A stretch of DNA of 43,950 bases, taken from positions 1 through 43,950 of the IMG/VR virus record IMGVR_UViG_3300036851_000379; one strand, 5' to 3'. The notes under the pieces are model-generated. The model searched no databases. It was not told the origin of the DNA and saw nothing but the letters and a program-made list of their open reading frames with translations. The stretch is from a virus. Below, piece by piece: positions 1 through 43,950 of the stretch; position 1 is the stretch's first letter; the number at the start of each line of letters is the position of its first letter. Made by a program: the position numbers and the translations under genes.

Positions 1-127
1 TCATCAGGCCCAGCCTCCTCGGTCAATCACGCGTTGAAGCTCAACGCGCTTGGGGTCATTGGGCTCATAGGCTTCCAGGTCTTCCTCGGTCACGCGCACG
101 TAACCGCGTGCCGCGTCTTGACCTTCG
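1..127. repeat. Terminal direct repeat, left copy
   Basis: These 127 bases are identical to 43824-43950. The gene at 4-294 starts in unique sequence and ends inside the repeat, and the gene at 43636-43827 overlaps its stop by 4 nt when the ends are joined. Gene order is therefore continuous across the junction and the molecule is circular or circularly permuted. 127 is a common assembler k-mer, so an assembly overlap is more likely than a true packaged terminal repeat. Confidence 0.97.
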
Positions 128-294
128 GCCCACCACTCTCCGATCGTGCGCTTGACCTCTTCGAGCAGCGCCACGGGATCAGCGATGCGGAAGTCGAACT
201 CCGAAAACTGGTACTCCCCTGTCGGGTCGTCCCCGTCGATGAGCAGGTGGAAGCCGTCTTCCTCTGACTCGATCTTGATGCTGTAGACGTACAT
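4..294 (-). CDS. Hypothetical acidic 96-aa protein
   Basis: The product (MYVYSIKIES...) is acidic with alternating beta-type and helical stretches and several Trp and Tyr residues; I recognise no family. The start overlaps the stop of the preceding gene (TAATG at 292-296). On the closed circle its TGA overlaps the ATG at 43827, so it sits inside the long leftward operon. Its 3' half is present twice because it lies in the terminal repeat. Confidence 0.75.
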   Translation of the reverse strand: MYVYSIKIESEEDGFHLLIDGDDPTGEYQFSEFDFRIADPVALLEEVKRTIGEWWAEGQDAARGYVRVTEEDLEAYEPNDPKRVELQRVIDRGGWA

Positions 295-540
295 TAGACC
301 TCGTCGCGCATGTGCATGAGCACATCCGGGATCTCGACTTGGCAGTAGGAGTGGGCTGTGTTTAGGACGTTGAAGATCGCGCCCTCTGCGATGTCGGAAG
401 CTTCAGACAGACGGCCTAGATCGTGCCCGTCTACCTGCCCGGCTGGCTTGCCCCAAGCCTGCGTTCGAGCGTCTAAGTTGATCTTTCTGAGAATCTGCCG
501 CGCTGTGTTCAGCGCCTCGATGTCTTGTGTGGTGAGCATG
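294..540 (-). CDS. Hypothetical 81-aa protein
   Basis: The ATG at 540 is chosen because it follows an AGAGGAGA ribosome-binding site. A longer in-frame GTG at 575 would begin inside the promoter's -10 box. The product (MLTTQDIEALNT...) is predicted mostly helical and matches no family I know. It is the first gene after the promoter at 566-574 and is coupled to the next gene by TAATG. Confidence 0.7.
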
Positions 541-565
541 TGTCTCCTCTCTCTTGGATCAGTTG

Positions 566-574
566 AGTATATCA
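566..574 (-). promoter_or_regulatory. Extended -10 promoter TGATATACT
   Basis: Read on the minus strand, TGATATACT is an extended -10 box (TGn-TATACT). It lies in the short gap between the stop at 580 and the ATG at 540, leaving a leader of about 20 nt that carries the ribosome-binding site. The same nine bases occur at 10248, 39120 and 40872. Confidence 0.6.
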
Positions 575-579
575 CTGGG

Positions 580-1092
580 TCAGGACGAGCGAGCGCCCCT
601 CTTGCGCGCCGTGCCGAGCACGCGGCCAGCGTCCGACACGTTCCGGGGCGACGGGAGCCAGGGAAGGATCAGCCATGTTCCGGTCGGCTTGCGTCCGGTC
701 GCGTTACAGTCGGGGCAGGGCTGATCCGATCCGTGCTCAATCCAACTGCGCTCTAGGTATCTCTCACCGTTGCACGTCTCACACGCTGGGTAGCGGTCGA
801 GAAGCCCGAATGGGCACTCTTCCCATTCCCCCTCTCGGCCCAGCGTCACGAGCGTGACGCCTACGGCCTCCGGTGATTCACAGGACGCGACCTCTTGCTG
901 GATACGTCCTTCTCCGCGACAATCGAGGCAACGCTTTAGCTCTCCGGTCACGCTTCCGTATGTGTCAATCCAAGCTTTACCTCTGCCCTCACATGTGGGA
1001 CAATCACAGAGTCGATAGAGGACGAAGCGCGAGCGCGGATCGTAGTCCTCCGCCGTTACGTAATGGCGGGCATCAGCGGCAGCACCAGGCAC
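580..1092 (-). CDS. Stand-alone DnaJ-type zinc-finger protein
   Basis: The 170-aa product carries four CxxC motifs of the DnaJ central zinc-finger kind: C31/C34 (CPTCEGRG), C55/C58 (CLDCRGEG), C104/C107 (CETCNGER) and C126/C129 (CPDCNATG). There is no J domain and no C-terminal substrate-binding domain. In DnaJ such a module binds two zinc ions and helps hold unfolded clients; here it could be a phage chaperone adaptor or a nucleic-acid-binding element (inference). The GTG start overlaps the upstream gene by 37 nt, and no later in-frame start fits. Confidence 0.75.
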   Translation of the reverse strand: MPGAAADARHYVTAEDYDPRSRFVLYRLCDCPTCEGRGKAWIDTYGSVTGELKRCLDCRGEGRIQQEVASCESPEAVGVTLVTLGREGEWEECPFGLLDRYPACETCNGERYLERSWIEHGSDQPCPDCNATGRKPTGTWLILPWLPSPRNVSDAGRVLGTARKRGARSS

Positions 1093-1307
1093 CGGAATCC
1101 CTCCTCTCCTTCGGTGTTGAGCCCGGCCTCGAAATCAGCAGCCCAGGCCAGGGCAGCGGCGGGCTCAGAGAACGTCCCGTAAAGCGTCAGATCGCCCGCT
1201 AAGTCGTCTGCGTGAGTTACCGCGACCGTCCAACCGATAGCGCGTGAGAACGAGTCTTGCGCGTCTCTGGCCGCGATCAATGCGAGCAGCTGATTCTCGG
1301 GGGTCAC
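1056..1307 (-). CDS. Hypothetical 83-aa protein
   Basis: The product (MTPENQLLALIAARD...) has an Ala-rich helical middle and ends in a hydrophobic stretch (CLVLPLMPAIT). I do not recognise it. The GTG at 1307 is preferred because it gives the GTGA overlap with the preceding stop that is the rule in this operon; an in-frame ATG at 1322 is the alternative. The coding end includes ATTACGTAAC, a near-match to the repeated 11-mer described in the findings. Confidence 0.6.
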   Translation of the reverse strand: MTPENQLLALIAARDAQDSFSRAIGWTVAVTHADDLAGDLTLYGTFSEPAAALAWAADFEAGLNTEGEEGFRCLVLPLMPAIT

Positions 1308-1417
1308 GTTTTGTCCAACCATGCCGCGAATGCGATCGGGAGCCATAACGGAGCGCCGACGACTACTAGCACCGCTCGGCGAAGTGGCAGTGAGCGGAAA
1401 TGCTCCCATGCCGTCAC
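1304..1417 (-). CDS. Small membrane protein, 37 aa
   Basis: This short gene is bounded by two GTGA overlaps: its GTG at 1417 overlaps the stop of the preceding gene and its TGA overlaps the GTG of the next. The product begins MTAWEHFRSLPLRRA and continues with one hydrophobic segment (VLVVVGAPLWLPIAFAAWL), so it is a predicted single-pass membrane protein with a basic N-terminal side. Function unknown; phage proteins of this type include host-envelope modifiers and lysis accessories. Confidence 0.65.
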   Translation of the reverse strand: MTAWEHFRSLPLRRAVLVVVGAPLWLPIAFAAWLDKT

Positions 1418-1647
1418 GTTCCCCACCGTCCGTTTCGCAGCGTCCGCGTAGTCTCGCGGTAGCCGCGCACGATCCCGAGCTTGAAAGCAATCCAAGCGCG
1501 CGAGGAATCGTGGGCGTGTGCTTCTCGTGCTTCCCAGCGCAACTCATGCTCGGTAGCCGCAAAGGGATAGTGGTTGGCGCGGTCGGCGTCGGCGTATTCG
1601 CAGCCGAGTGAGAATCCTTCCGCGTACTCGTCGGTTGTAGTTCTCAT
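1414..1647 (-). CDS. Hypothetical 77-aa protein
   Basis: The start ATG at 1647 follows AGAGGAGAAAAGAG. The product (MRTTTDEYAEGFSLG...) contains the pattern EGFSLGCEYAD...WIAFKLGIVRGYRE. It is reminiscent of small phage proteins with two G-x-x-x-G-like helical repeats, but I cannot assign a family. It is coupled to the membrane protein downstream by GTGA. Confidence 0.65.
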   Translation of the reverse strand: MRTTTDEYAEGFSLGCEYADADRANHYPFAATEHELRWEAREAHAHDSSRAWIAFKLGIVRGYRETTRTLRNGRWGT

Positions 1648-1862
1648 CTCTTTTCTCCTCTCTCTCTTGCTTCCTCTCGTATCTGCCGAAGAACGAACAG
1701 CGCCATGGCGACAAATACATGGCGCGGCCAACCCATTTCCTCGCAGAATGCGTCCACACTCGCCCGAAGTTCTGGCCGTAGGCGGATGTTCATTTGAGCC
1801 CAGCCGTTTCCATCGACTGGGAAGTGCTCAAACTCGGACAAATCAGGCATCGGCCACATCAT
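1644..1862 (-). CDS. Ribbon-helix-helix-like protein, 72 aa
   Basis: The C-terminal half reads MNIRLRPELRASVDAFCEEM followed by WPRHVFVAMALFVLRQIREEA. This fits a short beta strand plus two helices, as in Arc/CopG (RHH) DNA-binding proteins. The N-terminal 24 residues are acidic. The start at 1862 uses the ATGA overlap with the preceding gene; a second ATG lies one codon later. It may regulate phage genes (inference). Confidence 0.6.
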   Translation of the reverse strand: MMWPMPDLSEFEHFPVDGNGWAQMNIRLRPELRASVDAFCEEMGWPRHVFVAMALFVLRQIREEARERGEKR

Positions 1863-2083
1863 GCAGCTAGCGCGTCGAGCTTCTCGTTCAAGACTTGATT
1901 GGCAAGGTCGATAATGGTCTCGCTCAGAAATGAGCGCGTCTTCCACTGCCATGAGGGATCAGCGAGGCAGGACAATGCCTCCAGCGACTGCTCGCCGAGC
2001 TTCTGAATGAACGCAGTAAGAGCGGCATCTTCTGCCCATTCGTGCGCGTCATAGGCTAGCTCGTAGAGTTTCTCTTGTGTCAT
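1859..2083 (-). CDS. Hypothetical 74-aa protein
   Basis: The product (MTQEKLYELAYDAHEW...) is predicted all-helical and acidic. No family recognised. A strong AGAGAGGAGAAG ribosome-binding site precedes the ATG at 2083, and the stop overlaps the next start by ATGA. Confidence 0.7.
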   Translation of the reverse strand: MTQEKLYELAYDAHEWAEDAALTAFIQKLGEQSLEALSCLADPSWQWKTRSFLSETIIDLANQVLNEKLDALAA

Positions 2084-2098
2084 TTTCTCTTCTCCTCT

Positions 2099-2284
2099 CT
2101 AGCGTTTCTCGCCGCGAGCGCGGCGCAGTATGTATTGGATCCCCGGCCTGCTCATGCCGGCCGCACGCGCCAGCTCAGCAAGCGAGTGATGTGCTTTCGC
2201 CCGCACGAGCGCAGTTCTGAACTCGTGCTCGGCCCGGTCACGCAGTTCTCGGGCTTCGGTGACTACATCGAGGAGGACACTCAC
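2099..2284 (-). CDS. Small helix-turn-helix protein, 61 aa
   Basis: The C-terminal part (ELARAAGMSRPGIQYILRRA) is a recognisable helix-turn-helix with a recognition helix ending in basic residues. The N-terminal half is a charged helix that could dimerise. The GTG at 2284 gives a GTGA overlap with the preceding stop; a longer in-frame start at 2311 would overlap that gene by 31 nt and is less likely. It is one of the few candidate transcription regulators in the genome. Confidence 0.65.
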   Translation of the reverse strand: MSVLLDVVTEARELRDRAEHEFRTALVRAKAHHSLAELARAAGMSRPGIQYILRRARGEKR

Positions 2285-2520
2285 TGAATGTATGGCTCCT
2301 CTAGCAGCCATAGCGCTTCCATCATGGCGCGCAGGTAGAGAGTTACGTCCGACCGCGTGCCGGCGGTCAGGTTCTTTACGACACCGCCGTTCTCGTCTCC
2401 AAGATCGAGCCCCGTGTATCCATAGCGCCCTTCCAGGAGCACGCGAGCCTTCGAGCCTCGCTTGCGAAACATCTCGTTCAAAGCCTCAGCGGTACCTTCC
2501 ATCTCAGCCTTCGCGGTCAT
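2281..2520 (-). CDS. Hypothetical 79-aa protein
   Basis: The product (MTAKAEMEGTAEALNE...) looks alpha/beta and has no motif I recognise. The start ATG at 2520 is preceded by CTAGAGAGGAGAAC and by its own promoter at 2551-2579, so it heads a sub-operon with the helix-turn-helix gene. Confidence 0.7.
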   Translation of the reverse strand: MTAKAEMEGTAEALNEMFRKRGSKARVLLEGRYGYTGLDLGDENGGVVKNLTAGTRSDVTLYLRAMMEALWLLEEPYIQ

Positions 2521-2550
2521 CGTATGTTCTCCTCTCTAGGGGTCTAGCGG

Positions 2551-2579
2551 ACTGTATCGCATCCCGTCCAGAATATCAA
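2551..2579 (-). promoter_or_regulatory. Sigma70-like promoter
   Basis: On the minus strand TTGATA (2579-2574) and TACAGT (2556-2551) are separated by exactly 17 bp, in a 90-bp gap between the genes ending at 2611 and starting at 2520. The leader includes the ribosome-binding site of the downstream gene. Confidence 0.65.
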
Positions 2580-2610
2580 CTTACACCTTGTTTCCGTGCG
2601 TGCGCGCGAG

Positions 2611-2805
2611 TTAGGCGCGCTCTTCCCAGTCGGCATTAATGTCAAACGGTTCCACTTCCCCCTGTTTGTCAGCGGGCCTGTAGACGTTGCGCACCAGCTC
2701 CAGTCGGCGGTACTCACGCGGGCTAACAAGCGGCGGATCCTGCCAGGCCATCAGGCCGAGGGCGGCTTCACGGAAGGCAGCGCGGATCTTCTCTTGGCTG
2801 CTCAT
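2611..2805 (-). CDS. Hypothetical 64-aa protein
   Basis: The product (MSSQEKIRAAFREAALGL...) is helical in its first half and charged throughout. No family recognised. It is coupled to the preceding gene by an ATGA overlap at 2802-2805. Confidence 0.7.
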   Translation of the reverse strand: MSSQEKIRAAFREAALGLMAWQDPPLVSPREYRRLELVRNVYRPADKQGEVEPFDINADWEERA

Positions 2806-3026
2806 GAGACGTTCTCTTTGAAATCGGACGGCTTGAAGTGGCCGAAGTCCATATTGCGGTTGCCGTTTGTTTCGTTAGTCCAGTAGTAGAGGCCGCGTAT
2901 CCACGGCGTCGCGTATCCGTCGCGTTGCTCGATGCCTACAACCTCAACGAGCCGCGAGCCGAACCCGTAGGCGTTGTCTGACTTGAGTTTGAGGGTGTCT
3001 CCTACTTGAATGTCTTGATGGCGCAT
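2802..3026 (-). CDS. Hypothetical 74-aa protein, beta-rich
   Basis: The ATG at 3026 follows GAGGAGAAACG and is preferred over an upstream in-frame start at 3041 that would place the ribosome-binding site inside the gene. The product (MRHQDIQVGDTLKLKS...) resembles small beta-barrel proteins with the pattern VGDTLKL...RLVEVVGIE, but this is only a fold guess. Confidence 0.65.
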   Translation of the reverse strand: MRHQDIQVGDTLKLKSDNAYGFGSRLVEVVGIEQRDGYATPWIRGLYYWTNETNGNRNMDFGHFKPSDFKENVS

Positions 3027-3094
3027 CGTTTCTCCTCTCATCTAGGGCAGTAGCGCCCACGGCCGCGCGCCTAGTGGTAGCGCGACCGAAGGGG

Positions 3095-3283
3095 TTACAG
3101 CGCAATCTGGCGAACGCGCTCGATCTTGTAGTTGGCATGTCCACTTGCGCGCAGGGAACGCATGACATCGATCTTTGCGCTCTTGGCATTACGCGCATAG
3201 CGGCACGGAGCCGAGTAGCTGTCGTCGCTGAGCCTGACGCTTACCTGAAAGCGGTAGAGCGGGCGGTGGTAGAGATCGCGCAT
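3095..3283 (-). CDS. Hypothetical basic 62-aa protein
   Basis: The ATG at 3283 follows AGAGGAGCAGCAC. The product (MRDLYHRPLYRFQVSV...) is rich in Arg, Lys and Tyr, which would suit nucleic-acid binding, but shows no known motif. The longer frame up to 3346 overlaps the neighbouring gene and is rejected. Confidence 0.6.
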   Translation of the reverse strand: MRDLYHRPLYRFQVSVRLSDDSYSAPCRYARNAKSAKIDVMRSLRASGHANYKIERVRQIAL

Positions 3284-3294
3284 GTGCTGCTCCT

Positions 3295-3492
3295 CTAGGA
3301 AGTAGTGGGACGATGAGCGGCTGCGGCGGAGACTGTTCGTTCCCAAGGACTATCATCTACGCGGAAGTAGAGAACATCCCAAGAACGCTTGATCTCTACC
3401 CACATCTCCTCGCCTGTGCTCTTGAGACGCATTCTGCGGGTGATGCAGTTGCCGCGCCTCAGCTCTCTTTGCTCGCTCAGATTGAAGTTCAT
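3295..3492 (-). CDS. First leftward gene, leaderless, 65 aa
   Basis: The ATG at 3492 lies only 6 nt after a -10 box (TACTGT, 3504-3499) with a consensus TTGACA 16 bp further upstream, so the mRNA is probably leaderless. The product (MNFNLSEQRELRRGN...) contains a basic patch and a Trp-rich middle and is unassigned. As the promoter-proximal gene of the leftward block, next to a 20-bp dyad, it may be an early regulator (inference). Confidence 0.65.
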   Translation of the reverse strand: MNFNLSEQRELRRGNCITRRMRLKSTGEEMWVEIKRSWDVLYFRVDDSPWERTVSAAAAHRPTTS

Positions 3493-3498
3493 GCCCCC

Positions 3499-3526
3499 AC
3501 AGTACAGCATCCCATACACCTGTCAA
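3499..3526 (-). promoter_or_regulatory. Main leftward promoter
   Basis: The minus strand reads TTGACA (3526-3521), a 16-bp spacer, then TACTGT (3504-3499), followed 6 nt later by the ATG at 3492. The -35 box abuts the dyad at 3526-3545, so a protein bound there would block or recruit polymerase. Confidence 0.7.
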
Positions 3527-3545
3527 GTCTAGGCTTACCTAGACT
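3526..3545. promoter_or_regulatory. Perfect 8-bp dyad operator
   Basis: AGTCTAGG, a 4-bp centre CTTA, and CCTAGACT form a perfect inverted repeat that touches the -35 box of the leftward promoter. The half-site together with the -35 (CCTAGACTTGAC on the minus strand) recurs at 39134-39145 upstream of the lysin promoter, so one regulator could act on both. Confidence 0.6.
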
Positions 3546-3580
3546 AAAGGCTAGTATCCATGCCGCTTGACAGGTACGCC

Positions 3581-3645
3581 GAGCCCGGCAGCGCAGCTCC
3601 TCAGTGAGCCGGCGGGCCGGGCTCTGTTACTCGGCTGCTGCCGGG
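3581..3645. promoter_or_regulatory. Overlapping alternative GC-rich hairpins
   Basis: GAGCCCGGC (3581-3589) can pair with GCCGGGCTC (3616-3624). CCCGGCAGC (3584-3592), which shares six bases with the first arm, can instead pair with GCTGCCGGG (3637-3645). The two structures are mutually exclusive. The element lies between the two divergent promoters and is not clearly transcribed from either. Confidence 0.45.
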
Positions 3646-3690
3646 GAGAGGGGTGGGGGAGGGGGAGAGCGCGAGGGCTCTCGCAATACT

Positions 3691-3738
3691 GATGCACTTT
3701 GCATCATTTCCTGTAGCAAGTTGCATCTAGCCGATGCA
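3691..3738. promoter_or_regulatory. Two GATGCA dyads (operator or iteron pair)
   Basis: GATGCA-CTT-TGCATC (3691-3705) and TGCATC-N5-GATGCA (3722-3738) give four GATGCA half-sites. The dyad centres are about 32 bp apart, close to three helical turns. The second dyad overlaps the -35 box of the rightward promoter. Likely readers are the RHH protein encoded at 3948 or a host factor; an origin-type iteron array is the alternative. Confidence 0.55.
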
Positions 3739-3750
3739 GTGTGATACACT
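3721..3750 (+). promoter_or_regulatory. Main rightward promoter
   Basis: TTGCAT (3721-3726), an 18-bp spacer and TACACT (3745-3750) with an upstream TGA (extended -10) are followed 7 nt later by the ATG at 3758. This predicts a leaderless transcript entering the rightward block. Confidence 0.65.
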
Positions 3751-3757
3751 CTGCTAC

Positions 3758-3955
3758 ATGCGTAAATTCATCATCTCTGAGGAGTACCTAGAGCAGCTTT
3801 GCGCTGCGCTCGAAATCAACTGTCAGACAGTTACCAGAATCATCATCGACGCAAAGGCCGACGAACCGATCTACGCCTACGTCGAGATACTCGGGACGGA
3901 AGACATACTCAAGTTCTCCCCTACCACTGTCACCAAGGCGACGATCGGTGAGTAA
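3758..3955 (+). CDS. First rightward gene, leaderless, 65 aa
   Basis: The ATG at 3758 is 7 nt after the -10 box and has no ribosome-binding site; the longer in-frame start at 3734 would begin upstream of the -10 box. The product (MRKFIISEEYLEQLC...) has an alternating alpha/beta appearance and no motif I know. It overlaps the RHH gene by 8 nt, so the pair may form a regulator with a partner. Confidence 0.65.
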   Translation: MRKFIISEEYLEQLCAALEINCQTVTRIIIDAKADEPIYAYVEILGTEDILKFSPTTVTKATIGE

Positions 3956-4235
3956 GCCAGTACGTCTTCCCGACTACCTGCACGCCGAGATCGAAAAACT
4001 GGCGGCAGCTGAGAAGCGCTCACTCGCGAACATGGTGCAGGTGCTGCTCGAGCAGGCGCTCAGGATGAAGAGATGGGAGTCCGGGCTGTCGGGGGAGGGG
4101 GGCGTAAACGAGTCGTCCCCTGGTACACGGTCAGCAGATGTCACCTCTGCGGTGGAGCGGACGCGCGATGAAGCCGCAAGTACGTCGCCCCCCGCCGAGA
4201 GCCCAGATCCTCACTTCAAGCCCGACCCGAAATGA
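3948..4235 (+). CDS. Ribbon-helix-helix regulator with disordered tail
   Basis: Residues 4-40 (VRLPDYLHAEIEKLA then KRSLANMVQVLLEQAL) match the strand-helix-helix layout of CopG/Arc-type dimeric repressors. The remaining 55 residues are Ser, Pro and Glu rich and probably disordered. Its position just inside the rightward operon, downstream of the GATGCA dyads, makes it a candidate autoregulator (inference). The start is GTG. Confidence 0.65.
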   Translation: MSKPVRLPDYLHAEIEKLAAAEKRSLANMVQVLLEQALRMKRWESGLSGEGGVNESSPGTRSADVTSAVERTRDEAASTSPPAESPDPHFKPDPK

Positions 4236-4256
4236 ATGTCTAGAGAGGAGAAGTTC

Positions 4257-4784
4257 ATGAAGCGCCTATTTCTGATCGTCATCGGAGTCTGCCTGCTCGT
4301 GCTGGGCATGACCGCCGCAACCGCTCTCGCGGACAAACCCCCTGCGCCGCCCGGCAAGGATCCCTGTTCCCACGGGAACACAGGAAAGCCCTGCCGCCCC
4401 GATCCTCAGCCGGACAAGGGCAAAGACTGTAACCACCACGGCAAAGAGGGCGGGGTAAACGAGGATCACTGCAAGGGCGAGATACAGCCTCCTACAACAC
4501 CGCCTACCAATCCTCCACCGACCAACCCGCCTCCCATCAATCCTCCGCCCACGAACCCGCCCCCGACGATCACGACGGGAGAGCCCGGAAAGCCGGTGAC
4601 GGTCGAAACGACGCCGGGACAGCCGGTCGAGGTGATCGGCCCCGCAGTCATAGTGGAGAAGAACCCCGGCACGATCACGCTCAAGCCGACCAAGCCGGGG
4701 ATCATCAAGGTCTCTCAGACGACGCAGGTGACCAAGATCGGCGTGACCAAGCGGGATGAGATCGGAAAGGCGCTGGCAGGATGA
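4257..4784 (+). CDS. Secreted proline-rich protein
   Basis: The ATG at 4257 follows GAGAGGAGAAGTTC. The product opens with a clear signal peptide (MKRLFLIVIG, hydrophobic core, cut near TALA-DK). A Cys- and His-rich stretch follows, then about five N-P-P-P repeats (TNPPPTNPPPINPPP), then a beta-rich C-terminal part of about 75 residues with GEPGKPVTVETTPGQPVEV. Such Pro-rich linkers usually span a cell wall, so it is probably displayed at the host surface. It heads a run of exported proteins that may alter the envelope or block superinfection (inference). Confidence 0.7.
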   Translation: MKRLFLIVIGVCLLVLGMTAATALADKPPAPPGKDPCSHGNTGKPCRPDPQPDKGKDCNHHGKEGGVNEDHCKGEIQPPTTPPTNPPPTNPPPINPPPTNPPPTITTGEPGKPVTVETTPGQPVEVIGPAVIVEKNPGTITLKPTKPGIIKVSQTTQVTKIGVTKRDEIGKALAG

Positions 4785-5047
4785 AGGCCCTGCTTGCAGC
4801 CATTCTTTTCGCCCTCGTGCTTGTAGCCTCTGGTTGCGGCGGAACTGAGACAACGGTAGTTGAGGGCTTCGAGAATCAACCAGTCGAGGAGATTCAAGAA
4901 CGAGATGACAGCCTTCGTACTGAGGTCATATCCGTACCGTTGCCTGATGGCCGCACTGTCATTTGTGTACGAATGAGGGCACGTGGTAGCGGCGCGCCTC
5001 GTCCCGACACACTGGTACTCGCGTGCGATTGGGATAACGCTAGATGA
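4781..5047 (+). CDS. Small lipoprotein, 88 aa
   Basis: The N-terminus has a lysine, a hydrophobic core and the lipobox LVASGC, so the Cys near residue 19 should be lipidated and anchor the protein on the outer face of the membrane. The mature part has acidic and beta-rich segments and two further Cys. It overlaps the previous gene by ATGA. Phage lipoproteins of this size are often superinfection-exclusion factors, which I infer from type and position only. Confidence 0.7.
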   Translation: MKALLAAILFALVLVASGCGGTETTVVEGFENQPVEEIQERDDSLRTEVISVPLPDGRTVICVRMRARGSGAPRPDTLVLACDWDNAR

Positions 5048-5304
5048 AGATCCTGCTCGCAGTCGTCGTCTCCGCGCTCGTCTTTGGGGCAGGCGGCTTC
5101 GCGGCCTCTTGTTACTGGCAGAAGCAGGGGGCCACGTACTTCTGCCACGGTGTCCAGGGCTATGTCATTTGTAAGACCGAAGGCTGGACACCGCGCTACG
5201 GCGTCCTGATCGATAAAGAGGTCATCGACATCTTCTTCGGGAAGCGTGCGATCTTTTCCTGCGAAGTGGCGCGGCGACCGTACGAGTGCTGGGACTTTCG
5301 ATGA
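5044..5304 (+). CDS. Small secreted Cys-rich protein, 86 aa
   Basis: It begins with a signal-like segment (MKILLAVVVSALVFGAGGFA). The mature part contains five Cys (SCYWQ, YFCHG, VICKT, FSCEV, YECWD), suggesting disulfides outside the cell. ATGA overlaps join it to both neighbours. No family recognised. Confidence 0.65.
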   Translation: MKILLAVVVSALVFGAGGFAASCYWQKQGATYFCHGVQGYVICKTEGWTPRYGVLIDKEVIDIFFGKRAIFSCEVARRPYECWDFR

Positions 5305-5531
5305 GCGCGTCGGAGAAGCTGAAGGCGCTGAAGCAGCAACTCGACTCACCATTTCCGACCGTCGTTTGGCACGCACAAGAGATCGAGAAAAGAGTTCTCC
5401 CCCAGATCGTGGCAGTAGTGGAGGCGGCAGAGAAACTCTGGCAAGTTCACGGAGAGATCGCAGCGTGGGAACAGGGCACTGACTTGATTGCCGCCCTCGT
5501 CGCTCTCGACGCCAAGTTCGGAGAAGAGTGA
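5301..5531 (+). CDS. Hypothetical helical 76-aa protein
   Basis: The ATG at 5301 overlaps the upstream stop (ATGA). The product (MSASEKLKALKQQLD...) is a predicted helical or coiled-coil protein without transmembrane segments. No family recognised. Confidence 0.65.
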   Translation: MSASEKLKALKQQLDSPFPTVVWHAQEIEKRVLPQIVAVVEAAEKLWQVHGEIAAWEQGTDLIAALVALDAKFGEE

Positions 5532-5674
5532 TCGGCTTCCTCGCCCTCGGTTGTCTTTTCTGCGCGCTCGCCTTCAGCGCCCTCGATGTGGCCTCGGCCT
5601 GGCTTATGCTGCCGCTGGCCGGGATGATGATGCCGATCTGGGTCAGGCACGGGGACGGGAGGCAGCACCGATGA
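5528..5674 (+). CDS. Small membrane protein, 48 aa
   Basis: This short gene runs from a GTG overlapping the previous stop (GTGA) to a TGA overlapping the next ATG. The product starts MIGFLALGCLFCALAFSAL and continues with a second hydrophobic stretch (AWLMLPLAGMMMPIWV) and a basic tail (RHGDGRQHR). This fits two short membrane helices with the C-terminus inside. Function unknown. Confidence 0.6.
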   Translation: MIGFLALGCLFCALAFSALDVASAWLMLPLAGMMMPIWVRHGDGRQHR

Positions 5675-6021
5675 CACCGGAGGAGATGTGCAAGCTCGCG
5701 GATGAGGCTACGCCGGGGCCGTGGACGGTGGAGGAAAGCATCTGCGCTGTAGACACACCGGATGGACGGGCACTTGTCCTGATGGTCGACCGACAAGAGC
5801 CAGCACAGGCACTACGGGACGCCTGCCTCATCGCCCTCGCCCCCGACCTCGCGCGGCTCTGCGCTGAGCTGGGGGAGGCGCTGGCAGGGGTCGCAATTCT
5901 TGAGATGCATTCCGACTTCAGCGACGATGAGAACGAGGAACTTCGCAAGCGCGCCGTGACCGCGCGTTCCGCCCTTGCCAAGCTCGCCGAACTGGAGGCG
6001 CCAACTGATGTATCGCGGTGA
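5671..6021 (+). CDS. Ead/Ea22-like phage protein
   Basis: The 116-aa product starts MTPEEMCKLADEATPGPW, and the middle reads ACLIALAPDLARLCAEL. The ATPGPW signature followed by a 'lia.aP.l...L' helix is typical of small early phage proteins of the Ead/Ea22 type, whose function is not established. The C-terminal part is helical. Confidence 0.65.
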   Translation: MTPEEMCKLADEATPGPWTVEESICAVDTPDGRALVLMVDRQEPAQALRDACLIALAPDLARLCAELGEALAGVAILEMHSDFSDDENEELRKRAVTARSALAKLAELEAPTDVSR

Positions 6022-6220
6022 AACTTGCGAGGACTGCGGATTTCCCGTGGCATTCTTTGTGCGCTCGTACTGGATTGCCCCCGACGAGATCTGGAACGAA
6101 GTCATCGGCACACAGGGCAATCCTCGGGGCGAGGGCGTTGTGCTCTGCCCTCCGTGTTTCACGGCTCGCGCTGAAGTCAAGGGGCTACACGTCTCATGGC
6201 TCGCCGAACTGAAGACGTGA
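6008..6220 (+). CDS. Zinc-ribbon mini-protein, 70 aa
   Basis: Two CxxC pairs (CEDCG near residue 7 and CPPC near residue 47) flank a beta-rich core, as in a zinc ribbon. The ATG at 6008 lies 14 nt inside the previous gene. It may bind nucleic acid or a protein partner; I cannot assign a family. Confidence 0.6.
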   Translation: MYRGETCEDCGFPVAFFVRSYWIAPDEIWNEVIGTQGNPRGEGVVLCPPCFTARAEVKGLHVSWLAELKT

Positions 6221-6321
6221 GCGACCGCCTCACCCTCTCGCTGATGGTGCCCCTGATCGTGGGCCTGACGGCCTGGGGGAAGTTGAGGCTGTGGGCGTGG
6301 CTGGGGAAACGCGGTGCTTGA
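6217..6321 (+). CDS. Tiny membrane protein, 34 aa
   Basis: A GTG overlapping the previous stop (GTGA) opens a 34-codon frame with one hydrophobic helix (LTLSLMVPLIVGLTAWG) and a basic C-terminus. Its end overlaps the next tiny gene by 8 nt. The paired overlaps argue for translation. Confidence 0.5.
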   Translation: MSDRLTLSLMVPLIVGLTAWGKLRLWAWLGKRGA

Positions 6322-6382
6322 AATACTGCTCATCATCGCGGTCTTCGCGGCGGGCTATGTTGTCGGCCAATCCCGGCGCTAA
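6314..6382 (+). CDS. Tiny membrane peptide, 22 aa
   Basis: A GTG inside the end of the previous gene opens a 22-codon frame, MLEILLIIAVFAAGYVVGQS ending in RR. It consists almost entirely of one membrane helix with a positive C-terminal anchor. It ends 9 nt before the terminase gene. It could be a small pore or accessory lysis peptide, but the evidence is only the frame and its hydrophobicity. Confidence 0.4.
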   Translation: MLEILLIIAVFAAGYVVGQSRR

Positions 6383-6391
6383 TCTTCGCCC

Positions 6392-6928
6392 GTGGCGATA
6401 GATGAACTCCGCGAGCACCTGAGCGCCCTCTCCGAGCGGAACGTCCAGCCGTTACGTGACGTAGCCGAGCTGGGCCTGGAATCGATGGACGACGAGGAAC
6501 GTAAGGCGCGCTATCTCGACGCCCTGGCCGATGGTCTGACGCCCGGTGAGGCGGCGGAGAAGGTGGGATCGACGAGCACGCGGATGCGCAGATTTCGGAA
6601 TCCCCGTGCCAGCCGCTACGACGAAGGCTTCACGGCGGCTTATGAGGAGATCATGGCCGAGAACGGGGAGCACCGCGAGGCCCTGCTTCAGAGACTCAGA
6701 AAGGCGGCGATCGAGGAAGCTTTGAGAGGAAACGCCCGTCTTCTGGAGAAGTGGCTGATGATCCTCGATCCCGAATGGGCTCCCTTCAAACCCCAGAACT
6801 TCCAGGTGCAGGTCAACGTGGAGCAGCTGAAGGTGATGCTCCCCTTTGCTTCCAACGAGACGCTGGACAGGATGATTCGGGAAGCCGAAGGCGCAAAGGA
6901 GCTTCCTCCAGTGATCGACGCGATATGA
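6392..6928 (+). CDS. terS: Terminase small subunit
   Basis: The 178-aa product has an N-terminal helix-turn-helix region (residues about 45-75, with GLTPGEAAEKVGSTSTRMRR) and a helical oligomerisation part. It is followed two genes later by the large subunit, and this order together with the domain plan supports the call. The small subunit recognises the packaging site on phage DNA. The first copy of GTTACGTGACG (6451-6461) lies inside the gene and is read here in a different frame (Leu-Arg-Asp) from the other copies. Confidence 0.7.
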   Translation: MAIDELREHLSALSERNVQPLRDVAELGLESMDDEERKARYLDALADGLTPGEAAEKVGSTSTRMRRFRNPRASRYDEGFTAAYEEIMAENGEHREALLQRLRKAAIEEALRGNARLLEKWLMILDPEWAPFKPQNFQVQVNVEQLKVMLPFASNETLDRMIREAEGAKELPPVIDAI

Positions 6929-7086
6929 GCATTCTGAAATCTTCAGGCGGCCTCTGTGAGCCAGCGAATGGCCTCATCTATTACAGCTTTGTCTTGATAG
7001 ATGGCAAGACGTACATCGAATGGCAACCGAAACCCTGGAAGCGGGCTGCGCTGAAACCAGAAGACGCAAAGTTCGCGCGTCGATGA
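6925..7086 (+). CDS. Hypothetical 53-aa protein
   Basis: ATGA overlaps link it to the small subunit before and the large subunit after. The product (MSILKSSGGLCEPANG...) reads like a small beta-sheet domain (GLIYYSFVLIDGKTYIEWQP). It has no recognised family and its position between the terminase genes suggests a packaging accessory. Confidence 0.6.
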   Translation: MSILKSSGGLCEPANGLIYYSFVLIDGKTYIEWQPKPWKRAALKPEDAKFARR

Positions 7087-8633
7087 CCGATACTCTTCCT
7101 CTTCTCTACGCCGAGCGTGAGCGGCGACAGGTCGAGGAAGAGGCGGAACGCCTTTCCTCCTCCTTGATCGACTTCGTGCGCGAGGCATGGCCCGCGCTCA
7201 AGCCGGACGATGAGTATCTGCACAACTGGCACCTGGAAGCGATCTGCGAGCACCTGGAGGCAGTTACAAGAGGCGAGATTACGAGACTTCAGATCTGGGT
7301 GCCCCCAGTGAGTATGAAGACGCTCCTGGTGAGCGTCATGTGGCCCGCCTGGGAATGGACGCACTCCCCCAAGATGCGCTACTGGTCTGCCTCTTACTCT
7401 GAGCCCCTCTCCGGGATCATCTCTTCCTGGTCTCGGGGACTGATCCTCTCCGACTGGTATCAGGCGCGCTGGGGGGACAACTTCCAGTTCACCAGCCAGT
7501 CCCTGCTCCAGTTTTCCAACAACAGAGGAGGAACTCGTCTTGCAACCAGCCCCGAGGGTAAAGGTACTGGCCTACACGGTCACCGGATCATCATCGATGA
7601 CCCGATCAAGCCTGATGACGCTGCGGCTACTTCTCGCAGCACACTTGAATCAACGAACCGCTGGTGGGACTCCACTGTTTCTTCGCGGGGGATCGGAAAC
7701 GACTTTGCGCGGGTGATCGTGATGCAGCGCCTGCACGAGAACGATCTCGCAGGCCACACGATCGAGAAGGAGCACTACGAAGTCCTCTGTCTGCCCGAGC
7801 GCTACGAGCAGAACCATCCCTGGGCCTGGACGAAGGATCCAAGAGAAGAAGGTGACCTGCTCTGGCCCGAGTTCCGCAATGAACGGATCTCGACTGCTCT
7901 TGCGAAGGACATGCTAACCCATAGAGCCGCCGGTCAGCTCCAGCAGCGCCCGGCCGCCCGCGAGGGGGAGATGATGAAGCGGCACTGGTGGCGTTTCTAC
8001 GACCCTAAGCTCTTTCGGGAGGAAAAGCTAAAAGAGCGGCGGCCCAAGTTTCGGCTGGTGGTGCAGTCGGTCGATACGCCCTTGAAGGACAAGGAGTCGA
8101 ACGATCTGGTCGCGATCCAAGCCTGGGGAGTCTCCAAGGCCGACCGCTACCTGCTCGATCTGAAGAAGGGGCACATGAACTACACCCAGGCCAAGCGGGC
8201 GATCCTGGAGCAAAGTAGATACATAAGAAAACTGTGTCCCTCCGCCGCCCACTACTGCCTGATCGAGAACGCGGGCTACGGCGTCGAGCTGATCCTGGAA
8301 CTGAAACGGGAGCTGACCGGGGTGACCAAGATCTCCCGAGGGGCGGACGGGGACAAGATCCTGCGGGCGGAGTCAGCCTGCGCCGACCTTGAGTCCGGGA
8401 ATTGCTTTCTGCCGGGCTTCCGACTTGGAACGGACGAGTATTCGATGCCGGACGAATCGCGCTGTCCTGCCGATGTTGTTGACTTCGTGGATTCCTGTGC
8501 CATGTTTCCCAACGCGAGGAACGACGATGACGTGGATGCGTGGTCTCAGTGTATGAACTGGTTACGCTCCAGGCAGACCTCCCCGGCAAGAACCTGGAGC
8601 AGCTTCAAAAGCCGAAGAAGCCAGACCCCCTGA
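7083..8633 (+). CDS. terL: Terminase large subunit
   Basis: This is the ATPase and nuclease that pumps and cuts phage DNA. The ATG at 7083 overlaps the previous stop. The 516-aa product has a degenerate Walker A (WVPPVSMKT, residues about 72-80), Walker B (IIIDDP, about 169-174) and a C-terminal RNase H-like nuclease with acidic residues near D331, D341 and the NDDDVDAW segment close to the end. The 'PPxSMKT' form of the P-loop is common in this branch. The last 94 nt overlap the next frame. Confidence 0.92.
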   Translation: MTDTLPLLYAERERRQVEEEAERLSSSLIDFVREAWPALKPDDEYLHNWHLEAICEHLEAVTRGEITRLQIWVPPVSMKTLLVSVMWPAWEWTHSPKMRYWSASYSEPLSGIISSWSRGLILSDWYQARWGDNFQFTSQSLLQFSNNRGGTRLATSPEGKGTGLHGHRIIIDDPIKPDDAAATSRSTLESTNRWWDSTVSSRGIGNDFARVIVMQRLHENDLAGHTIEKEHYEVLCLPERYEQNHPWAWTKDPREEGDLLWPEFRNERISTALAKDMLTHRAAGQLQQRPAAREGEMMKRHWWRFYDPKLFREEKLKERRPKFRLVVQSVDTPLKDKESNDLVAIQAWGVSKADRYLLDLKKGHMNYTQAKRAILEQSRYIRKLCPSAAHYCLIENAGYGVELILELKRELTGVTKISRGADGDKILRAESACADLESGNCFLPGFRLGTDEYSMPDESRCPADVVDFVDSCAMFPNARNDDDVDAWSQCMNWLRSRQTSPARTWSSFKSRRSQTP

Positions 8634-8821
8634 CGCTGATCCGTTGTCCGAGTTGCGGGGGGCTCAGGGGAGTCGCGCTCAGGCACGTGGCGCGCTACTC
8701 TGGTCGCTGCAAGGAGTGCATGAGAGGCAAGGTCGTGCCCAGAATCGCCTTCTGCTCTTTCTGGGCCGAGCGCTTCTCACAGGACGAGATCGAGCAAATG
8801 GCAAAAGCTATCTGGGGGTGA
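8540..8821 (+). CDS. Zinc-ribbon protein overlapping terL
   Basis: The clear part is a zinc ribbon: CPSCGG and CKEC separated by about 21 residues, then a helical tail (SQDEIEQMAKAIWG). The frame is open from 8540 and the first starts (GTG 8540, GTG 8549) lie deep inside terL, a 94-nt overlap that is unusual here; a non-canonical start nearer 8630 is possible. Role unknown, perhaps a packaging or head accessory. Confidence 0.55.
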   Translation: MVSVYELVTLQADLPGKNLEQLQKPKKPDPLTLIRCPSCGGLRGVALRHVARYSGRCKECMRGKVVPRIAFCSFWAERFSQDEIEQMAKAIWG

Positions 8822-8826
8822 GGCCC

Positions 8827-9567
8827 ATGAAAGCTCTGATTTTGACGGCACTGCTGGTGCCGATTTTTGTACTAGCAGGAGTCGCGTCTGCCGCCAACTG
8901 GATCACGACCGGCGGCTTCAGCCACGTAAACAACGATGACGTGATCGTCTTCCCCGGCCAGCCGGGGGCGTCCCACAACCATACCTACGTCGGGGCCCGT
9001 GATAACAACGCTTTCTCTACGTTCCAGTCGATGCAGGCGGGCGGAACGACCTTTCGGACGAGTGGCGACTTCTCGGGAGCCTGGGTACCGACCGGTCCCT
9101 ACCCGATCCACTCCAACAAGGGTTTTCTCCTCTACTACTCCGTGACTGCTTCTACGCGCGTCTTCCCTGATGGTCTGAAGATGATCGTGCGCTGGTCGCA
9201 CAACCGAATTCGCTTCAAGTGTGGCCCCGGCTCGAACACCGAGACGCTGGCCCCGCCCGCATCTTGTTCGAGCGGAATGCTGGTCTGGGTGGTGGAGTTT
9301 CCGCAGTGGTCAGACGGTCGCACGGACTCTTCCGACCACATCTCGCACATGAGTTACTCGCGAACGGCAACGCACACGATTCTGCTGCCCCGGATCAAGC
9401 TCTACGCGCGCTTTGCGGTTCCGGCGGGACAGCTGATCAACCTGTCCCTTTCATCGGGGGACTACCAGACAGCGCATGTCGATTACTTCGACGCCTGGGA
9501 CAAGACGCGACTCCAGCAACTGATCAACCAGTGCGCCGGGACTAACTGCGGGACAGACCCGGCGTGA
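8827..9567 (+). CDS. Secreted DUF1996-like protein
   Basis: The ATG at 8827 begins a signal peptide (MKALILTALLVPIFVLAG, cut near ASA-AN). The 246-aa product then shows the layout of DUF1996 (PF09362): a 'D-V-I-V-F-P-G-Q-P' segment, the S-H-N-H-T-Y-V-G motif about ten residues later, and the AWVPT motif. DUF1996 proteins are secreted proteins of fungi and actinobacteria of unknown function. In a phage it may be an exported host-surface factor or a virion protein. It starts the sugar cassette that follows and is coupled to it by GTGA. Confidence 0.65.
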   Translation: MKALILTALLVPIFVLAGVASAANWITTGGFSHVNNDDVIVFPGQPGASHNHTYVGARDNNAFSTFQSMQAGGTTFRTSGDFSGAWVPTGPYPIHSNKGFLLYYSVTASTRVFPDGLKMIVRWSHNRIRFKCGPGSNTETLAPPASCSSGMLVWVVEFPQWSDGRTDSSDHISHMSYSRTATHTILLPRIKLYARFAVPAGQLINLSLSSGDYQTAHVDYFDAWDKTRLQQLINQCAGTNCGTDPA

Positions 9568-10250
9568 TCGATGTTCTCGTGCCGGTGCTGGGCCGCCCTC
9601 AGAACGCGGAGCCGATGGCCCAGTCACTGGCCGAGAGTACGGTTGAACCGTACCGACTCCTCTTCATCTGTTCTCCCGGAGATGAAGAGGAGATCCGGGT
9701 CTGTAAGGAGCTGGGAGAAGTCCTGGTCGTGGACTGGCCTCCGGGCCGGGCCGACTTTGCGAAGAAGATCAATTGGGTCTTCGACAAGATCGACTCCGAG
9801 TGGATCTTCCAGGGCGCGGACGATATTCGCTTCTCTCTTCGCTGGGATACCGAGGCGCTCCAGAAGGCGCGGCTCAAGCGAGTGTCGGTGATCGGCACCA
9901 ACGACCTGCACAATCCGGCGGTCAAACAGCGCCGGCACTCGACGCATACCCTCTTCCGCCGTGACTACATCGAGCAGCACGGCGGTACTTACGACGGCAC
10001 GGGCAGGGTCTTCTGTGAACTCTACGACCACCAGTTCGTGGACACGGAGTTCGTGGAGACAGCCATGCTCCGAAAGCAGTGGGCCTTTGCCCAGCGCTCG
10101 ATCGTGGAGCATCTGCATCCCTACTGGGGGCTCTCGCCCTACGACTCCACCTACACGAAGGCGCTCCGCGAGTCAGGCCCCGACATGCAGATCTACAAGA
10201 GCCGCTGCCGCGTTTGGAACTTCAACCGTAGACATGCGCGGAGACGGTGA
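9564..10250 (+). CDS. GT-A glycosyltransferase 1
   Basis: The 228-aa product begins with the Rossmann-like strand MIDVLVPVLGRP and has an acidic DxD-type motif (FQGADDIRF, residues 82-90) where GT-A enzymes hold the sugar nucleotide and metal. The size fits a single catalytic domain with no membrane segment. The C-terminus is very basic (RRHARRR). Substrate unknown. Its stop codon TGA forms the start of the next promoter box TGATATACT. Confidence 0.8.
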   Translation: MIDVLVPVLGRPQNAEPMAQSLAESTVEPYRLLFICSPGDEEEIRVCKELGEVLVVDWPPGRADFAKKINWVFDKIDSEWIFQGADDIRFSLRWDTEALQKARLKRVSVIGTNDLHNPAVKQRRHSTHTLFRRDYIEQHGGTYDGTGRVFCELYDHQFVDTEFVETAMLRKQWAFAQRSIVEHLHPYWGLSPYDSTYTKALRESGPDMQIYKSRCRVWNFNRRHARRR

Positions 10251-10256
10251 TATACT
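10248..10256 (+). promoter_or_regulatory. Internal promoter TGATATACT sharing a stop codon
   Basis: The TGA stop of the glycosyltransferase (10248-10250) is the TGn part of an extended -10 box, and TATACT (10251-10256) ends 7 nt before the GTG at 10264, predicting a leaderless internal transcript. The same arrangement occurs at 39112-39120 and 40864-40872. Confidence 0.55.
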
Positions 10257-10263
10257 CGTGCCC

Positions 10264-10536
10264 GTGCGATTCATCTACGGTCTTGCAGCGCTGGGGACGA
10301 TCTATTGGATCTGGAAGCGGTTTCTGCTGTTACGCGAGGGCCTGATCTTCATTTTGGTCGAGAAAGCAAAGGAAGCTCAGAAAGCCGCGCTCGACTCCAA
10401 GCGGCAGGCTCTTGATGTAGCGGTGGCGGCCAGGATCGGTGTTGAGCGGCCGGAAGTTGATATGCGCGAAGACTTGGATGGTTTGATCTCCATCCTCTCC
10501 GATGACATTGCAAGAATCGAGGAACATCTCGTCTGA
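10264..10536 (+). CDS. Membrane-anchored coiled-coil protein, 90 aa
   Basis: The GTG at 10264, 7 nt after TATACT, is chosen over the GTG at 10258. The product has an N-terminal membrane helix (MRFIYGLAALGTIYWIW), a second hydrophobic patch and a long charged helix. It sits inside the glycosyltransferase cassette and could tether an enzyme to the membrane (inference). Confidence 0.6.
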   Translation: MRFIYGLAALGTIYWIWKRFLLLREGLIFILVEKAKEAQKAALDSKRQALDVAVAARIGVERPEVDMREDLDGLISILSDDIARIEEHLV

Positions 10537-10775
10537 TGCCGCGCTTCGAGACACTCGTGAACTTCCACATGGCCGCTGTTAAGGGCCAGGAACTCGATCA
10601 GCCCCAGGGCGGGAACGGGGGGCCCCACTTGGTGGACATCTGGACGCTGGTCTTCAGCGACCGTCAGACCGGAGATCAGATCCGCATCAGCTTCCGCGAA
10701 GAGGCCCGAGACGAACTCGTGCGCCAGCTCACGGGCGGGATCGTGCTGGCCGGGGGCAACTTCCCCAAAGTATGA
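10536..10775 (+). CDS. Hypothetical 79-aa protein
   Basis: A TGATG overlap couples it to the previous gene and an ATGA overlap to the next glycosyltransferase. The product (MPRFETLVNFHMAAVK...) looks like a small alpha/beta domain with a Gly-rich loop and a C-terminal helix. No family recognised. Confidence 0.65.
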   Translation: MPRFETLVNFHMAAVKGQELDQPQGGNGGPHLVDIWTLVFSDRQTGDQIRISFREEARDELVRQLTGGIVLAGGNFPKV

Positions 10776-11476
10776 ATGTCAGTGTCGTAATCGCGACCTA
10801 TGGTGCAGAGCGCTGGCGCGATCTCGCCTACGCGCGAGCTTTCCCTTCCGCCCAGAGCCAGACAGAAGACATCCAGGTCTTCCACGACCCCGAGGGGACG
10901 ATTGCTTCGGTCAGAAACGAGGCTGCGGCCACGGCCAAGGGAGACTGGCTCTGCTTCCTCGACGCTGACGATGAACTGGCCCCAGGTTTCATCGGGGCCA
11001 TGGAGCGGGCTTCGGAGCAGGAGCAAGGGGCAGACGGCTCCCCTCTCCTGCTCACGCCCGCCGTTTCCTACACCGGAGAGCGGCAGCGGCGTAGATCCTC
11101 TCCTCGGATCTGGCCCGAATGTGCGCTGGAACGCGGGAACTGGTTGGTGATTTCGACCCTTATCCCTCGCGATCTCTTCTTGGAGATCGGGGGCTTCCGC
11201 GACTACGGTGATCCGCCGGGCTCGATCGGTTACGAGGACTGGGGACTCTTTGCGCGGCTGGTGCAGACGGGGGCCAGGATCGTGAAGGTTCCGGAGGCCG
11301 TCCTGATCGCGCATATCACGCCGCAGTCGAGAAACCGCTCCGCAACTCCTCGGGAGCGGAACTTCTGGCATTACGAGGTTGGGCGGGATGTCTGGCCCGA
11401 GATCTACGACTCCAACTGGCTCACTGCTAATCAGCCAAGGATGCGGGAGCCCCGGAGACGGAGGAGAGTGGCGTGA
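10772..11476 (+). CDS. GT2-family glycosyltransferase 2
   Basis: The 234-aa product starts MNVSVVIATYGAERW, and DADDE at residues 64-68 follows the 'GDWLCFL' strand exactly as in GT2 enzymes. A later 'GSIGYEDWGLFARL' matches the ED(Y/W) acceptor-site motif of that family. It transfers a sugar from a nucleotide donor; the acceptor is unknown. The C-terminus is strongly basic. Confidence 0.88.
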   Translation: MNVSVVIATYGAERWRDLAYARAFPSAQSQTEDIQVFHDPEGTIASVRNEAAATAKGDWLCFLDADDELAPGFIGAMERASEQEQGADGSPLLLTPAVSYTGERQRRRSSPRIWPECALERGNWLVISTLIPRDLFLEIGGFRDYGDPPGSIGYEDWGLFARLVQTGARIVKVPEAVLIAHITPQSRNRSATPRERNFWHYEVGRDVWPEIYDSNWLTANQPRMREPRRRRRVA

Positions 11477-11691
11477 CCGCGAAGAAACCTCCTGAGCATG
11501 ACGAGCGTTGGGTGGCCGGACATGATGCGGGTTATGTCAAGGGCCGCGATGATGGGATCGCAATCGGCTGGTCGGACGCCAAGTTGCGAGCCTTTCGTGC
11601 CGTGGCTGCCGTAGAAGAATCTTCACTTCACAAAGTTGGAGTCAGGGAAGTGCGGGATGCTCTCAAGCAAATCCTGGGCCAGCCGTCGTGA
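11473..11691 (+). CDS. Hypothetical 72-aa protein
   Basis: GTGA overlaps join it to the glycosyltransferases on both sides. The product (MTAKKPPEHDERWVAG...) has paired G-x-x-x-G-like turns (AGHDAGYVKGRDDGIAIG) of the kind seen in small helical phage proteins, then a charged helix. No enzyme motif. Confidence 0.6.
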   Translation: MTAKKPPEHDERWVAGHDAGYVKGRDDGIAIGWSDAKLRAFRAVAAVEESSLHKVGVREVRDALKQILGQPS

Positions 11692-12323
11692 AGATCCATA
11701 CCTGCTTCATCACCCACGACCGCCTGGAAGTCTCCAAGCGCGCTATCGCGAGCTACCTGGAGACGGTCAGCGCCCCCTTCACCTTCGTGGTCGTGGACAA
11801 CCGCTCCCGCGACGGAACCCGCGAATGGCTCTTGCAGCAGGACTGGAACATCTCCCTCCTGGATAGGAACCGTTATCCGGGCTTCGCCTGCAACCGGGGC
11901 TGGGAGCGAGCACCGGCCGATGCCGATTTTCTCCACCGTGCGGACAACGACTTCACCTATCGAGACGGTTGGTGTGAGGAAGTGGCCGAGCGCTTCCAGG
12001 ATCCCGAACTGGGGCAGCTCGGCCTGCTGACCGATTCAGAGGAGGCCTTCGCGCCGATGAACGTGGGGGGGAACTGCGTGATTCGCCGAGAACTGTGGGA
12101 CAAGGGCCTGCGCTACGACGAGCGCCCCTGGACGGAACTCGACCGGGGCTACTCGGAGGACTCCTACTTCTCTCCTGCCGTAGTGGAGATGGGCTACATC
12201 TGGGGGCGCGTCCAGAGAACCTGCATCGACGGGCTGACCTCTCCGCATCCCAAAGATCCGTACTCCCGCCGCACCTACCGAGATCGCGGCATCCTCGACA
12301 TCCTCAAGCACATCAAGACTTGA
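11688..12323 (+). CDS. GT2-family glycosyltransferase 3
   Basis: The 211-aa product starts MKIHTCFITHDRLEVSKRAI, has 'FVVVDNRSRDGT' (residues 33-44), the DxD-like RADND (84-88) and the acceptor-site pattern GGNCVIRRELW, all typical of GT2 enzymes. A later 'YSEDSYFSPAV' parallels the ED motif. It is soluble and coupled to the next gene by a TTGA overlap. Confidence 0.88.
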   Translation: MKIHTCFITHDRLEVSKRAIASYLETVSAPFTFVVVDNRSRDGTREWLLQQDWNISLLDRNRYPGFACNRGWERAPADADFLHRADNDFTYRDGWCEEVAERFQDPELGQLGLLTDSEEAFAPMNVGGNCVIRRELWDKGLRYDERPWTELDRGYSEDSYFSPAVVEMGYIWGRVQRTCIDGLTSPHPKDPYSRRTYRDRGILDILKHIKT

Positions 12324-12910
12324 TCTCGGTCATCGTCCCGACTATTGACGGCCGGGAGAAATGGCTAGACCGCTGTCATGCCTCTTACTCTGCTTGGACG
12401 CCCACGAATTTCGAGTTCATCGTGGTACGGAACGAGAAAACCTGCAATCGGGCCTGGAACATCGGGATCGAGCAGTCTTCCGGGGACTACATCCACTTGA
12501 GCGCTGATGACATCGAGGCGCAGCCCGGCTGGTGGCAGACTGGCATTCAGTGGATAGAGAAGGGCTATTTACCGGCCCCCCGCATCCTCAATCCGGACGG
12601 CACCCTTCAGTCTTGCGGAGACGGGGACTGGGAGACTCCAACCGGAACGAAGACGGAGCTGACCCGCGTTCCCTTCTTCTCCCGCGAGCAGATGGAGAAG
12701 GCGAAGATCTACCCGATCATCAAGACCCACTACTGCGGCGATCTCTACGTGACTCACCGGGGGGCGATGGCGGGCTACAGGACAGTGGTGGTGAGGGAGA
12801 TGCAATTCATCCATTCCTTCGCTAACGTCGGGCGTCTCGATGAGCGTCTCTCCAACGACTACGCGATCTTCCGTACTGTCCGAGACAGAGACATCCACCG
12901 AGTCGCTTAG
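12320..12910 (+). CDS. GT2-like glycosyltransferase 4
   Basis: The TTG at 12320 overlaps the previous stop. The 196-aa product opens MISVIVPTIDGREKWLDR and carries SADD at residues 61-64 and a later 'GGDLYVTHRGAMAGY'-like acceptor segment (here CGDLYVTHRGAMAGY). It looks like a compact GT-A domain. Its end overlaps a frame open in the epimerase register, but the epimerase start at 12921 is clear. Confidence 0.78.
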   Translation: MISVIVPTIDGREKWLDRCHASYSAWTPTNFEFIVVRNEKTCNRAWNIGIEQSSGDYIHLSADDIEAQPGWWQTGIQWIEKGYLPAPRILNPDGTLQSCGDGDWETPTGTKTELTRVPFFSREQMEKAKIYPIIKTHYCGDLYVTHRGAMAGYRTVVVREMQFIHSFANVGRLDERLSNDYAIFRTVRDRDIHRVA

Positions 12911-12920
12911 CATTCCCGCC

Positions 12921-13820
12921 ATGAAGGTCGTAGTTACCGGTGGGGCTGGCTTCATCGGCCAACATCTCTGTTTCGAGCTGGAGCAGGCCGGACACGAAGT
13001 AGTTGTGATCGATCTCAAGCTCTCCCGTTGGCACGATCTGCGCTTCCCGGAGATCGTGGAGGCGCAGTTTAAAGAGCACCAGGATGCCGACATCTGCATC
13101 CACCTGGCGGCCAAGGTCGGGCGACTGTTCGGGGAGGATGACCCAATGGAGACGATCACGGACAACGTGGGGATGACCGCGCTCGTAGCTCAGCAGTGCG
13201 GTCACCATGGAATTCGCTTGGCCTACGCCTCGACCTCGGAGGTCTACGGGGACAACGGAGAAGCTCTCTGCGACGAGATCGAAGGCCCGTTCACGCTCCC
13301 GCACAACCTGTACGGAATCTCGAAGCTCTTCGGGGAGGACGTATGTGCGCACTATGCCCTAGATGGCTTGACCGTCTTTCGCTTCTCGATGCCCTACGGC
13401 CCGGGGCTGCCCGCCGGCAGAGGCAGAGCCGCGATCATCAACATGCTCCATCAGGCCCTGCACGGAAAGAAGATCCCCGTTCACCGAGGGGCCGAGCGGT
13501 CGTGGTGTTACGTGACGGACGTAGTTCGAGCAGCACGACTTATTCTGGAGGAGACGGAGGGCGGAGCCTTCAACGTGGGGCGGGATGACGATTCCGTTTC
13601 GATGGAGTGGGTGGCGGGTATCTCCTGCATGTTGACGGGGGCAGAACTGAGCTTGGTCGAGTACGTCGATCCGCCCGCCATGCAGACAGTCGTAAAACGG
13701 CTTTCCACCGAACGCATCCGGCAGCTCGGTTGGGAGCCCGAAATCGATCTCGAAGAAGGGATGCGAAGAACTTTGGAGTGGGTCAAGACCCTCGATGAAG
13801 CAGGAGCAATCGCGGCCTAG
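12921..13820 (+). CDS. NAD-dependent sugar-nucleotide epimerase/dehydratase
   Basis: The 299-aa product is an extended short-chain dehydrogenase. It has the NAD-binding GGAGFIG at residues 7-13, HLAA at 61-64, STSEVYG around 104-110 and the catalytic Y131-x-x-x-K135 (YGISK). It probably makes or modifies the nucleotide sugar used by the four glycosyltransferases upstream. The exact sugar cannot be read from the sequence. The ATG at 12921 is chosen because it begins the beta strand MKVVVTGG. One GTTACGTGACG copy lies at 13507. Confidence 0.9.
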   Translation: MKVVVTGGAGFIGQHLCFELEQAGHEVVVIDLKLSRWHDLRFPEIVEAQFKEHQDADICIHLAAKVGRLFGEDDPMETITDNVGMTALVAQQCGHHGIRLAYASTSEVYGDNGEALCDEIEGPFTLPHNLYGISKLFGEDVCAHYALDGLTVFRFSMPYGPGLPAGRGRAAIINMLHQALHGKKIPVHRGAERSWCYVTDVVRAARLILEETEGGAFNVGRDDDSVSMEWVAGISCMLTGAELSLVEYVDPPAMQTVVKRLSTERIRQLGWEPEIDLEEGMRRTLEWVKTLDEAGAIAA

Positions 13821-13828
13821 GAGGAAAG

Positions 13829-14131
13829 ATGCGAATTAGGGTTCACGTCCAAGGGATCAAGGGTTCAGGATTGATGCACGAGGGTGAGGAGGCATCCGTT
13901 CTCTTCCGGGGTGTTCTAGAAGTAGACGGAAGTCTCATCGAGGAGGTCTCTGAGATTGAAGTTTCCTTCTCTAACGACAGAGCCGCAACAGTGAAGCCAC
14001 ACCTGATGCCAGGGTCATTTGAGGTAATTACTCACACAGATGAGTCTTGGCCGGAACTGATGAACAGTGTGGACGAACAGCGCGAAGTGCGGGCTGGCAG
14101 TGGGAGAATCCTCGCGTTGGAGGAGGAGTGA
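13829..14131 (+). CDS. Hypothetical 100-aa protein
   Basis: A strong GGAGGAAAG ribosome-binding site precedes the ATG. The product (MRIRVHVQGIKGSGLM...) is beta-rich and acidic, with a mixed C-terminal helix. No family recognised. TGATG couples it to the next gene. Confidence 0.65.
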   Translation: MRIRVHVQGIKGSGLMHEGEEASVLFRGVLEVDGSLIEEVSEIEVSFSNDRAATVKPHLMPGSFEVITHTDESWPELMNSVDEQREVRAGSGRILALEEE

Positions 14132-14337
14132 TGCCTCAAGTATGGGATCCCGAGCGCTGGGTACAGAACGATGACGGCACTTACACGCGCAGACACGGAG
14201 AGAGCTACTACCAAGACATCGAGACGACCGGCGCGGCGGCGGAGTTGGCCGCTGAACTGGGGGTCGATCTCTCGACGGTCAAGGGCACGGGCAAGGACGG
14301 CAGGATTACCGTGGCCGACGTGAAGGCTGCCGCTTGA
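14131..14337 (+). CDS. E3-binding (PSBD)-type domain mini-protein
   Basis: Residues about 34-68 (AAAELAAELGVDLSTVKGTG, then DGRITVADVKAAA) match the peripheral subunit-binding domain (PF02817) of 2-oxoacid dehydrogenase E2 chains almost position by position, including the 'GTG..GRIT..DV' signature. The first 30 residues are polar with two Trp. There is no lipoyl or catalytic domain, so this is a free-standing two-helix module, perhaps used to dock a partner protein of the virion or cell wall. Confidence 0.75.
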   Translation: MPQVWDPERWVQNDDGTYTRRHGESYYQDIETTGAAAELAAELGVDLSTVKGTGKDGRITVADVKAAA

Positions 14338-15023
14338 CAGTCGGCCCGCACGTCTACGGAGACGACCGGCTCCACCTCTGGGTGATGCCGAACGCCTCCT
14401 TTACGGACAAGCTGAAAGACCGTCTGCCCAAGATCAAAGCGTTCGCGAACGGGCAGATCACAGACATCGATCTTCCCCGCGAGGCGCAGCCCTCCGACAT
14501 GACGAAAGTGAGACAAGCGGGATTCTTCGCGCATCTCTGGACGACTCCGCACGGTCTCACTGGTGTGGCCTATGCCAGTCAGGTACTTGGGGACTATGAC
14601 CGATTGCGACCAGGAGCGGTCGAATTGAACGTGGAAGTACCCGACAATCAGCTAGAGGACTACATGCGCGGAGTCCATGCTGCGATCCGTGCAGTTCGTC
14701 CCTACCTGCGGCTGCGTTTCAACATCGCGCCCTTCAAGGCCGCTTTTCTGCCTGTCGATCTCTTGCAGCAAGATCCCAACCTGTACGTGATCGAGCAGGC
14801 GTACTTTGGGAACATGGACGGCCGAGCGGCCGAGAACGAAATTCTGAGAGACATGGACGAGGCAGGAGTGCCGCAGGAGAAGAGTTCGGTCATGTACGGG
14901 GCGCACGTCTCATCTGCTCTCGGGAAGCCCCGCGTTCCTGCGCTGCCGGCACTTACTATCCGTGCCCTCAAGCGCGGATCGGTCTACCAGGACGACCTGA
15001 TGGTCGATGCGGGCTACCTGTGA
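14334..15023 (+). CDS. Putative TIM-barrel cell-wall hydrolase-like protein
   Basis: A TTG overlapping the previous stop opens 229 residues with alternating strand and helix elements, such as GAVELNVEV, LRLRFNIAPF and LYVIEQAYFGNMDG. This resembles the (beta/alpha)8 proteins of the GH25 neighbourhood found in phage genomes. No certain catalytic residues can be named. Its place next to a peptidase suggests peptidoglycan work or a virion-bound enzyme. Confidence 0.45.
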   Translation: MTVGPHVYGDDRLHLWVMPNASFTDKLKDRLPKIKAFANGQITDIDLPREAQPSDMTKVRQAGFFAHLWTTPHGLTGVAYASQVLGDYDRLRPGAVELNVEVPDNQLEDYMRGVHAAIRAVRPYLRLRFNIAPFKAAFLPVDLLQQDPNLYVIEQAYFGNMDGRAAENEILRDMDEAGVPQEKSSVMYGAHVSSALGKPRVPALPALTIRALKRGSVYQDDLMVDAGYL

Positions 15024-15610
15024 CCGAGAAGCAACGTCTGGCCCTTCTCAGGAAGGCCCTACGGGAACTCAAGCTCACGAGCCAGGGCTATGTCCAGAAT
15101 CCGATCGGAGGGCACTGGAAGGAAGCACTGGCGGCCCTGGGGAAGCTGGAGAGAGATTTCGAGCCATCTGCGGTTCCTGATCTCGGGCCGTTGTGGGTGG
15201 GAGGAAAAAGCGTGCTTCTGCATGATCTCACCCATGCGACCTCGGGTATTCCGCTCTATCCGGCCTTCGATGATGCCTTCAATCAGGGTCGCGTGATCGT
15301 GGCGCCAGAATCGATCGAGGTTATCCTTCCCCGGACATCTTCCAATCCCGGAAGGGCCTTCTACGCGAAGGGGCGGAGCAAGATCCGCTATTGGTTCGGG
15401 CACTTGGATCGAGACCATCCGATCGGGACGAAGTTCCAGAAGGGAGACGCGGTAGGCCGAGTGGCTCCCAATACAGTCGGAGGAGGCCCTCACGTCCACT
15501 GTGGAATCAATGTCGAGCTTTTGCTCGGTGCGGGTAAGCAACTACTTCATCACACGAATTACTCCCATGGAGCGCCTTTGATCGGAGTCCAGCTCGGGAA
15601 GGCGCTATGA
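15020..15610 (+). CDS. M23-family peptidase, candidate endolysin
   Basis: The 196-aa product has the LytM/M23 zinc set: H72 and D84 (HATSGIPLYPAFD), the GHLD segment near 128-131 and the H158-x-H160 pair (GGPHVHCGIN). M23 enzymes cut peptide cross-links of peptidoglycan. The first 50 residues are a helical region that may bind the wall. It lacks a signal peptide, so release would need a holin; the DUF1360 gene follows directly by ATGA. Confidence 0.82.
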   Translation: MTEKQRLALLRKALRELKLTSQGYVQNPIGGHWKEALAALGKLERDFEPSAVPDLGPLWVGGKSVLLHDLTHATSGIPLYPAFDDAFNQGRVIVAPESIEVILPRTSSNPGRAFYAKGRSKIRYWFGHLDRDHPIGTKFQKGDAVGRVAPNTVGGGPHVHCGINVELLLGAGKQLLHHTNYSHGAPLIGVQLGKAL

Positions 15611-15882
15611 GCGTTCCCGGCTGGTGGGAAGCAGCGATCCTAGCTCTAGCAGCCTGGCGCACCTTTCAGCTTCTGGCCTTCGATGACATCCTCGACTATC
15701 CGCGCCGTTACGTGACGAGGCTGGGGGATTTTCTTGTCTGCCCTTACTGCGCGGGGGCATGGATAGCTGCGGCTTGGTGGGGAGCTTGGCAAGCATGGGG
15801 AGACAGCGCGCTTGTCGTCGCGACCCCTTTCCTGCTCTCAGCAGGAGTGGTGGCAGGGCACAAACTTCTCTCTTCCGAGTAA
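15607..15882 (+). CDS. DUF1360 membrane protein, possible holin-like
   Basis: The 91-aa product has an N-terminal membrane helix (WEAAILALAAWRTFQLLAF), a 'DDILDYPRRYV' connector, the CPYCAGAWIAA motif and a second membrane segment near the end. This is the layout of DUF1360 proteins (PF07098), often found beside phage lysis genes. Its overlap with the M23 peptidase suggests it helps lysis. A GTTACGTGACG copy lies at 15707. Confidence 0.72.
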   Translation: MSVPGWWEAAILALAAWRTFQLLAFDDILDYPRRYVTRLGDFLVCPYCAGAWIAAAWWGAWQAWGDSALVVATPFLLSAGVVAGHKLLSSE

Positions 15883-15927
15883 CGGCGGGGAGCGGCGCTA
15901 CCATCTGGCTAACCAAGGAGGTCTCAG

Positions 15928-15975
15928 TTGGCTTGCGGTTGTGGCAAGAAGAAAACGCCACGCCCCGGTAAGTAG
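15928..15975 (+). CDS. Candidate 15-aa Cys/Lys peptide
   Basis: A perfect AAGGAGGT ribosome-binding site at 15914-15921 sits 6 nt before a TTG that opens MACGCGKKKTPRPGK. The frame stops 5 nt before the portal start. Besides coding, the ribosome-binding site could simply serve a leader that feeds ribosomes to the portal gene. The C-x-C plus Lys run is unusual for random sequence. Confidence 0.45.
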   Translation: MACGCGKKKTPRPGK

Positions 15976-15980
15976 GAATA

Positions 15981-17831
15981 GTGGCCGAGGCGTACCTTGA
16001 CATTCCCGGAGCGGGAAGAATACGAGCTACTGGCCCAGACGATCTAGCCAGAGCCGGGGAAGCCCGGGCCATTAGAGAAGCAGCGGCACTCGCTCCCAAG
16101 CGTCGCTCATTGACCGCTTCCGCCACCAAACTCGGTAGCCGAGAAGCCTCCATCTATTCCAAGCGCCTTTCCCAGCCCTGGCAACTCAGGGCGCTTTCTT
16201 ACTACGACCAGATCGGGGAACTCCGCTTCGGAAGCCACTTCATCGCGCGGATGATGTCTCGCGTTCGCTACTTCCCCGGAATCTTGGAGGAGGACGGGAA
16301 GATCACGGAGATCACCGAAGGGCCGCCGGTCGAGCGCCTGAACAAGATCCAAGACCCCGGAGGAGGCCGCTCCCAACTTCAGTACCGCTACGGACTACTT
16401 CAGTTTGTGACTGGAGAGGGAGTGCTCTTCGGCTATCGACTGGAAGAGGAAGATGAGCGCTGGAAGTTCCTCTGGAAGGACGAAGTGAAGATCCTGGAGG
16501 ACGGCCGCGCCGTGCGCCTCGATGCGGACAAGAAGGAGACGCGGGACGTGGGGGAGGCATACCGGATGTGGACTCCCCATCCTAGACATTCGGACGAGCC
16601 CGATTCTCCGGTGCGGGCAGTCATGGACATCTGCGAGGAGCTGCTGCTGCTGACCGCCGCCGTGCGCTCGACGGCCACGACCCGAATGACGAACGGGATG
16701 ATGCTCATCCCGCAGCAGATCTCCCCCAGTCCTCCCGAGCCCAAGGGTGACGAAGATCCAGAGAACAACATCTGGCTGGCGGACTACATCGAGCACGTCC
16801 AGAACCAGAAGGAGAACCCCGGCTCGGCCGAGGCCGCCGTTCCTTTCCTGCTCGAAGGGGATTACGAGTATCTGGATCGGGTGCGTTGGATGCAGACTCA
16901 CGATCCGCAGACCGACTACATGGAGAAAGAACTGCGGACGGAAGCGATCAAGAGGATGGCGTTGGGGATGGACATGCCGCCAGAAGCCCTGCTCGGGATG
17001 ACGGATGCCAATCACTGGACGGCCAAGCAGGTCATGCACGACATGTGGCGCTCCCACGGGATTCCCAAGGCCGAGCAGTTTGCGGACGATCTCTCGGAGG
17101 AGTATTTGCGCCGTGGTCTTCAGGATGACGACTACGAAGACTGGAACAAGGTCGTGGTCGGGATCGATGACTCGCAGGTGGTGATCTCCCCCGACCGCAC
17201 CGAAGACGCGGATAAGGCCCTGGACAGAATCGCGATCGGTTTCCCCGGATATCGGGAGATGAAGGGGATCAGGGAGGACATGGCCCCGACCGAGCAGGAG
17301 AAGGAGTTTCTCGCGACGCTCAAGATCCGCCAACCGGTCGAGATCTCGGGTCAGGAGCTGATCATCGCCCAGCGCGGGCCGCAGCCCGGAGCAAACGGGA
17401 ATGCGCCAGCCGAGGAAGGGCCTCCCAGTCCAGGCACCAGAGATGTCTCCCGCCCCGAGGCGCGCACTGCCTCCGCCCGCATTTTGGGGGCGGCGGAGCT
17501 GGCTCTCAACCGCTGCCGAGAACTAGCTGGGGTCAGGATCCGCCACAAGTGCAAGGACTGCGCGGAAGGCGAGCCAGACTCACTGGTGGCCGCAACGCTT
17601 GGCGCGGAGCAAGTCAAAGATCCGATGAAGCTCGTTCACGGAGGAACGGACGGCTTCCGCTCCCTGCTCAGAGAATGGAGCTTCGAGGAGACGCAAGCGG
17701 CTTCCCTGTGCCAGTCGTTGGAGGTCTATGCCGCGCGGACGCTCTGCGAGCCGCGACAACCGGAGCTTCCGTCAGGATTCATGGCACAAGTAGAGAAGGC
17801 GAGGGAGATTTCTGATGCCGTACACCATTGA
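15981..17831 (+). CDS. Portal protein
   Basis: The 616-aa product starts with a GTG and has the pattern of siphophage portals: a long N-terminal part, the 'MGMDMPPEALLGMTDANHW' segment (here LGMDMPPEALLGMTDANHW near residue 330) and an acidic C-terminal region. The portal forms the 12-mer DNA channel in the capsid vertex. The 17 nt overlap with the next gene and the order terminase-portal-protease-capsid support it. The C-terminal 140 residues hold a Cys pair (KCKDC) and look like a fused extra domain. Confidence 0.88.
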   Translation: MAEAYLDIPGAGRIRATGPDDLARAGEARAIREAAALAPKRRSLTASATKLGSREASIYSKRLSQPWQLRALSYYDQIGELRFGSHFIARMMSRVRYFPGILEEDGKITEITEGPPVERLNKIQDPGGGRSQLQYRYGLLQFVTGEGVLFGYRLEEEDERWKFLWKDEVKILEDGRAVRLDADKKETRDVGEAYRMWTPHPRHSDEPDSPVRAVMDICEELLLLTAAVRSTATTRMTNGMMLIPQQISPSPPEPKGDEDPENNIWLADYIEHVQNQKENPGSAEAAVPFLLEGDYEYLDRVRWMQTHDPQTDYMEKELRTEAIKRMALGMDMPPEALLGMTDANHWTAKQVMHDMWRSHGIPKAEQFADDLSEEYLRRGLQDDDYEDWNKVVVGIDDSQVVISPDRTEDADKALDRIAIGFPGYREMKGIREDMAPTEQEKEFLATLKIRQPVEISGQELIIAQRGPQPGANGNAPAEEGPPSPGTRDVSRPEARTASARILGAAELALNRCRELAGVRIRHKCKDCAEGEPDSLVAATLGAEQVKDPMKLVHGGTDGFRSLLREWSFEETQAASLCQSLEVYAARTLCEPRQPELPSGFMAQVEKAREISDAVHH

Positions 17832-18387
17832 AGCCCGAGCAGACGAGTGGTGTGTGATCGGGCCTGACGGCAAGAGCCACGGCTGTCACGCTTCCCGAGC
17901 GCAGGCGGTCAAGCAGCAGCATGCTCTCTACGCAAACGAAGCTCGGACCGCCAGTGCGGAGAATGGACAGCCGATGCGGATCGAGGTGGCTCCCGCTGCT
18001 CAGAGAATCGAGATCGCCTCAGCCCCGAGTGAATTAGATCCAGGGCTCGTGGCTTCGGTGCAGTCGATCTCCGATCGTCTGCTTCAGACGGAGGAGAACG
18101 TGGCGTCCGTAGTGCTTCTGCTCAAGCAGCTTGTAGATGACGTGCGCATGGATCGAACGGCCTTTCAAGACGCGCTCACTGCGGCCGTCTCCAATTTTCC
18201 TGCGCCCATACCCCAGGAACCGCCCGTGGTGAACGTAACCGTTCCTGAGACTGTCGTACAGGTTACGACCCCCGAGCCCGTCGTGAACGTCACAGTCGAA
18301 GATTCAACATCCCGCAGGGCTGTTACATTCAATCGCGACCTTGCCGGCCGAATTGTCGGTGCCGAGGTTGTGGAAGTCGAGGAGTAA
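17815..18387 (+). CDS. Structural protein with PEPVVNVTV repeats
   Basis: The N-terminus (MPYTIEARADEWCVIGPDG, then HASRAQAVKQQHALYANEA) matches the short module seen next to phage portal or protease genes ('gChdtr..A..q..aLyaNE'). After a helical middle there are three near-repeats: PPVVNVTVPE, TVVQVTTPE and PVVNVTVED. It ends VTFNRDLAGRIVGAEVVE, a form common in phage neck and decoration proteins. Probably a virion component attached near the portal. Confidence 0.6.
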   Translation: MPYTIEARADEWCVIGPDGKSHGCHASRAQAVKQQHALYANEARTASAENGQPMRIEVAPAAQRIEIASAPSELDPGLVASVQSISDRLLQTEENVASVVLLLKQLVDDVRMDRTAFQDALTAAVSNFPAPIPQEPPVVNVTVPETVVQVTTPEPVVNVTVEDSTSRRAVTFNRDLAGRIVGAEVVEVEE

Positions 18388-18397
18388 AGGAGAACCG

Positions 18398-18661
18398 ATG
18401 CCCGTCTATCACTTCCGCCTCACGGACACAGACACCGGCGAGTTCCGCAACGTCTCGGTAGCGGCTGACTCGAAGGAAGAGGCCGAGGCAACGATCTACC
18501 GTCAGGAACAGAAGAAGGTCACCTTCCAGGCCGACGCCCAGACTCTGAAGGAGCTTGAGCAGCGGTTGAAGGAAGGCACTCTCAGCGGTCGCGACAAAGC
18601 TCGACTGCTCGCGCATCGGCAGGAGAAGCCATACGTGATCCAGAAGGCGAAGGGAGACTGA
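18398..18661 (+). CDS. Hypothetical 87-aa protein
   Basis: The ATG at 18398 follows AAAGGAGAACCG; the longer frame from 18341 overlaps the previous gene. The product (MPVYHFRLTDTDTGEF...) is a small alpha/beta protein followed by a charged helix. No family recognised. Confidence 0.65.
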   Translation: MPVYHFRLTDTDTGEFRNVSVAADSKEEAEATIYRQEQKKVTFQADAQTLKELEQRLKEGTLSGRDKARLLAHRQEKPYVIQKAKGD

Positions 18662-18662
18662 G

Positions 18663-19112
18663 ATGGCGATCACTGTTGCGTTCTACGGTTTGACGATGGA
18701 GAAGATCGCCGAGCAGGTCGGTGCCGATGTCAACTACCTGACCGGCACGGTGAAGCTCTCGCTGCACACGAATACTTACGTGCCGAATCGAGACACGGAT
18801 GACTTCTTCAACGACGCGACCAATGAGCTTCCGGGCGGCACAGGATATAACGCCGGTGGCGAGACGCTTGCAGGGAAGACGATCACCTATGATTCGGCCT
18901 CCGATCAAGTCCGCTTGGATGCGAACGATGTGACCTGGCTCTTCACTGCGTCTAAGACTTGGCGTAACGGGGTCATGTACATCGACACTGCGGGTGCCTC
19001 TACGACCGATCCGCTGTACGCGCTTCTGGCCTGGGATTCCGATCAGACCGTCTCCACGTCCTACACGCTTCAGTGGGATGCGGCGGGCATACTTTTCATC
19101 GACACCACGTAG
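18663..19112 (+). CDS. Virion protein, 149 aa
   Basis: The product contains 'KLSLHTNTYVPNRDTDDFFN', the Gly-rich 'GTGYNAGGETLAGK' and 'LDANDVTW', a pattern I know from small structural proteins of phages that occur in surface or head-fibre positions. It is all-beta and has no membrane segment. It lies among repetitive surface-type proteins. Confidence 0.65.
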   Translation: MAITVAFYGLTMEKIAEQVGADVNYLTGTVKLSLHTNTYVPNRDTDDFFNDATNELPGGTGYNAGGETLAGKTITYDSASDQVRLDANDVTWLFTASKTWRNGVMYIDTAGASTTDPLYALLAWDSDQTVSTSYTLQWDAAGILFIDTT

Positions 19113-19131
19113 TCCGGCGCGATAAGGCCTA

Positions 19132-20544
19132 ATGTCTAACTTCCCGATCGTCCATGGTGTCAGGACGACGATCGGTGATCCCGCCGTCACCAACCACACC
19201 GTCCTTCTGCCCGATGGATCGGATGTGATCGGGTACCTGATCCAGGTCTACGTGACCATCGACGACACTCCGAGCGTAATCAGTGACGGCATCCCCGGCC
19301 CTCCGGCCTTCACCCTAGGCGTCTCGGTCGACGGTGGCGGGCTGCTGGTCGATACTTATTTTCGCATCGTTGACGGCAGCGAGAACTACACCGGAATCGA
19401 TGACTCGCTCGTCTTTATAGTGGATCCAGCGAAGGTAGCGGTGTTCCACGTGGTGACCCTCGCTAACTGGTTCGGAACTGTCCCCTACTCATTCACGACT
19501 CAAACTTCGGGGACATCCACGAACGCCGACCCGCCCAACAACACCGCGCCCGAGTTCGAACTGGGAGATCACCTCTGGATCGCCTACGCGGGGCTGGTCG
19601 GAGCGCCCGCGGTTACCGGCTACCCGGCCAGCTACGACCTGCATCAGTCGAACATAGCCTCCGGCGGCGGGGGAGGCGTCACCGGTGCCATAGCCATGAG
19701 GGAGCTTAGGGCGACGAGCGACGACCCTGGGCCGTTTACGACCGCCAGTGCCAACTGGGTGGCACTCACCACGGCCTTCGAGGACGCTCCCCAGGGGCCG
19801 ACACCCTTTTTTCTCTCGGCGGGGGCTTTTGCGTTTGGTATAGGCGCGATTACCCCTGGCGCTCCCGGGGGACTCGCGACAGACGATATCGAACTGCTGC
19901 TTGTCGAGTCCGCGGACGAGGCTGTCACGCTTTCTACCGCAGATGGATTCGCAGAGGTAACGGGCTCCCCTGTCAGTGCTCCCGGTGCTCTAGCCGAGGC
20001 AACGCGATTGACGCTCTTCTGGCGGCGCTTCGCGGGACAGGGGAACCCGACTATCGCAGATGCGGGCGATCACGTACTCGCACGACGGGTGGCCTTCCGA
20101 GGCTGCATCGCGTCTGGCGACCCATGGGATATCACTGTCGCTAGCTCCGAGACCGTGGCAGACACGTCCGGTTCCGCCACTGGCGGGACTACGACTGATG
20201 CCAACAGACTGGTAGTCGCCTGTCTGACTAGCGCGTTACCGGATGCGAACTCGACATCGGAGATTTCAGCCATCGCCAATGCCGATCTGTCGGCTGTGAC
20301 CGAACATCTAGATAACGCCAGGGCTACCGGGAACGGCGGACACCTGGGCTTGATCAGCGGAGGGAAAGCAGCTGCGGGCGCGTTCGGGGCTACGACCTAT
20401 ACCAAGGTGACTGCTGGTTTCAAGAGCCATCTAGTCGTCGCACTTAAACCAGTAGAGGTGGAGGCTGGCTCGGTGCCGAGTCTCTATCTCATAAGCTCGC
20501 CGCTTCGCTGGATATCCTCTCTTCTAGCCTCTCTCACACGATAG
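19132..20544 (+). CDS. Large beta-rich surface virion protein
   Basis: The 470-aa product is rich in Thr, Ser, Gly and Ala and beta strands, with two related halves. Each half has a 'HLWIAY'- or 'NRLVVAC'-type strand and a Gly-rich turn such as ASGGGGGVTG, as in lectin-like or immunoglobulin-like phage decoration proteins. Near the end 'SHLVVALKP' parallels 'GGLAAELKA' of the protein at 21006. The Thr/Ser content makes it a plausible target of the phage glycosyltransferases (inference). Confidence 0.55.
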   Translation: MSNFPIVHGVRTTIGDPAVTNHTVLLPDGSDVIGYLIQVYVTIDDTPSVISDGIPGPPAFTLGVSVDGGGLLVDTYFRIVDGSENYTGIDDSLVFIVDPAKVAVFHVVTLANWFGTVPYSFTTQTSGTSTNADPPNNTAPEFELGDHLWIAYAGLVGAPAVTGYPASYDLHQSNIASGGGGGVTGAIAMRELRATSDDPGPFTTASANWVALTTAFEDAPQGPTPFFLSAGAFAFGIGAITPGAPGGLATDDIELLLVESADEAVTLSTADGFAEVTGSPVSAPGALAEATRLTLFWRRFAGQGNPTIADAGDHVLARRVAFRGCIASGDPWDITVASSETVADTSGSATGGTTTDANRLVVACLTSALPDANSTSEISAIANADLSAVTEHLDNARATGNGGHLGLISGGKAAAGAFGATTYTKVTAGFKSHLVVALKPVEVEAGSVPSLYLISSPLRWISSLLASLTR

Positions 20545-20551
20545 GAGACTC

Positions 20552-20992
20552 ATGGCTCGTTACTCCGTAGCAGGACGTTCAGCCGGTGCCGGTTCAACCA
20601 CACTTCCTGTCTTTTCGCTCTACGCGATAGCGGGCATAGCGGCCAAGGTTCGGGAGATCGGTGTCTTCAACACGACAGTGACGGCGGTGGCGTTGAAGGT
20701 GGCGCGGCTTTCGACTACCGGGACGCAGGGAGCGGCGCTGACCGAGGTCGAGTATGACGAGGATTCGCCCAATCCATCAAGCACTGCTTTCGATACGCAC
20801 ACGGTCGGGCCGACGATCGTGGCGGGGCAGTTCCGCCAGGTATCGCTCGGCGCTGCCATCGGCTCAGGGGTGATCTTTCCGTTCGGCGAAACCGGGCTCG
20901 TCATCCAACCGGGCACGGCGAACGGGATCGGGGTCGTGGTTGCCACCGGCACGGGGCAGATCCTCGACTTCTACATCGACTGGGACGAGTAA
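20552..20992 (+). CDS. Virion protein, 146 aa
   Basis: The product starts MARYSVAGRSAGAGSTTLPV and is a beta-rich Gly/Ala/Thr protein ending FYIDWDE. It belongs to a widespread type of small phage structural proteins found with the two neighbours; no catalytic motif. It probably sits on the head or tail surface. Confidence 0.55.
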   Translation: MARYSVAGRSAGAGSTTLPVFSLYAIAGIAAKVREIGVFNTTVTAVALKVARLSTTGTQGAALTEVEYDEDSPNPSSTAFDTHTVGPTIVAGQFRQVSLGAAIGSGVIFPFGETGLVIQPGTANGIGVVVATGTGQILDFYIDWDE

Positions 20993-21005
20993 GGGCTGAC
21001 ATAGG

Positions 21006-21731
21006 GTGGCAATCGCCTTTGCCAATCTTGGCGTCTCTGCCGCCCCTGACATCAACTCCGGGGCTGACGCCACGAGTTACGCCTCCGCCTCTTGGACGCC
21101 GCCGACGGACGGCTTGATCCTGCTCTATATCTCCTCGCGCAATGGCTCAGGGCTCAACTCGGTTGTCGATGTAACCGGGAATAGCTTGACCTGGATCAAG
21201 ATCGCCGAGCCGACCTTCGATGCTGGAACCGAGCGGCTCTCGTTGTTCGCGGCCGACGCTACAGGAGCGACTACGGGGGCGACCACGATCAACTATGGAG
21301 CAAATACTCAGCTGCACTGTGCTGCTAGTTTCTTCCAGGCTACGGATATCGATCTTTCGGGTGGGGTCGCGGCGGCCTTCGTGCAAACTCCCTCAGCTTC
21401 GGGTACCGGAACCTCGGGCTCAGTGACGTTGGCGGCGGCAAGTGACGCGAACAATCGCCCCATCAGCGCTTTCGATCATCGCGCCAATGAGGCTTCGACG
21501 GAGCGCGTGAACTGGACTGAATTCGATGATCTTGCCGGCGCGGGTAGCCTGCGTAGCCTAGGTTCGCAAGTTCGCTCGGACGCTTTTGAGACAACGGCCT
21601 CCGCTACCTGGACGACATCGGCGGCATGGGGCGGCTTGGCGGCCGAGTTGAAGGCTACTGGGGCTGCTCCACCGACTGAGATTCCCATTCTTGTCATGGC
21701 GCCTCCGATTCCGGCTGGGTGGCGGCGATGA
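21006..21731 (+). CDS. Virion protein, 241 aa
   Basis: The GTG at 21006 opens a beta-rich, Ala/Ser/Thr-rich protein of the same general plan as the C-terminal half of the protein at 19132: WTPPTDGLILLYISS near the start, a Gly/Thr-rich centre, 'WGGLAAELKAT' near the end, and a Pro-rich tail. Likely a paralogous surface domain. It overlaps the next gene by ATGA. Confidence 0.55.
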   Translation: MAIAFANLGVSAAPDINSGADATSYASASWTPPTDGLILLYISSRNGSGLNSVVDVTGNSLTWIKIAEPTFDAGTERLSLFAADATGATTGATTINYGANTQLHCAASFFQATDIDLSGGVAAAFVQTPSASGTGTSGSVTLAAASDANNRPISAFDHRANEASTERVNWTEFDDLAGAGSLRSLGSQVRSDAFETTASATWTTSAAWGGLAAELKATGAAPPTEIPILVMAPPIPAGWRR

Positions 21732-22504
21732 GACTGATTCGTTGGCCTACGCCCTCGCACCGGCCGCCCGGTTTACGGCAAGTCTCGGTCATCGTCGGTG
21801 GTCTGGTAGTCCCGACTGGAGTCACGGAGACTCCGACTTTTGGCGGTGCGACCGCAGGCGGTGTCGCTCCGGCAGCTTTAGTTGCTCTCGGTACTGGCGG
21901 GGCAACCGGACAGGGAACGAGCCCAAGTCCGTCTGTCAGCGTCTCTGCTGGAGGAGCCGTTGCTGCAGGGCAGACCACCTCTTCGGCCACAGGGGTGGCT
22001 CAGGGCGGGGCTTCTGCATTCGGAACATCTCCGAATCCGAATGCTCCTGTCCCCCAAGGCGGTGCGGCGGCTCCAGGGACGGGGCCGAGTGCGGTTATCA
22101 CCTTCTCGCCCGGTGGTGCTGTTGCAGGTGGAAACGAACCGAGCGCACCTCTCACCGAGACGCCTCTCTTCGGGGGAGCAATCGCGGGAGGACTCAATCC
22201 AACCTCTGCCGCTGCGGCTTCGCTTGGAGGCGTATCTTCGGATTTCGGCGCTCCCGGTGCGATCATTTCGATTACCACTGGCGGCGCTACCTCGGGCGGA
22301 AACGAGCCTAGTGCTCCGCTGCAAGAAGCCGTTCTTCCAGGTGGGGCGATTGCTGGGGGCTTCCCGCCGGCGGAGATCATCGCTGGCGTCCTTCTGCCTA
22401 CGATGGGTGGCACCGGCCCGCTGCGCAAGGGAAGACGCCGCAGAGAATTCGATTTCGAGATCGAAGAGGAAGAAGCTCTTGCTCTCGTACTATCGGGATT
22501 GTGA
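21728..22504 (+). CDS. Glycine-rich repeat protein (ten repeats of about 18 aa)
   Basis: Residues about 40-225 are ten tandem repeats of the form GGA-x-A-x-G-x-x-P-S plus eight variable residues; seven units are exactly 18 residues and two are 20. Examples are GGASAFGTSPNPNAPVPQ and GGAVAGGNEPSAPLTETPLF. The protein ends with a basic patch (KGRRRREFD) and an acidic helix. It looks like a flexible fibre or collagen-like spacer on the virion. The ATG overlaps the upstream stop. Confidence 0.7.
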   Translation: MRLIRWPTPSHRPPGLRQVSVIVGGLVVPTGVTETPTFGGATAGGVAPAALVALGTGGATGQGTSPSPSVSVSAGGAVAAGQTTSSATGVAQGGASAFGTSPNPNAPVPQGGAAAPGTGPSAVITFSPGGAVAGGNEPSAPLTETPLFGGAIAGGLNPTSAAAASLGGVSSDFGAPGAIISITTGGATSGGNEPSAPLQEAVLPGGAIAGGFPPAEIIAGVLLPTMGGTGPLRKGRRRREFDFEIEEEEALALVLSGL

Positions 22505-22507
22505 TCT

Positions 22508-23407
22508 ATGCTTGAGCCCGTGGAGACGCTGACTGCCGCGCTTGCCCCGCTCAAGCCTCCGCTCGAATGGTTCGAGACGGCCGAGAGCGCGGAGCCAACT
22601 CCACTTACCTTCACCGCAGCAGGCCAGGTCTACGGGCATTTGGCACTCTGGGAGTCCTGCCACACGGGGTTTCTGAATGGAGCATTCTCCGAGTGCGTGA
22701 AGGCTCCGCGTTCGCGGACGGACTACTCCTTCTTCCACCTCGGGAGACTAGAGACGCAGGAGGGCAAGGATGTCGCTGTCGGAAAACTCACCTATGACAC
22801 CGACCATGCGCCTCTCACAGCCGGACTACAAGCTGCATCGCGTCACTACGACAACACTGGCTCCGTGGGAGCTTTCGTTCGGGCGAGGGACGGCAAACAC
22901 GGGATCTGGCTCTCAGGCGTAGTGCGCTCCGATCTGAGCCCCGAGGGATTGAGAGACATGCGCGCGAATCCCCCCTCTGGCGACTGGCGCGCGCTGAATC
23001 ACAACCTGGAGTTGATCGCGTCCCTGTCGGTGCCGGTGCCCGGCTTCCCTGTTCCTCGGAGTCAACTGGCGCTGGCGGCCTCCGCGAATGGGGACATGGA
23101 AGTGAGCGCTCTTATTCTCCCCGGTCTGACTTCGGAGGACGTTCCCGAGATGAGCCGGCAGGAGTTCCTGCGCCAGAAGCACGTCTTTGCGGTCGAGTCA
23201 ATGACGGCGGCTGTGCTCACGAGCAAGCGCCGAAAGACGCTCCCAAAGACTTCGTTCGCGATCCCCGAAGATCGGGCTTACCCGATCCACGATCGCGCTC
23301 ATGCCGCGAACGCGCTGGCTCGTTCTTCTGGGAAGCCAGAGGCAGGGAGAGTGCGAGCGGCGGTCTGCAAGCGCTACCCAGACATGCCCGCGTGTCGGTC
23401 AAAGTAG
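22508..23407 (+). CDS. Capsid maturation protease-like protein
   Basis: The 299-aa product has the pattern of actinophage prohead proteases: GQVYGHLALWESCHTGF, GKLTYDTDHAPL, YDNTGSVGAFVRARDGKHGI, SGDWRALNHNLEL and VPGFPVPR. After residue 250 a separate domain KTSFAIPEDRAYPIHDRAHA leads into AANALARSSG, a short domain often fused to phage head proteins. It would process the capsid protein during assembly. Confidence 0.72.
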   Translation: MLEPVETLTAALAPLKPPLEWFETAESAEPTPLTFTAAGQVYGHLALWESCHTGFLNGAFSECVKAPRSRTDYSFFHLGRLETQEGKDVAVGKLTYDTDHAPLTAGLQAASRHYDNTGSVGAFVRARDGKHGIWLSGVVRSDLSPEGLRDMRANPPSGDWRALNHNLELIASLSVPVPGFPVPRSQLALAASANGDMEVSALILPGLTSEDVPEMSRQEFLRQKHVFAVESMTAAVLTSKRRKTLPKTSFAIPEDRAYPIHDRAHAANALARSSGKPEAGRVRAAVCKRYPDMPACRSK

Positions 23408-24036
23408 TTGCCCGAATACAAGCCCACCCAAGTAGGAGGCATCTTCATGGAGCCCTGGCAGATGCTCTTGGTCTCCCAGTGGATGTCGTGCTCCACGAGA
23501 GCACTCCTCCTAATCCCTGGGCGGGATACCAAAGTTGTCTCCGCGGTCTTCCTGACTGCTCTCATCTCCTAGTAGTTCAGGACGATGCGGTTCCCTGCCG
23601 CAACTTTGCGCCTGCGCTAGAGCAGATCGCGAAGTCCAATCCGGACACGCCGGTCGTGCTCTTCCTGGCGTATCTTCCCCGGAGGACTTCTCGGCTCGCG
23701 ACTCAGGCCATGAAGCAGAGCCGCCGTTACGTGACGCTCTTCATCCGTGACTTCGTGCCGGTCGTGGCCCTGCTCTGGCCCCGACACAAGGCCGAAGAGT
23801 TTATGGAGTGGGGCCAGGATGCTCGGCTTCCGGGAGACCCCAACCCGCGTTCAGATGACGCGGTGGTGGGGCGCTGGATGATCCTGACTAGACAGGAGAT
23901 CAGGGCCACTGTGCCTTCGCTCGTGCAGCATCCGGACATGGAGCCGAGCTTGATCGGAAGAACACCGGCCTGGGGAAAAGACCGGGGGCGAGTAGCGCTT
24001 CACCTGGCTGAAGACGGACTTGCGTACGACTGGTAA
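23392..24036 (+). CDS. Glycosyltransferase 5, between protease and capsid genes
   Basis: The 214-aa product has the GT-A strand KVVARIQAHPSRRHL, the acidic motif HLLVVQDDAVP (QDD at 63-65) and a later RSDDAVVGRWM. This resembles GT2 or GT25-type enzymes. It overlaps the protease gene by 16 nt, is separated from the capsid gene by a 308-bp gap, and carries GTTACGTGACG at 23726. The location suggests the virion head is a glycosylation target. Confidence 0.7.
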   Translation: MSVKVVARIQAHPSRRHLHGALADALGLPVDVVLHESTPPNPWAGYQSCLRGLPDCSHLLVVQDDAVPCRNFAPALEQIAKSNPDTPVVLFLAYLPRRTSRLATQAMKQSRRYVTLFIRDFVPVVALLWPRHKAEEFMEWGQDARLPGDPNPRSDDAVVGRWMILTRQEIRATVPSLVQHPDMEPSLIGRTPAWGKDRGRVALHLAEDGLAYDW

Positions 24037-24344
24037 ATCTCCCAGGCCCGAGTTCGGCGGTCGAGGGTGACAATCCCCGATTCCTCCCGCTGAGTTCGCG
24101 CGACAGTCTGCGGGAGTACATCGCTTACTTTCGGCCGGCTCACCCAGGTAGAGAGTTGATCCGGCTTTGCTCCATGCCCCTCGCGGTGTCATCCGCTACT
24201 CACATGGCATGAAGCGAGTATATCGAAAAAATCGGGTACAGCGGGAACATGTTCTAGACTTTTCCACAGCGCGAGAACGCGGGGCGTAACGCGCTAGCCG
24301 GTTCCAGGGGTTCCGGGCGTGATCAACCACGTCAAAGGAGAACC
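24037..24344. other. 308-bp non-coding gap before the capsid gene
   Basis: No gene is seen. It holds a perfect 10-bp palindrome GAACATGTTC (24245-24254), a weak hairpin AGCGCG/CGCGCT (loop 16) near 24270-24295, a direct repeat GGTTCC about 24300-24315 and, on the minus strand, GATATACT at 24217-24224. The capsid ribosome-binding site AAAGGAGAACC ends it. A capsid-specific promoter or a small RNA is plausible. Confidence 0.5.
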
Positions 24345-26096
24345 ATGGAACCGCTATTCCCAGAGCTGCCGGAGGATGTGAAGGCGCTCTCCGATGAGGA
24401 GCTGGCCTCACTTCTCTCCGAGCACGAGTCGGCCGCCGAGCTGATCAACGCGGACGACAAGGAATTCGTGGGTGATCTGACGGCAGACCAGATCATCACG
24501 GAGTACCGCGCGGGGGCAGAGCAGATCAAGACGCTCCGCGCCGAGACTGCCGAGCGCCTCACGGCCTTCGAGAACTTCGAGGCGGAGAAGGCCAAGATCG
24601 CGGCCGAGATCAAGGGCGAGGAAGAGCCTGCCCCGGACGAAGAGGAAGAGGACGGGGCCAAGACCGAGGAAGAAGTAGCTGAGCCTCCGGTCGAGGTCGT
24701 GGCCGAAGAGGAGACCGAGGAAGTCGAGGAGGAGAAGGTGGAGGAGCGAGAGTTGGTGACGGCTTCCGCTCAGCGTTTCGCCCGCCGCCCACCGGCTCCC
24801 TCTCCCGAGCGGACGCCCAAGATCGAGGAGCCGAAGGGTACGGCGCTGGTGGCATCCGGGGATCTTCATCGGGACTTCTCCGAACCACTCGACCCGAATT
24901 CGCTGGCGGAGCTTGTAAAGGCGACCGCCATGCACTACGGGCCGATGCCGAAGACTGATCAGCCGGGCAAGTACCGCTTCGGAGGCCCCGAGCACAAGAT
25001 CGCGAGGGCGACCTTCGAGTTCCCGGAGGAGAGGCAGCTCGGAGACAACATCAACGAGAACGTGGAGAAGATCAAGGCGGTCGTCGCGGCCTCGATCCCC
25101 GGCGGTTACGGGGAATACAGCCTGACCGCTTCCGGTGGTCTTTGTGCTCCCCTGGAGCCCTTCTACTCCATGCCCAACTTCGCGACCGACGCGGAGCCGG
25201 TCTGGGATGCGCTTCCCAAGTTCCAGGCCAGAAGGGGTGGAGTCAATACCCCCGAGGCTACGACCATCGGAGACATCGAGACTGCCATCTCCTCCATCTC
25301 GGAGGCCGATGACGCGCTCGGAGGCACATTCGCTACCAAGTCCTGCCAGGACTTGACCTGCCCCGCCTACACGGAAGTGGCCGTGCAGATCCTGGCTCAC
25401 TGCCGCGAGTACGGGAACCTAAACGCGAGGGCCTGGCCGGAGAAGATCGCGCACGAGAATGCGCTAACGATGGCGGCTCTCTCTCAGACCTCCGAGAACT
25501 TCATGCTGGAGCGGATCAAGGCCCTCTCGATCAACGTCACGGATGGCCTTGAGACTCTGGGTGCCCTGATCTATCTGGTGGACGCGATCGTGAGATCTGC
25601 ATTCGGGATCAGAGGCAGGCTGCGGATGCCCCCGAACGCACGCTTCCGGGCGCTGCTTCCGGCCTACACGCTCGATCTGCTGGTTCTGGACACGATTCAG
25701 ACCCAGTTCGATCGCTTCCGCTCGAAGGGAGAAGTCGACGCCTATCTGCGATCGGTCGGGATCGACCCGGTCTACTACATCGACGGCAACTTCGCCGCCG
25801 GTGACGACCAGGTTCCGGACGCTTCTCAGGCGGCCGGCGCATTGGACGGGTTCCCCAACACCGTCCAGTGGGCGATCTATCCCGAGGGCGCGTTCCTGGG
25901 GATCGACTCTGGCTCTCTGGAACTGGGGATCGTGAGGGATTCCACCCTCAACTCCACAAACGACTTCCAGGTGTTCGGCGAGAAATTCCGCAACGTCGCG
26001 AGGATCGGGCCGGCCGAGAGTGCTCACTGGCACACGACCGACTGGTGCCCGGTGGGTCAGTTCCCGCCCGCTGGAACGACTCGGGTCTGCGAATAA
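24345..26096 (+). CDS. Major capsid protein with N-terminal scaffold-like domain
   Basis: The 583-aa product starts with about 170 residues of charged helix and a Glu-rich run, ending in RELVTASAQRFARRPP, which looks like a delta/scaffold domain removed by the protease. The remaining part fits an HK97-type shell protein: GGYGEYSLTASGGLCAPLEP, the 'NINENVEKIKAVVAASI' helix, and a C-terminal domain ending in ESAHWHTTDW. No separate scaffold gene is seen, consistent with a fused scaffold. Confidence 0.8.
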   Translation: MEPLFPELPEDVKALSDEELASLLSEHESAAELINADDKEFVGDLTADQIITEYRAGAEQIKTLRAETAERLTAFENFEAEKAKIAAEIKGEEEPAPDEEEEDGAKTEEEVAEPPVEVVAEEETEEVEEEKVEERELVTASAQRFARRPPAPSPERTPKIEEPKGTALVASGDLHRDFSEPLDPNSLAELVKATAMHYGPMPKTDQPGKYRFGGPEHKIARATFEFPEERQLGDNINENVEKIKAVVAASIPGGYGEYSLTASGGLCAPLEPFYSMPNFATDAEPVWDALPKFQARRGGVNTPEATTIGDIETAISSISEADDALGGTFATKSCQDLTCPAYTEVAVQILAHCREYGNLNARAWPEKIAHENALTMAALSQTSENFMLERIKALSINVTDGLETLGALIYLVDAIVRSAFGIRGRLRMPPNARFRALLPAYTLDLLVLDTIQTQFDRFRSKGEVDAYLRSVGIDPVYYIDGNFAAGDDQVPDASQAAGALDGFPNTVQWAIYPEGAFLGIDSGSLELGIVRDSTLNSTNDFQVFGEKFRNVARIGPAESAHWHTTDWCPVGQFPPAGTTRVCE

Positions 26097-26123
26097 CGGA
26101 CTGATTGAGGAAGGGGGCGTCGA

Positions 26124-26996
26124 ATGAGCGAGATCCTGGCAGTAGGCCCGGCCCGTGATCTTGACGGCCCCCCTCCCGTCGCTCCACTCCACTCTCTGCT
26201 CCGAACCGAGCTTCTCGATGAGGACGGGGACAGGGTTGGAGTAGTTGTAGACAGGGATGCCACCCGCGTTCTGAACGGAGTCAACGTCTACGGCTATCCG
26301 ACGGGCTGTCCTTCTCTCTGGGAGCCCTGTTCGGACGGAACCTTCCGAACGAAATCGGACGTCTCGGAAGAACTGATCACCCGCTTCGACGCCTTCGTCG
26401 TCTACAAGCCGATCACTTGTTCTGCGATCGGGATGGGCACTGAGGCGATGGAGGAGTTTGCACGCAGGGCAGACCGAGTGCTAGAAGCCACCGAATCGGC
26501 AGGTGTGGAGGAGGCTCTGGCGGCGGGGGTAGAGACTTCCTCCAATCCTTTCTTCGGAGACGTGAACGTGGACGTACTGAACGGCGGCACGGCTGTCTCC
26601 GCAGGGGTGGGGCTTTCCTTCCTGGAGGAAGCAATCGGTCTTACCTGTAGGGGCGGAATGATCCACGCGACCCCTGCGGTGGTCGCGGCGCTTCAAGCCT
26701 TTCCGCTCGGGGAGGAAGAGAATCCACGTCTAGTGACGGCCAACGGAACCCCGGTCGTCTCCGGGCAGGGATACCAGGACGTGGACACGCCCTGGCTGGC
26801 TTCTCCGGGAACCACCGAGGATTGGGTCTTTGCGACCGGCCCCGTCCAGGTGCATCTGGGGCCGCTCGTTACCACTTCGATCAGGGAAACCCTCGACCGC
26901 TCGGACAACACGGTCACCTTCCGTGCCGAGCGTTACGTGCTGGCTGCTTGGGACACCGCACTCCAGGCGGCCGTGCTCGTGGACTGGAGTTTGTAA
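26124..26996 (+). CDS. Structural protein downstream of capsid
   Basis: The 290-aa product has no signal peptide and a beta-rich C-terminal half. The segment WVFATGPVQVHLGPLV followed by 'IRETLDRSDNTVTFRAERY' and VLAAWDT recalls capsid-like or decoration proteins, seen in related phages next to the capsid gene. I cannot tell whether it is a second shell protein, a decoration protein or a head-tail component. Confidence 0.55.
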   Translation: MSEILAVGPARDLDGPPPVAPLHSLLRTELLDEDGDRVGVVVDRDATRVLNGVNVYGYPTGCPSLWEPCSDGTFRTKSDVSEELITRFDAFVVYKPITCSAIGMGTEAMEEFARRADRVLEATESAGVEEALAAGVETSSNPFFGDVNVDVLNGGTAVSAGVGLSFLEEAIGLTCRGGMIHATPAVVAALQAFPLGEEENPRLVTANGTPVVSGQGYQDVDTPWLASPGTTEDWVFATGPVQVHLGPLVTTSIRETLDRSDNTVTFRAERYVLAAWDTALQAAVLVDWSL

Positions 26997-27031
26997 TCCG
27001 ATGGACGCCATGAGTCCGAAGGAGGTAAGAC

Positions 27032-27688
27032 ATGGCAGTTAACTGCGGAGTCTCATTCGGGCTCTGCCGTACGCGCATCACGCGCGTAGATTCAAACGGT
27101 AACGTCATCGCTGGTGACAACTCCTACGTCACCGACAGCTCGTTGACCGTGACGGTAACCCCGAACATCGAGACCGGGAACGCGATCTCGGTCAGAAACG
27201 GATGCGGCTGCAACATCGCCCGCTTCAAGTTCGCGGACACCTTCAACTGGTGGGAGTTCTCCTTCTCGGATGCGGCGCTGGAGCCCGAGATGGAAGCCTT
27301 CATGCTGGGGGCGGCCACGATCGAGGACGGAGCCGATGTGGTGGGACTGGCTTATCCTTCGTCTCTTGCTTGCGACGAGGACGAGCCCGCCGTCGCCTTC
27401 GAGTTCTGGACGAAGCACATCGTGGGTTCGGGTCAGGATGCGGCCTTCCCCTGGGTGCATTTCGTCTATCCCATGACCATCTGGCAGGTCGGGGACAACA
27501 CCTTCGAGGAAGCGGCCGGAACGCCTTCTCTTACTGGCTTCTCCCGCACGAACGGGAACTGGGGAGACGGCCCCTACGCAGATGGCCCGCCCGATTCGCA
27601 GGACATTTCCGAGGGCGGCTACTGGAAGACGGATATCGATCCGCCGGCGGCCGAGTGCGCTGCCCAGGCGGTGACGGCTACTTCCTAA
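27032..27688 (+). CDS. Major tail tube-like protein
   Basis: A perfect AAGGAGGTAAGAC ribosome-binding site precedes the ATG. The 218-aa product carries TRITRVDSNGNVIAGDNSYV and 'LTVTVTPNIETGNAISV...NGCG', the pattern of major tail (tube) proteins of actinophages. It lies upstream of the head-tail connector genes instead of after them, which is an unusual order. Confidence 0.65.
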   Translation: MAVNCGVSFGLCRTRITRVDSNGNVIAGDNSYVTDSSLTVTVTPNIETGNAISVRNGCGCNIARFKFADTFNWWEFSFSDAALEPEMEAFMLGAATIEDGADVVGLAYPSSLACDEDEPAVAFEFWTKHIVGSGQDAAFPWVHFVYPMTIWQVGDNTFEEAAGTPSLTGFSRTNGNWGDGPYADGPPDSQDISEGGYWKTDIDPPAAECAAQAVTATS

Positions 27689-28374
27689 TGCCGGTCATCC
27701 TTTCGAGGAAGGGAGGGGGCACCAGTGGAGGCGGTGCCCCCTCCGGCCCTGCGGGTGGGGATCTCTCAGGGACTTACCCGAATCCCGAGATCGCGGCCAA
27801 CGCAGTCGGCGCGCCGGAGATAGCAGCAGGAGCAGTAGGGCGTTCCGAGCTTGCGGCTGGAATCGGAGTCTTCGATTTGATAGAGGATGAGATTTTAGGT
27901 GCCAACGGCAGTTTCGAATTTGCCGCCATCCCAGCGACTTTTAGACACTTGAAGATTCTCATCATCGCGCGAGGGATCGCGGTCGCCACCGTGGACAACA
28001 TCTTCCTCCGCTTCAACAATGACTCGACCGCCATCTACGACTACCAGCGCCACACCGCCGAAAACGCCACTATCGTCGCCTCAGCGGCGGTAGCACAAAC
28101 CGAAATACAAATTGGCGAAGTGGCTGCATCGACTGCTCCGGCAGGCAAAGCCGGCGTGATCGAGGTTATCGTCTTCGACTACGCTCGTACTACTTTCCAC
28201 AAACACGTGCGTACCAGTTACTTCCGTAGCGAGGGAACGGCCGCAGCTGATCAGGAGGCCGGGCTTTACGGCGGCATCTGGAGAAATACGGCGGCCGTGA
28301 CTGAAATAGATGTGATCGGCGGAGCCAATGTTTTTGAAGCTGGATCGCGAGCCACTCTCTATGGAATGGGTTAG
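27688..28374 (+). CDS. Tail fibre-like or head-fibre protein
   Basis: TAATG couples it to the tube gene. The N-terminus (GGDLSGTYPNPEIAANAVG) is the 'DLSGTYPNP' segment used in many phage fibre and collagen-like proteins. The rest is an all-beta domain with 'IPATFRHLKILIIARG' and ends ATLYGMG. It probably forms a trimeric fibre or receptor-binding knob. Confidence 0.65.
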   Translation: MPVILSRKGGGTSGGGAPSGPAGGDLSGTYPNPEIAANAVGAPEIAAGAVGRSELAAGIGVFDLIEDEILGANGSFEFAAIPATFRHLKILIIARGIAVATVDNIFLRFNNDSTAIYDYQRHTAENATIVASAAVAQTEIQIGEVAASTAPAGKAGVIEVIVFDYARTTFHKHVRTSYFRSEGTAAADQEAGLYGGIWRNTAAVTEIDVIGGANVFEAGSRATLYGMG

Positions 28375-28377
28375 ACC

Positions 28378-29217
28378 GTGCCGCCCTGCACCGACTGGAT
28401 CAGCGGAGACGATGTAGCCGATTGCTGCTCGGTCGAGGTCTCCTCGGGCGCACTCTTCGACGTAGTGGCGAGTAAGGCTTCCGAGATCCTGTTCGAGCTT
28501 TCGGGACGGCAGTTTGCGGGACTGTGCGAGAAGACCGTTCGTCCCTGCCGCACCAACTGCAACTGCATGTGGCAGATCCTCTCTCGAGGCCACATCATCG
28601 GGCCGTGGGACTGGGGCTACGGGCCATACGGGGGCTACTGGATGTGCGATTCCAGTCCCTGCGGCTGTGTACCACTCTCCCGAGTCAAGCTCTCGGGCTA
28701 TCCCGTGCAAGAAGTCACGGAGGTCAAGGTCAATGGTGCGGTTGTCCCGGCCACCGAGTACCGGCTGGACGAGCAGCGTTACGTGACGGCCGTGAGAGCG
28801 CTCTCGACAGATGATGCGAACTCTTGGCCGGGCTGCCAGAACCTCGATCTTCCCGACACTCAAGAAGGTACGTGGAGCATCACCTACACCTACGGGCAGG
28901 AGCCTCCGGAAATCGGGATAGAGGCAGCGGCGCAGCTGGCCTGCGAGCTTTACAAAGCTTGCAACGGAGAATCCTGCGCGCTTCCCAAGGGGACTACTCG
29001 CGTCACCCGCCAGGGGGTCACGATCGAGAAGCTGGCCTTTTCCGCCTGGGCCTGGGTACCCGCCAGAAGCGCCCGTTCCGGTCGTGCTCCCGGTTGGCAG
29101 ACGGGACTGCCGCTAGTGGATGCCTTCCTTGCGGCCTATAATCCTGCCGGCCTCATGCGCCGGCCGGTGTTTTGGGCTCCCTCGATCACCCATAGGTACG
29201 CGCGGCCCGTTGGATGA
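28378..29217 (+). CDS. Head-tail connector (adaptor) protein
   Basis: The 279-aa product is Cys-rich in its first third. It reads 'GALFDVVASKASEILFELSGRQF' and VKLSGYPVQEVTEVKVNGAV, typical of adaptor proteins that seal the portal ring in siphophages. The C-terminal 'GVTIEKLAFSAWAWVPA' also fits. A GTTACGTGACG copy is at 28778. Confidence 0.7.
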   Translation: MPPCTDWISGDDVADCCSVEVSSGALFDVVASKASEILFELSGRQFAGLCEKTVRPCRTNCNCMWQILSRGHIIGPWDWGYGPYGGYWMCDSSPCGCVPLSRVKLSGYPVQEVTEVKVNGAVVPATEYRLDEQRYVTAVRALSTDDANSWPGCQNLDLPDTQEGTWSITYTYGQEPPEIGIEAAAQLACELYKACNGESCALPKGTTRVTRQGVTIEKLAFSAWAWVPARSARSGRAPGWQTGLPLVDAFLAAYNPAGLMRRPVFWAPSITHRYARPVG

Positions 29218-29531
29218 GCGTCATTCTGAACGAGGCGGGCCTCCGCTTCTTTCTTGAGTCCGAAGGCGGGCCGGTAGGAGGAGATCTTCAACGCCGTGCA
29301 GAGAACGTGACTGCGCTCGCAACCCAGAACGCCGAAGGTCAGATCATCGGGATCGAGACCGGGGATCTTCACTCGGGGATTCGCTTCGAGATCGGGCACG
29401 ATACGGAGGGGCTGTTTGCGATCGTGAAGACGGACGCGCGGCACAGAGGATTCGCTTACCCCGCCTGGTGGGACAGGTTCGGGGGACGGCCCTGGCTTAC
29501 TAGCGCGCTCAGAGACGGATTCGACAGCTGA
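29214..29531 (+). CDS. Neck / HK97-gp10-like protein
   Basis: The 105-aa product (MSVILNEAGLRFFLESEG...) has an 'RRAENVTALATQN' helix and the 'IVKTDARHRGFAYPAWWD' beta element. It follows the adaptor by GTGA in the usual position of the neck or stopper protein. Confidence 0.65.
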   Translation: MSVILNEAGLRFFLESEGGPVGGDLQRRAENVTALATQNAEGQIIGIETGDLHSGIRFEIGHDTEGLFAIVKTDARHRGFAYPAWWDRFGGRPWLTSALRDGFDS

Positions 29532-30046
29532 TGGCCGGAACAGGCCCGCAGGATCTGTTCGCGCTCTTGCAGGAGTTCCTAGAGGCGTGTGAGGCATCTC
29601 TGGACACGATCCCCACCTTCGCTCCGGGGCTTGCGGGTGCCCCGGAGCGATCATTCGTCTCTCCCGGACAGCCCCAGTACGATTGCTGCCCCGATGGACA
29701 GTTGACCGTGCACGCGGCGGCGGTCAACTCCGACCCGCTTCAGCCACTTGCAAATCAGGAGCGCTTGAACACCGTCTTTCTGGTCGCAACCATTCTCCGC
29801 TGCGTCCCCTCGACCGGTGAGGACGGAAACTATCCCGAGGTCGTGGAATCCCAGGAAGCGGCAGAGCAGGTTGATGCTGACGGCTGGGCGCTCTGGAATC
29901 ACATCTTCAACCTGATACGAGCCGAAGAGCTATTTACACTCTGCGGGAAGATTCGCTGGGACGGCTTGCGCTCGATTACTCCCTCGGGAGGGTGCGGAGG
30001 CTGGACTTTGAATCTGAGCGTGGAGTACGACGGCTATTTGGACTAG
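29531..30046 (+). CDS. Tail terminator-like protein
   Basis: The 171-aa product lies between the neck gene and the assembly chaperones, where tail terminators sit. It has an N-terminal helix, a 'QERLNTVFLVATILRCVPS' strand pair and a C-terminal 'GGWTLNLSVEYDGYLD'. The start overlaps the previous stop by one nucleotide. Confidence 0.6.
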   Translation: MAGTGPQDLFALLQEFLEACEASLDTIPTFAPGLAGAPERSFVSPGQPQYDCCPDGQLTVHAAAVNSDPLQPLANQERLNTVFLVATILRCVPSTGEDGNYPEVVESQEAAEQVDADGWALWNHIFNLIRAEELFTLCGKIRWDGLRSITPSGGCGGWTLNLSVEYDGYLD

Positions 30047-30059
30047 GAGGTAAACCCGC

Positions 30060-30419
30060 ATGGCACGTAACTTTGATGATGTTCTCTCTCAGGATCGGGA
30101 GTTCACCGTTCGGGGGGAGAAGTTCTCTTTTCAGGACGTACGCCCGGAGGTTCTTTCGGGGTTCGAGATCTCTACGAACGGAGACGAGGAACTATCGGTT
30201 TGGAAGGTGCTGACCGATCAGATCCTGCTCTTTCTCCCCACTGCTGATCACGAGCGCTGGCTTACCCTGAGAGAGCGGGAGACGGAGCCGGTCACGATCG
30301 CGCAGTTGCAGGAGATCATCAAGTGGCTCGTGGAGGCGCAGACCGGCCGCCCTACGGAAGCGCCCTTGCCCTCGGCCTCTGGGCGTGGGAAAACCGCAGG
30401 ATCATCCAAGGGCGCGTAG
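30060..30419 (+). CDS. Tail assembly chaperone, first frame
   Basis: The 119-aa product (MARNFDDVLSQDREFT...) has the 'F.v.ge.f...' start and 'LLFLPTADHERWLTLRERE' helix of siphophage tail assembly chaperones. It ends in a Ser/Gly/Lys-rich tail. It lies directly before the second frame and the tape measure. TAGGAGGTAAACCC supplies the ribosome-binding site. Confidence 0.7.
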   Translation: MARNFDDVLSQDREFTVRGEKFSFQDVRPEVLSGFEISTNGDEELSVWKVLTDQILLFLPTADHERWLTLRERETEPVTIAQLQEIIKWLVEAQTGRPTEAPLPSASGRGKTAGSSKGA

Positions 30420-30652
30420 ATGCTAACGGCGGAGACTCTGAACAGTTGTCTCTTCGCCGCTTCCTCGATATTGCGGAGTACATGCTCGTTGAGGACGCCC
30501 AGCGTATTCCGGGGGTCACGCTCTTGAGCGCCATCGATCTAGTGGCCCCTTCTCAAAAGGACGCGCCGAAGGCCCTGAGTGAAAGACAGGTGGCGGCCCA
30601 GAACGAGTCCTCCCTAAAACAGCTTGAGCAGATGATGAAAGGCGTCAAGTGA
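30323..30652 (+). CDS. Tail assembly chaperone, second frame
   Basis: It lies in the -1 frame relative to the first chaperone and overlaps it by 97 nt. The conserved part includes LSLRRFLDIAEYMLVEDAQ. In most siphophages it is made only as a -1 frameshift fusion. Here the only purine run (GGGAAAA, 30387-30393) is read GGG-AAA in zero frame, so the usual tandem slip does not fit. A GTG at 30323 with GGAG 8 nt upstream could start it independently. Confidence 0.65.
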   Translation: MARGGADRPPYGSALALGLWAWENRRIIQGRVDANGGDSEQLSLRRFLDIAEYMLVEDAQRIPGVTLLSAIDLVAPSQKDAPKALSERQVAAQNESSLKQLEQMMKGVK

Positions 30653-33600
30653 GCGAGTTCCTCGCGGAAGCGTCTGTTCTCGTTCGTCCTGACACGACCA
30701 AGTTCCGAGCCGAGCTTGCTGCTCAGCTGGCGGTCGCCACTCGTGGTGTCTCGATTCCTATTCCGATCGTGGCGGCACCCCTTGCCGCGAGCCAAAGACA
30801 AGTGACCGCTGCGCTGACAGAGACGGCGGCTGCCGCGCAGGTAATGGGGGCGCAGCAGGAAATCGCTGCTCGCAAGGCTCAGACGCTGATCAAATCTCAG
30901 TCCCAGTTGGAGAGAGGGGCGGCTTCCACGGCCCTTTCTCTCGTCGGCGTACGTGGGGCCACCCTTGCGGCCTCAAGTTCCTTCCTGGCAGGTGCGGCGG
31001 CAGTCGCAATCTTCTCCAAGGCAGTCGGGGCTGCCGCTTCTTTGGAGGAGGAACTCAATGTCTTTCGCGTCACCGCTCAGGCGACGGCGGATCAGATGCA
31101 GCGAGTAGGAGAGGAAGCTCGCAAGCTCGGAGCCGACATCTCTCTGCCCGGTGTCTCCGCGACGGACGCAGCCCAGGCCTTCACCGAACTAGCCCGCGCC
31201 GGCTTGGACGTACAGGATGCGTTGGCCGGAGGGCGAGGGGTTCTTCAGCTCGCAACCGCTGCTCAGTTGTCCTTTGCGGACGCGGCAGAACTTACGGCCT
31301 CTGCGCTCAATGCCTTCGGGCTCGAAGGTGAGGAGGCAATCCATGTGGCCGATCTGCTCGCGAACGCGGCTAATGAAGCGCAGGGCGGCATCGGAGATAT
31401 GGGGCTGGCTTTGAGACAATCGGCCGCCGCCGGCCGTCTGGTCGGACTCTCTCTCGATGACACCGTTGCTCTGCTGACCCTGCTTGCCAGGAACGGGCTC
31501 CAGGGATCGGATGCCGGGACTTCACTGAGGGTGGCCCTGCTCAAGCTGGTCAACCCCACCAAGCAGGCCAATCAGGTTCTGGAACAGCTAAACGTTACTT
31601 TGAATGACGCGCAGGGGAATCTACGCCCGGATATCTTTGCGCAGATTGCAGACGCGACCGAGGATCTGGGGATCAAGCAGCGTCGGGCCGCGCTCGGAAT
31701 CATCTTCGGAACAGATGCCATCCGTGCCCAGTCCATTCTCGGACGGGAAGGGGCGGATGCACTCGATGAGATGTCCACTGCTCTCGACCGTCAGGGTGCG
31801 GCAGCGGAGCTGGCAGGAGCAAGGGCACAGGGTTTCTCGGGGCAGATGGCTGCGCTCTCCTCCAACCTAGAGACACTGGGAACGACCCTCGGCTCTCTGA
31901 TCCTTCCTCCGCTCGAACTTTTTACCTCCCAGCTGAACGACACCATCACCACTCTGAATCGGAGCGCTAGTGCGTTCGCGGAGCTGGTGTCAGGACTACA
32001 GAGTTTGGACGCTCCTCTGCGCGCGGCCATTCCTGGCTTCGAGCGTTTCGAGAATGCACTCGGACGTGTTCTCAGTCTGACCGCCGGCGGGCCGTTCATC
32101 GCTACCGCACGGCAGTTTGACTTCCTGGCCGATCAGTTTGGAATCGGAAGCAAGCAGATTCAGGGAGACGCGAAGGACACCGCAAGAGAGGTACGCAATC
32201 TGTTCTCGGCCTTCCAGGAAGCAGGAGGAGGGCCAGTCGCTGTCAACACGCTCGTGGTCGGGATAGACAAGCTCGCGGACAAACTGGCGGCCGGGGATCA
32301 GGAAGCACAAAGACTGGCCGCTGAATTGAGAGAAGTAAAGAAGGAGATCATCGACTTCGGAAATCTTCCCCCGACCGTCTTCGACATCGAGGCGCGGCTG
32401 GACAAGAACAAGGCCCGCCAGGAGGGTAAAGAGGGAGCGGACATCCTGATCGACGTTCTCCGCAGCACTCTGAGCCCAGAGGCTGGGGCTGCGATTGGCT
32501 TTGACTTCATGCAGGGCGTGGGAGAAGGAATCCAGCAGAGCGTGAAGAAGATCAAGCTGACGTTGACTCTGCCCGAATTGCGGGGACAGTTGGCTGGGCT
32601 GTCCGAGAAGTTGATCGGGGCGCAGATCGAGCAAGACCGGCAGGCGCAACTTGCGATCTTGAGAGAGCAGCAGCAGCGCCTTCAGAGGCGTCTCGAAGTG
32701 GGAATCGAGGATGTCAAGGCACGGCGTGAGTTGAAGCAGCAGCTTCTCGACATCACCAACCAGATCAGAAGCATCGAGGATTCGATCGTGGCCGATCAGG
32801 AAAGGGCTGCGCGGGAGGCAGAAGGACGAGCCAGAGAAGCAGAACAGGCACGCAGAGAGCGAGACGCGGCCTTCCTCGATCTACTCGGAGGAACCCAACA
32901 GCGTGCGCAGTCCGCGATCATCGCAGCCCAGGGCACGAAGACCTTGGCCGATGATCTGAAGACCAATCTTGACTTTCGCTCTCTGTTGCGAAAGCAAGTG
33001 GATCTGGTCAAGAAAACCGTGGAGGATGCCAAAACGCGAGCGGAAGAACTCAGAAACTTGGCCCGCCAGTTGATCCAAGTCGGGCAAGAGATCAATCAGA
33101 TCCAGGAGCAGATACGTGAAGCGCGAAGGCAGGAGCGCCGTGAGCGCCGTGAGCGCATCCGGGAGAATCTAGAACTTAGTATCCAGATCGCGGAGGCGAC
33201 GGGAAACCGGGCGGCCGAGGTCAAGGCGCGAGAGGCGGAGATTGCGCGCATCCAGCTAGAGATCCGACAGACCCGCAAGGGATCACTCCAACGAAAGAGG
33301 CTGATCCTGGAACTGCGCCAGACCCAGGCCGAATTGCGAGAGATCCAGAAGGAGAAGGAGAAGACGAACAAATTTGCGGAGTTGGCCTTCGGCTTCCTTC
33401 AACAGCAGCAAGGATTTGCAGCCAACCTGCTCTCGAACCTGATCCCCGCTGGAGCCGCCGCCGGGACAGTGGGTGGTGTCTCCCCGCCTGCCCCTGCTCT
33501 TCCCTCACCCACACTTGCGGTCGAAAGAGAGGGCGCGGTCGCGCAAGTGCGAGAAGAAGGTCTATCGCGCGGTCAGGGGAACACGCAGATCCAGCTGCTT

Positions 33601-33711
33601 AGGGACATCAAGCGGCTCCTCATCGACCTCAACATCGGAACCGGGCACCCTGAAGCCAAGCACCAGCGGATCACTGCAAACGCGGCCTTCGACATGCTGA
33701 ACCCCACCTGA
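30649..33711 (+). CDS. Tape measure protein
   Basis: The 1020-aa product, the longest in the genome, has the TP901-type core (ELARAGLDVQDALAGGRGVL, then LTASALNAFGLEGEEAIHVA and SAAAGRLVGLSLDDTVALLT), hydrophobic segments (ASSSFLAGAAAVAIF) and a long coiled coil rich in Arg/Glu around residues 650-930. At about 1.5 angstroms per residue it predicts a tail of about 150 nm. The GTG start overlaps the previous stop. Confidence 0.95.
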   Translation: MSEFLAEASVLVRPDTTKFRAELAAQLAVATRGVSIPIPIVAAPLAASQRQVTAALTETAAAAQVMGAQQEIAARKAQTLIKSQSQLERGAASTALSLVGVRGATLAASSSFLAGAAAVAIFSKAVGAAASLEEELNVFRVTAQATADQMQRVGEEARKLGADISLPGVSATDAAQAFTELARAGLDVQDALAGGRGVLQLATAAQLSFADAAELTASALNAFGLEGEEAIHVADLLANAANEAQGGIGDMGLALRQSAAAGRLVGLSLDDTVALLTLLARNGLQGSDAGTSLRVALLKLVNPTKQANQVLEQLNVTLNDAQGNLRPDIFAQIADATEDLGIKQRRAALGIIFGTDAIRAQSILGREGADALDEMSTALDRQGAAAELAGARAQGFSGQMAALSSNLETLGTTLGSLILPPLELFTSQLNDTITTLNRSASAFAELVSGLQSLDAPLRAAIPGFERFENALGRVLSLTAGGPFIATARQFDFLADQFGIGSKQIQGDAKDTAREVRNLFSAFQEAGGGPVAVNTLVVGIDKLADKLAAGDQEAQRLAAELREVKKEIIDFGNLPPTVFDIEARLDKNKARQEGKEGADILIDVLRSTLSPEAGAAIGFDFMQGVGEGIQQSVKKIKLTLTLPELRGQLAGLSEKLIGAQIEQDRQAQLAILREQQQRLQRRLEVGIEDVKARRELKQQLLDITNQIRSIEDSIVADQERAAREAEGRAREAEQARRERDAAFLDLLGGTQQRAQSAIIAAQGTKTLADDLKTNLDFRSLLRKQVDLVKKTVEDAKTRAEELRNLARQLIQVGQEINQIQEQIREARRQERRERRERIRENLELSIQIAEATGNRAAEVKAREAEIARIQLEIRQTRKGSLQRKRLILELRQTQAELREIQKEKEKTNKFAELAFGFLQQQQGFAANLLSNLIPAGAAAGTVGGVSPPAPALPSPTLAVEREGAVAQVREEGLSRGQGNTQIQLLRDIKRLLIDLNIGTGHPEAKHQRITANAAFDMLNPT

Positions 33712-34178
33712 TGGCCGACGTAGCTGTCCCTTTCACGCTCACTACCCCGGCGGTCACGCTTGTCTTCAACGACGACTCCGCCGATCAGTATTACATCACT
33801 GAGATCGCGGGACTGGGCGTGCCCCCGATTCGTGCCCCGATCGATAACGTGCCTCTGGGGGACGGAGGGCTGGTTCACGACTTCTGGAAAGGGCCGCGCC
33901 ACATCGCGGTCGAGGGCGTGCTCCTGATCCAGTCCACCCGCATCCAGGACGACATTGTGGACATCCGAAACCAGATGGAGGATGACCTGATCGACGCCCT
34001 GGAATCGATCTTAAGAGCGGATGGAACGCTGGCCTACACCCCGACCGGGGCCTCCGCCCGCTCCTGGACGGTGCGCCACGACATCCCGCTCGACTTCCGA
34101 CACGTCGAGAACTATCTACTCGAATCCTTCTCCTTCGGGCTGGTGGCAGCGGAGCCCGACTGGGCCGGTAGCTCTTGA
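33711..34178 (+). CDS. Distal tail protein-like
   Basis: The 155-aa product (MADVAVPFTLTTPAVT...) begins with a beta-rich stretch and has 'GLVHDFWKGPRHIAVEGVLL' and 'SFGLVAAEPDW', as in the distal tail or minor tail proteins that follow the tape measure. It overlaps the tape measure stop by one nucleotide. Confidence 0.7.
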   Translation: MADVAVPFTLTTPAVTLVFNDDSADQYYITEIAGLGVPPIRAPIDNVPLGDGGLVHDFWKGPRHIAVEGVLLIQSTRIQDDIVDIRNQMEDDLIDALESILRADGTLAYTPTGASARSWTVRHDIPLDFRHVENYLLESFSFGLVAAEPDWAGSS

Positions 34179-35389
34179 GTCTGCTTGTTGAGCTGGACGG
34201 CACGGATGTATCCGGTGTCGCGATTCAGGGCTCCTCCACCCGCAGGCTGAACCGTCCCTCTCTGGGGCAGATCAAGATTCCAATGGACGCCGCGATCGGC
34301 GGCCCCGGCTCCAAGCTCAAGATTACCTTCGACGGCACGCTCCACCATCACGGCACCGTTCTCTCGTGTGAGACGGACGCCGGGGAGGACACGGGCTACA
34401 CGGTCTACAACTCCGCTGATCCGATGGAGTTGTGGCAGTGGAGGCCAGCGCGAGATGACACCTGTGACTTCTCTAAGCCCACCTTCATCGAGGACTATTT
34501 GACTGGCCCGGCGATCATGGAGGACATTCTTTCGAACTCCGAGAATTGTGGAGGAGGAGGGCAGGACGATACCGAAGGCCCGCTCTTCCTCGACTTTGGA
34601 ACATTCGCAGGAGGGGGAGTTAGCTTGACTGGCGCTCCGGTGGATTGGCCGATGACGATTGCGGAAGTTGCGACCTTGCTCACATCTACCGGAGAACTAG
34701 ACATCGTGATCACTCCCACAGACGCGGGCGGCGGAATGATGGGGACGGTGGACTGTTACAACGGAGACTACGGGACAGATCTGTCTGGCTCTCTCGCCTT
34801 CCAGTACGGCACCGGGGCAAGAAACATCCGTCGTGTTCGCTGGAACGAGGACATGACCCAGCTCTGTAACAAGCTCTGGTACTACGGAGGACCGAGAATC
34901 CAGACAGCGGCTGATCCTGCGGGAGATCAGCACTGGTGCTGGAACATCACCGGAGACGATCCCGGCCTGGCTTATCCCCCCGGAGGAGACATCGACACAC
35001 CATCGAGCATCAACCCCATCGGAGAATGTCGGGTTGATTCTCAGTCTCTCTATGGAGTGCGTATGGATATCAGGATCTACGACGCCCTCTCCGATCTCTG
35101 TCTGGGGCCAGGATCTGTTGATCCTGGCAGGGAGCTGTACCGCAGGCTCTGGCAGGTCGAATCCTTTCTACGTTGCCAGCCGCGCGATCTTGTGCACATC
35201 ACCCCGATCAGAGACTTCGGGATCAACTCCTTCGACATCGGTGATCTGGTTACCGTGGAAGCAGGAGCAGTACTCAGAGGAGGCTTCTCAGGCGTCCAGC
35301 GGGTCTACGAGTACACCATCTCCTGGGACGAGGATGGCCCCTTCGAGCTTTCCGAGCTTCAGACCTCTCCCAACAATGAAGGATTCTGA
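34175..35389 (+). CDS. Tail-associated hub / baseplate protein
   Basis: A TTG overlapping the previous stop opens 404 residues, beta-rich, with 'GSKLKITFDGTLHHHGTVLS' near the start and 'SFDIGDLVTVEAGAVLRGGF' near the end. This resembles siphophage hub proteins (Siphovirus ReqiPepy6 Gp37-like or gp27-like). It probably closes the tail tube and carries the fibres. Confidence 0.65.
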   Translation: MSLLVELDGTDVSGVAIQGSSTRRLNRPSLGQIKIPMDAAIGGPGSKLKITFDGTLHHHGTVLSCETDAGEDTGYTVYNSADPMELWQWRPARDDTCDFSKPTFIEDYLTGPAIMEDILSNSENCGGGGQDDTEGPLFLDFGTFAGGGVSLTGAPVDWPMTIAEVATLLTSTGELDIVITPTDAGGGMMGTVDCYNGDYGTDLSGSLAFQYGTGARNIRRVRWNEDMTQLCNKLWYYGGPRIQTAADPAGDQHWCWNITGDDPGLAYPPGGDIDTPSSINPIGECRVDSQSLYGVRMDIRIYDALSDLCLGPGSVDPGRELYRRLWQVESFLRCQPRDLVHITPIRDFGINSFDIGDLVTVEAGAVLRGGFSGVQRVYEYTISWDEDGPFELSELQTSPNNEGF

Positions 35390-35958
35390 TGACCCGCCCG
35401 ATCTATGAGCCCAGCCTGCCCCGCAAAGACGCGGAGCTGGACTATGGCTCGCGGCAGTTGTTTCGTCGCCCCGCCCCTCTGAACGAAGGTCTTATCTGGG
35501 AGCCTGCTTGGGGCTGGCGGCATGGCCCTTCAGGCGGCCCTCTGAGTATCTCTGACAACACGACTACCAATCTCAACAGCTGGGCCACATCAGATGTCAA
35601 ACCAGGGCAAACGAAAGTAGATGTCAGCGTCGCCAACGGCATCTCTCTCGACGGCGGTGTCATGTTCCTGGTCACCCTTCAAATCGACTGGCAAGATGAC
35701 TGGGCCGGAGAGACTTACGTGATGTTCGGCAATACCGCCGGGATTCTCTCTACAACTACAGCGGACATTCTCTATCTCCCGTCGGGGACGGCCGTATTCC
35801 GTTCCCAGACTAGTATCCACTCGTGGCCCTTCGGTGGAACAGTCTTTGCCAATGTGCGGCAGGTATCGGGAATGTCTCGCAACATCAGCGATATTCGTCT
35901 GAACGCTGTTGAAATAGGGGAAGTACCCGATATCGGAAGCGGCGGATTCTGGGGCTGA
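35389..35958 (+). CDS. Minor tail / fibre protein
   Basis: The 189-aa product starts MTRPIYEPSLPRKDAELDYG and the first 50 residues (GLIWEPAWGWRH) look like a fibre attachment peptide. The rest is a beta domain of the 'TVFRSQTSIHSWPFGGTVF' kind common in receptor-binding tips. The TGATG overlap with the hub gene fits a tail-tip complex. Confidence 0.6.
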   Translation: MTRPIYEPSLPRKDAELDYGSRQLFRRPAPLNEGLIWEPAWGWRHGPSGGPLSISDNTTTNLNSWATSDVKPGQTKVDVSVANGISLDGGVMFLVTLQIDWQDDWAGETYVMFGNTAGILSTTTADILYLPSGTAVFRSQTSIHSWPFGGTVFANVRQVSGMSRNISDIRLNAVEIGEVPDIGSGGFWG

Positions 35959-36003
35959 TGAACATTCCTCCTGATCGCCTAGAAGGGAGAGGATGAGATT
36001 CGC

Positions 36004-36492
36004 TTGTTCCCGGCTCTCCCCTTGAAATTCATCGCGGCTCCCTTGAGTGCAGCGAGCGTATTCCTGGGCGACATCCTGACCGACTTCGGGGGCTACGTGG
36101 GAATCGCGCTCAACATCGCGGCGCTGGGGATCTTGGTCGGAGGCTTCGTGGTCGTGGGTTACTACCGATCCTCGGTCGATGCCAAAAACGAGATCATCAA
36201 GGATCTCAAAGACGAGCGGGACATCGACCGACAGAAGACCGAACGGCTAGGAGGTGAAGTCCGTGATCTTCTGATCAAGTGCAAGTCGATAGAAGGAGAG
36301 CTGGAAATAGCCAGACTCCGAGTTATGCAGCTTGAGGAACGACCGGACACTACCTTGTTACTCGCGGATGCGCAGTCAGGCAGACAAGCGGCTGTAGCTG
36401 AGATCTCGGCCAAGATCGACGTGCTCGTGGCGAAGTTCGATTCTCTGGCCCAGTACGTTCTACCCGTTCAAGTCACCCACAAGGAGGAATGA
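36004..36492 (+). CDS. Membrane protein with coiled coil, 162 aa
   Basis: The product has one or two N-terminal hydrophobic segments (SAASVFLGDILTDFGGYVG and IALNIAALGILVGGFVVVGYY) followed by a charged coiled coil of about 70 residues. The start is a TTG at 36004. Its place immediately before the holin suggests a lysis regulator or spanin-like helper. Confidence 0.6.
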   Translation: MFPALPLKFIAAPLSAASVFLGDILTDFGGYVGIALNIAALGILVGGFVVVGYYRSSVDAKNEIIKDLKDERDIDRQKTERLGGEVRDLLIKCKSIEGELEIARLRVMQLEERPDTTLLLADAQSGRQAAVAEISAKIDVLVAKFDSLAQYVLPVQVTHKEE

Positions 36493-36683
36493 TGCTCAAC
36501 TATTTCACCCAGTCCGCGAAGGCCATCTTCGCGGGTCTGGTCGCAGGACTCGGGTCTCTGTCGGCTGCACTGGTGGCCGACAAGAGCCTGGGAGATCTGA
36601 CCGACGGGCAGTGGATCGTAGTCGTGCTGGCGGCGCTCGTGGCCTTCGGTGGTGTCTACGGCATCCGCAACACGAGTCCCTAA
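36492..36683 (+). CDS. Holin
   Basis: The 63-aa product has two membrane helices (AKAIFAGLVAGLGSLSAALV and IVVVLAALVAFGGVYGI) with a short loop, and ends in 'GIRNTSP'. This matches actinophage holins of the 'VYGV-N' type. The second ATG (36492) is preferred because it stands 4-5 nt after AAGGAGG, while the first (36489) is too close. It makes the pore that lets endolysin reach the wall. It is the last gene of the rightward block. Confidence 0.8.
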   Translation: MLNYFTQSAKAIFAGLVAGLGSLSAALVADKSLGDLTDGQWIVVVLAALVAFGGVYGIRNTSP

Positions 36684-36685
36684 AC

Positions 36686-36723
36686 AACAGCGGCCCCGGA
36701 CGGAAGGGAGCGGGGCCGCTGTT
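36686..36723. terminator. Bidirectional hairpin terminator
   Basis: AACAGCGGCCCC (36686-36697) and GGGGCCGCTGTT (36712-36723) form a perfect 12-bp stem with a 14-nt loop. On the + strand it is followed by a short T-rich stretch. It sits between the convergent holin gene and the last gene of the leftward block, so it can end both transcripts. Confidence 0.85.
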
Positions 36724-36748
36724 TCTCCTAGAGGGGAGAGGAGATCCC

Positions 36749-37048
36749 TCAGTCTATACCGAGCAGGCGGGCGCGGCGGTTCTTTTCCGCCATGACTTCT
36801 GCCTGCTCCTCTTCGTTAAGCAGCGTCTGGCGAAATCCCTTGAGATGGCGAGCAGGCGGCCTGCGTCTCTTCAGCGTCTCAGGATGAGCCTCTAGACGAT
36901 GGTGTAGCGCCTGTTCGCGGCCTTCGGCGGTCGTACCCAGATACTCCCATTCACAGAGAGCACAGGCACTTCTGAGGGGCATCTTGTCCCGGCGCTCGGT
37001 CTCCAGTCTGCGCATCTCAGCGGCGCTGAAGCCGCGCTCATCGGTCAC
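36749..37048 (-). CDS. C2H2-like zinc-finger protein, 99 aa
   Basis: Residues near 29-55 (CALCEWEY, then HHRLEAH) make a Cys-x2-Cys ... His-x-x-x-x-x-His finger. The rest is basic and helical. The GTG start overlaps the previous stop. It could be a DNA-binding regulator of the leftward block. It is the last gene of that block. Confidence 0.6.
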   Translation of the reverse strand: MTDERGFSAAEMRRLETERRDKMPLRSACALCEWEYLGTTAEGREQALHHRLEAHPETLKRRRPPARHLKGFRQTLLNEEEQAEVMAEKNRRARLLGID

Positions 37049-37821
37049 TCTGTTTCCCCAGCGTCGTCAGCGAGGACAGCATCTACGAGCGCCCACAGCA
37101 AGTATCGTATGGCTTCCTCGTCGTAATCAGGAGAAGCAGCCTGGGACTTCGCTTGCTTTGCCAGCTCCGTCAGCCGCCCCTCTCTCTCCAAGGCTGCGGC
37201 AAGAGCAGCCTCGGCGATATCGGCGCGGCGTTTGTAGGCGTTGCGATCCTCGCAATCCTTGATGCGAAGTCGTGCCTCGTCCGCAAGCTCCTTCTCGGCG
37301 CGTTCGGCGCGCTCCACCGTTGCATCTAGAGCTACACCCAAGCACCTGGTTTCATGTTCGGCGCGTTCGGCGCGGTCTTCCTGCTTTTTGGCCTCGGCTT
37401 CCCACCCCTGTCGCTCTGCGCGGAATAGCTCGGCCCGTTTCTCCCATAGATCCCGCTCCTTCTTGGCGCGCTCGCTTCTCTTGATTTCGTCAGCACTGGC
37501 GAAACCTCGCGGAGCGCGGAGACGTGCCTCATCCCGCTCCTTCTCGGCGCGAATGGCGCGCTCCTTCCATTGTTCAGCACGGGTACGTTCGCTAGTCTCA
37601 TTCTCGTAATGTAAATCCCGCTCCTTCTGGACTGCGAGGAGAGTGCTCTTTAGGGAGTCGAGGGCGGCGTTCAAGCGAGCGACCTCATCACACAACGCAT
37701 CGAGCAGCGCGGCTGCGTTGCCAGCAGAGCCGTCGCGATTGGCTTCGGCTGATTTCCGCGCCTCCCGCACGATCTCGAACTGGCGCTCCAAGTCTTCACG
37801 CCTATTAGATGCCGGAGTCAC
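37045..37821 (-). CDS. Coiled-coil protein, 258 aa
   Basis: The product is almost entirely charged helix with repeated ERAE and AEKE units (RAEKERDEAR, RAERAEHE, ERAERAEKE). The repeats are visible in the DNA as near-repeats of CTTCTCGGCGCG. It has no head or tail motif I know. It could be a scaffold, an oligomerising DNA-binding protein, or a phage-encoded structural filament. The GTG overlaps the previous stop. Confidence 0.65.
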   Translation of the reverse strand: MTPASNRREDLERQFEIVREARKSAEANRDGSAGNAAALLDALCDEVARLNAALDSLKSTLLAVQKERDLHYENETSERTRAEQWKERAIRAEKERDEARLRAPRGFASADEIKRSERAKKERDLWEKRAELFRAERQGWEAEAKKQEDRAERAEHETRCLGVALDATVERAERAEKELADEARLRIKDCEDRNAYKRRADIAEAALAAALEREGRLTELAKQAKSQAASPDYDEEAIRYLLWALVDAVLADDAGETE

Positions 37822-38069
37822 GGCCGCTCACCTATAGGAGCATGTTTCGCGCAGTAAGCCTCGGGGATGCGCTGGCTCGCGACTCGGTAGAGCTTTGTGT
37901 CGGTCGCACTACAGCGCCCTCGTCCGTCCTCGTGTTCACAGCGCCAGCCCTCCGCACGTCTAAACCAGACATCGCGCTGCTCCCTCGGAACGAGCTTGAT
38001 CGGATCGGGATTCTGTTGTAGCAAGCGATTCCGTTCTGGCTCTTTACTCGTCTTAGATTCAGCGCTCAC
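37818..38069 (-). CDS. Zinc-binding mini-protein, 83 aa
   Basis: The C-terminal half has a Cys/His set (WRCEHEDGRGRCS, then AYCAKH). The GTG at 38069 lies 8 nt inside the previous gene; longer frames run into that gene. The N-terminal half is basic. Unassigned. Confidence 0.55.
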   Translation of the reverse strand: MSAESKTSKEPERNRLLQQNPDPIKLVPREQRDVWFRRAEGWRCEHEDGRGRCSATDTKLYRVASQRIPEAYCAKHAPIGERP

Positions 38070-38322
38070 ACTGCCCCTTTTCCTCGGTGGCGGCGAGGGC
38101 CTCAAGCATCTCATCGCCCGAAATGGGACGACCAAGTTGCTGCTCGATTCCTTCGGGCAGAAGAGACGCGACGAACTCATACCAGCGTCGCCCTCGGCGC
38201 TCAGGCGCTTCGTTCAATACAAAGTCCCGCGCTGCCTCCTCGATCCGCCCAAGCCGCGCGAGGCGGGCTTCGGTTGCAAGACATTGCCGTGGACTAAAAG
38301 AGCGATTAGATTCCAGAGTCAT
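38059..38322 (-). CDS. Hypothetical 87-aa protein
   Basis: The ATG at 38322 is preceded by a weak GGTGGA site. The product (MTLESNRSFSPRQCL...) is helical, with Leu-rich and Arg-rich segments. No family recognised. An upstream in-frame start at 38373 has no ribosome-binding site. Confidence 0.55.
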   Translation of the reverse strand: MTLESNRSFSPRQCLATEARLARLGRIEEAARDFVLNEAPERRGRRWYEFVASLLPEGIEQQLGRPISGDEMLEALAATEEKGQCER

Positions 38323-38457
38323 GGTCCGATTCCACCCGGTGCGTGCGAGAAAGAGCCTTCCTGATGCCAACAACCGTTGCGAAATGCGATAGCAGCGACG
38401 GACACTCCGAGCTAATTCGTAGAGAACCGCTCTCTGAGCTGAAAAGCGTTTTAGATT
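38323..38457. other. 135-bp non-coding gap
   Basis: No gene is seen on either strand. On the minus strand an AGAGA/TCTCT hairpin with a 5-nt loop follows the lysin stop and may be a weak terminator. No clear promoter precedes the ATG at 38322. Confidence 0.4.
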
Positions 38458-39027
38458 TCACGGCTGACACGCCCAAGGGCTCCAGTCCCGCCCGCTCGCC
38501 ACGAAATAGCGGTGAGCAGCGCGCGCCTGTGCCAGAAACGTCTCCCCATGCCCGTAGGTGGAGCGCGCGAAGTCTCCCATCTGGAAGATCCCGAGATACT
38601 GGCCGTTGTGAGCATGGCGGCTGAGACCGCTCTCACACTCGGCCACGGCCAGAGCTTGTTCCGCGTACTCCCCAAATACGTATCGAATCGAGAGCACAAC
38701 GTCTGTTGCCAGCTCCCTCCACCAGCGCTCGTAAGACTTGCGCGCTTGGTGCGCTTTTCCGCGCCAGCGTTCGGCCAGGTAGCGGATGTGAGGGCAAGAT
38801 GACGCTCGCTTGAGCGCGCTTCCAAGCGCCGCTCCTGCCCTCATCTTCTCGCGATGCTCTGCGTACCGCGTGCTGTAGAAGTCAAGTCCGCGCCGGGCAT
38901 CGAAACAGCCCGCGCGTATAACTTGCTTCGCTGCGATTCGGAGTGCATCAGGGGCAGGGCCTGCGGCAGTTCGGGGGAGCCCTGCCCCTGAGCCTGTGAT
39001 CAAACCTATGGCTAGTGCGCCTGTCAC
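38458..39027 (-). CDS. Transglycosylase-type lysin
   Basis: The 189-aa product has a C-terminal lysozyme/Rpf-like domain: AECESGLSRHAHNGQYLGIF around residues 129-148 with a candidate catalytic Glu, then GDFARSTYGHG and a final SGRDWSPWACQP. This is the plan of phage and actinobacterial transglycosylases. The N-terminus is weakly hydrophobic and may be a signal-arrest segment. It is encoded on the other strand from the holin. The GTG start has GAGG 7 nt upstream, and a promoter lies at 39112-39139. Confidence 0.72.
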   Translation of the reverse strand: MTGALAIGLITGSGAGLPRTAAGPAPDALRIAAKQVIRAGCFDARRGLDFYSTRYAEHREKMRAGAALGSALKRASSCPHIRYLAERWRGKAHQARKSYERWWRELATDVVLSIRYVFGEYAEQALAVAECESGLSRHAHNGQYLGIFQMGDFARSTYGHGETFLAQARAAHRYFVASGRDWSPWACQP

Positions 39028-39111
39028 CAGAAACCTCAGATCACCTTTCCTTCCGTCGCTTACACGTCCTCGCCGTGTAGGTGGCGGCGTTCGCGGGTTT
39101 TCAGTTCAGCC

Positions 39112-39139
39112 AGTATATCAAGCTGCCTCAGAAGTCAAG
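39112..39139 (-). promoter_or_regulatory. Lysin promoter with embedded stop codon
   Basis: On the minus strand TTGACT (39139-39134) is followed by TGATATACT (39120-39112), where the TGA is also the stop of the preceding gene. The spacing between TTGACT and TATACT is 15 bp, so the extended -10 is probably the main element. The bases CCTAGACTTGAC at the -35 repeat those of the main leftward promoter. Confidence 0.6.
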
Positions 39140-39438
39140 TCTAGGTTTCGGTTCAGGCGGCGCTCGCAGGCTGCGCGTGCTTCAGGGGTGCGATGTTGGT
39201 GGGGGCAGGTCTTCCATTCGCTCTCGGAGCTTCTCAGATGCCGCAGGGCGGCTTGCAGCGACGGATGGTGCCGGGCACAAACCTGTACCGACCGGGACTC
39301 TGGGTCTTGCTCGTCTACGTGATGTCTCTGGATGAGGCCGTGACAGTCTCCGACCGCAGGGCCGAAGAAGAACTCCACTACGCAAAATTCACGCGGGAGC
39401 CTGCGCCAGTCGCGGCGGTCATAGACGGTTCTCTCCAT
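39118..39438 (-). CDS. HNH/zinc-finger-like protein, 106 aa
   Basis: The middle reads DCHGLIQRHHVDEQDP then VCARHHPSLQAALRHL, which resembles a minimal HNH/His-Cys nuclease fold with two His pairs. A second Cys/His patch (KTCPHQH) lies later. The ATG at 39438 is a few bases after the corrected end of the HNH frame upstream. The stop TGA forms part of the lysin promoter. Confidence 0.55.
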   Translation of the reverse strand: MERTVYDRRDWRRLPREFCVVEFFFGPAVGDCHGLIQRHHVDEQDPESRSVQVCARHHPSLQAALRHLRSSESEWKTCPHQHRTPEARAACERRLNRNLDLTSEAA

Positions 39439-39692
39439 CGGGCATCTAGTCTGAGGTTAGCGTCCGAATCGGCCAGCGGTGCAGCGCATCGTGGCAGGGA
39501 CGACAAAGGTTGAAGCCAGAGAAGATTCTCCGGCACGTCATCACCTCCCTGCGAACGATAGTGGAGATGATGCGGGTCTACTCCAGGCCGCCGTTCGCAA
39601 AGCTCGCAGGGCTCATTCATGTGCTCCAGACGGAAACGCGCGATAGCCTCAGGGTCGCGGATTCGCTTGCGGGGTTTGGGGTCGGCAGTCAA
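39378..39692 (-). pseudogene. HNH endonuclease with apparent +1 frameshift
   Basis: The frame encodes a classic HNH start: PCELCERRPGVDPHHLHYRS with C29, C32 and HH41-42, then GGDDVPENLLWL. There it becomes low-complexity. Skipping one base near 39509 restores LCRPCHDALHRW, the expected zinc-binding and catalytic C-x-x-C-H end of HNH enzymes, with a stop TAG at 39446-39448 just before the next ATG. So the gene is either frameshifted, mis-assembled, or decoded by frameshifting. The TTG start overlaps the previous gene. Confidence 0.75.
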
Positions 39693-39837
39693 TGCACCTG
39701 AACTCTGTTTTGTGAGACGGATAGAGCGTCCTTACCTCTGCCACGTCCTCGCACTTCAGCGGCCGGCCGCAGTTCCAGCACTCGCGCGGTGAGTTGGGCC
39801 AGAGCTTCCATGAGAAAGCCTCAGAACTCTTTGCCAC
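39649..39837 (-). CDS. Zinc-ribbon protein, 62 aa
   Basis: CWNCGRPLKC and FRCIDC, about 24 residues apart, form a typical two-knuckle zinc ribbon. The GTG at 39837 is the nearest in-frame start and overlaps the previous gene by 17 nt; the open frame extends further to 39930. An alternative frame across the same bases ends exactly at the next TTG but lacks the Cys pattern. Confidence 0.55.
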   Translation of the reverse strand: MAKSSEAFSWKLWPNSPRECWNCGRPLKCEDVAEVRTLYPSHKTEFRCIDCRPQTPQANPRP

Positions 39838-40324
39838 AGCATCTACATCTGGCGGGGTACGCTGCGGCACGAGGGGACACCCCGCCAGATCTGAGGGCAT
39901 CACGAAGGGCATGATGCGAAAGCTGCTCATCGACCGCGCGGCGGAGCCAGTCCTTCTGCTCCGGTGGATCGAGGGAAGCCACGGCTCGATGATGAGACCA
40001 GCTCAGGCTCTTGCGGCGGGTGGAGCGTGGAACTCTCTCCGAGACGCGCAGGTACTCGCGCATCCCCTCCTCGGAGATCCCGAGACACTCGGCCGCCTGC
40101 GTCCACTGCTCCGGAAAGAGGCGCTCGCCGTACATGAGCCAGTCCCCGATCGCGAAGCGCAGGCTCTGGTGCATCCGCCCGAGCAGGAAGCCGATGGCCT
40201 CGAAGCGCTCATAAGAGAGAGAGGGATCAGAAAGATGAAGTCCGATCTGGCTGATCGCGCCGTTCTGCTCAAGCTCCGCGAGAAGTGCGATGCCACCTCT
40301 CTCCTGGACGGCGGGTGCGGACAT
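39821..40324 (-). CDS. Conserved phage protein, possible DNA-binding
   Basis: The 167-aa product includes YERFEAIGFLLGRMHQSLRF, 'IGDWLMYGERLFPEQWTQA', 'LGISEEGMREYLRVSERVP', 'SWSHHRAVASLDPPEQKDWL' and a final CRCCGKEF. This set is conserved in many actinobacterial phage and plasmid proteins of unknown function. The 'S..HH..VA.L.p..q..WL..A' part has the look of a helix-turn-helix or ParB-like module. Confidence 0.65.
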   Translation of the reverse strand: MSAPAVQERGGIALLAELEQNGAISQIGLHLSDPSLSYERFEAIGFLLGRMHQSLRFAIGDWLMYGERLFPEQWTQAAECLGISEEGMREYLRVSERVPRSTRRKSLSWSHHRAVASLDPPEQKDWLRRAVDEQLSHHALRDALRSGGVSPRAAAYPARCRCCGKEF

Positions 40325-40531
40325 CTATGAGAACTTGAGCGCCGTCTCTACTTGCACCTTGACCGGCTGCCACGAGCGGTCAGGCACGGCCACAAACTCT
40401 CCGCTGCCATCCTTTGATGCATCGAGATAAGAGCGAATAGCTGCCTTCGCGCTCGAAGCTTCAACCACCCCGAGAGGCACCCATGCGTCCGTGGCAGCTT
40501 TGCTCAGCCTGAGTACGAGGTACTTGGTCAT
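40325..40531 (-). CDS. Hypothetical 68-aa protein
   Basis: The product (MTKYLVLRLSKAATDA...) reads VLRLSKAATDAWVPLGVVEA then SAKAAIRSYLDA, like a small beta-alpha-beta domain found as an early protein in actinophages. It is joined to the ribbon-helix-helix gene by ATGA and to the next gene by TAGATG. Confidence 0.6.
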   Translation of the reverse strand: MTKYLVLRLSKAATDAWVPLGVVEASSAKAAIRSYLDASKDGSGEFVAVPDRSWQPVKVQVETALKFS

Positions 40532-40857
40532 GCGGGTATCTCCTCCTCTTTCGTTACGTAACGCAATTCCAAAATGTCCATGATGATCAATCTCATGCTC
40601 CGAGGAGAATCTGCTGCCTCAGCTTTGATCGCCTGAAACAGTCCCGGCTGAAGCCTCAAGAGCTGCGTGCGCGCCCCGAACTCCAACTTCGAGGGAGCCT
40701 CTGAGGGCGGACAGTCGAGCGAGTAGTGCTCGCATAGGATCGATCGGATGAAGTCAGACAGCGAGCGGCCATCGGCTTCCGCGTCCTTGCGCAGCTTGCG
40801 GAGGATGCGCCGGTCGATGTTGCGCAGGAGGAAGAAGCACCAGAGCTGCTCGTTCAC
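40528..40857 (-). CDS. Tandem ribbon-helix-helix regulator, leaderless
   Basis: Two RHH-like units are visible: 'FLLRNIDRRILRKLRKDAEA', then GRSLSDFIRSILCEHY, and later LLRLQPGLFQAIKAEA followed by 'DSPRSMRLIIMDILEL'. A tandem RHH chain could bind DNA as a pseudo-tetramer. The GTG at 40857 lies 6 nt after TATACT with no ribosome-binding site, so it is probably leaderless. The coding end includes the perfect palindrome CGTTACGTAACG at 40552-40563. Confidence 0.65.
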   Translation of the reverse strand: MNEQLWCFFLLRNIDRRILRKLRKDAEADGRSLSDFIRSILCEHYSLDCPPSEAPSKLEFGARTQLLRLQPGLFQAIKAEAADSPRSMRLIIMDILELRYVTKEEEIPA

Positions 40858-40863
40858 GTCACG

Positions 40864-40872
40864 AGTATATCA
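40864..40872 (-). promoter_or_regulatory. Promoter TGATATACT sharing a stop codon
   Basis: TGA (40872-40870) is the stop of the preceding gene and the TGn part of TGATATACT. TATACT (40869-40864) ends 6 nt before the GTG at 40857. Confidence 0.6.
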
Positions 40873-41040
40873 CCAGATCACGCGACGGACGCGCCGTTTG
40901 CAGCACAAACAGAAATAGTGTCCAGCCACGAGCTGCGCCCATCCCTTTCCGCAGGCACGCCTCTCCCAGTTCGAGGAATTCAACCTCACGCTCTTGAGCG
41001 TGTTGCAGTAGACAGGCACCATTAGCGGCGCGTTCTTCAT
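40870..41040 (-). CDS. Zinc-finger mini-protein, 56 aa
   Basis: AGGGGAGGGA precedes the ATG at 41040. The product (MKNAPLMVPVYCNTLK...) has Cys at CNTL, ACGKGW and CLCC, the last pair near its basic C-terminus (CLCCKRRVRRVIW). It looks like a small zinc-binding DNA or RNA protein. Its stop codon belongs to the next promoter. Confidence 0.55.
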   Translation of the reverse strand: MKNAPLMVPVYCNTLKSVRLNSSNWERRACGKGWAQLVAGHYFCLCCKRRVRRVIW

Positions 41041-41102
41041 TCCCTCCCCTGAGGATAAGAGTCCTAACGGACAGTCTCAGTCTGACAGGACGAGCCCGAG
41101 AG

Positions 41103-41339
41103 TCAACCCTCGTTCGAGGGAACTTCATGCTCCTTGCGAGAACTTTTGGCGTCTTCCCAGTAGTCGAAACCGTCAGCAATCACCAGCGGTGGCTCAAGAT
41201 AACCGGAGCGCAAGTCCACCGCCGCGCGGTAGAGCTTGCCCTCCCAGGTAACGGTATCCCCGATGAGGTAAACAGTCAGCGGCTCCCACTTGCCCCGGCG
41301 GATGGGCTCAGCTCTGGGGCGTGGCCCTGGAATGTTCAT
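41103..41339 (-). CDS. Hypothetical 78-aa protein
   Basis: The product has a basic start (MNIPGPRPRAEPIRRGKW) and a beta segment (LTVYLIGDTVTWEGKLYRAA) that resembles a small carbohydrate- or wall-binding module of the 'Y.vGd.V..nGklY.a' kind (CBM5/12-like). It overlaps the previous gene by 32 nt. Its stop lies inside a TTGACT that could be the -35 of a promoter for the next gene. Confidence 0.6.
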   Translation of the reverse strand: MNIPGPRPRAEPIRRGKWEPLTVYLIGDTVTWEGKLYRAAVDLRSGYLEPPLVIADGFDYWEDAKSSRKEHEVPSNEG

Positions 41340-41535
41340 CCGCTTCCTTGAAAATCAGCTCAGCCTCATCAGTCAGTACGTCCGCCCAGAGCCAGGAATC
41401 CTTGAGGATGAGGATGGCGTCATGCTTCTCGGCCTCCGAGGGAGAGTCGAGCGGCATGTGGTGCTTTCGGCGCAGGTAGCGCTCGAACACGGGCCGTCTC
41501 TGAAATTTCTTCGTCTCAGGCAAATTCTCGGTCAT
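41308..41535 (-). CDS. Hypothetical 75-aa protein
   Basis: The ATG at 41535 overlaps the previous stop (ATGA). The product (MTENLPETKKFQRRP...) is mixed charged and helical with a Trp pair (KDSWLWADVLTDEAEL). No family recognised. Confidence 0.6.
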   Translation of the reverse strand: MTENLPETKKFQRRPVFERYLRRKHHMPLDSPSEAEKHDAILILKDSWLWADVLTDEAELIFKEADEHSRATPQS

Positions 41536-41657
41536 CGCTCTGGCCTTCGATAGCCCATGTAGCCAAAATGGGCACCGAGCGCCATCCCGATATTGACACC
41601 AAAGAGAAACAGCCAAATCCCCATGAGCACCCAAAACGTGAGAACGAGAAACGTCAT
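41532..41657 (-). CDS. Small membrane protein, 41 aa
   Basis: The frame is bounded by ATGA overlaps at both ends. The product is one long hydrophobic segment (MTFLVLTFWVLMGIWLFLFG, then VNIGMALGAHFGYMGY) with a basic tail RRPER, so it is a predicted membrane protein of one or two helices. It could be a small lysis or exclusion peptide. Confidence 0.6.
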   Translation of the reverse strand: MTFLVLTFWVLMGIWLFLFGVNIGMALGAHFGYMGYRRPER

Positions 41658-42118
41658 CCCTTCATCATCTCCCTCACTCGCGCCGGATCAGGCGGCACGG
41701 CCCGTGTTCCATCCGTCCGCCAGAAAGACGCATCGACGGAGCCGTGGCAATCAGGGCATGGGGCGTAACCCTCAGGTTGAACCTGAACGAGCACAAAGCG
41801 ATCTCCTCCACACGTGGGGCAGGCCGTGCTCTCGCTCTGAAGATTGACCCCGCGCGTCTTACGCTGGGCCCTCTCCTCGAAAACCCGCAGCCAGTGCTTG
41901 GCGAGCGCGCTCGGGGTGAGCATCACATCCGGCATCACCTGCCGGTACATCTTCGCGCGGGTGTGGATCTCGTCCGCCAGGATGTAGCTGTCCGTGATCT
42001 CGGGCGACTGCTCGCGGATCGACTTCAGCGCTCCGTTCAGTTCTCCGCGCGCCTGCGTTTGGTCGCTGCCTGTCACTTGCGCCAGGGCTTCGTAGGCGTA
42101 GTCCCTAGATCTCGACAT
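41654..42118 (-). CDS. Zinc-ribbon protein with helical N-terminal domain
   Basis: The ATG at 42118 begins MSRSRDYAYEALAQVTGSD. The pattern 'DEIHTRAKMYRQVMPDVMLTP' then SALAKHWLRV is typical of a conserved phage protein near replication genes. It is followed by a zinc ribbon (CPTCGGDRF ... CPDCHG). It might act in replication initiation as a loader or adaptor (inference). Confidence 0.6.
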   Translation of the reverse strand: MSRSRDYAYEALAQVTGSDQTQARGELNGALKSIREQSPEITDSYILADEIHTRAKMYRQVMPDVMLTPSALAKHWLRVFEERAQRKTRGVNLQSESTACPTCGGDRFVLVQVQPEGYAPCPDCHGSVDASFWRTDGTRAVPPDPARVREMMKG

Positions 42119-42284
42119 CGCGCTTTCCAGTCTTCTCAGTCCAGATCCATGGCTTCTCCGTGAACTTCGGCCCAGGCTCATTCTTCAATTCCCGCTCAGT
42201 CTCTAGCAGATCTTCCCAGAGCGAAGTCTTTTGTGGGTCGCCGTCATCGTAGATCTTGATCTTCATCTTCGTCTTATCGCTCAT
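42105..42284 (-). CDS. Hypothetical acidic 59-aa protein
   Basis: The product (MSDKTKMKIKIYDDGD...) is a short beta start followed by charged helix with two Trp near the end (KPWIWTEK). The TAG at 42105 overlaps the next gene by 14 nt. AAGGGAGTGTGAG precedes the ATG. Confidence 0.55.
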   Translation of the reverse strand: MSDKTKMKIKIYDDGDPQKTSLWEDLLETERELKNEPGPKFTEKPWIWTEKTGKRDVEI

Positions 42285-42285
42285 C

Positions 42286-42408
42286 TCACACTCCCTTCTC
42301 TCTTCGTAGCTTGTTCTTCATCTTTAGTTCTTTGCGCGTAGCGCGCCCGGTATCCCTACCCACCACCACCCGACCGTTTCTCACAGCGTCGTCCCGTAGC
42401 GTTCTCAC
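42286..42408 (-). CDS. Candidate basic 40-aa protein
   Basis: A GTG at 42408 with GGAGG 7 nt upstream opens 40 codons, MRTLRDDAVRNGRVVVGRD, ending in a Lys/Arg-rich helix KMKNKLRREKGV. The stop is 1 nt before the next ATG. The composition suits a DNA- or RNA-binding peptide. Coding is supported only by the ribosome-binding site and the tight spacing. Confidence 0.45.
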   Translation of the reverse strand: MRTLRDDAVRNGRVVVGRDTGRATRKELKMKNKLRREKGV

Positions 42409-42606
42409 GCTGCCGCCTCCACGTGGAAGGCCGACGCAACGCTGGCAGTCCCACGTTTGACCGCCCGATGCGCTAGGCTTTGCTCACTGTTTGATTCTGC
42501 ACCGGAGCAAACAGTAGCCTCCGCCCGCGACTCGCGCAAGAGGTTTCGCGACAGCCCCCTCACTGGGGGCTGTTCGCTATCTGAGGGCGGAGAGGAGACT
42601 ACGCCC
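42409..42606. other. 198-bp non-coding gap with two dyads
   Basis: It holds ACTGTTTG (42486-42493) / CAAACAGT (42508-42515), an 8-bp inverted repeat with a 14-nt centre, and the hairpin at 42551-42573. No open reading frame with a ribosome-binding site is seen except the candidate gene that starts at 42408. An operator and terminator between two parts of the leftward block is the simplest reading. Confidence 0.45.
42551..42573. terminator. Hairpin, probable terminator
   Basis: ACAGCCCCC (42551-42559) and GGGGGCTGT (42565-42573) form a 9-bp stem with a 5-nt loop just after the stop of the recombination gene (42607). Neither side has a long T-tract, so it may be a weak terminator or an RNA-processing site. 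Confidence 0.5.
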
Positions 42607-43446
42607 TCATTCCTCGGAGATCGCAAGCTCTTGCCCTTCGAGCACCGAAGCCCAGGCCGCACGGATGTCCTCGACGCCGGGTGGAGGAAACTTTCCCGGA
42701 TCATGCTCGCGTGCGATCTTGAAGGCAGCGCCCGCTGCCACTTTGAGAAGCTCTGCCTTCATCTCCTTGCTCAGCCCGTCCGTGTTCACGGAGCCGGGGA
42801 AGAGCAGCCGGCGGGCTGCATCCGCGAAGGCGTAGAAGAGGTCATGCACGCCTTCGTCGTAGGCGGACACCATCTCGGTCACCTTCGCCCAGGAGGTGGG
42901 TCTACGCGGCGGCTCAGGGCCTTCTATGCGTACCTCCGGCTCAGCGGGCATCTCGGCTTCGGGGGTGGCCTCGTAGCCCGCCAGGGTCATCACGAACCCG
43001 AGCGGGTGTCTCAGGGCTTTGGAGACGGCGCGTGTCTGGGCCATCGAGCGAAGCGCGTAATCGTCCCGGCTCTTCCAGGTCGCTTCCGCTCGCGTGCACA
43101 TGGCCTCTGCCGCCCCCACTTCATCCCCGTTTCGGGTGCGGGCGACGACACGGGCCTCCCAGCCGTCCTCGATCGGCCGCGTCCACTCGACCACCGGGAA
43201 GACGCCCAGCATGCTCCCGAGCAGCGTCCAGCCTTCGACGTAGACATGCTTCTTACGCCCGATCTGCTTGAACAGCTCCTTGGACTCGATCACGGCAGCG
43301 AGCGCGTTAGCGGCCTCGGTCGCGCGCTCCACGACCGTCACCGGGGAAGCGTCCCCAAAGAGATTGACCGCGTGTTGCTCGCGGACGGCGGGCAGGTTCT
43401 CCATGATCTCCTCTACCTCGGCCTCGATGGTTTCGGGTTCAGACAT
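42607..43446 (-). CDS. Single-strand-annealing-type recombination protein (tentative)
   Basis: The 279-aa product contains 'GRKKHVYVEGWTLLGSMLGV', 'DEVGAAEAMCTRAEATWKSR' and 'YALRSMAQTRAVSKALRHPL', then GFVMTLAGYEATP. This set occurs in many actinophage proteins placed in recombination or single-strand-binding contexts (ERF or Rad52-like), but I am not certain of the fold. The ATG at 43446 has GGGAGAAG upstream and overlaps the previous gene by 8 nt. It is the only recombination candidate in the genome. Confidence 0.6.
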   Translation of the reverse strand: MSEPETIEAEVEEIMENLPAVREQHAVNLFGDASPVTVVERATEAANALAAVIESKELFKQIGRKKHVYVEGWTLLGSMLGVFPVVEWTRPIEDGWEARVVARTRNGDEVGAAEAMCTRAEATWKSRDDYALRSMAQTRAVSKALRHPLGFVMTLAGYEATPEAEMPAEPEVRIEGPEPPRRPTSWAKVTEMVSAYDEGVHDLFYAFADAARRLLFPGSVNTDGLSKEMKAELLKVAAGAAFKIAREHDPGKFPPPGVEDIRAAWASVLEGQELAISEE

Positions 43447-43639
43447 GACGAACTTCTCCCGAGATCCATTCGATGTCTCCATGTGCCCACAGCATTACCA
43501 CTGGTAGCTTGCCAAGATTCATGTCGAGACTGAACTCAGCTCCCAGGCGCGTGAAGTGCCGACGTAGGAACAGTTCTTCAGGCTCTCTGCGCCCAGGCAA
43601 TTTCCAGACTGCCCAAGATTCCCAGCGACGCCACTTCAT
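43439..43639 (-). CDS. Hypothetical 66-aa protein
   Basis: The product (MKWRRWESWAVWKLPG...) has five Trp and a basic first half. No family recognised. ATGA couples it to the upstream gene, and its end overlaps the recombination gene. Confidence 0.6.
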   Translation of the reverse strand: MKWRRWESWAVWKLPGRREPEELFLRRHFTRLGAEFSLDMNLGKLPVVMLWAHGDIEWISGEVRHV

Positions 43640-43827
43640 CGCAGGTACTCCGCAAGCTCGGCTGAGCAGACCGGGGAGCGCAGGAACTCATCGAGCGTCC
43701 GCCGGAGCTGTCGCTGTGCCTGCTTCGGGTCTTGCTCCTTGAGCGCGAGCGCGATCGACATGCTCAGGCTTCCAACCCAGAACGGATCGGACTTAGCGGC
43801 CTCGGGAATCAGCGTGAGCACGTTCAT
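43636..43827 (-). CDS. Hypothetical 63-aa protein
   Basis: The product (MNVLTLIPEAAKSDPF...) is helical and amphipathic. Its ATG overlaps the stop of the gene at 4-294 once the circle is closed, so the junction is inside an operon. No family recognised. Confidence 0.65.
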   Translation of the reverse strand: MNVLTLIPEAAKSDPFWVGSLSMSIALALKEQDPKQAQRQLRRTLDEFLRSPVCSAELAEYLR

Positions 43828-43950
43828 CAGGCCCAGCCTCCTCGGTCAATCACGCGTTGAAGCTCAACGCGCTTGGGGTCATTGGGCTCATAGGCTTCCA
43901 GGTCTTCCTCGGTCACGCGCACGTAACCGCGTGCCGCGTCTTGACCTTCG
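43824..43950. repeat. Terminal direct repeat, right copy
   Basis: Identical to 1-127. It contains only the 3' part of the 96-aa gene (start at 294 in the left copy), so no additional gene is present here. Confidence 0.97.

Follow-up and report, generated by a model that had tools for sequence, protein, structure and literature searches.

Gene content of the phage contig

The window, by which we mean the whole analysed stretch of 43,950 bp, is an uncultivated tailed-phage contig with 61% GC, in which genes for the terminase, the portal, the major capsid protein and the tape measure protein were recognised. Its major capsid protein is closest to those of actinophages (~33%). Between the terminase and the portal gene (9564–13820) lie glycosyltransferase-like (GT) genes and a nucleotide-sugar epimerase. 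A search for the host with the terminase across bacterial and archaeal genomes returned nothing but distant matches in Rhizobiales and Sphingomonadales (32–41%) and, at 62%, a contig of 19 kb from a Gemmatimonadota MAG, which may itself be a binned phage sequence. Positions 30000–43950 of the window had zero matches among cultured phages in a DNA-similarity search, and an Rfam scan and a tRNA scan of the window were both empty. A dispersed 12-bp palindrome, CGTTACGTAACG, is present in seven copies with up to two mismatches (1054, 6450, 13506, 15706, 23725, 28777, and 40552) compared to ~0.6 in shuffles; relatives carry 7 (G001), 7 (G008), 8 (G014), 4 (G016), 5 (G029) and 0 (G007) copies, and it looks like an operator or partition-type site of the phage family.

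Stop codons within putative extended -10 boxes

The 9-mer TGATATACT occurs at 10248–10256 on the plus strand and at 566–574, 39112–39120, and 40864–40872 on the minus strand. According to the initial annotation, the TGA stop of one gene forms the TGn element of an extended -10 promoter at the last two sites and at 10248, and this is borne out by the reading frames: the TGA ends the ORFs 9564–10250, 39118–39438, and 40870–41040.

At 10248–10256, the TGA (10248–10250) is the stop codon of a glycosyltransferase-like gene of 228 aa (9564–10250, plus strand; phrog_14945, E 2e-9; homologues 38–56% identical) and TATACT (10251–10256) is the putative -10 hexamer. It is preceded, with a spacer of 16 bp, by a -35-like element matching TTGACA in five of six positions. 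The next gene, encoding a protein of 90 aa here called family A (10264–10536, plus strand), begins with a GTG 7 nt after TATACT and is leaderless by its layout, and its orthologues start 7–8 nt past the box. This start, rather than the nearer GTG at 10258, matches the N-termini and the spacing of most orthologues. The product is predicted to form a long-helix coiled coil (helical AlphaFold model, pLDDT 84, computed like that of family B below from an input of only 3–4 sequences), and the family A sequence profile is too variable for scanning.

At 40864–40872, the TGA (40872–40870) terminates a small ORF of 56 aa (ORF D; 40870–41040, minus strand) with a cysteine pair near its end, and TATACT occupies 40869–40864. 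The C-terminus of ORF D, RVIW directly before the stop, resembles that of an ORF in the relative G001 (SVVW before the stop, E 6e-4) and, judged by eye, that of a frame in G008 ending with PVVI. The TGA stop at this junction is common to the window and G001, and in G008 the frame resembling the upstream gene ends, again by eye, at a TAG inside TATAGT. The GTG of the following gene, which is likewise leaderless by its layout, lies 6 nt after TATACT and opens the family B gene of 109 aa (40528–40857, minus strand; PF22513, E 5e-8). Its product is a predicted tandem ribbon-helix-helix DNA-binding protein with beta-alpha-alpha predicted twice, a fold that would be similar to AvtR, single-chain Arc and TraY, with PDB matches at E 0.01 or more. 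The distances of 6–7 nt to the next start that had been noted for two of the sites thus stand, with GTG 10264 at 7 nt and GTG 40857 at 6 nt.

The remaining boxes differ in their surroundings, and not all four precede a leaderless gene. At 39112–39120, the TGA (39120–39118) is the stop of ORF C (39118–39438, minus strand, 106 aa; homologues 61% in G001 and 55% in G014), the next gene starts ~85 nt past the box, and TTGACT, five of six to TTGACA, lies 15 bp upstream of the hexamer. The orthologous position in G001 (5790) carries TGATATCGT; here the box is kept, but lies within the upstream gene, which continues past it to a GTGA overlap. The copy at 566–574 lies 5 nt after the stop TGA 582–580, as described initially, and precedes a leadered gene (539–294, minus strand) whose ATG at 539 is located 26 nt past the box behind the ribosome site AGAGAGGAG; the matching junction in G008 holds CGATATACT. 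A fifth site, the variant box TGATACACT at 3742–3750 (plus strand), is placed 7 nt before the ATG at 3758, and its TGA ends a doubtful ORF of 46 aa. Apart from these junctions, CGATATACT is found at 24217–24225 (minus strand), antisense in the pre-capsid gap. It follows a T-run, and the ATG 6 nt further on opens a frame of only 4 codons, so this is a possible promoter of a small RNA or antisense transcript.

In dinucleotide shuffles of the window 0.08 copies of TGATATACT are expected, and 0 of 100 shuffles reached four. Under a 4th-order Markov model no other 9-mer of the window is as strongly over-represented (p 4e-7), a result that is only borderline once ~130,000 9-mers are corrected for, so that the comparative evidence counts for more. 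TATACT occurs five times, preceded by GA in 5/5 and by TGA in 4/5 cases. All four boxes are on the sense strand and no more than 100 nt ahead of a start codon, a space covering 8% of strand positions. At 3/4 sites (10248, 39120, and 40872) the TGA of the box ends the upstream ORF in frame, a rate that in the window alone is not significant (p 0.11 vs 1/3).

Conservation of the layout in related phages

A search of 52 related records for the exact word TGATATACT found it only in L157, which suggested absence of conservation, a conclusion overturned by the orthologous positions, at which the layout is kept with other cores. At the GT/family-A junction the window reads TGA TATACT N7 GTG, and six relatives hold TGA-TATnnT-N7/8-RTG with the cores ACT, CGT, or AGT: L157 (TGA TATACT N7 ATG), G001 (TGA TATCGT N7 ATG), L017 (TGA TATCGT N7 GTG), G008 (TGA TATAGT N7 ATG), and L016 and L018 (both TGA TATCGT N8 ATG). 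L019 shows TAG TATCTT N8 ATG, and in G016 family A follows the terminase (TerL) with TGA TAGCAT N7 ATG. Between phages the core bases vary; TGATA, the spacing and the position are constant. No promoter is present at the GT junction of G014, which has an ATGA overlap, and of several other relatives. The use of one trinucleotide both as a stop and as part of a promoter is real and is kept at orthologous junctions in distant relatives.

Across the phage family, TAnnnT follows the TGA stop at 10/57 junctions with a gap of 12–14 nt and at 0/~340 others, a count that leaves out alternative starts of the same junctions and for which the Fisher p of 2e-9 overstates independence because the junctions are related by descent. 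There is a second form of overlap in which a TAG or TAA stop supplies the first three bases of TAnnnT, 6–7 nt before the start (window 12908–12923, L019, L129, L141, L147, L165, and L148). At a gap of 10, TARnnT, in which TAG or TAA opens the hexamer, looks enriched as well (5/10 vs 21/347, p 3e-4).

Probable promoter identity and leaderless geometry

Extended -10 promoters recognised by sigma-70/sigma-A require the TG, and transcription starts ~7 nt downstream. Four exact sites and one variant in the window match TGnTAnnnT and, besides 10248 and 39120, the -35 regions of the window sites score 2–3 of six, as background does. A hexamer 6–7 nt before the start in combination with a missing ribosome site is found at 10264 and 40857, and by spacing at 3758. 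In the window as a whole, TAnnnT peaks 6–7 nt before RTG starts with 17 occurrences vs ~3 expected (other spacings ~1.5 each), and the same peak appears in several relatives and in the cultured actinophages Giles, phiC31, Zipp, and DSL-LC01. In the Gemmatimonadota MAG the spacing peak is only weak, and TGA-TAnnnT at a gap of 12–14 is absent. In a first set of relatives, n is A in 10/10 TGnTAnnnT boxes at leaderless spacing; in a wider set it is also G or C where the box holds no stop, so A is not strictly required. GTGATA is present in 12/13 TGATAnnnT boxes compared, which agrees with the Gram-positive extended motif -17 TRTG -14 (PMC2613000). In actinobacteria, TANNNT and 22–24% leaderless mRNAs are normal (PMC6448022, PMC8780764).

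Together with the conserved junctions, TGnTAnnnT and the spacing of 6–7 nt support the initial assignment of extended -10 promoters, with leaderless genes at two sites. We judge it about 80% probable from the sequence that the motif is a sigma-70/sigma-A extended -10 promoter, mostly of leaderless genes, to which the stop codon supplies the TG, and that the overlap is an economy rather than a switch. The promoter would have the form RTGATAnnnT, in most cases lacking a clear -35 box, and RNA polymerase would initiate 6–7 nt downstream, on or beside the ATG/GTG, so that most of these genes would be read from leaderless mRNA, while the sites 574 and 39120 would yield leadered mRNA. With genes packed tightly in a GC-rich genome, the upstream TGA would double as the promoter TGn, bringing stop, promoter and next start into ~20 bp and giving the downstream gene its own promoter within a gene run. 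Selection acting on each element separately may maintain this overlap, with no switch between translation and transcription.

Alternative explanations

The box might mainly be the binding site of a phage regulator, e.g., family B binding over the -10 element at its own promoter and at others, with the promoter function alongside. This is conceivable, as each phage tends to use one core at separate sites (TATACT four times in the window, TATCGT three times plus TATCAT in G001, TATAGT twice in G008) and as family B, a predicted single-chain ribbon-helix-helix DNA binder, directly follows one box. The repetition in the window (4/4) and in G008 (2/2) is more uniform than TANNNT demands and leaves room for a sequence-specific regulator. 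However, sites per phage are few, G008 retains TATACT at its F/E junction, and the repetition may stem from promoter preference or recombination, and we regard this explanation as unlikely. Slightly more doubtful still is a phage-wide regulatory site in which candidate family B proteins would bind a phage-specific core over their own and other -10 elements, the cores would change together, and the embedded stop would free the site from coding constraint.

The initial annotation had also proposed that termination of translation is coupled to promoter access, i.e., that termination at the TGA, or a ribosome trailing RNA polymerase, would control the internal promoter. In favour of this, seven phages keep the stop in register at the GT/family-A junction although their GT tails diverge, L019 retained a stop (TAG) while losing the TG, G016 has the same layout behind a different gene, the terminase, and the unrelated phage L281 shares it in front of a small-terminase-like gene (by eye). 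The stop is, however, not always part of the box: the promoter persists without it at 574 and at G001 5790 (the upstream gene there runs on to an RTGA overlap), with the stop shifted into the hexamer (TAG) before family B in G008, and with TAG in place of TGA in L019. Outside the family, GGTGATATACT or CGTGATATCGT placed 7 nt ahead of an ATG that opens an ORF was looked for in unrelated GC-rich viral contigs; among the matches listed, only 2/7 such sites end an upstream ORF of at least 45 codons, one of them that of L281. Ribosomes terminate on mRNA, and we know of no mechanism that ties termination to recognition of a duplex -10 element. Coupling is thus unsupported and appears very improbable; as stop and promoter separate repeatedly and few outside sites carry a stop, economy of packing is the simplest account. 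Finally, the chance recurrence of a short word that is AT-rich against a GC-rich background, with which the borderline excess of TGATATACT after correction across all 9-mers would be compatible, is hardly credible, being contradicted by the sense-strand position of all copies upstream of genes, the exact spacing of 6–8 nt and the conservation at orthologous junctions.

Comparison with known systems

With the leaderless promoters of mycobacteria (PMC4633059, PMC6448022), Streptomyces (PMC8780764), and Deinococcus-Thermus (PMC12340547), the phage promoters share TAnnnT 6–7 nt before ATG/GTG and the lack of a ribosome site; they differ in being placed in a gene junction and in including the stop codon of the upstream gene. 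A stop-codon passage in the mycobacterial work treats RTGA coupling, and text searches of the Deinococcus-Thermus paper (PMC12340547) turned up no reference to stop codons. A directed literature search found no prior description of stop codons built into the -10 boxes of leaderless genes, which does not prove that none exists. The junctions described here provide a concrete conserved case in which stop, -10 element and start are packed into ~20 bp, and a simple rule (a stop, TAnnnT, 6–8 nt and RTG) that may serve to locate internal leaderless promoters and to correct start codons in GC-rich phage genomes.

Well-known extended -10 sigma-70 promoters are galP1 and lambda PRE. The phage boxes have in common with this TGn/-10 class, including the Gram-positive TRTGn promoters (PMC2613000), the TGn right before the hexamer and a poor or absent -35 element, and are distinguished by being leaderless and by having A as n in every box whose TGA serves as a stop. 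Stop codons overlapping the Shine-Dalgarno sequence of the next gene (PMC2784483) likewise use one trinucleotide for the stop and the next initiation signal at short gaps, whereas the signal shared in the phage is a DNA promoter element and not a ribosome site. Nothing in the data points to a new mode of control: promoter type and mechanism are ordinary and known, and the space-saving layout is real.
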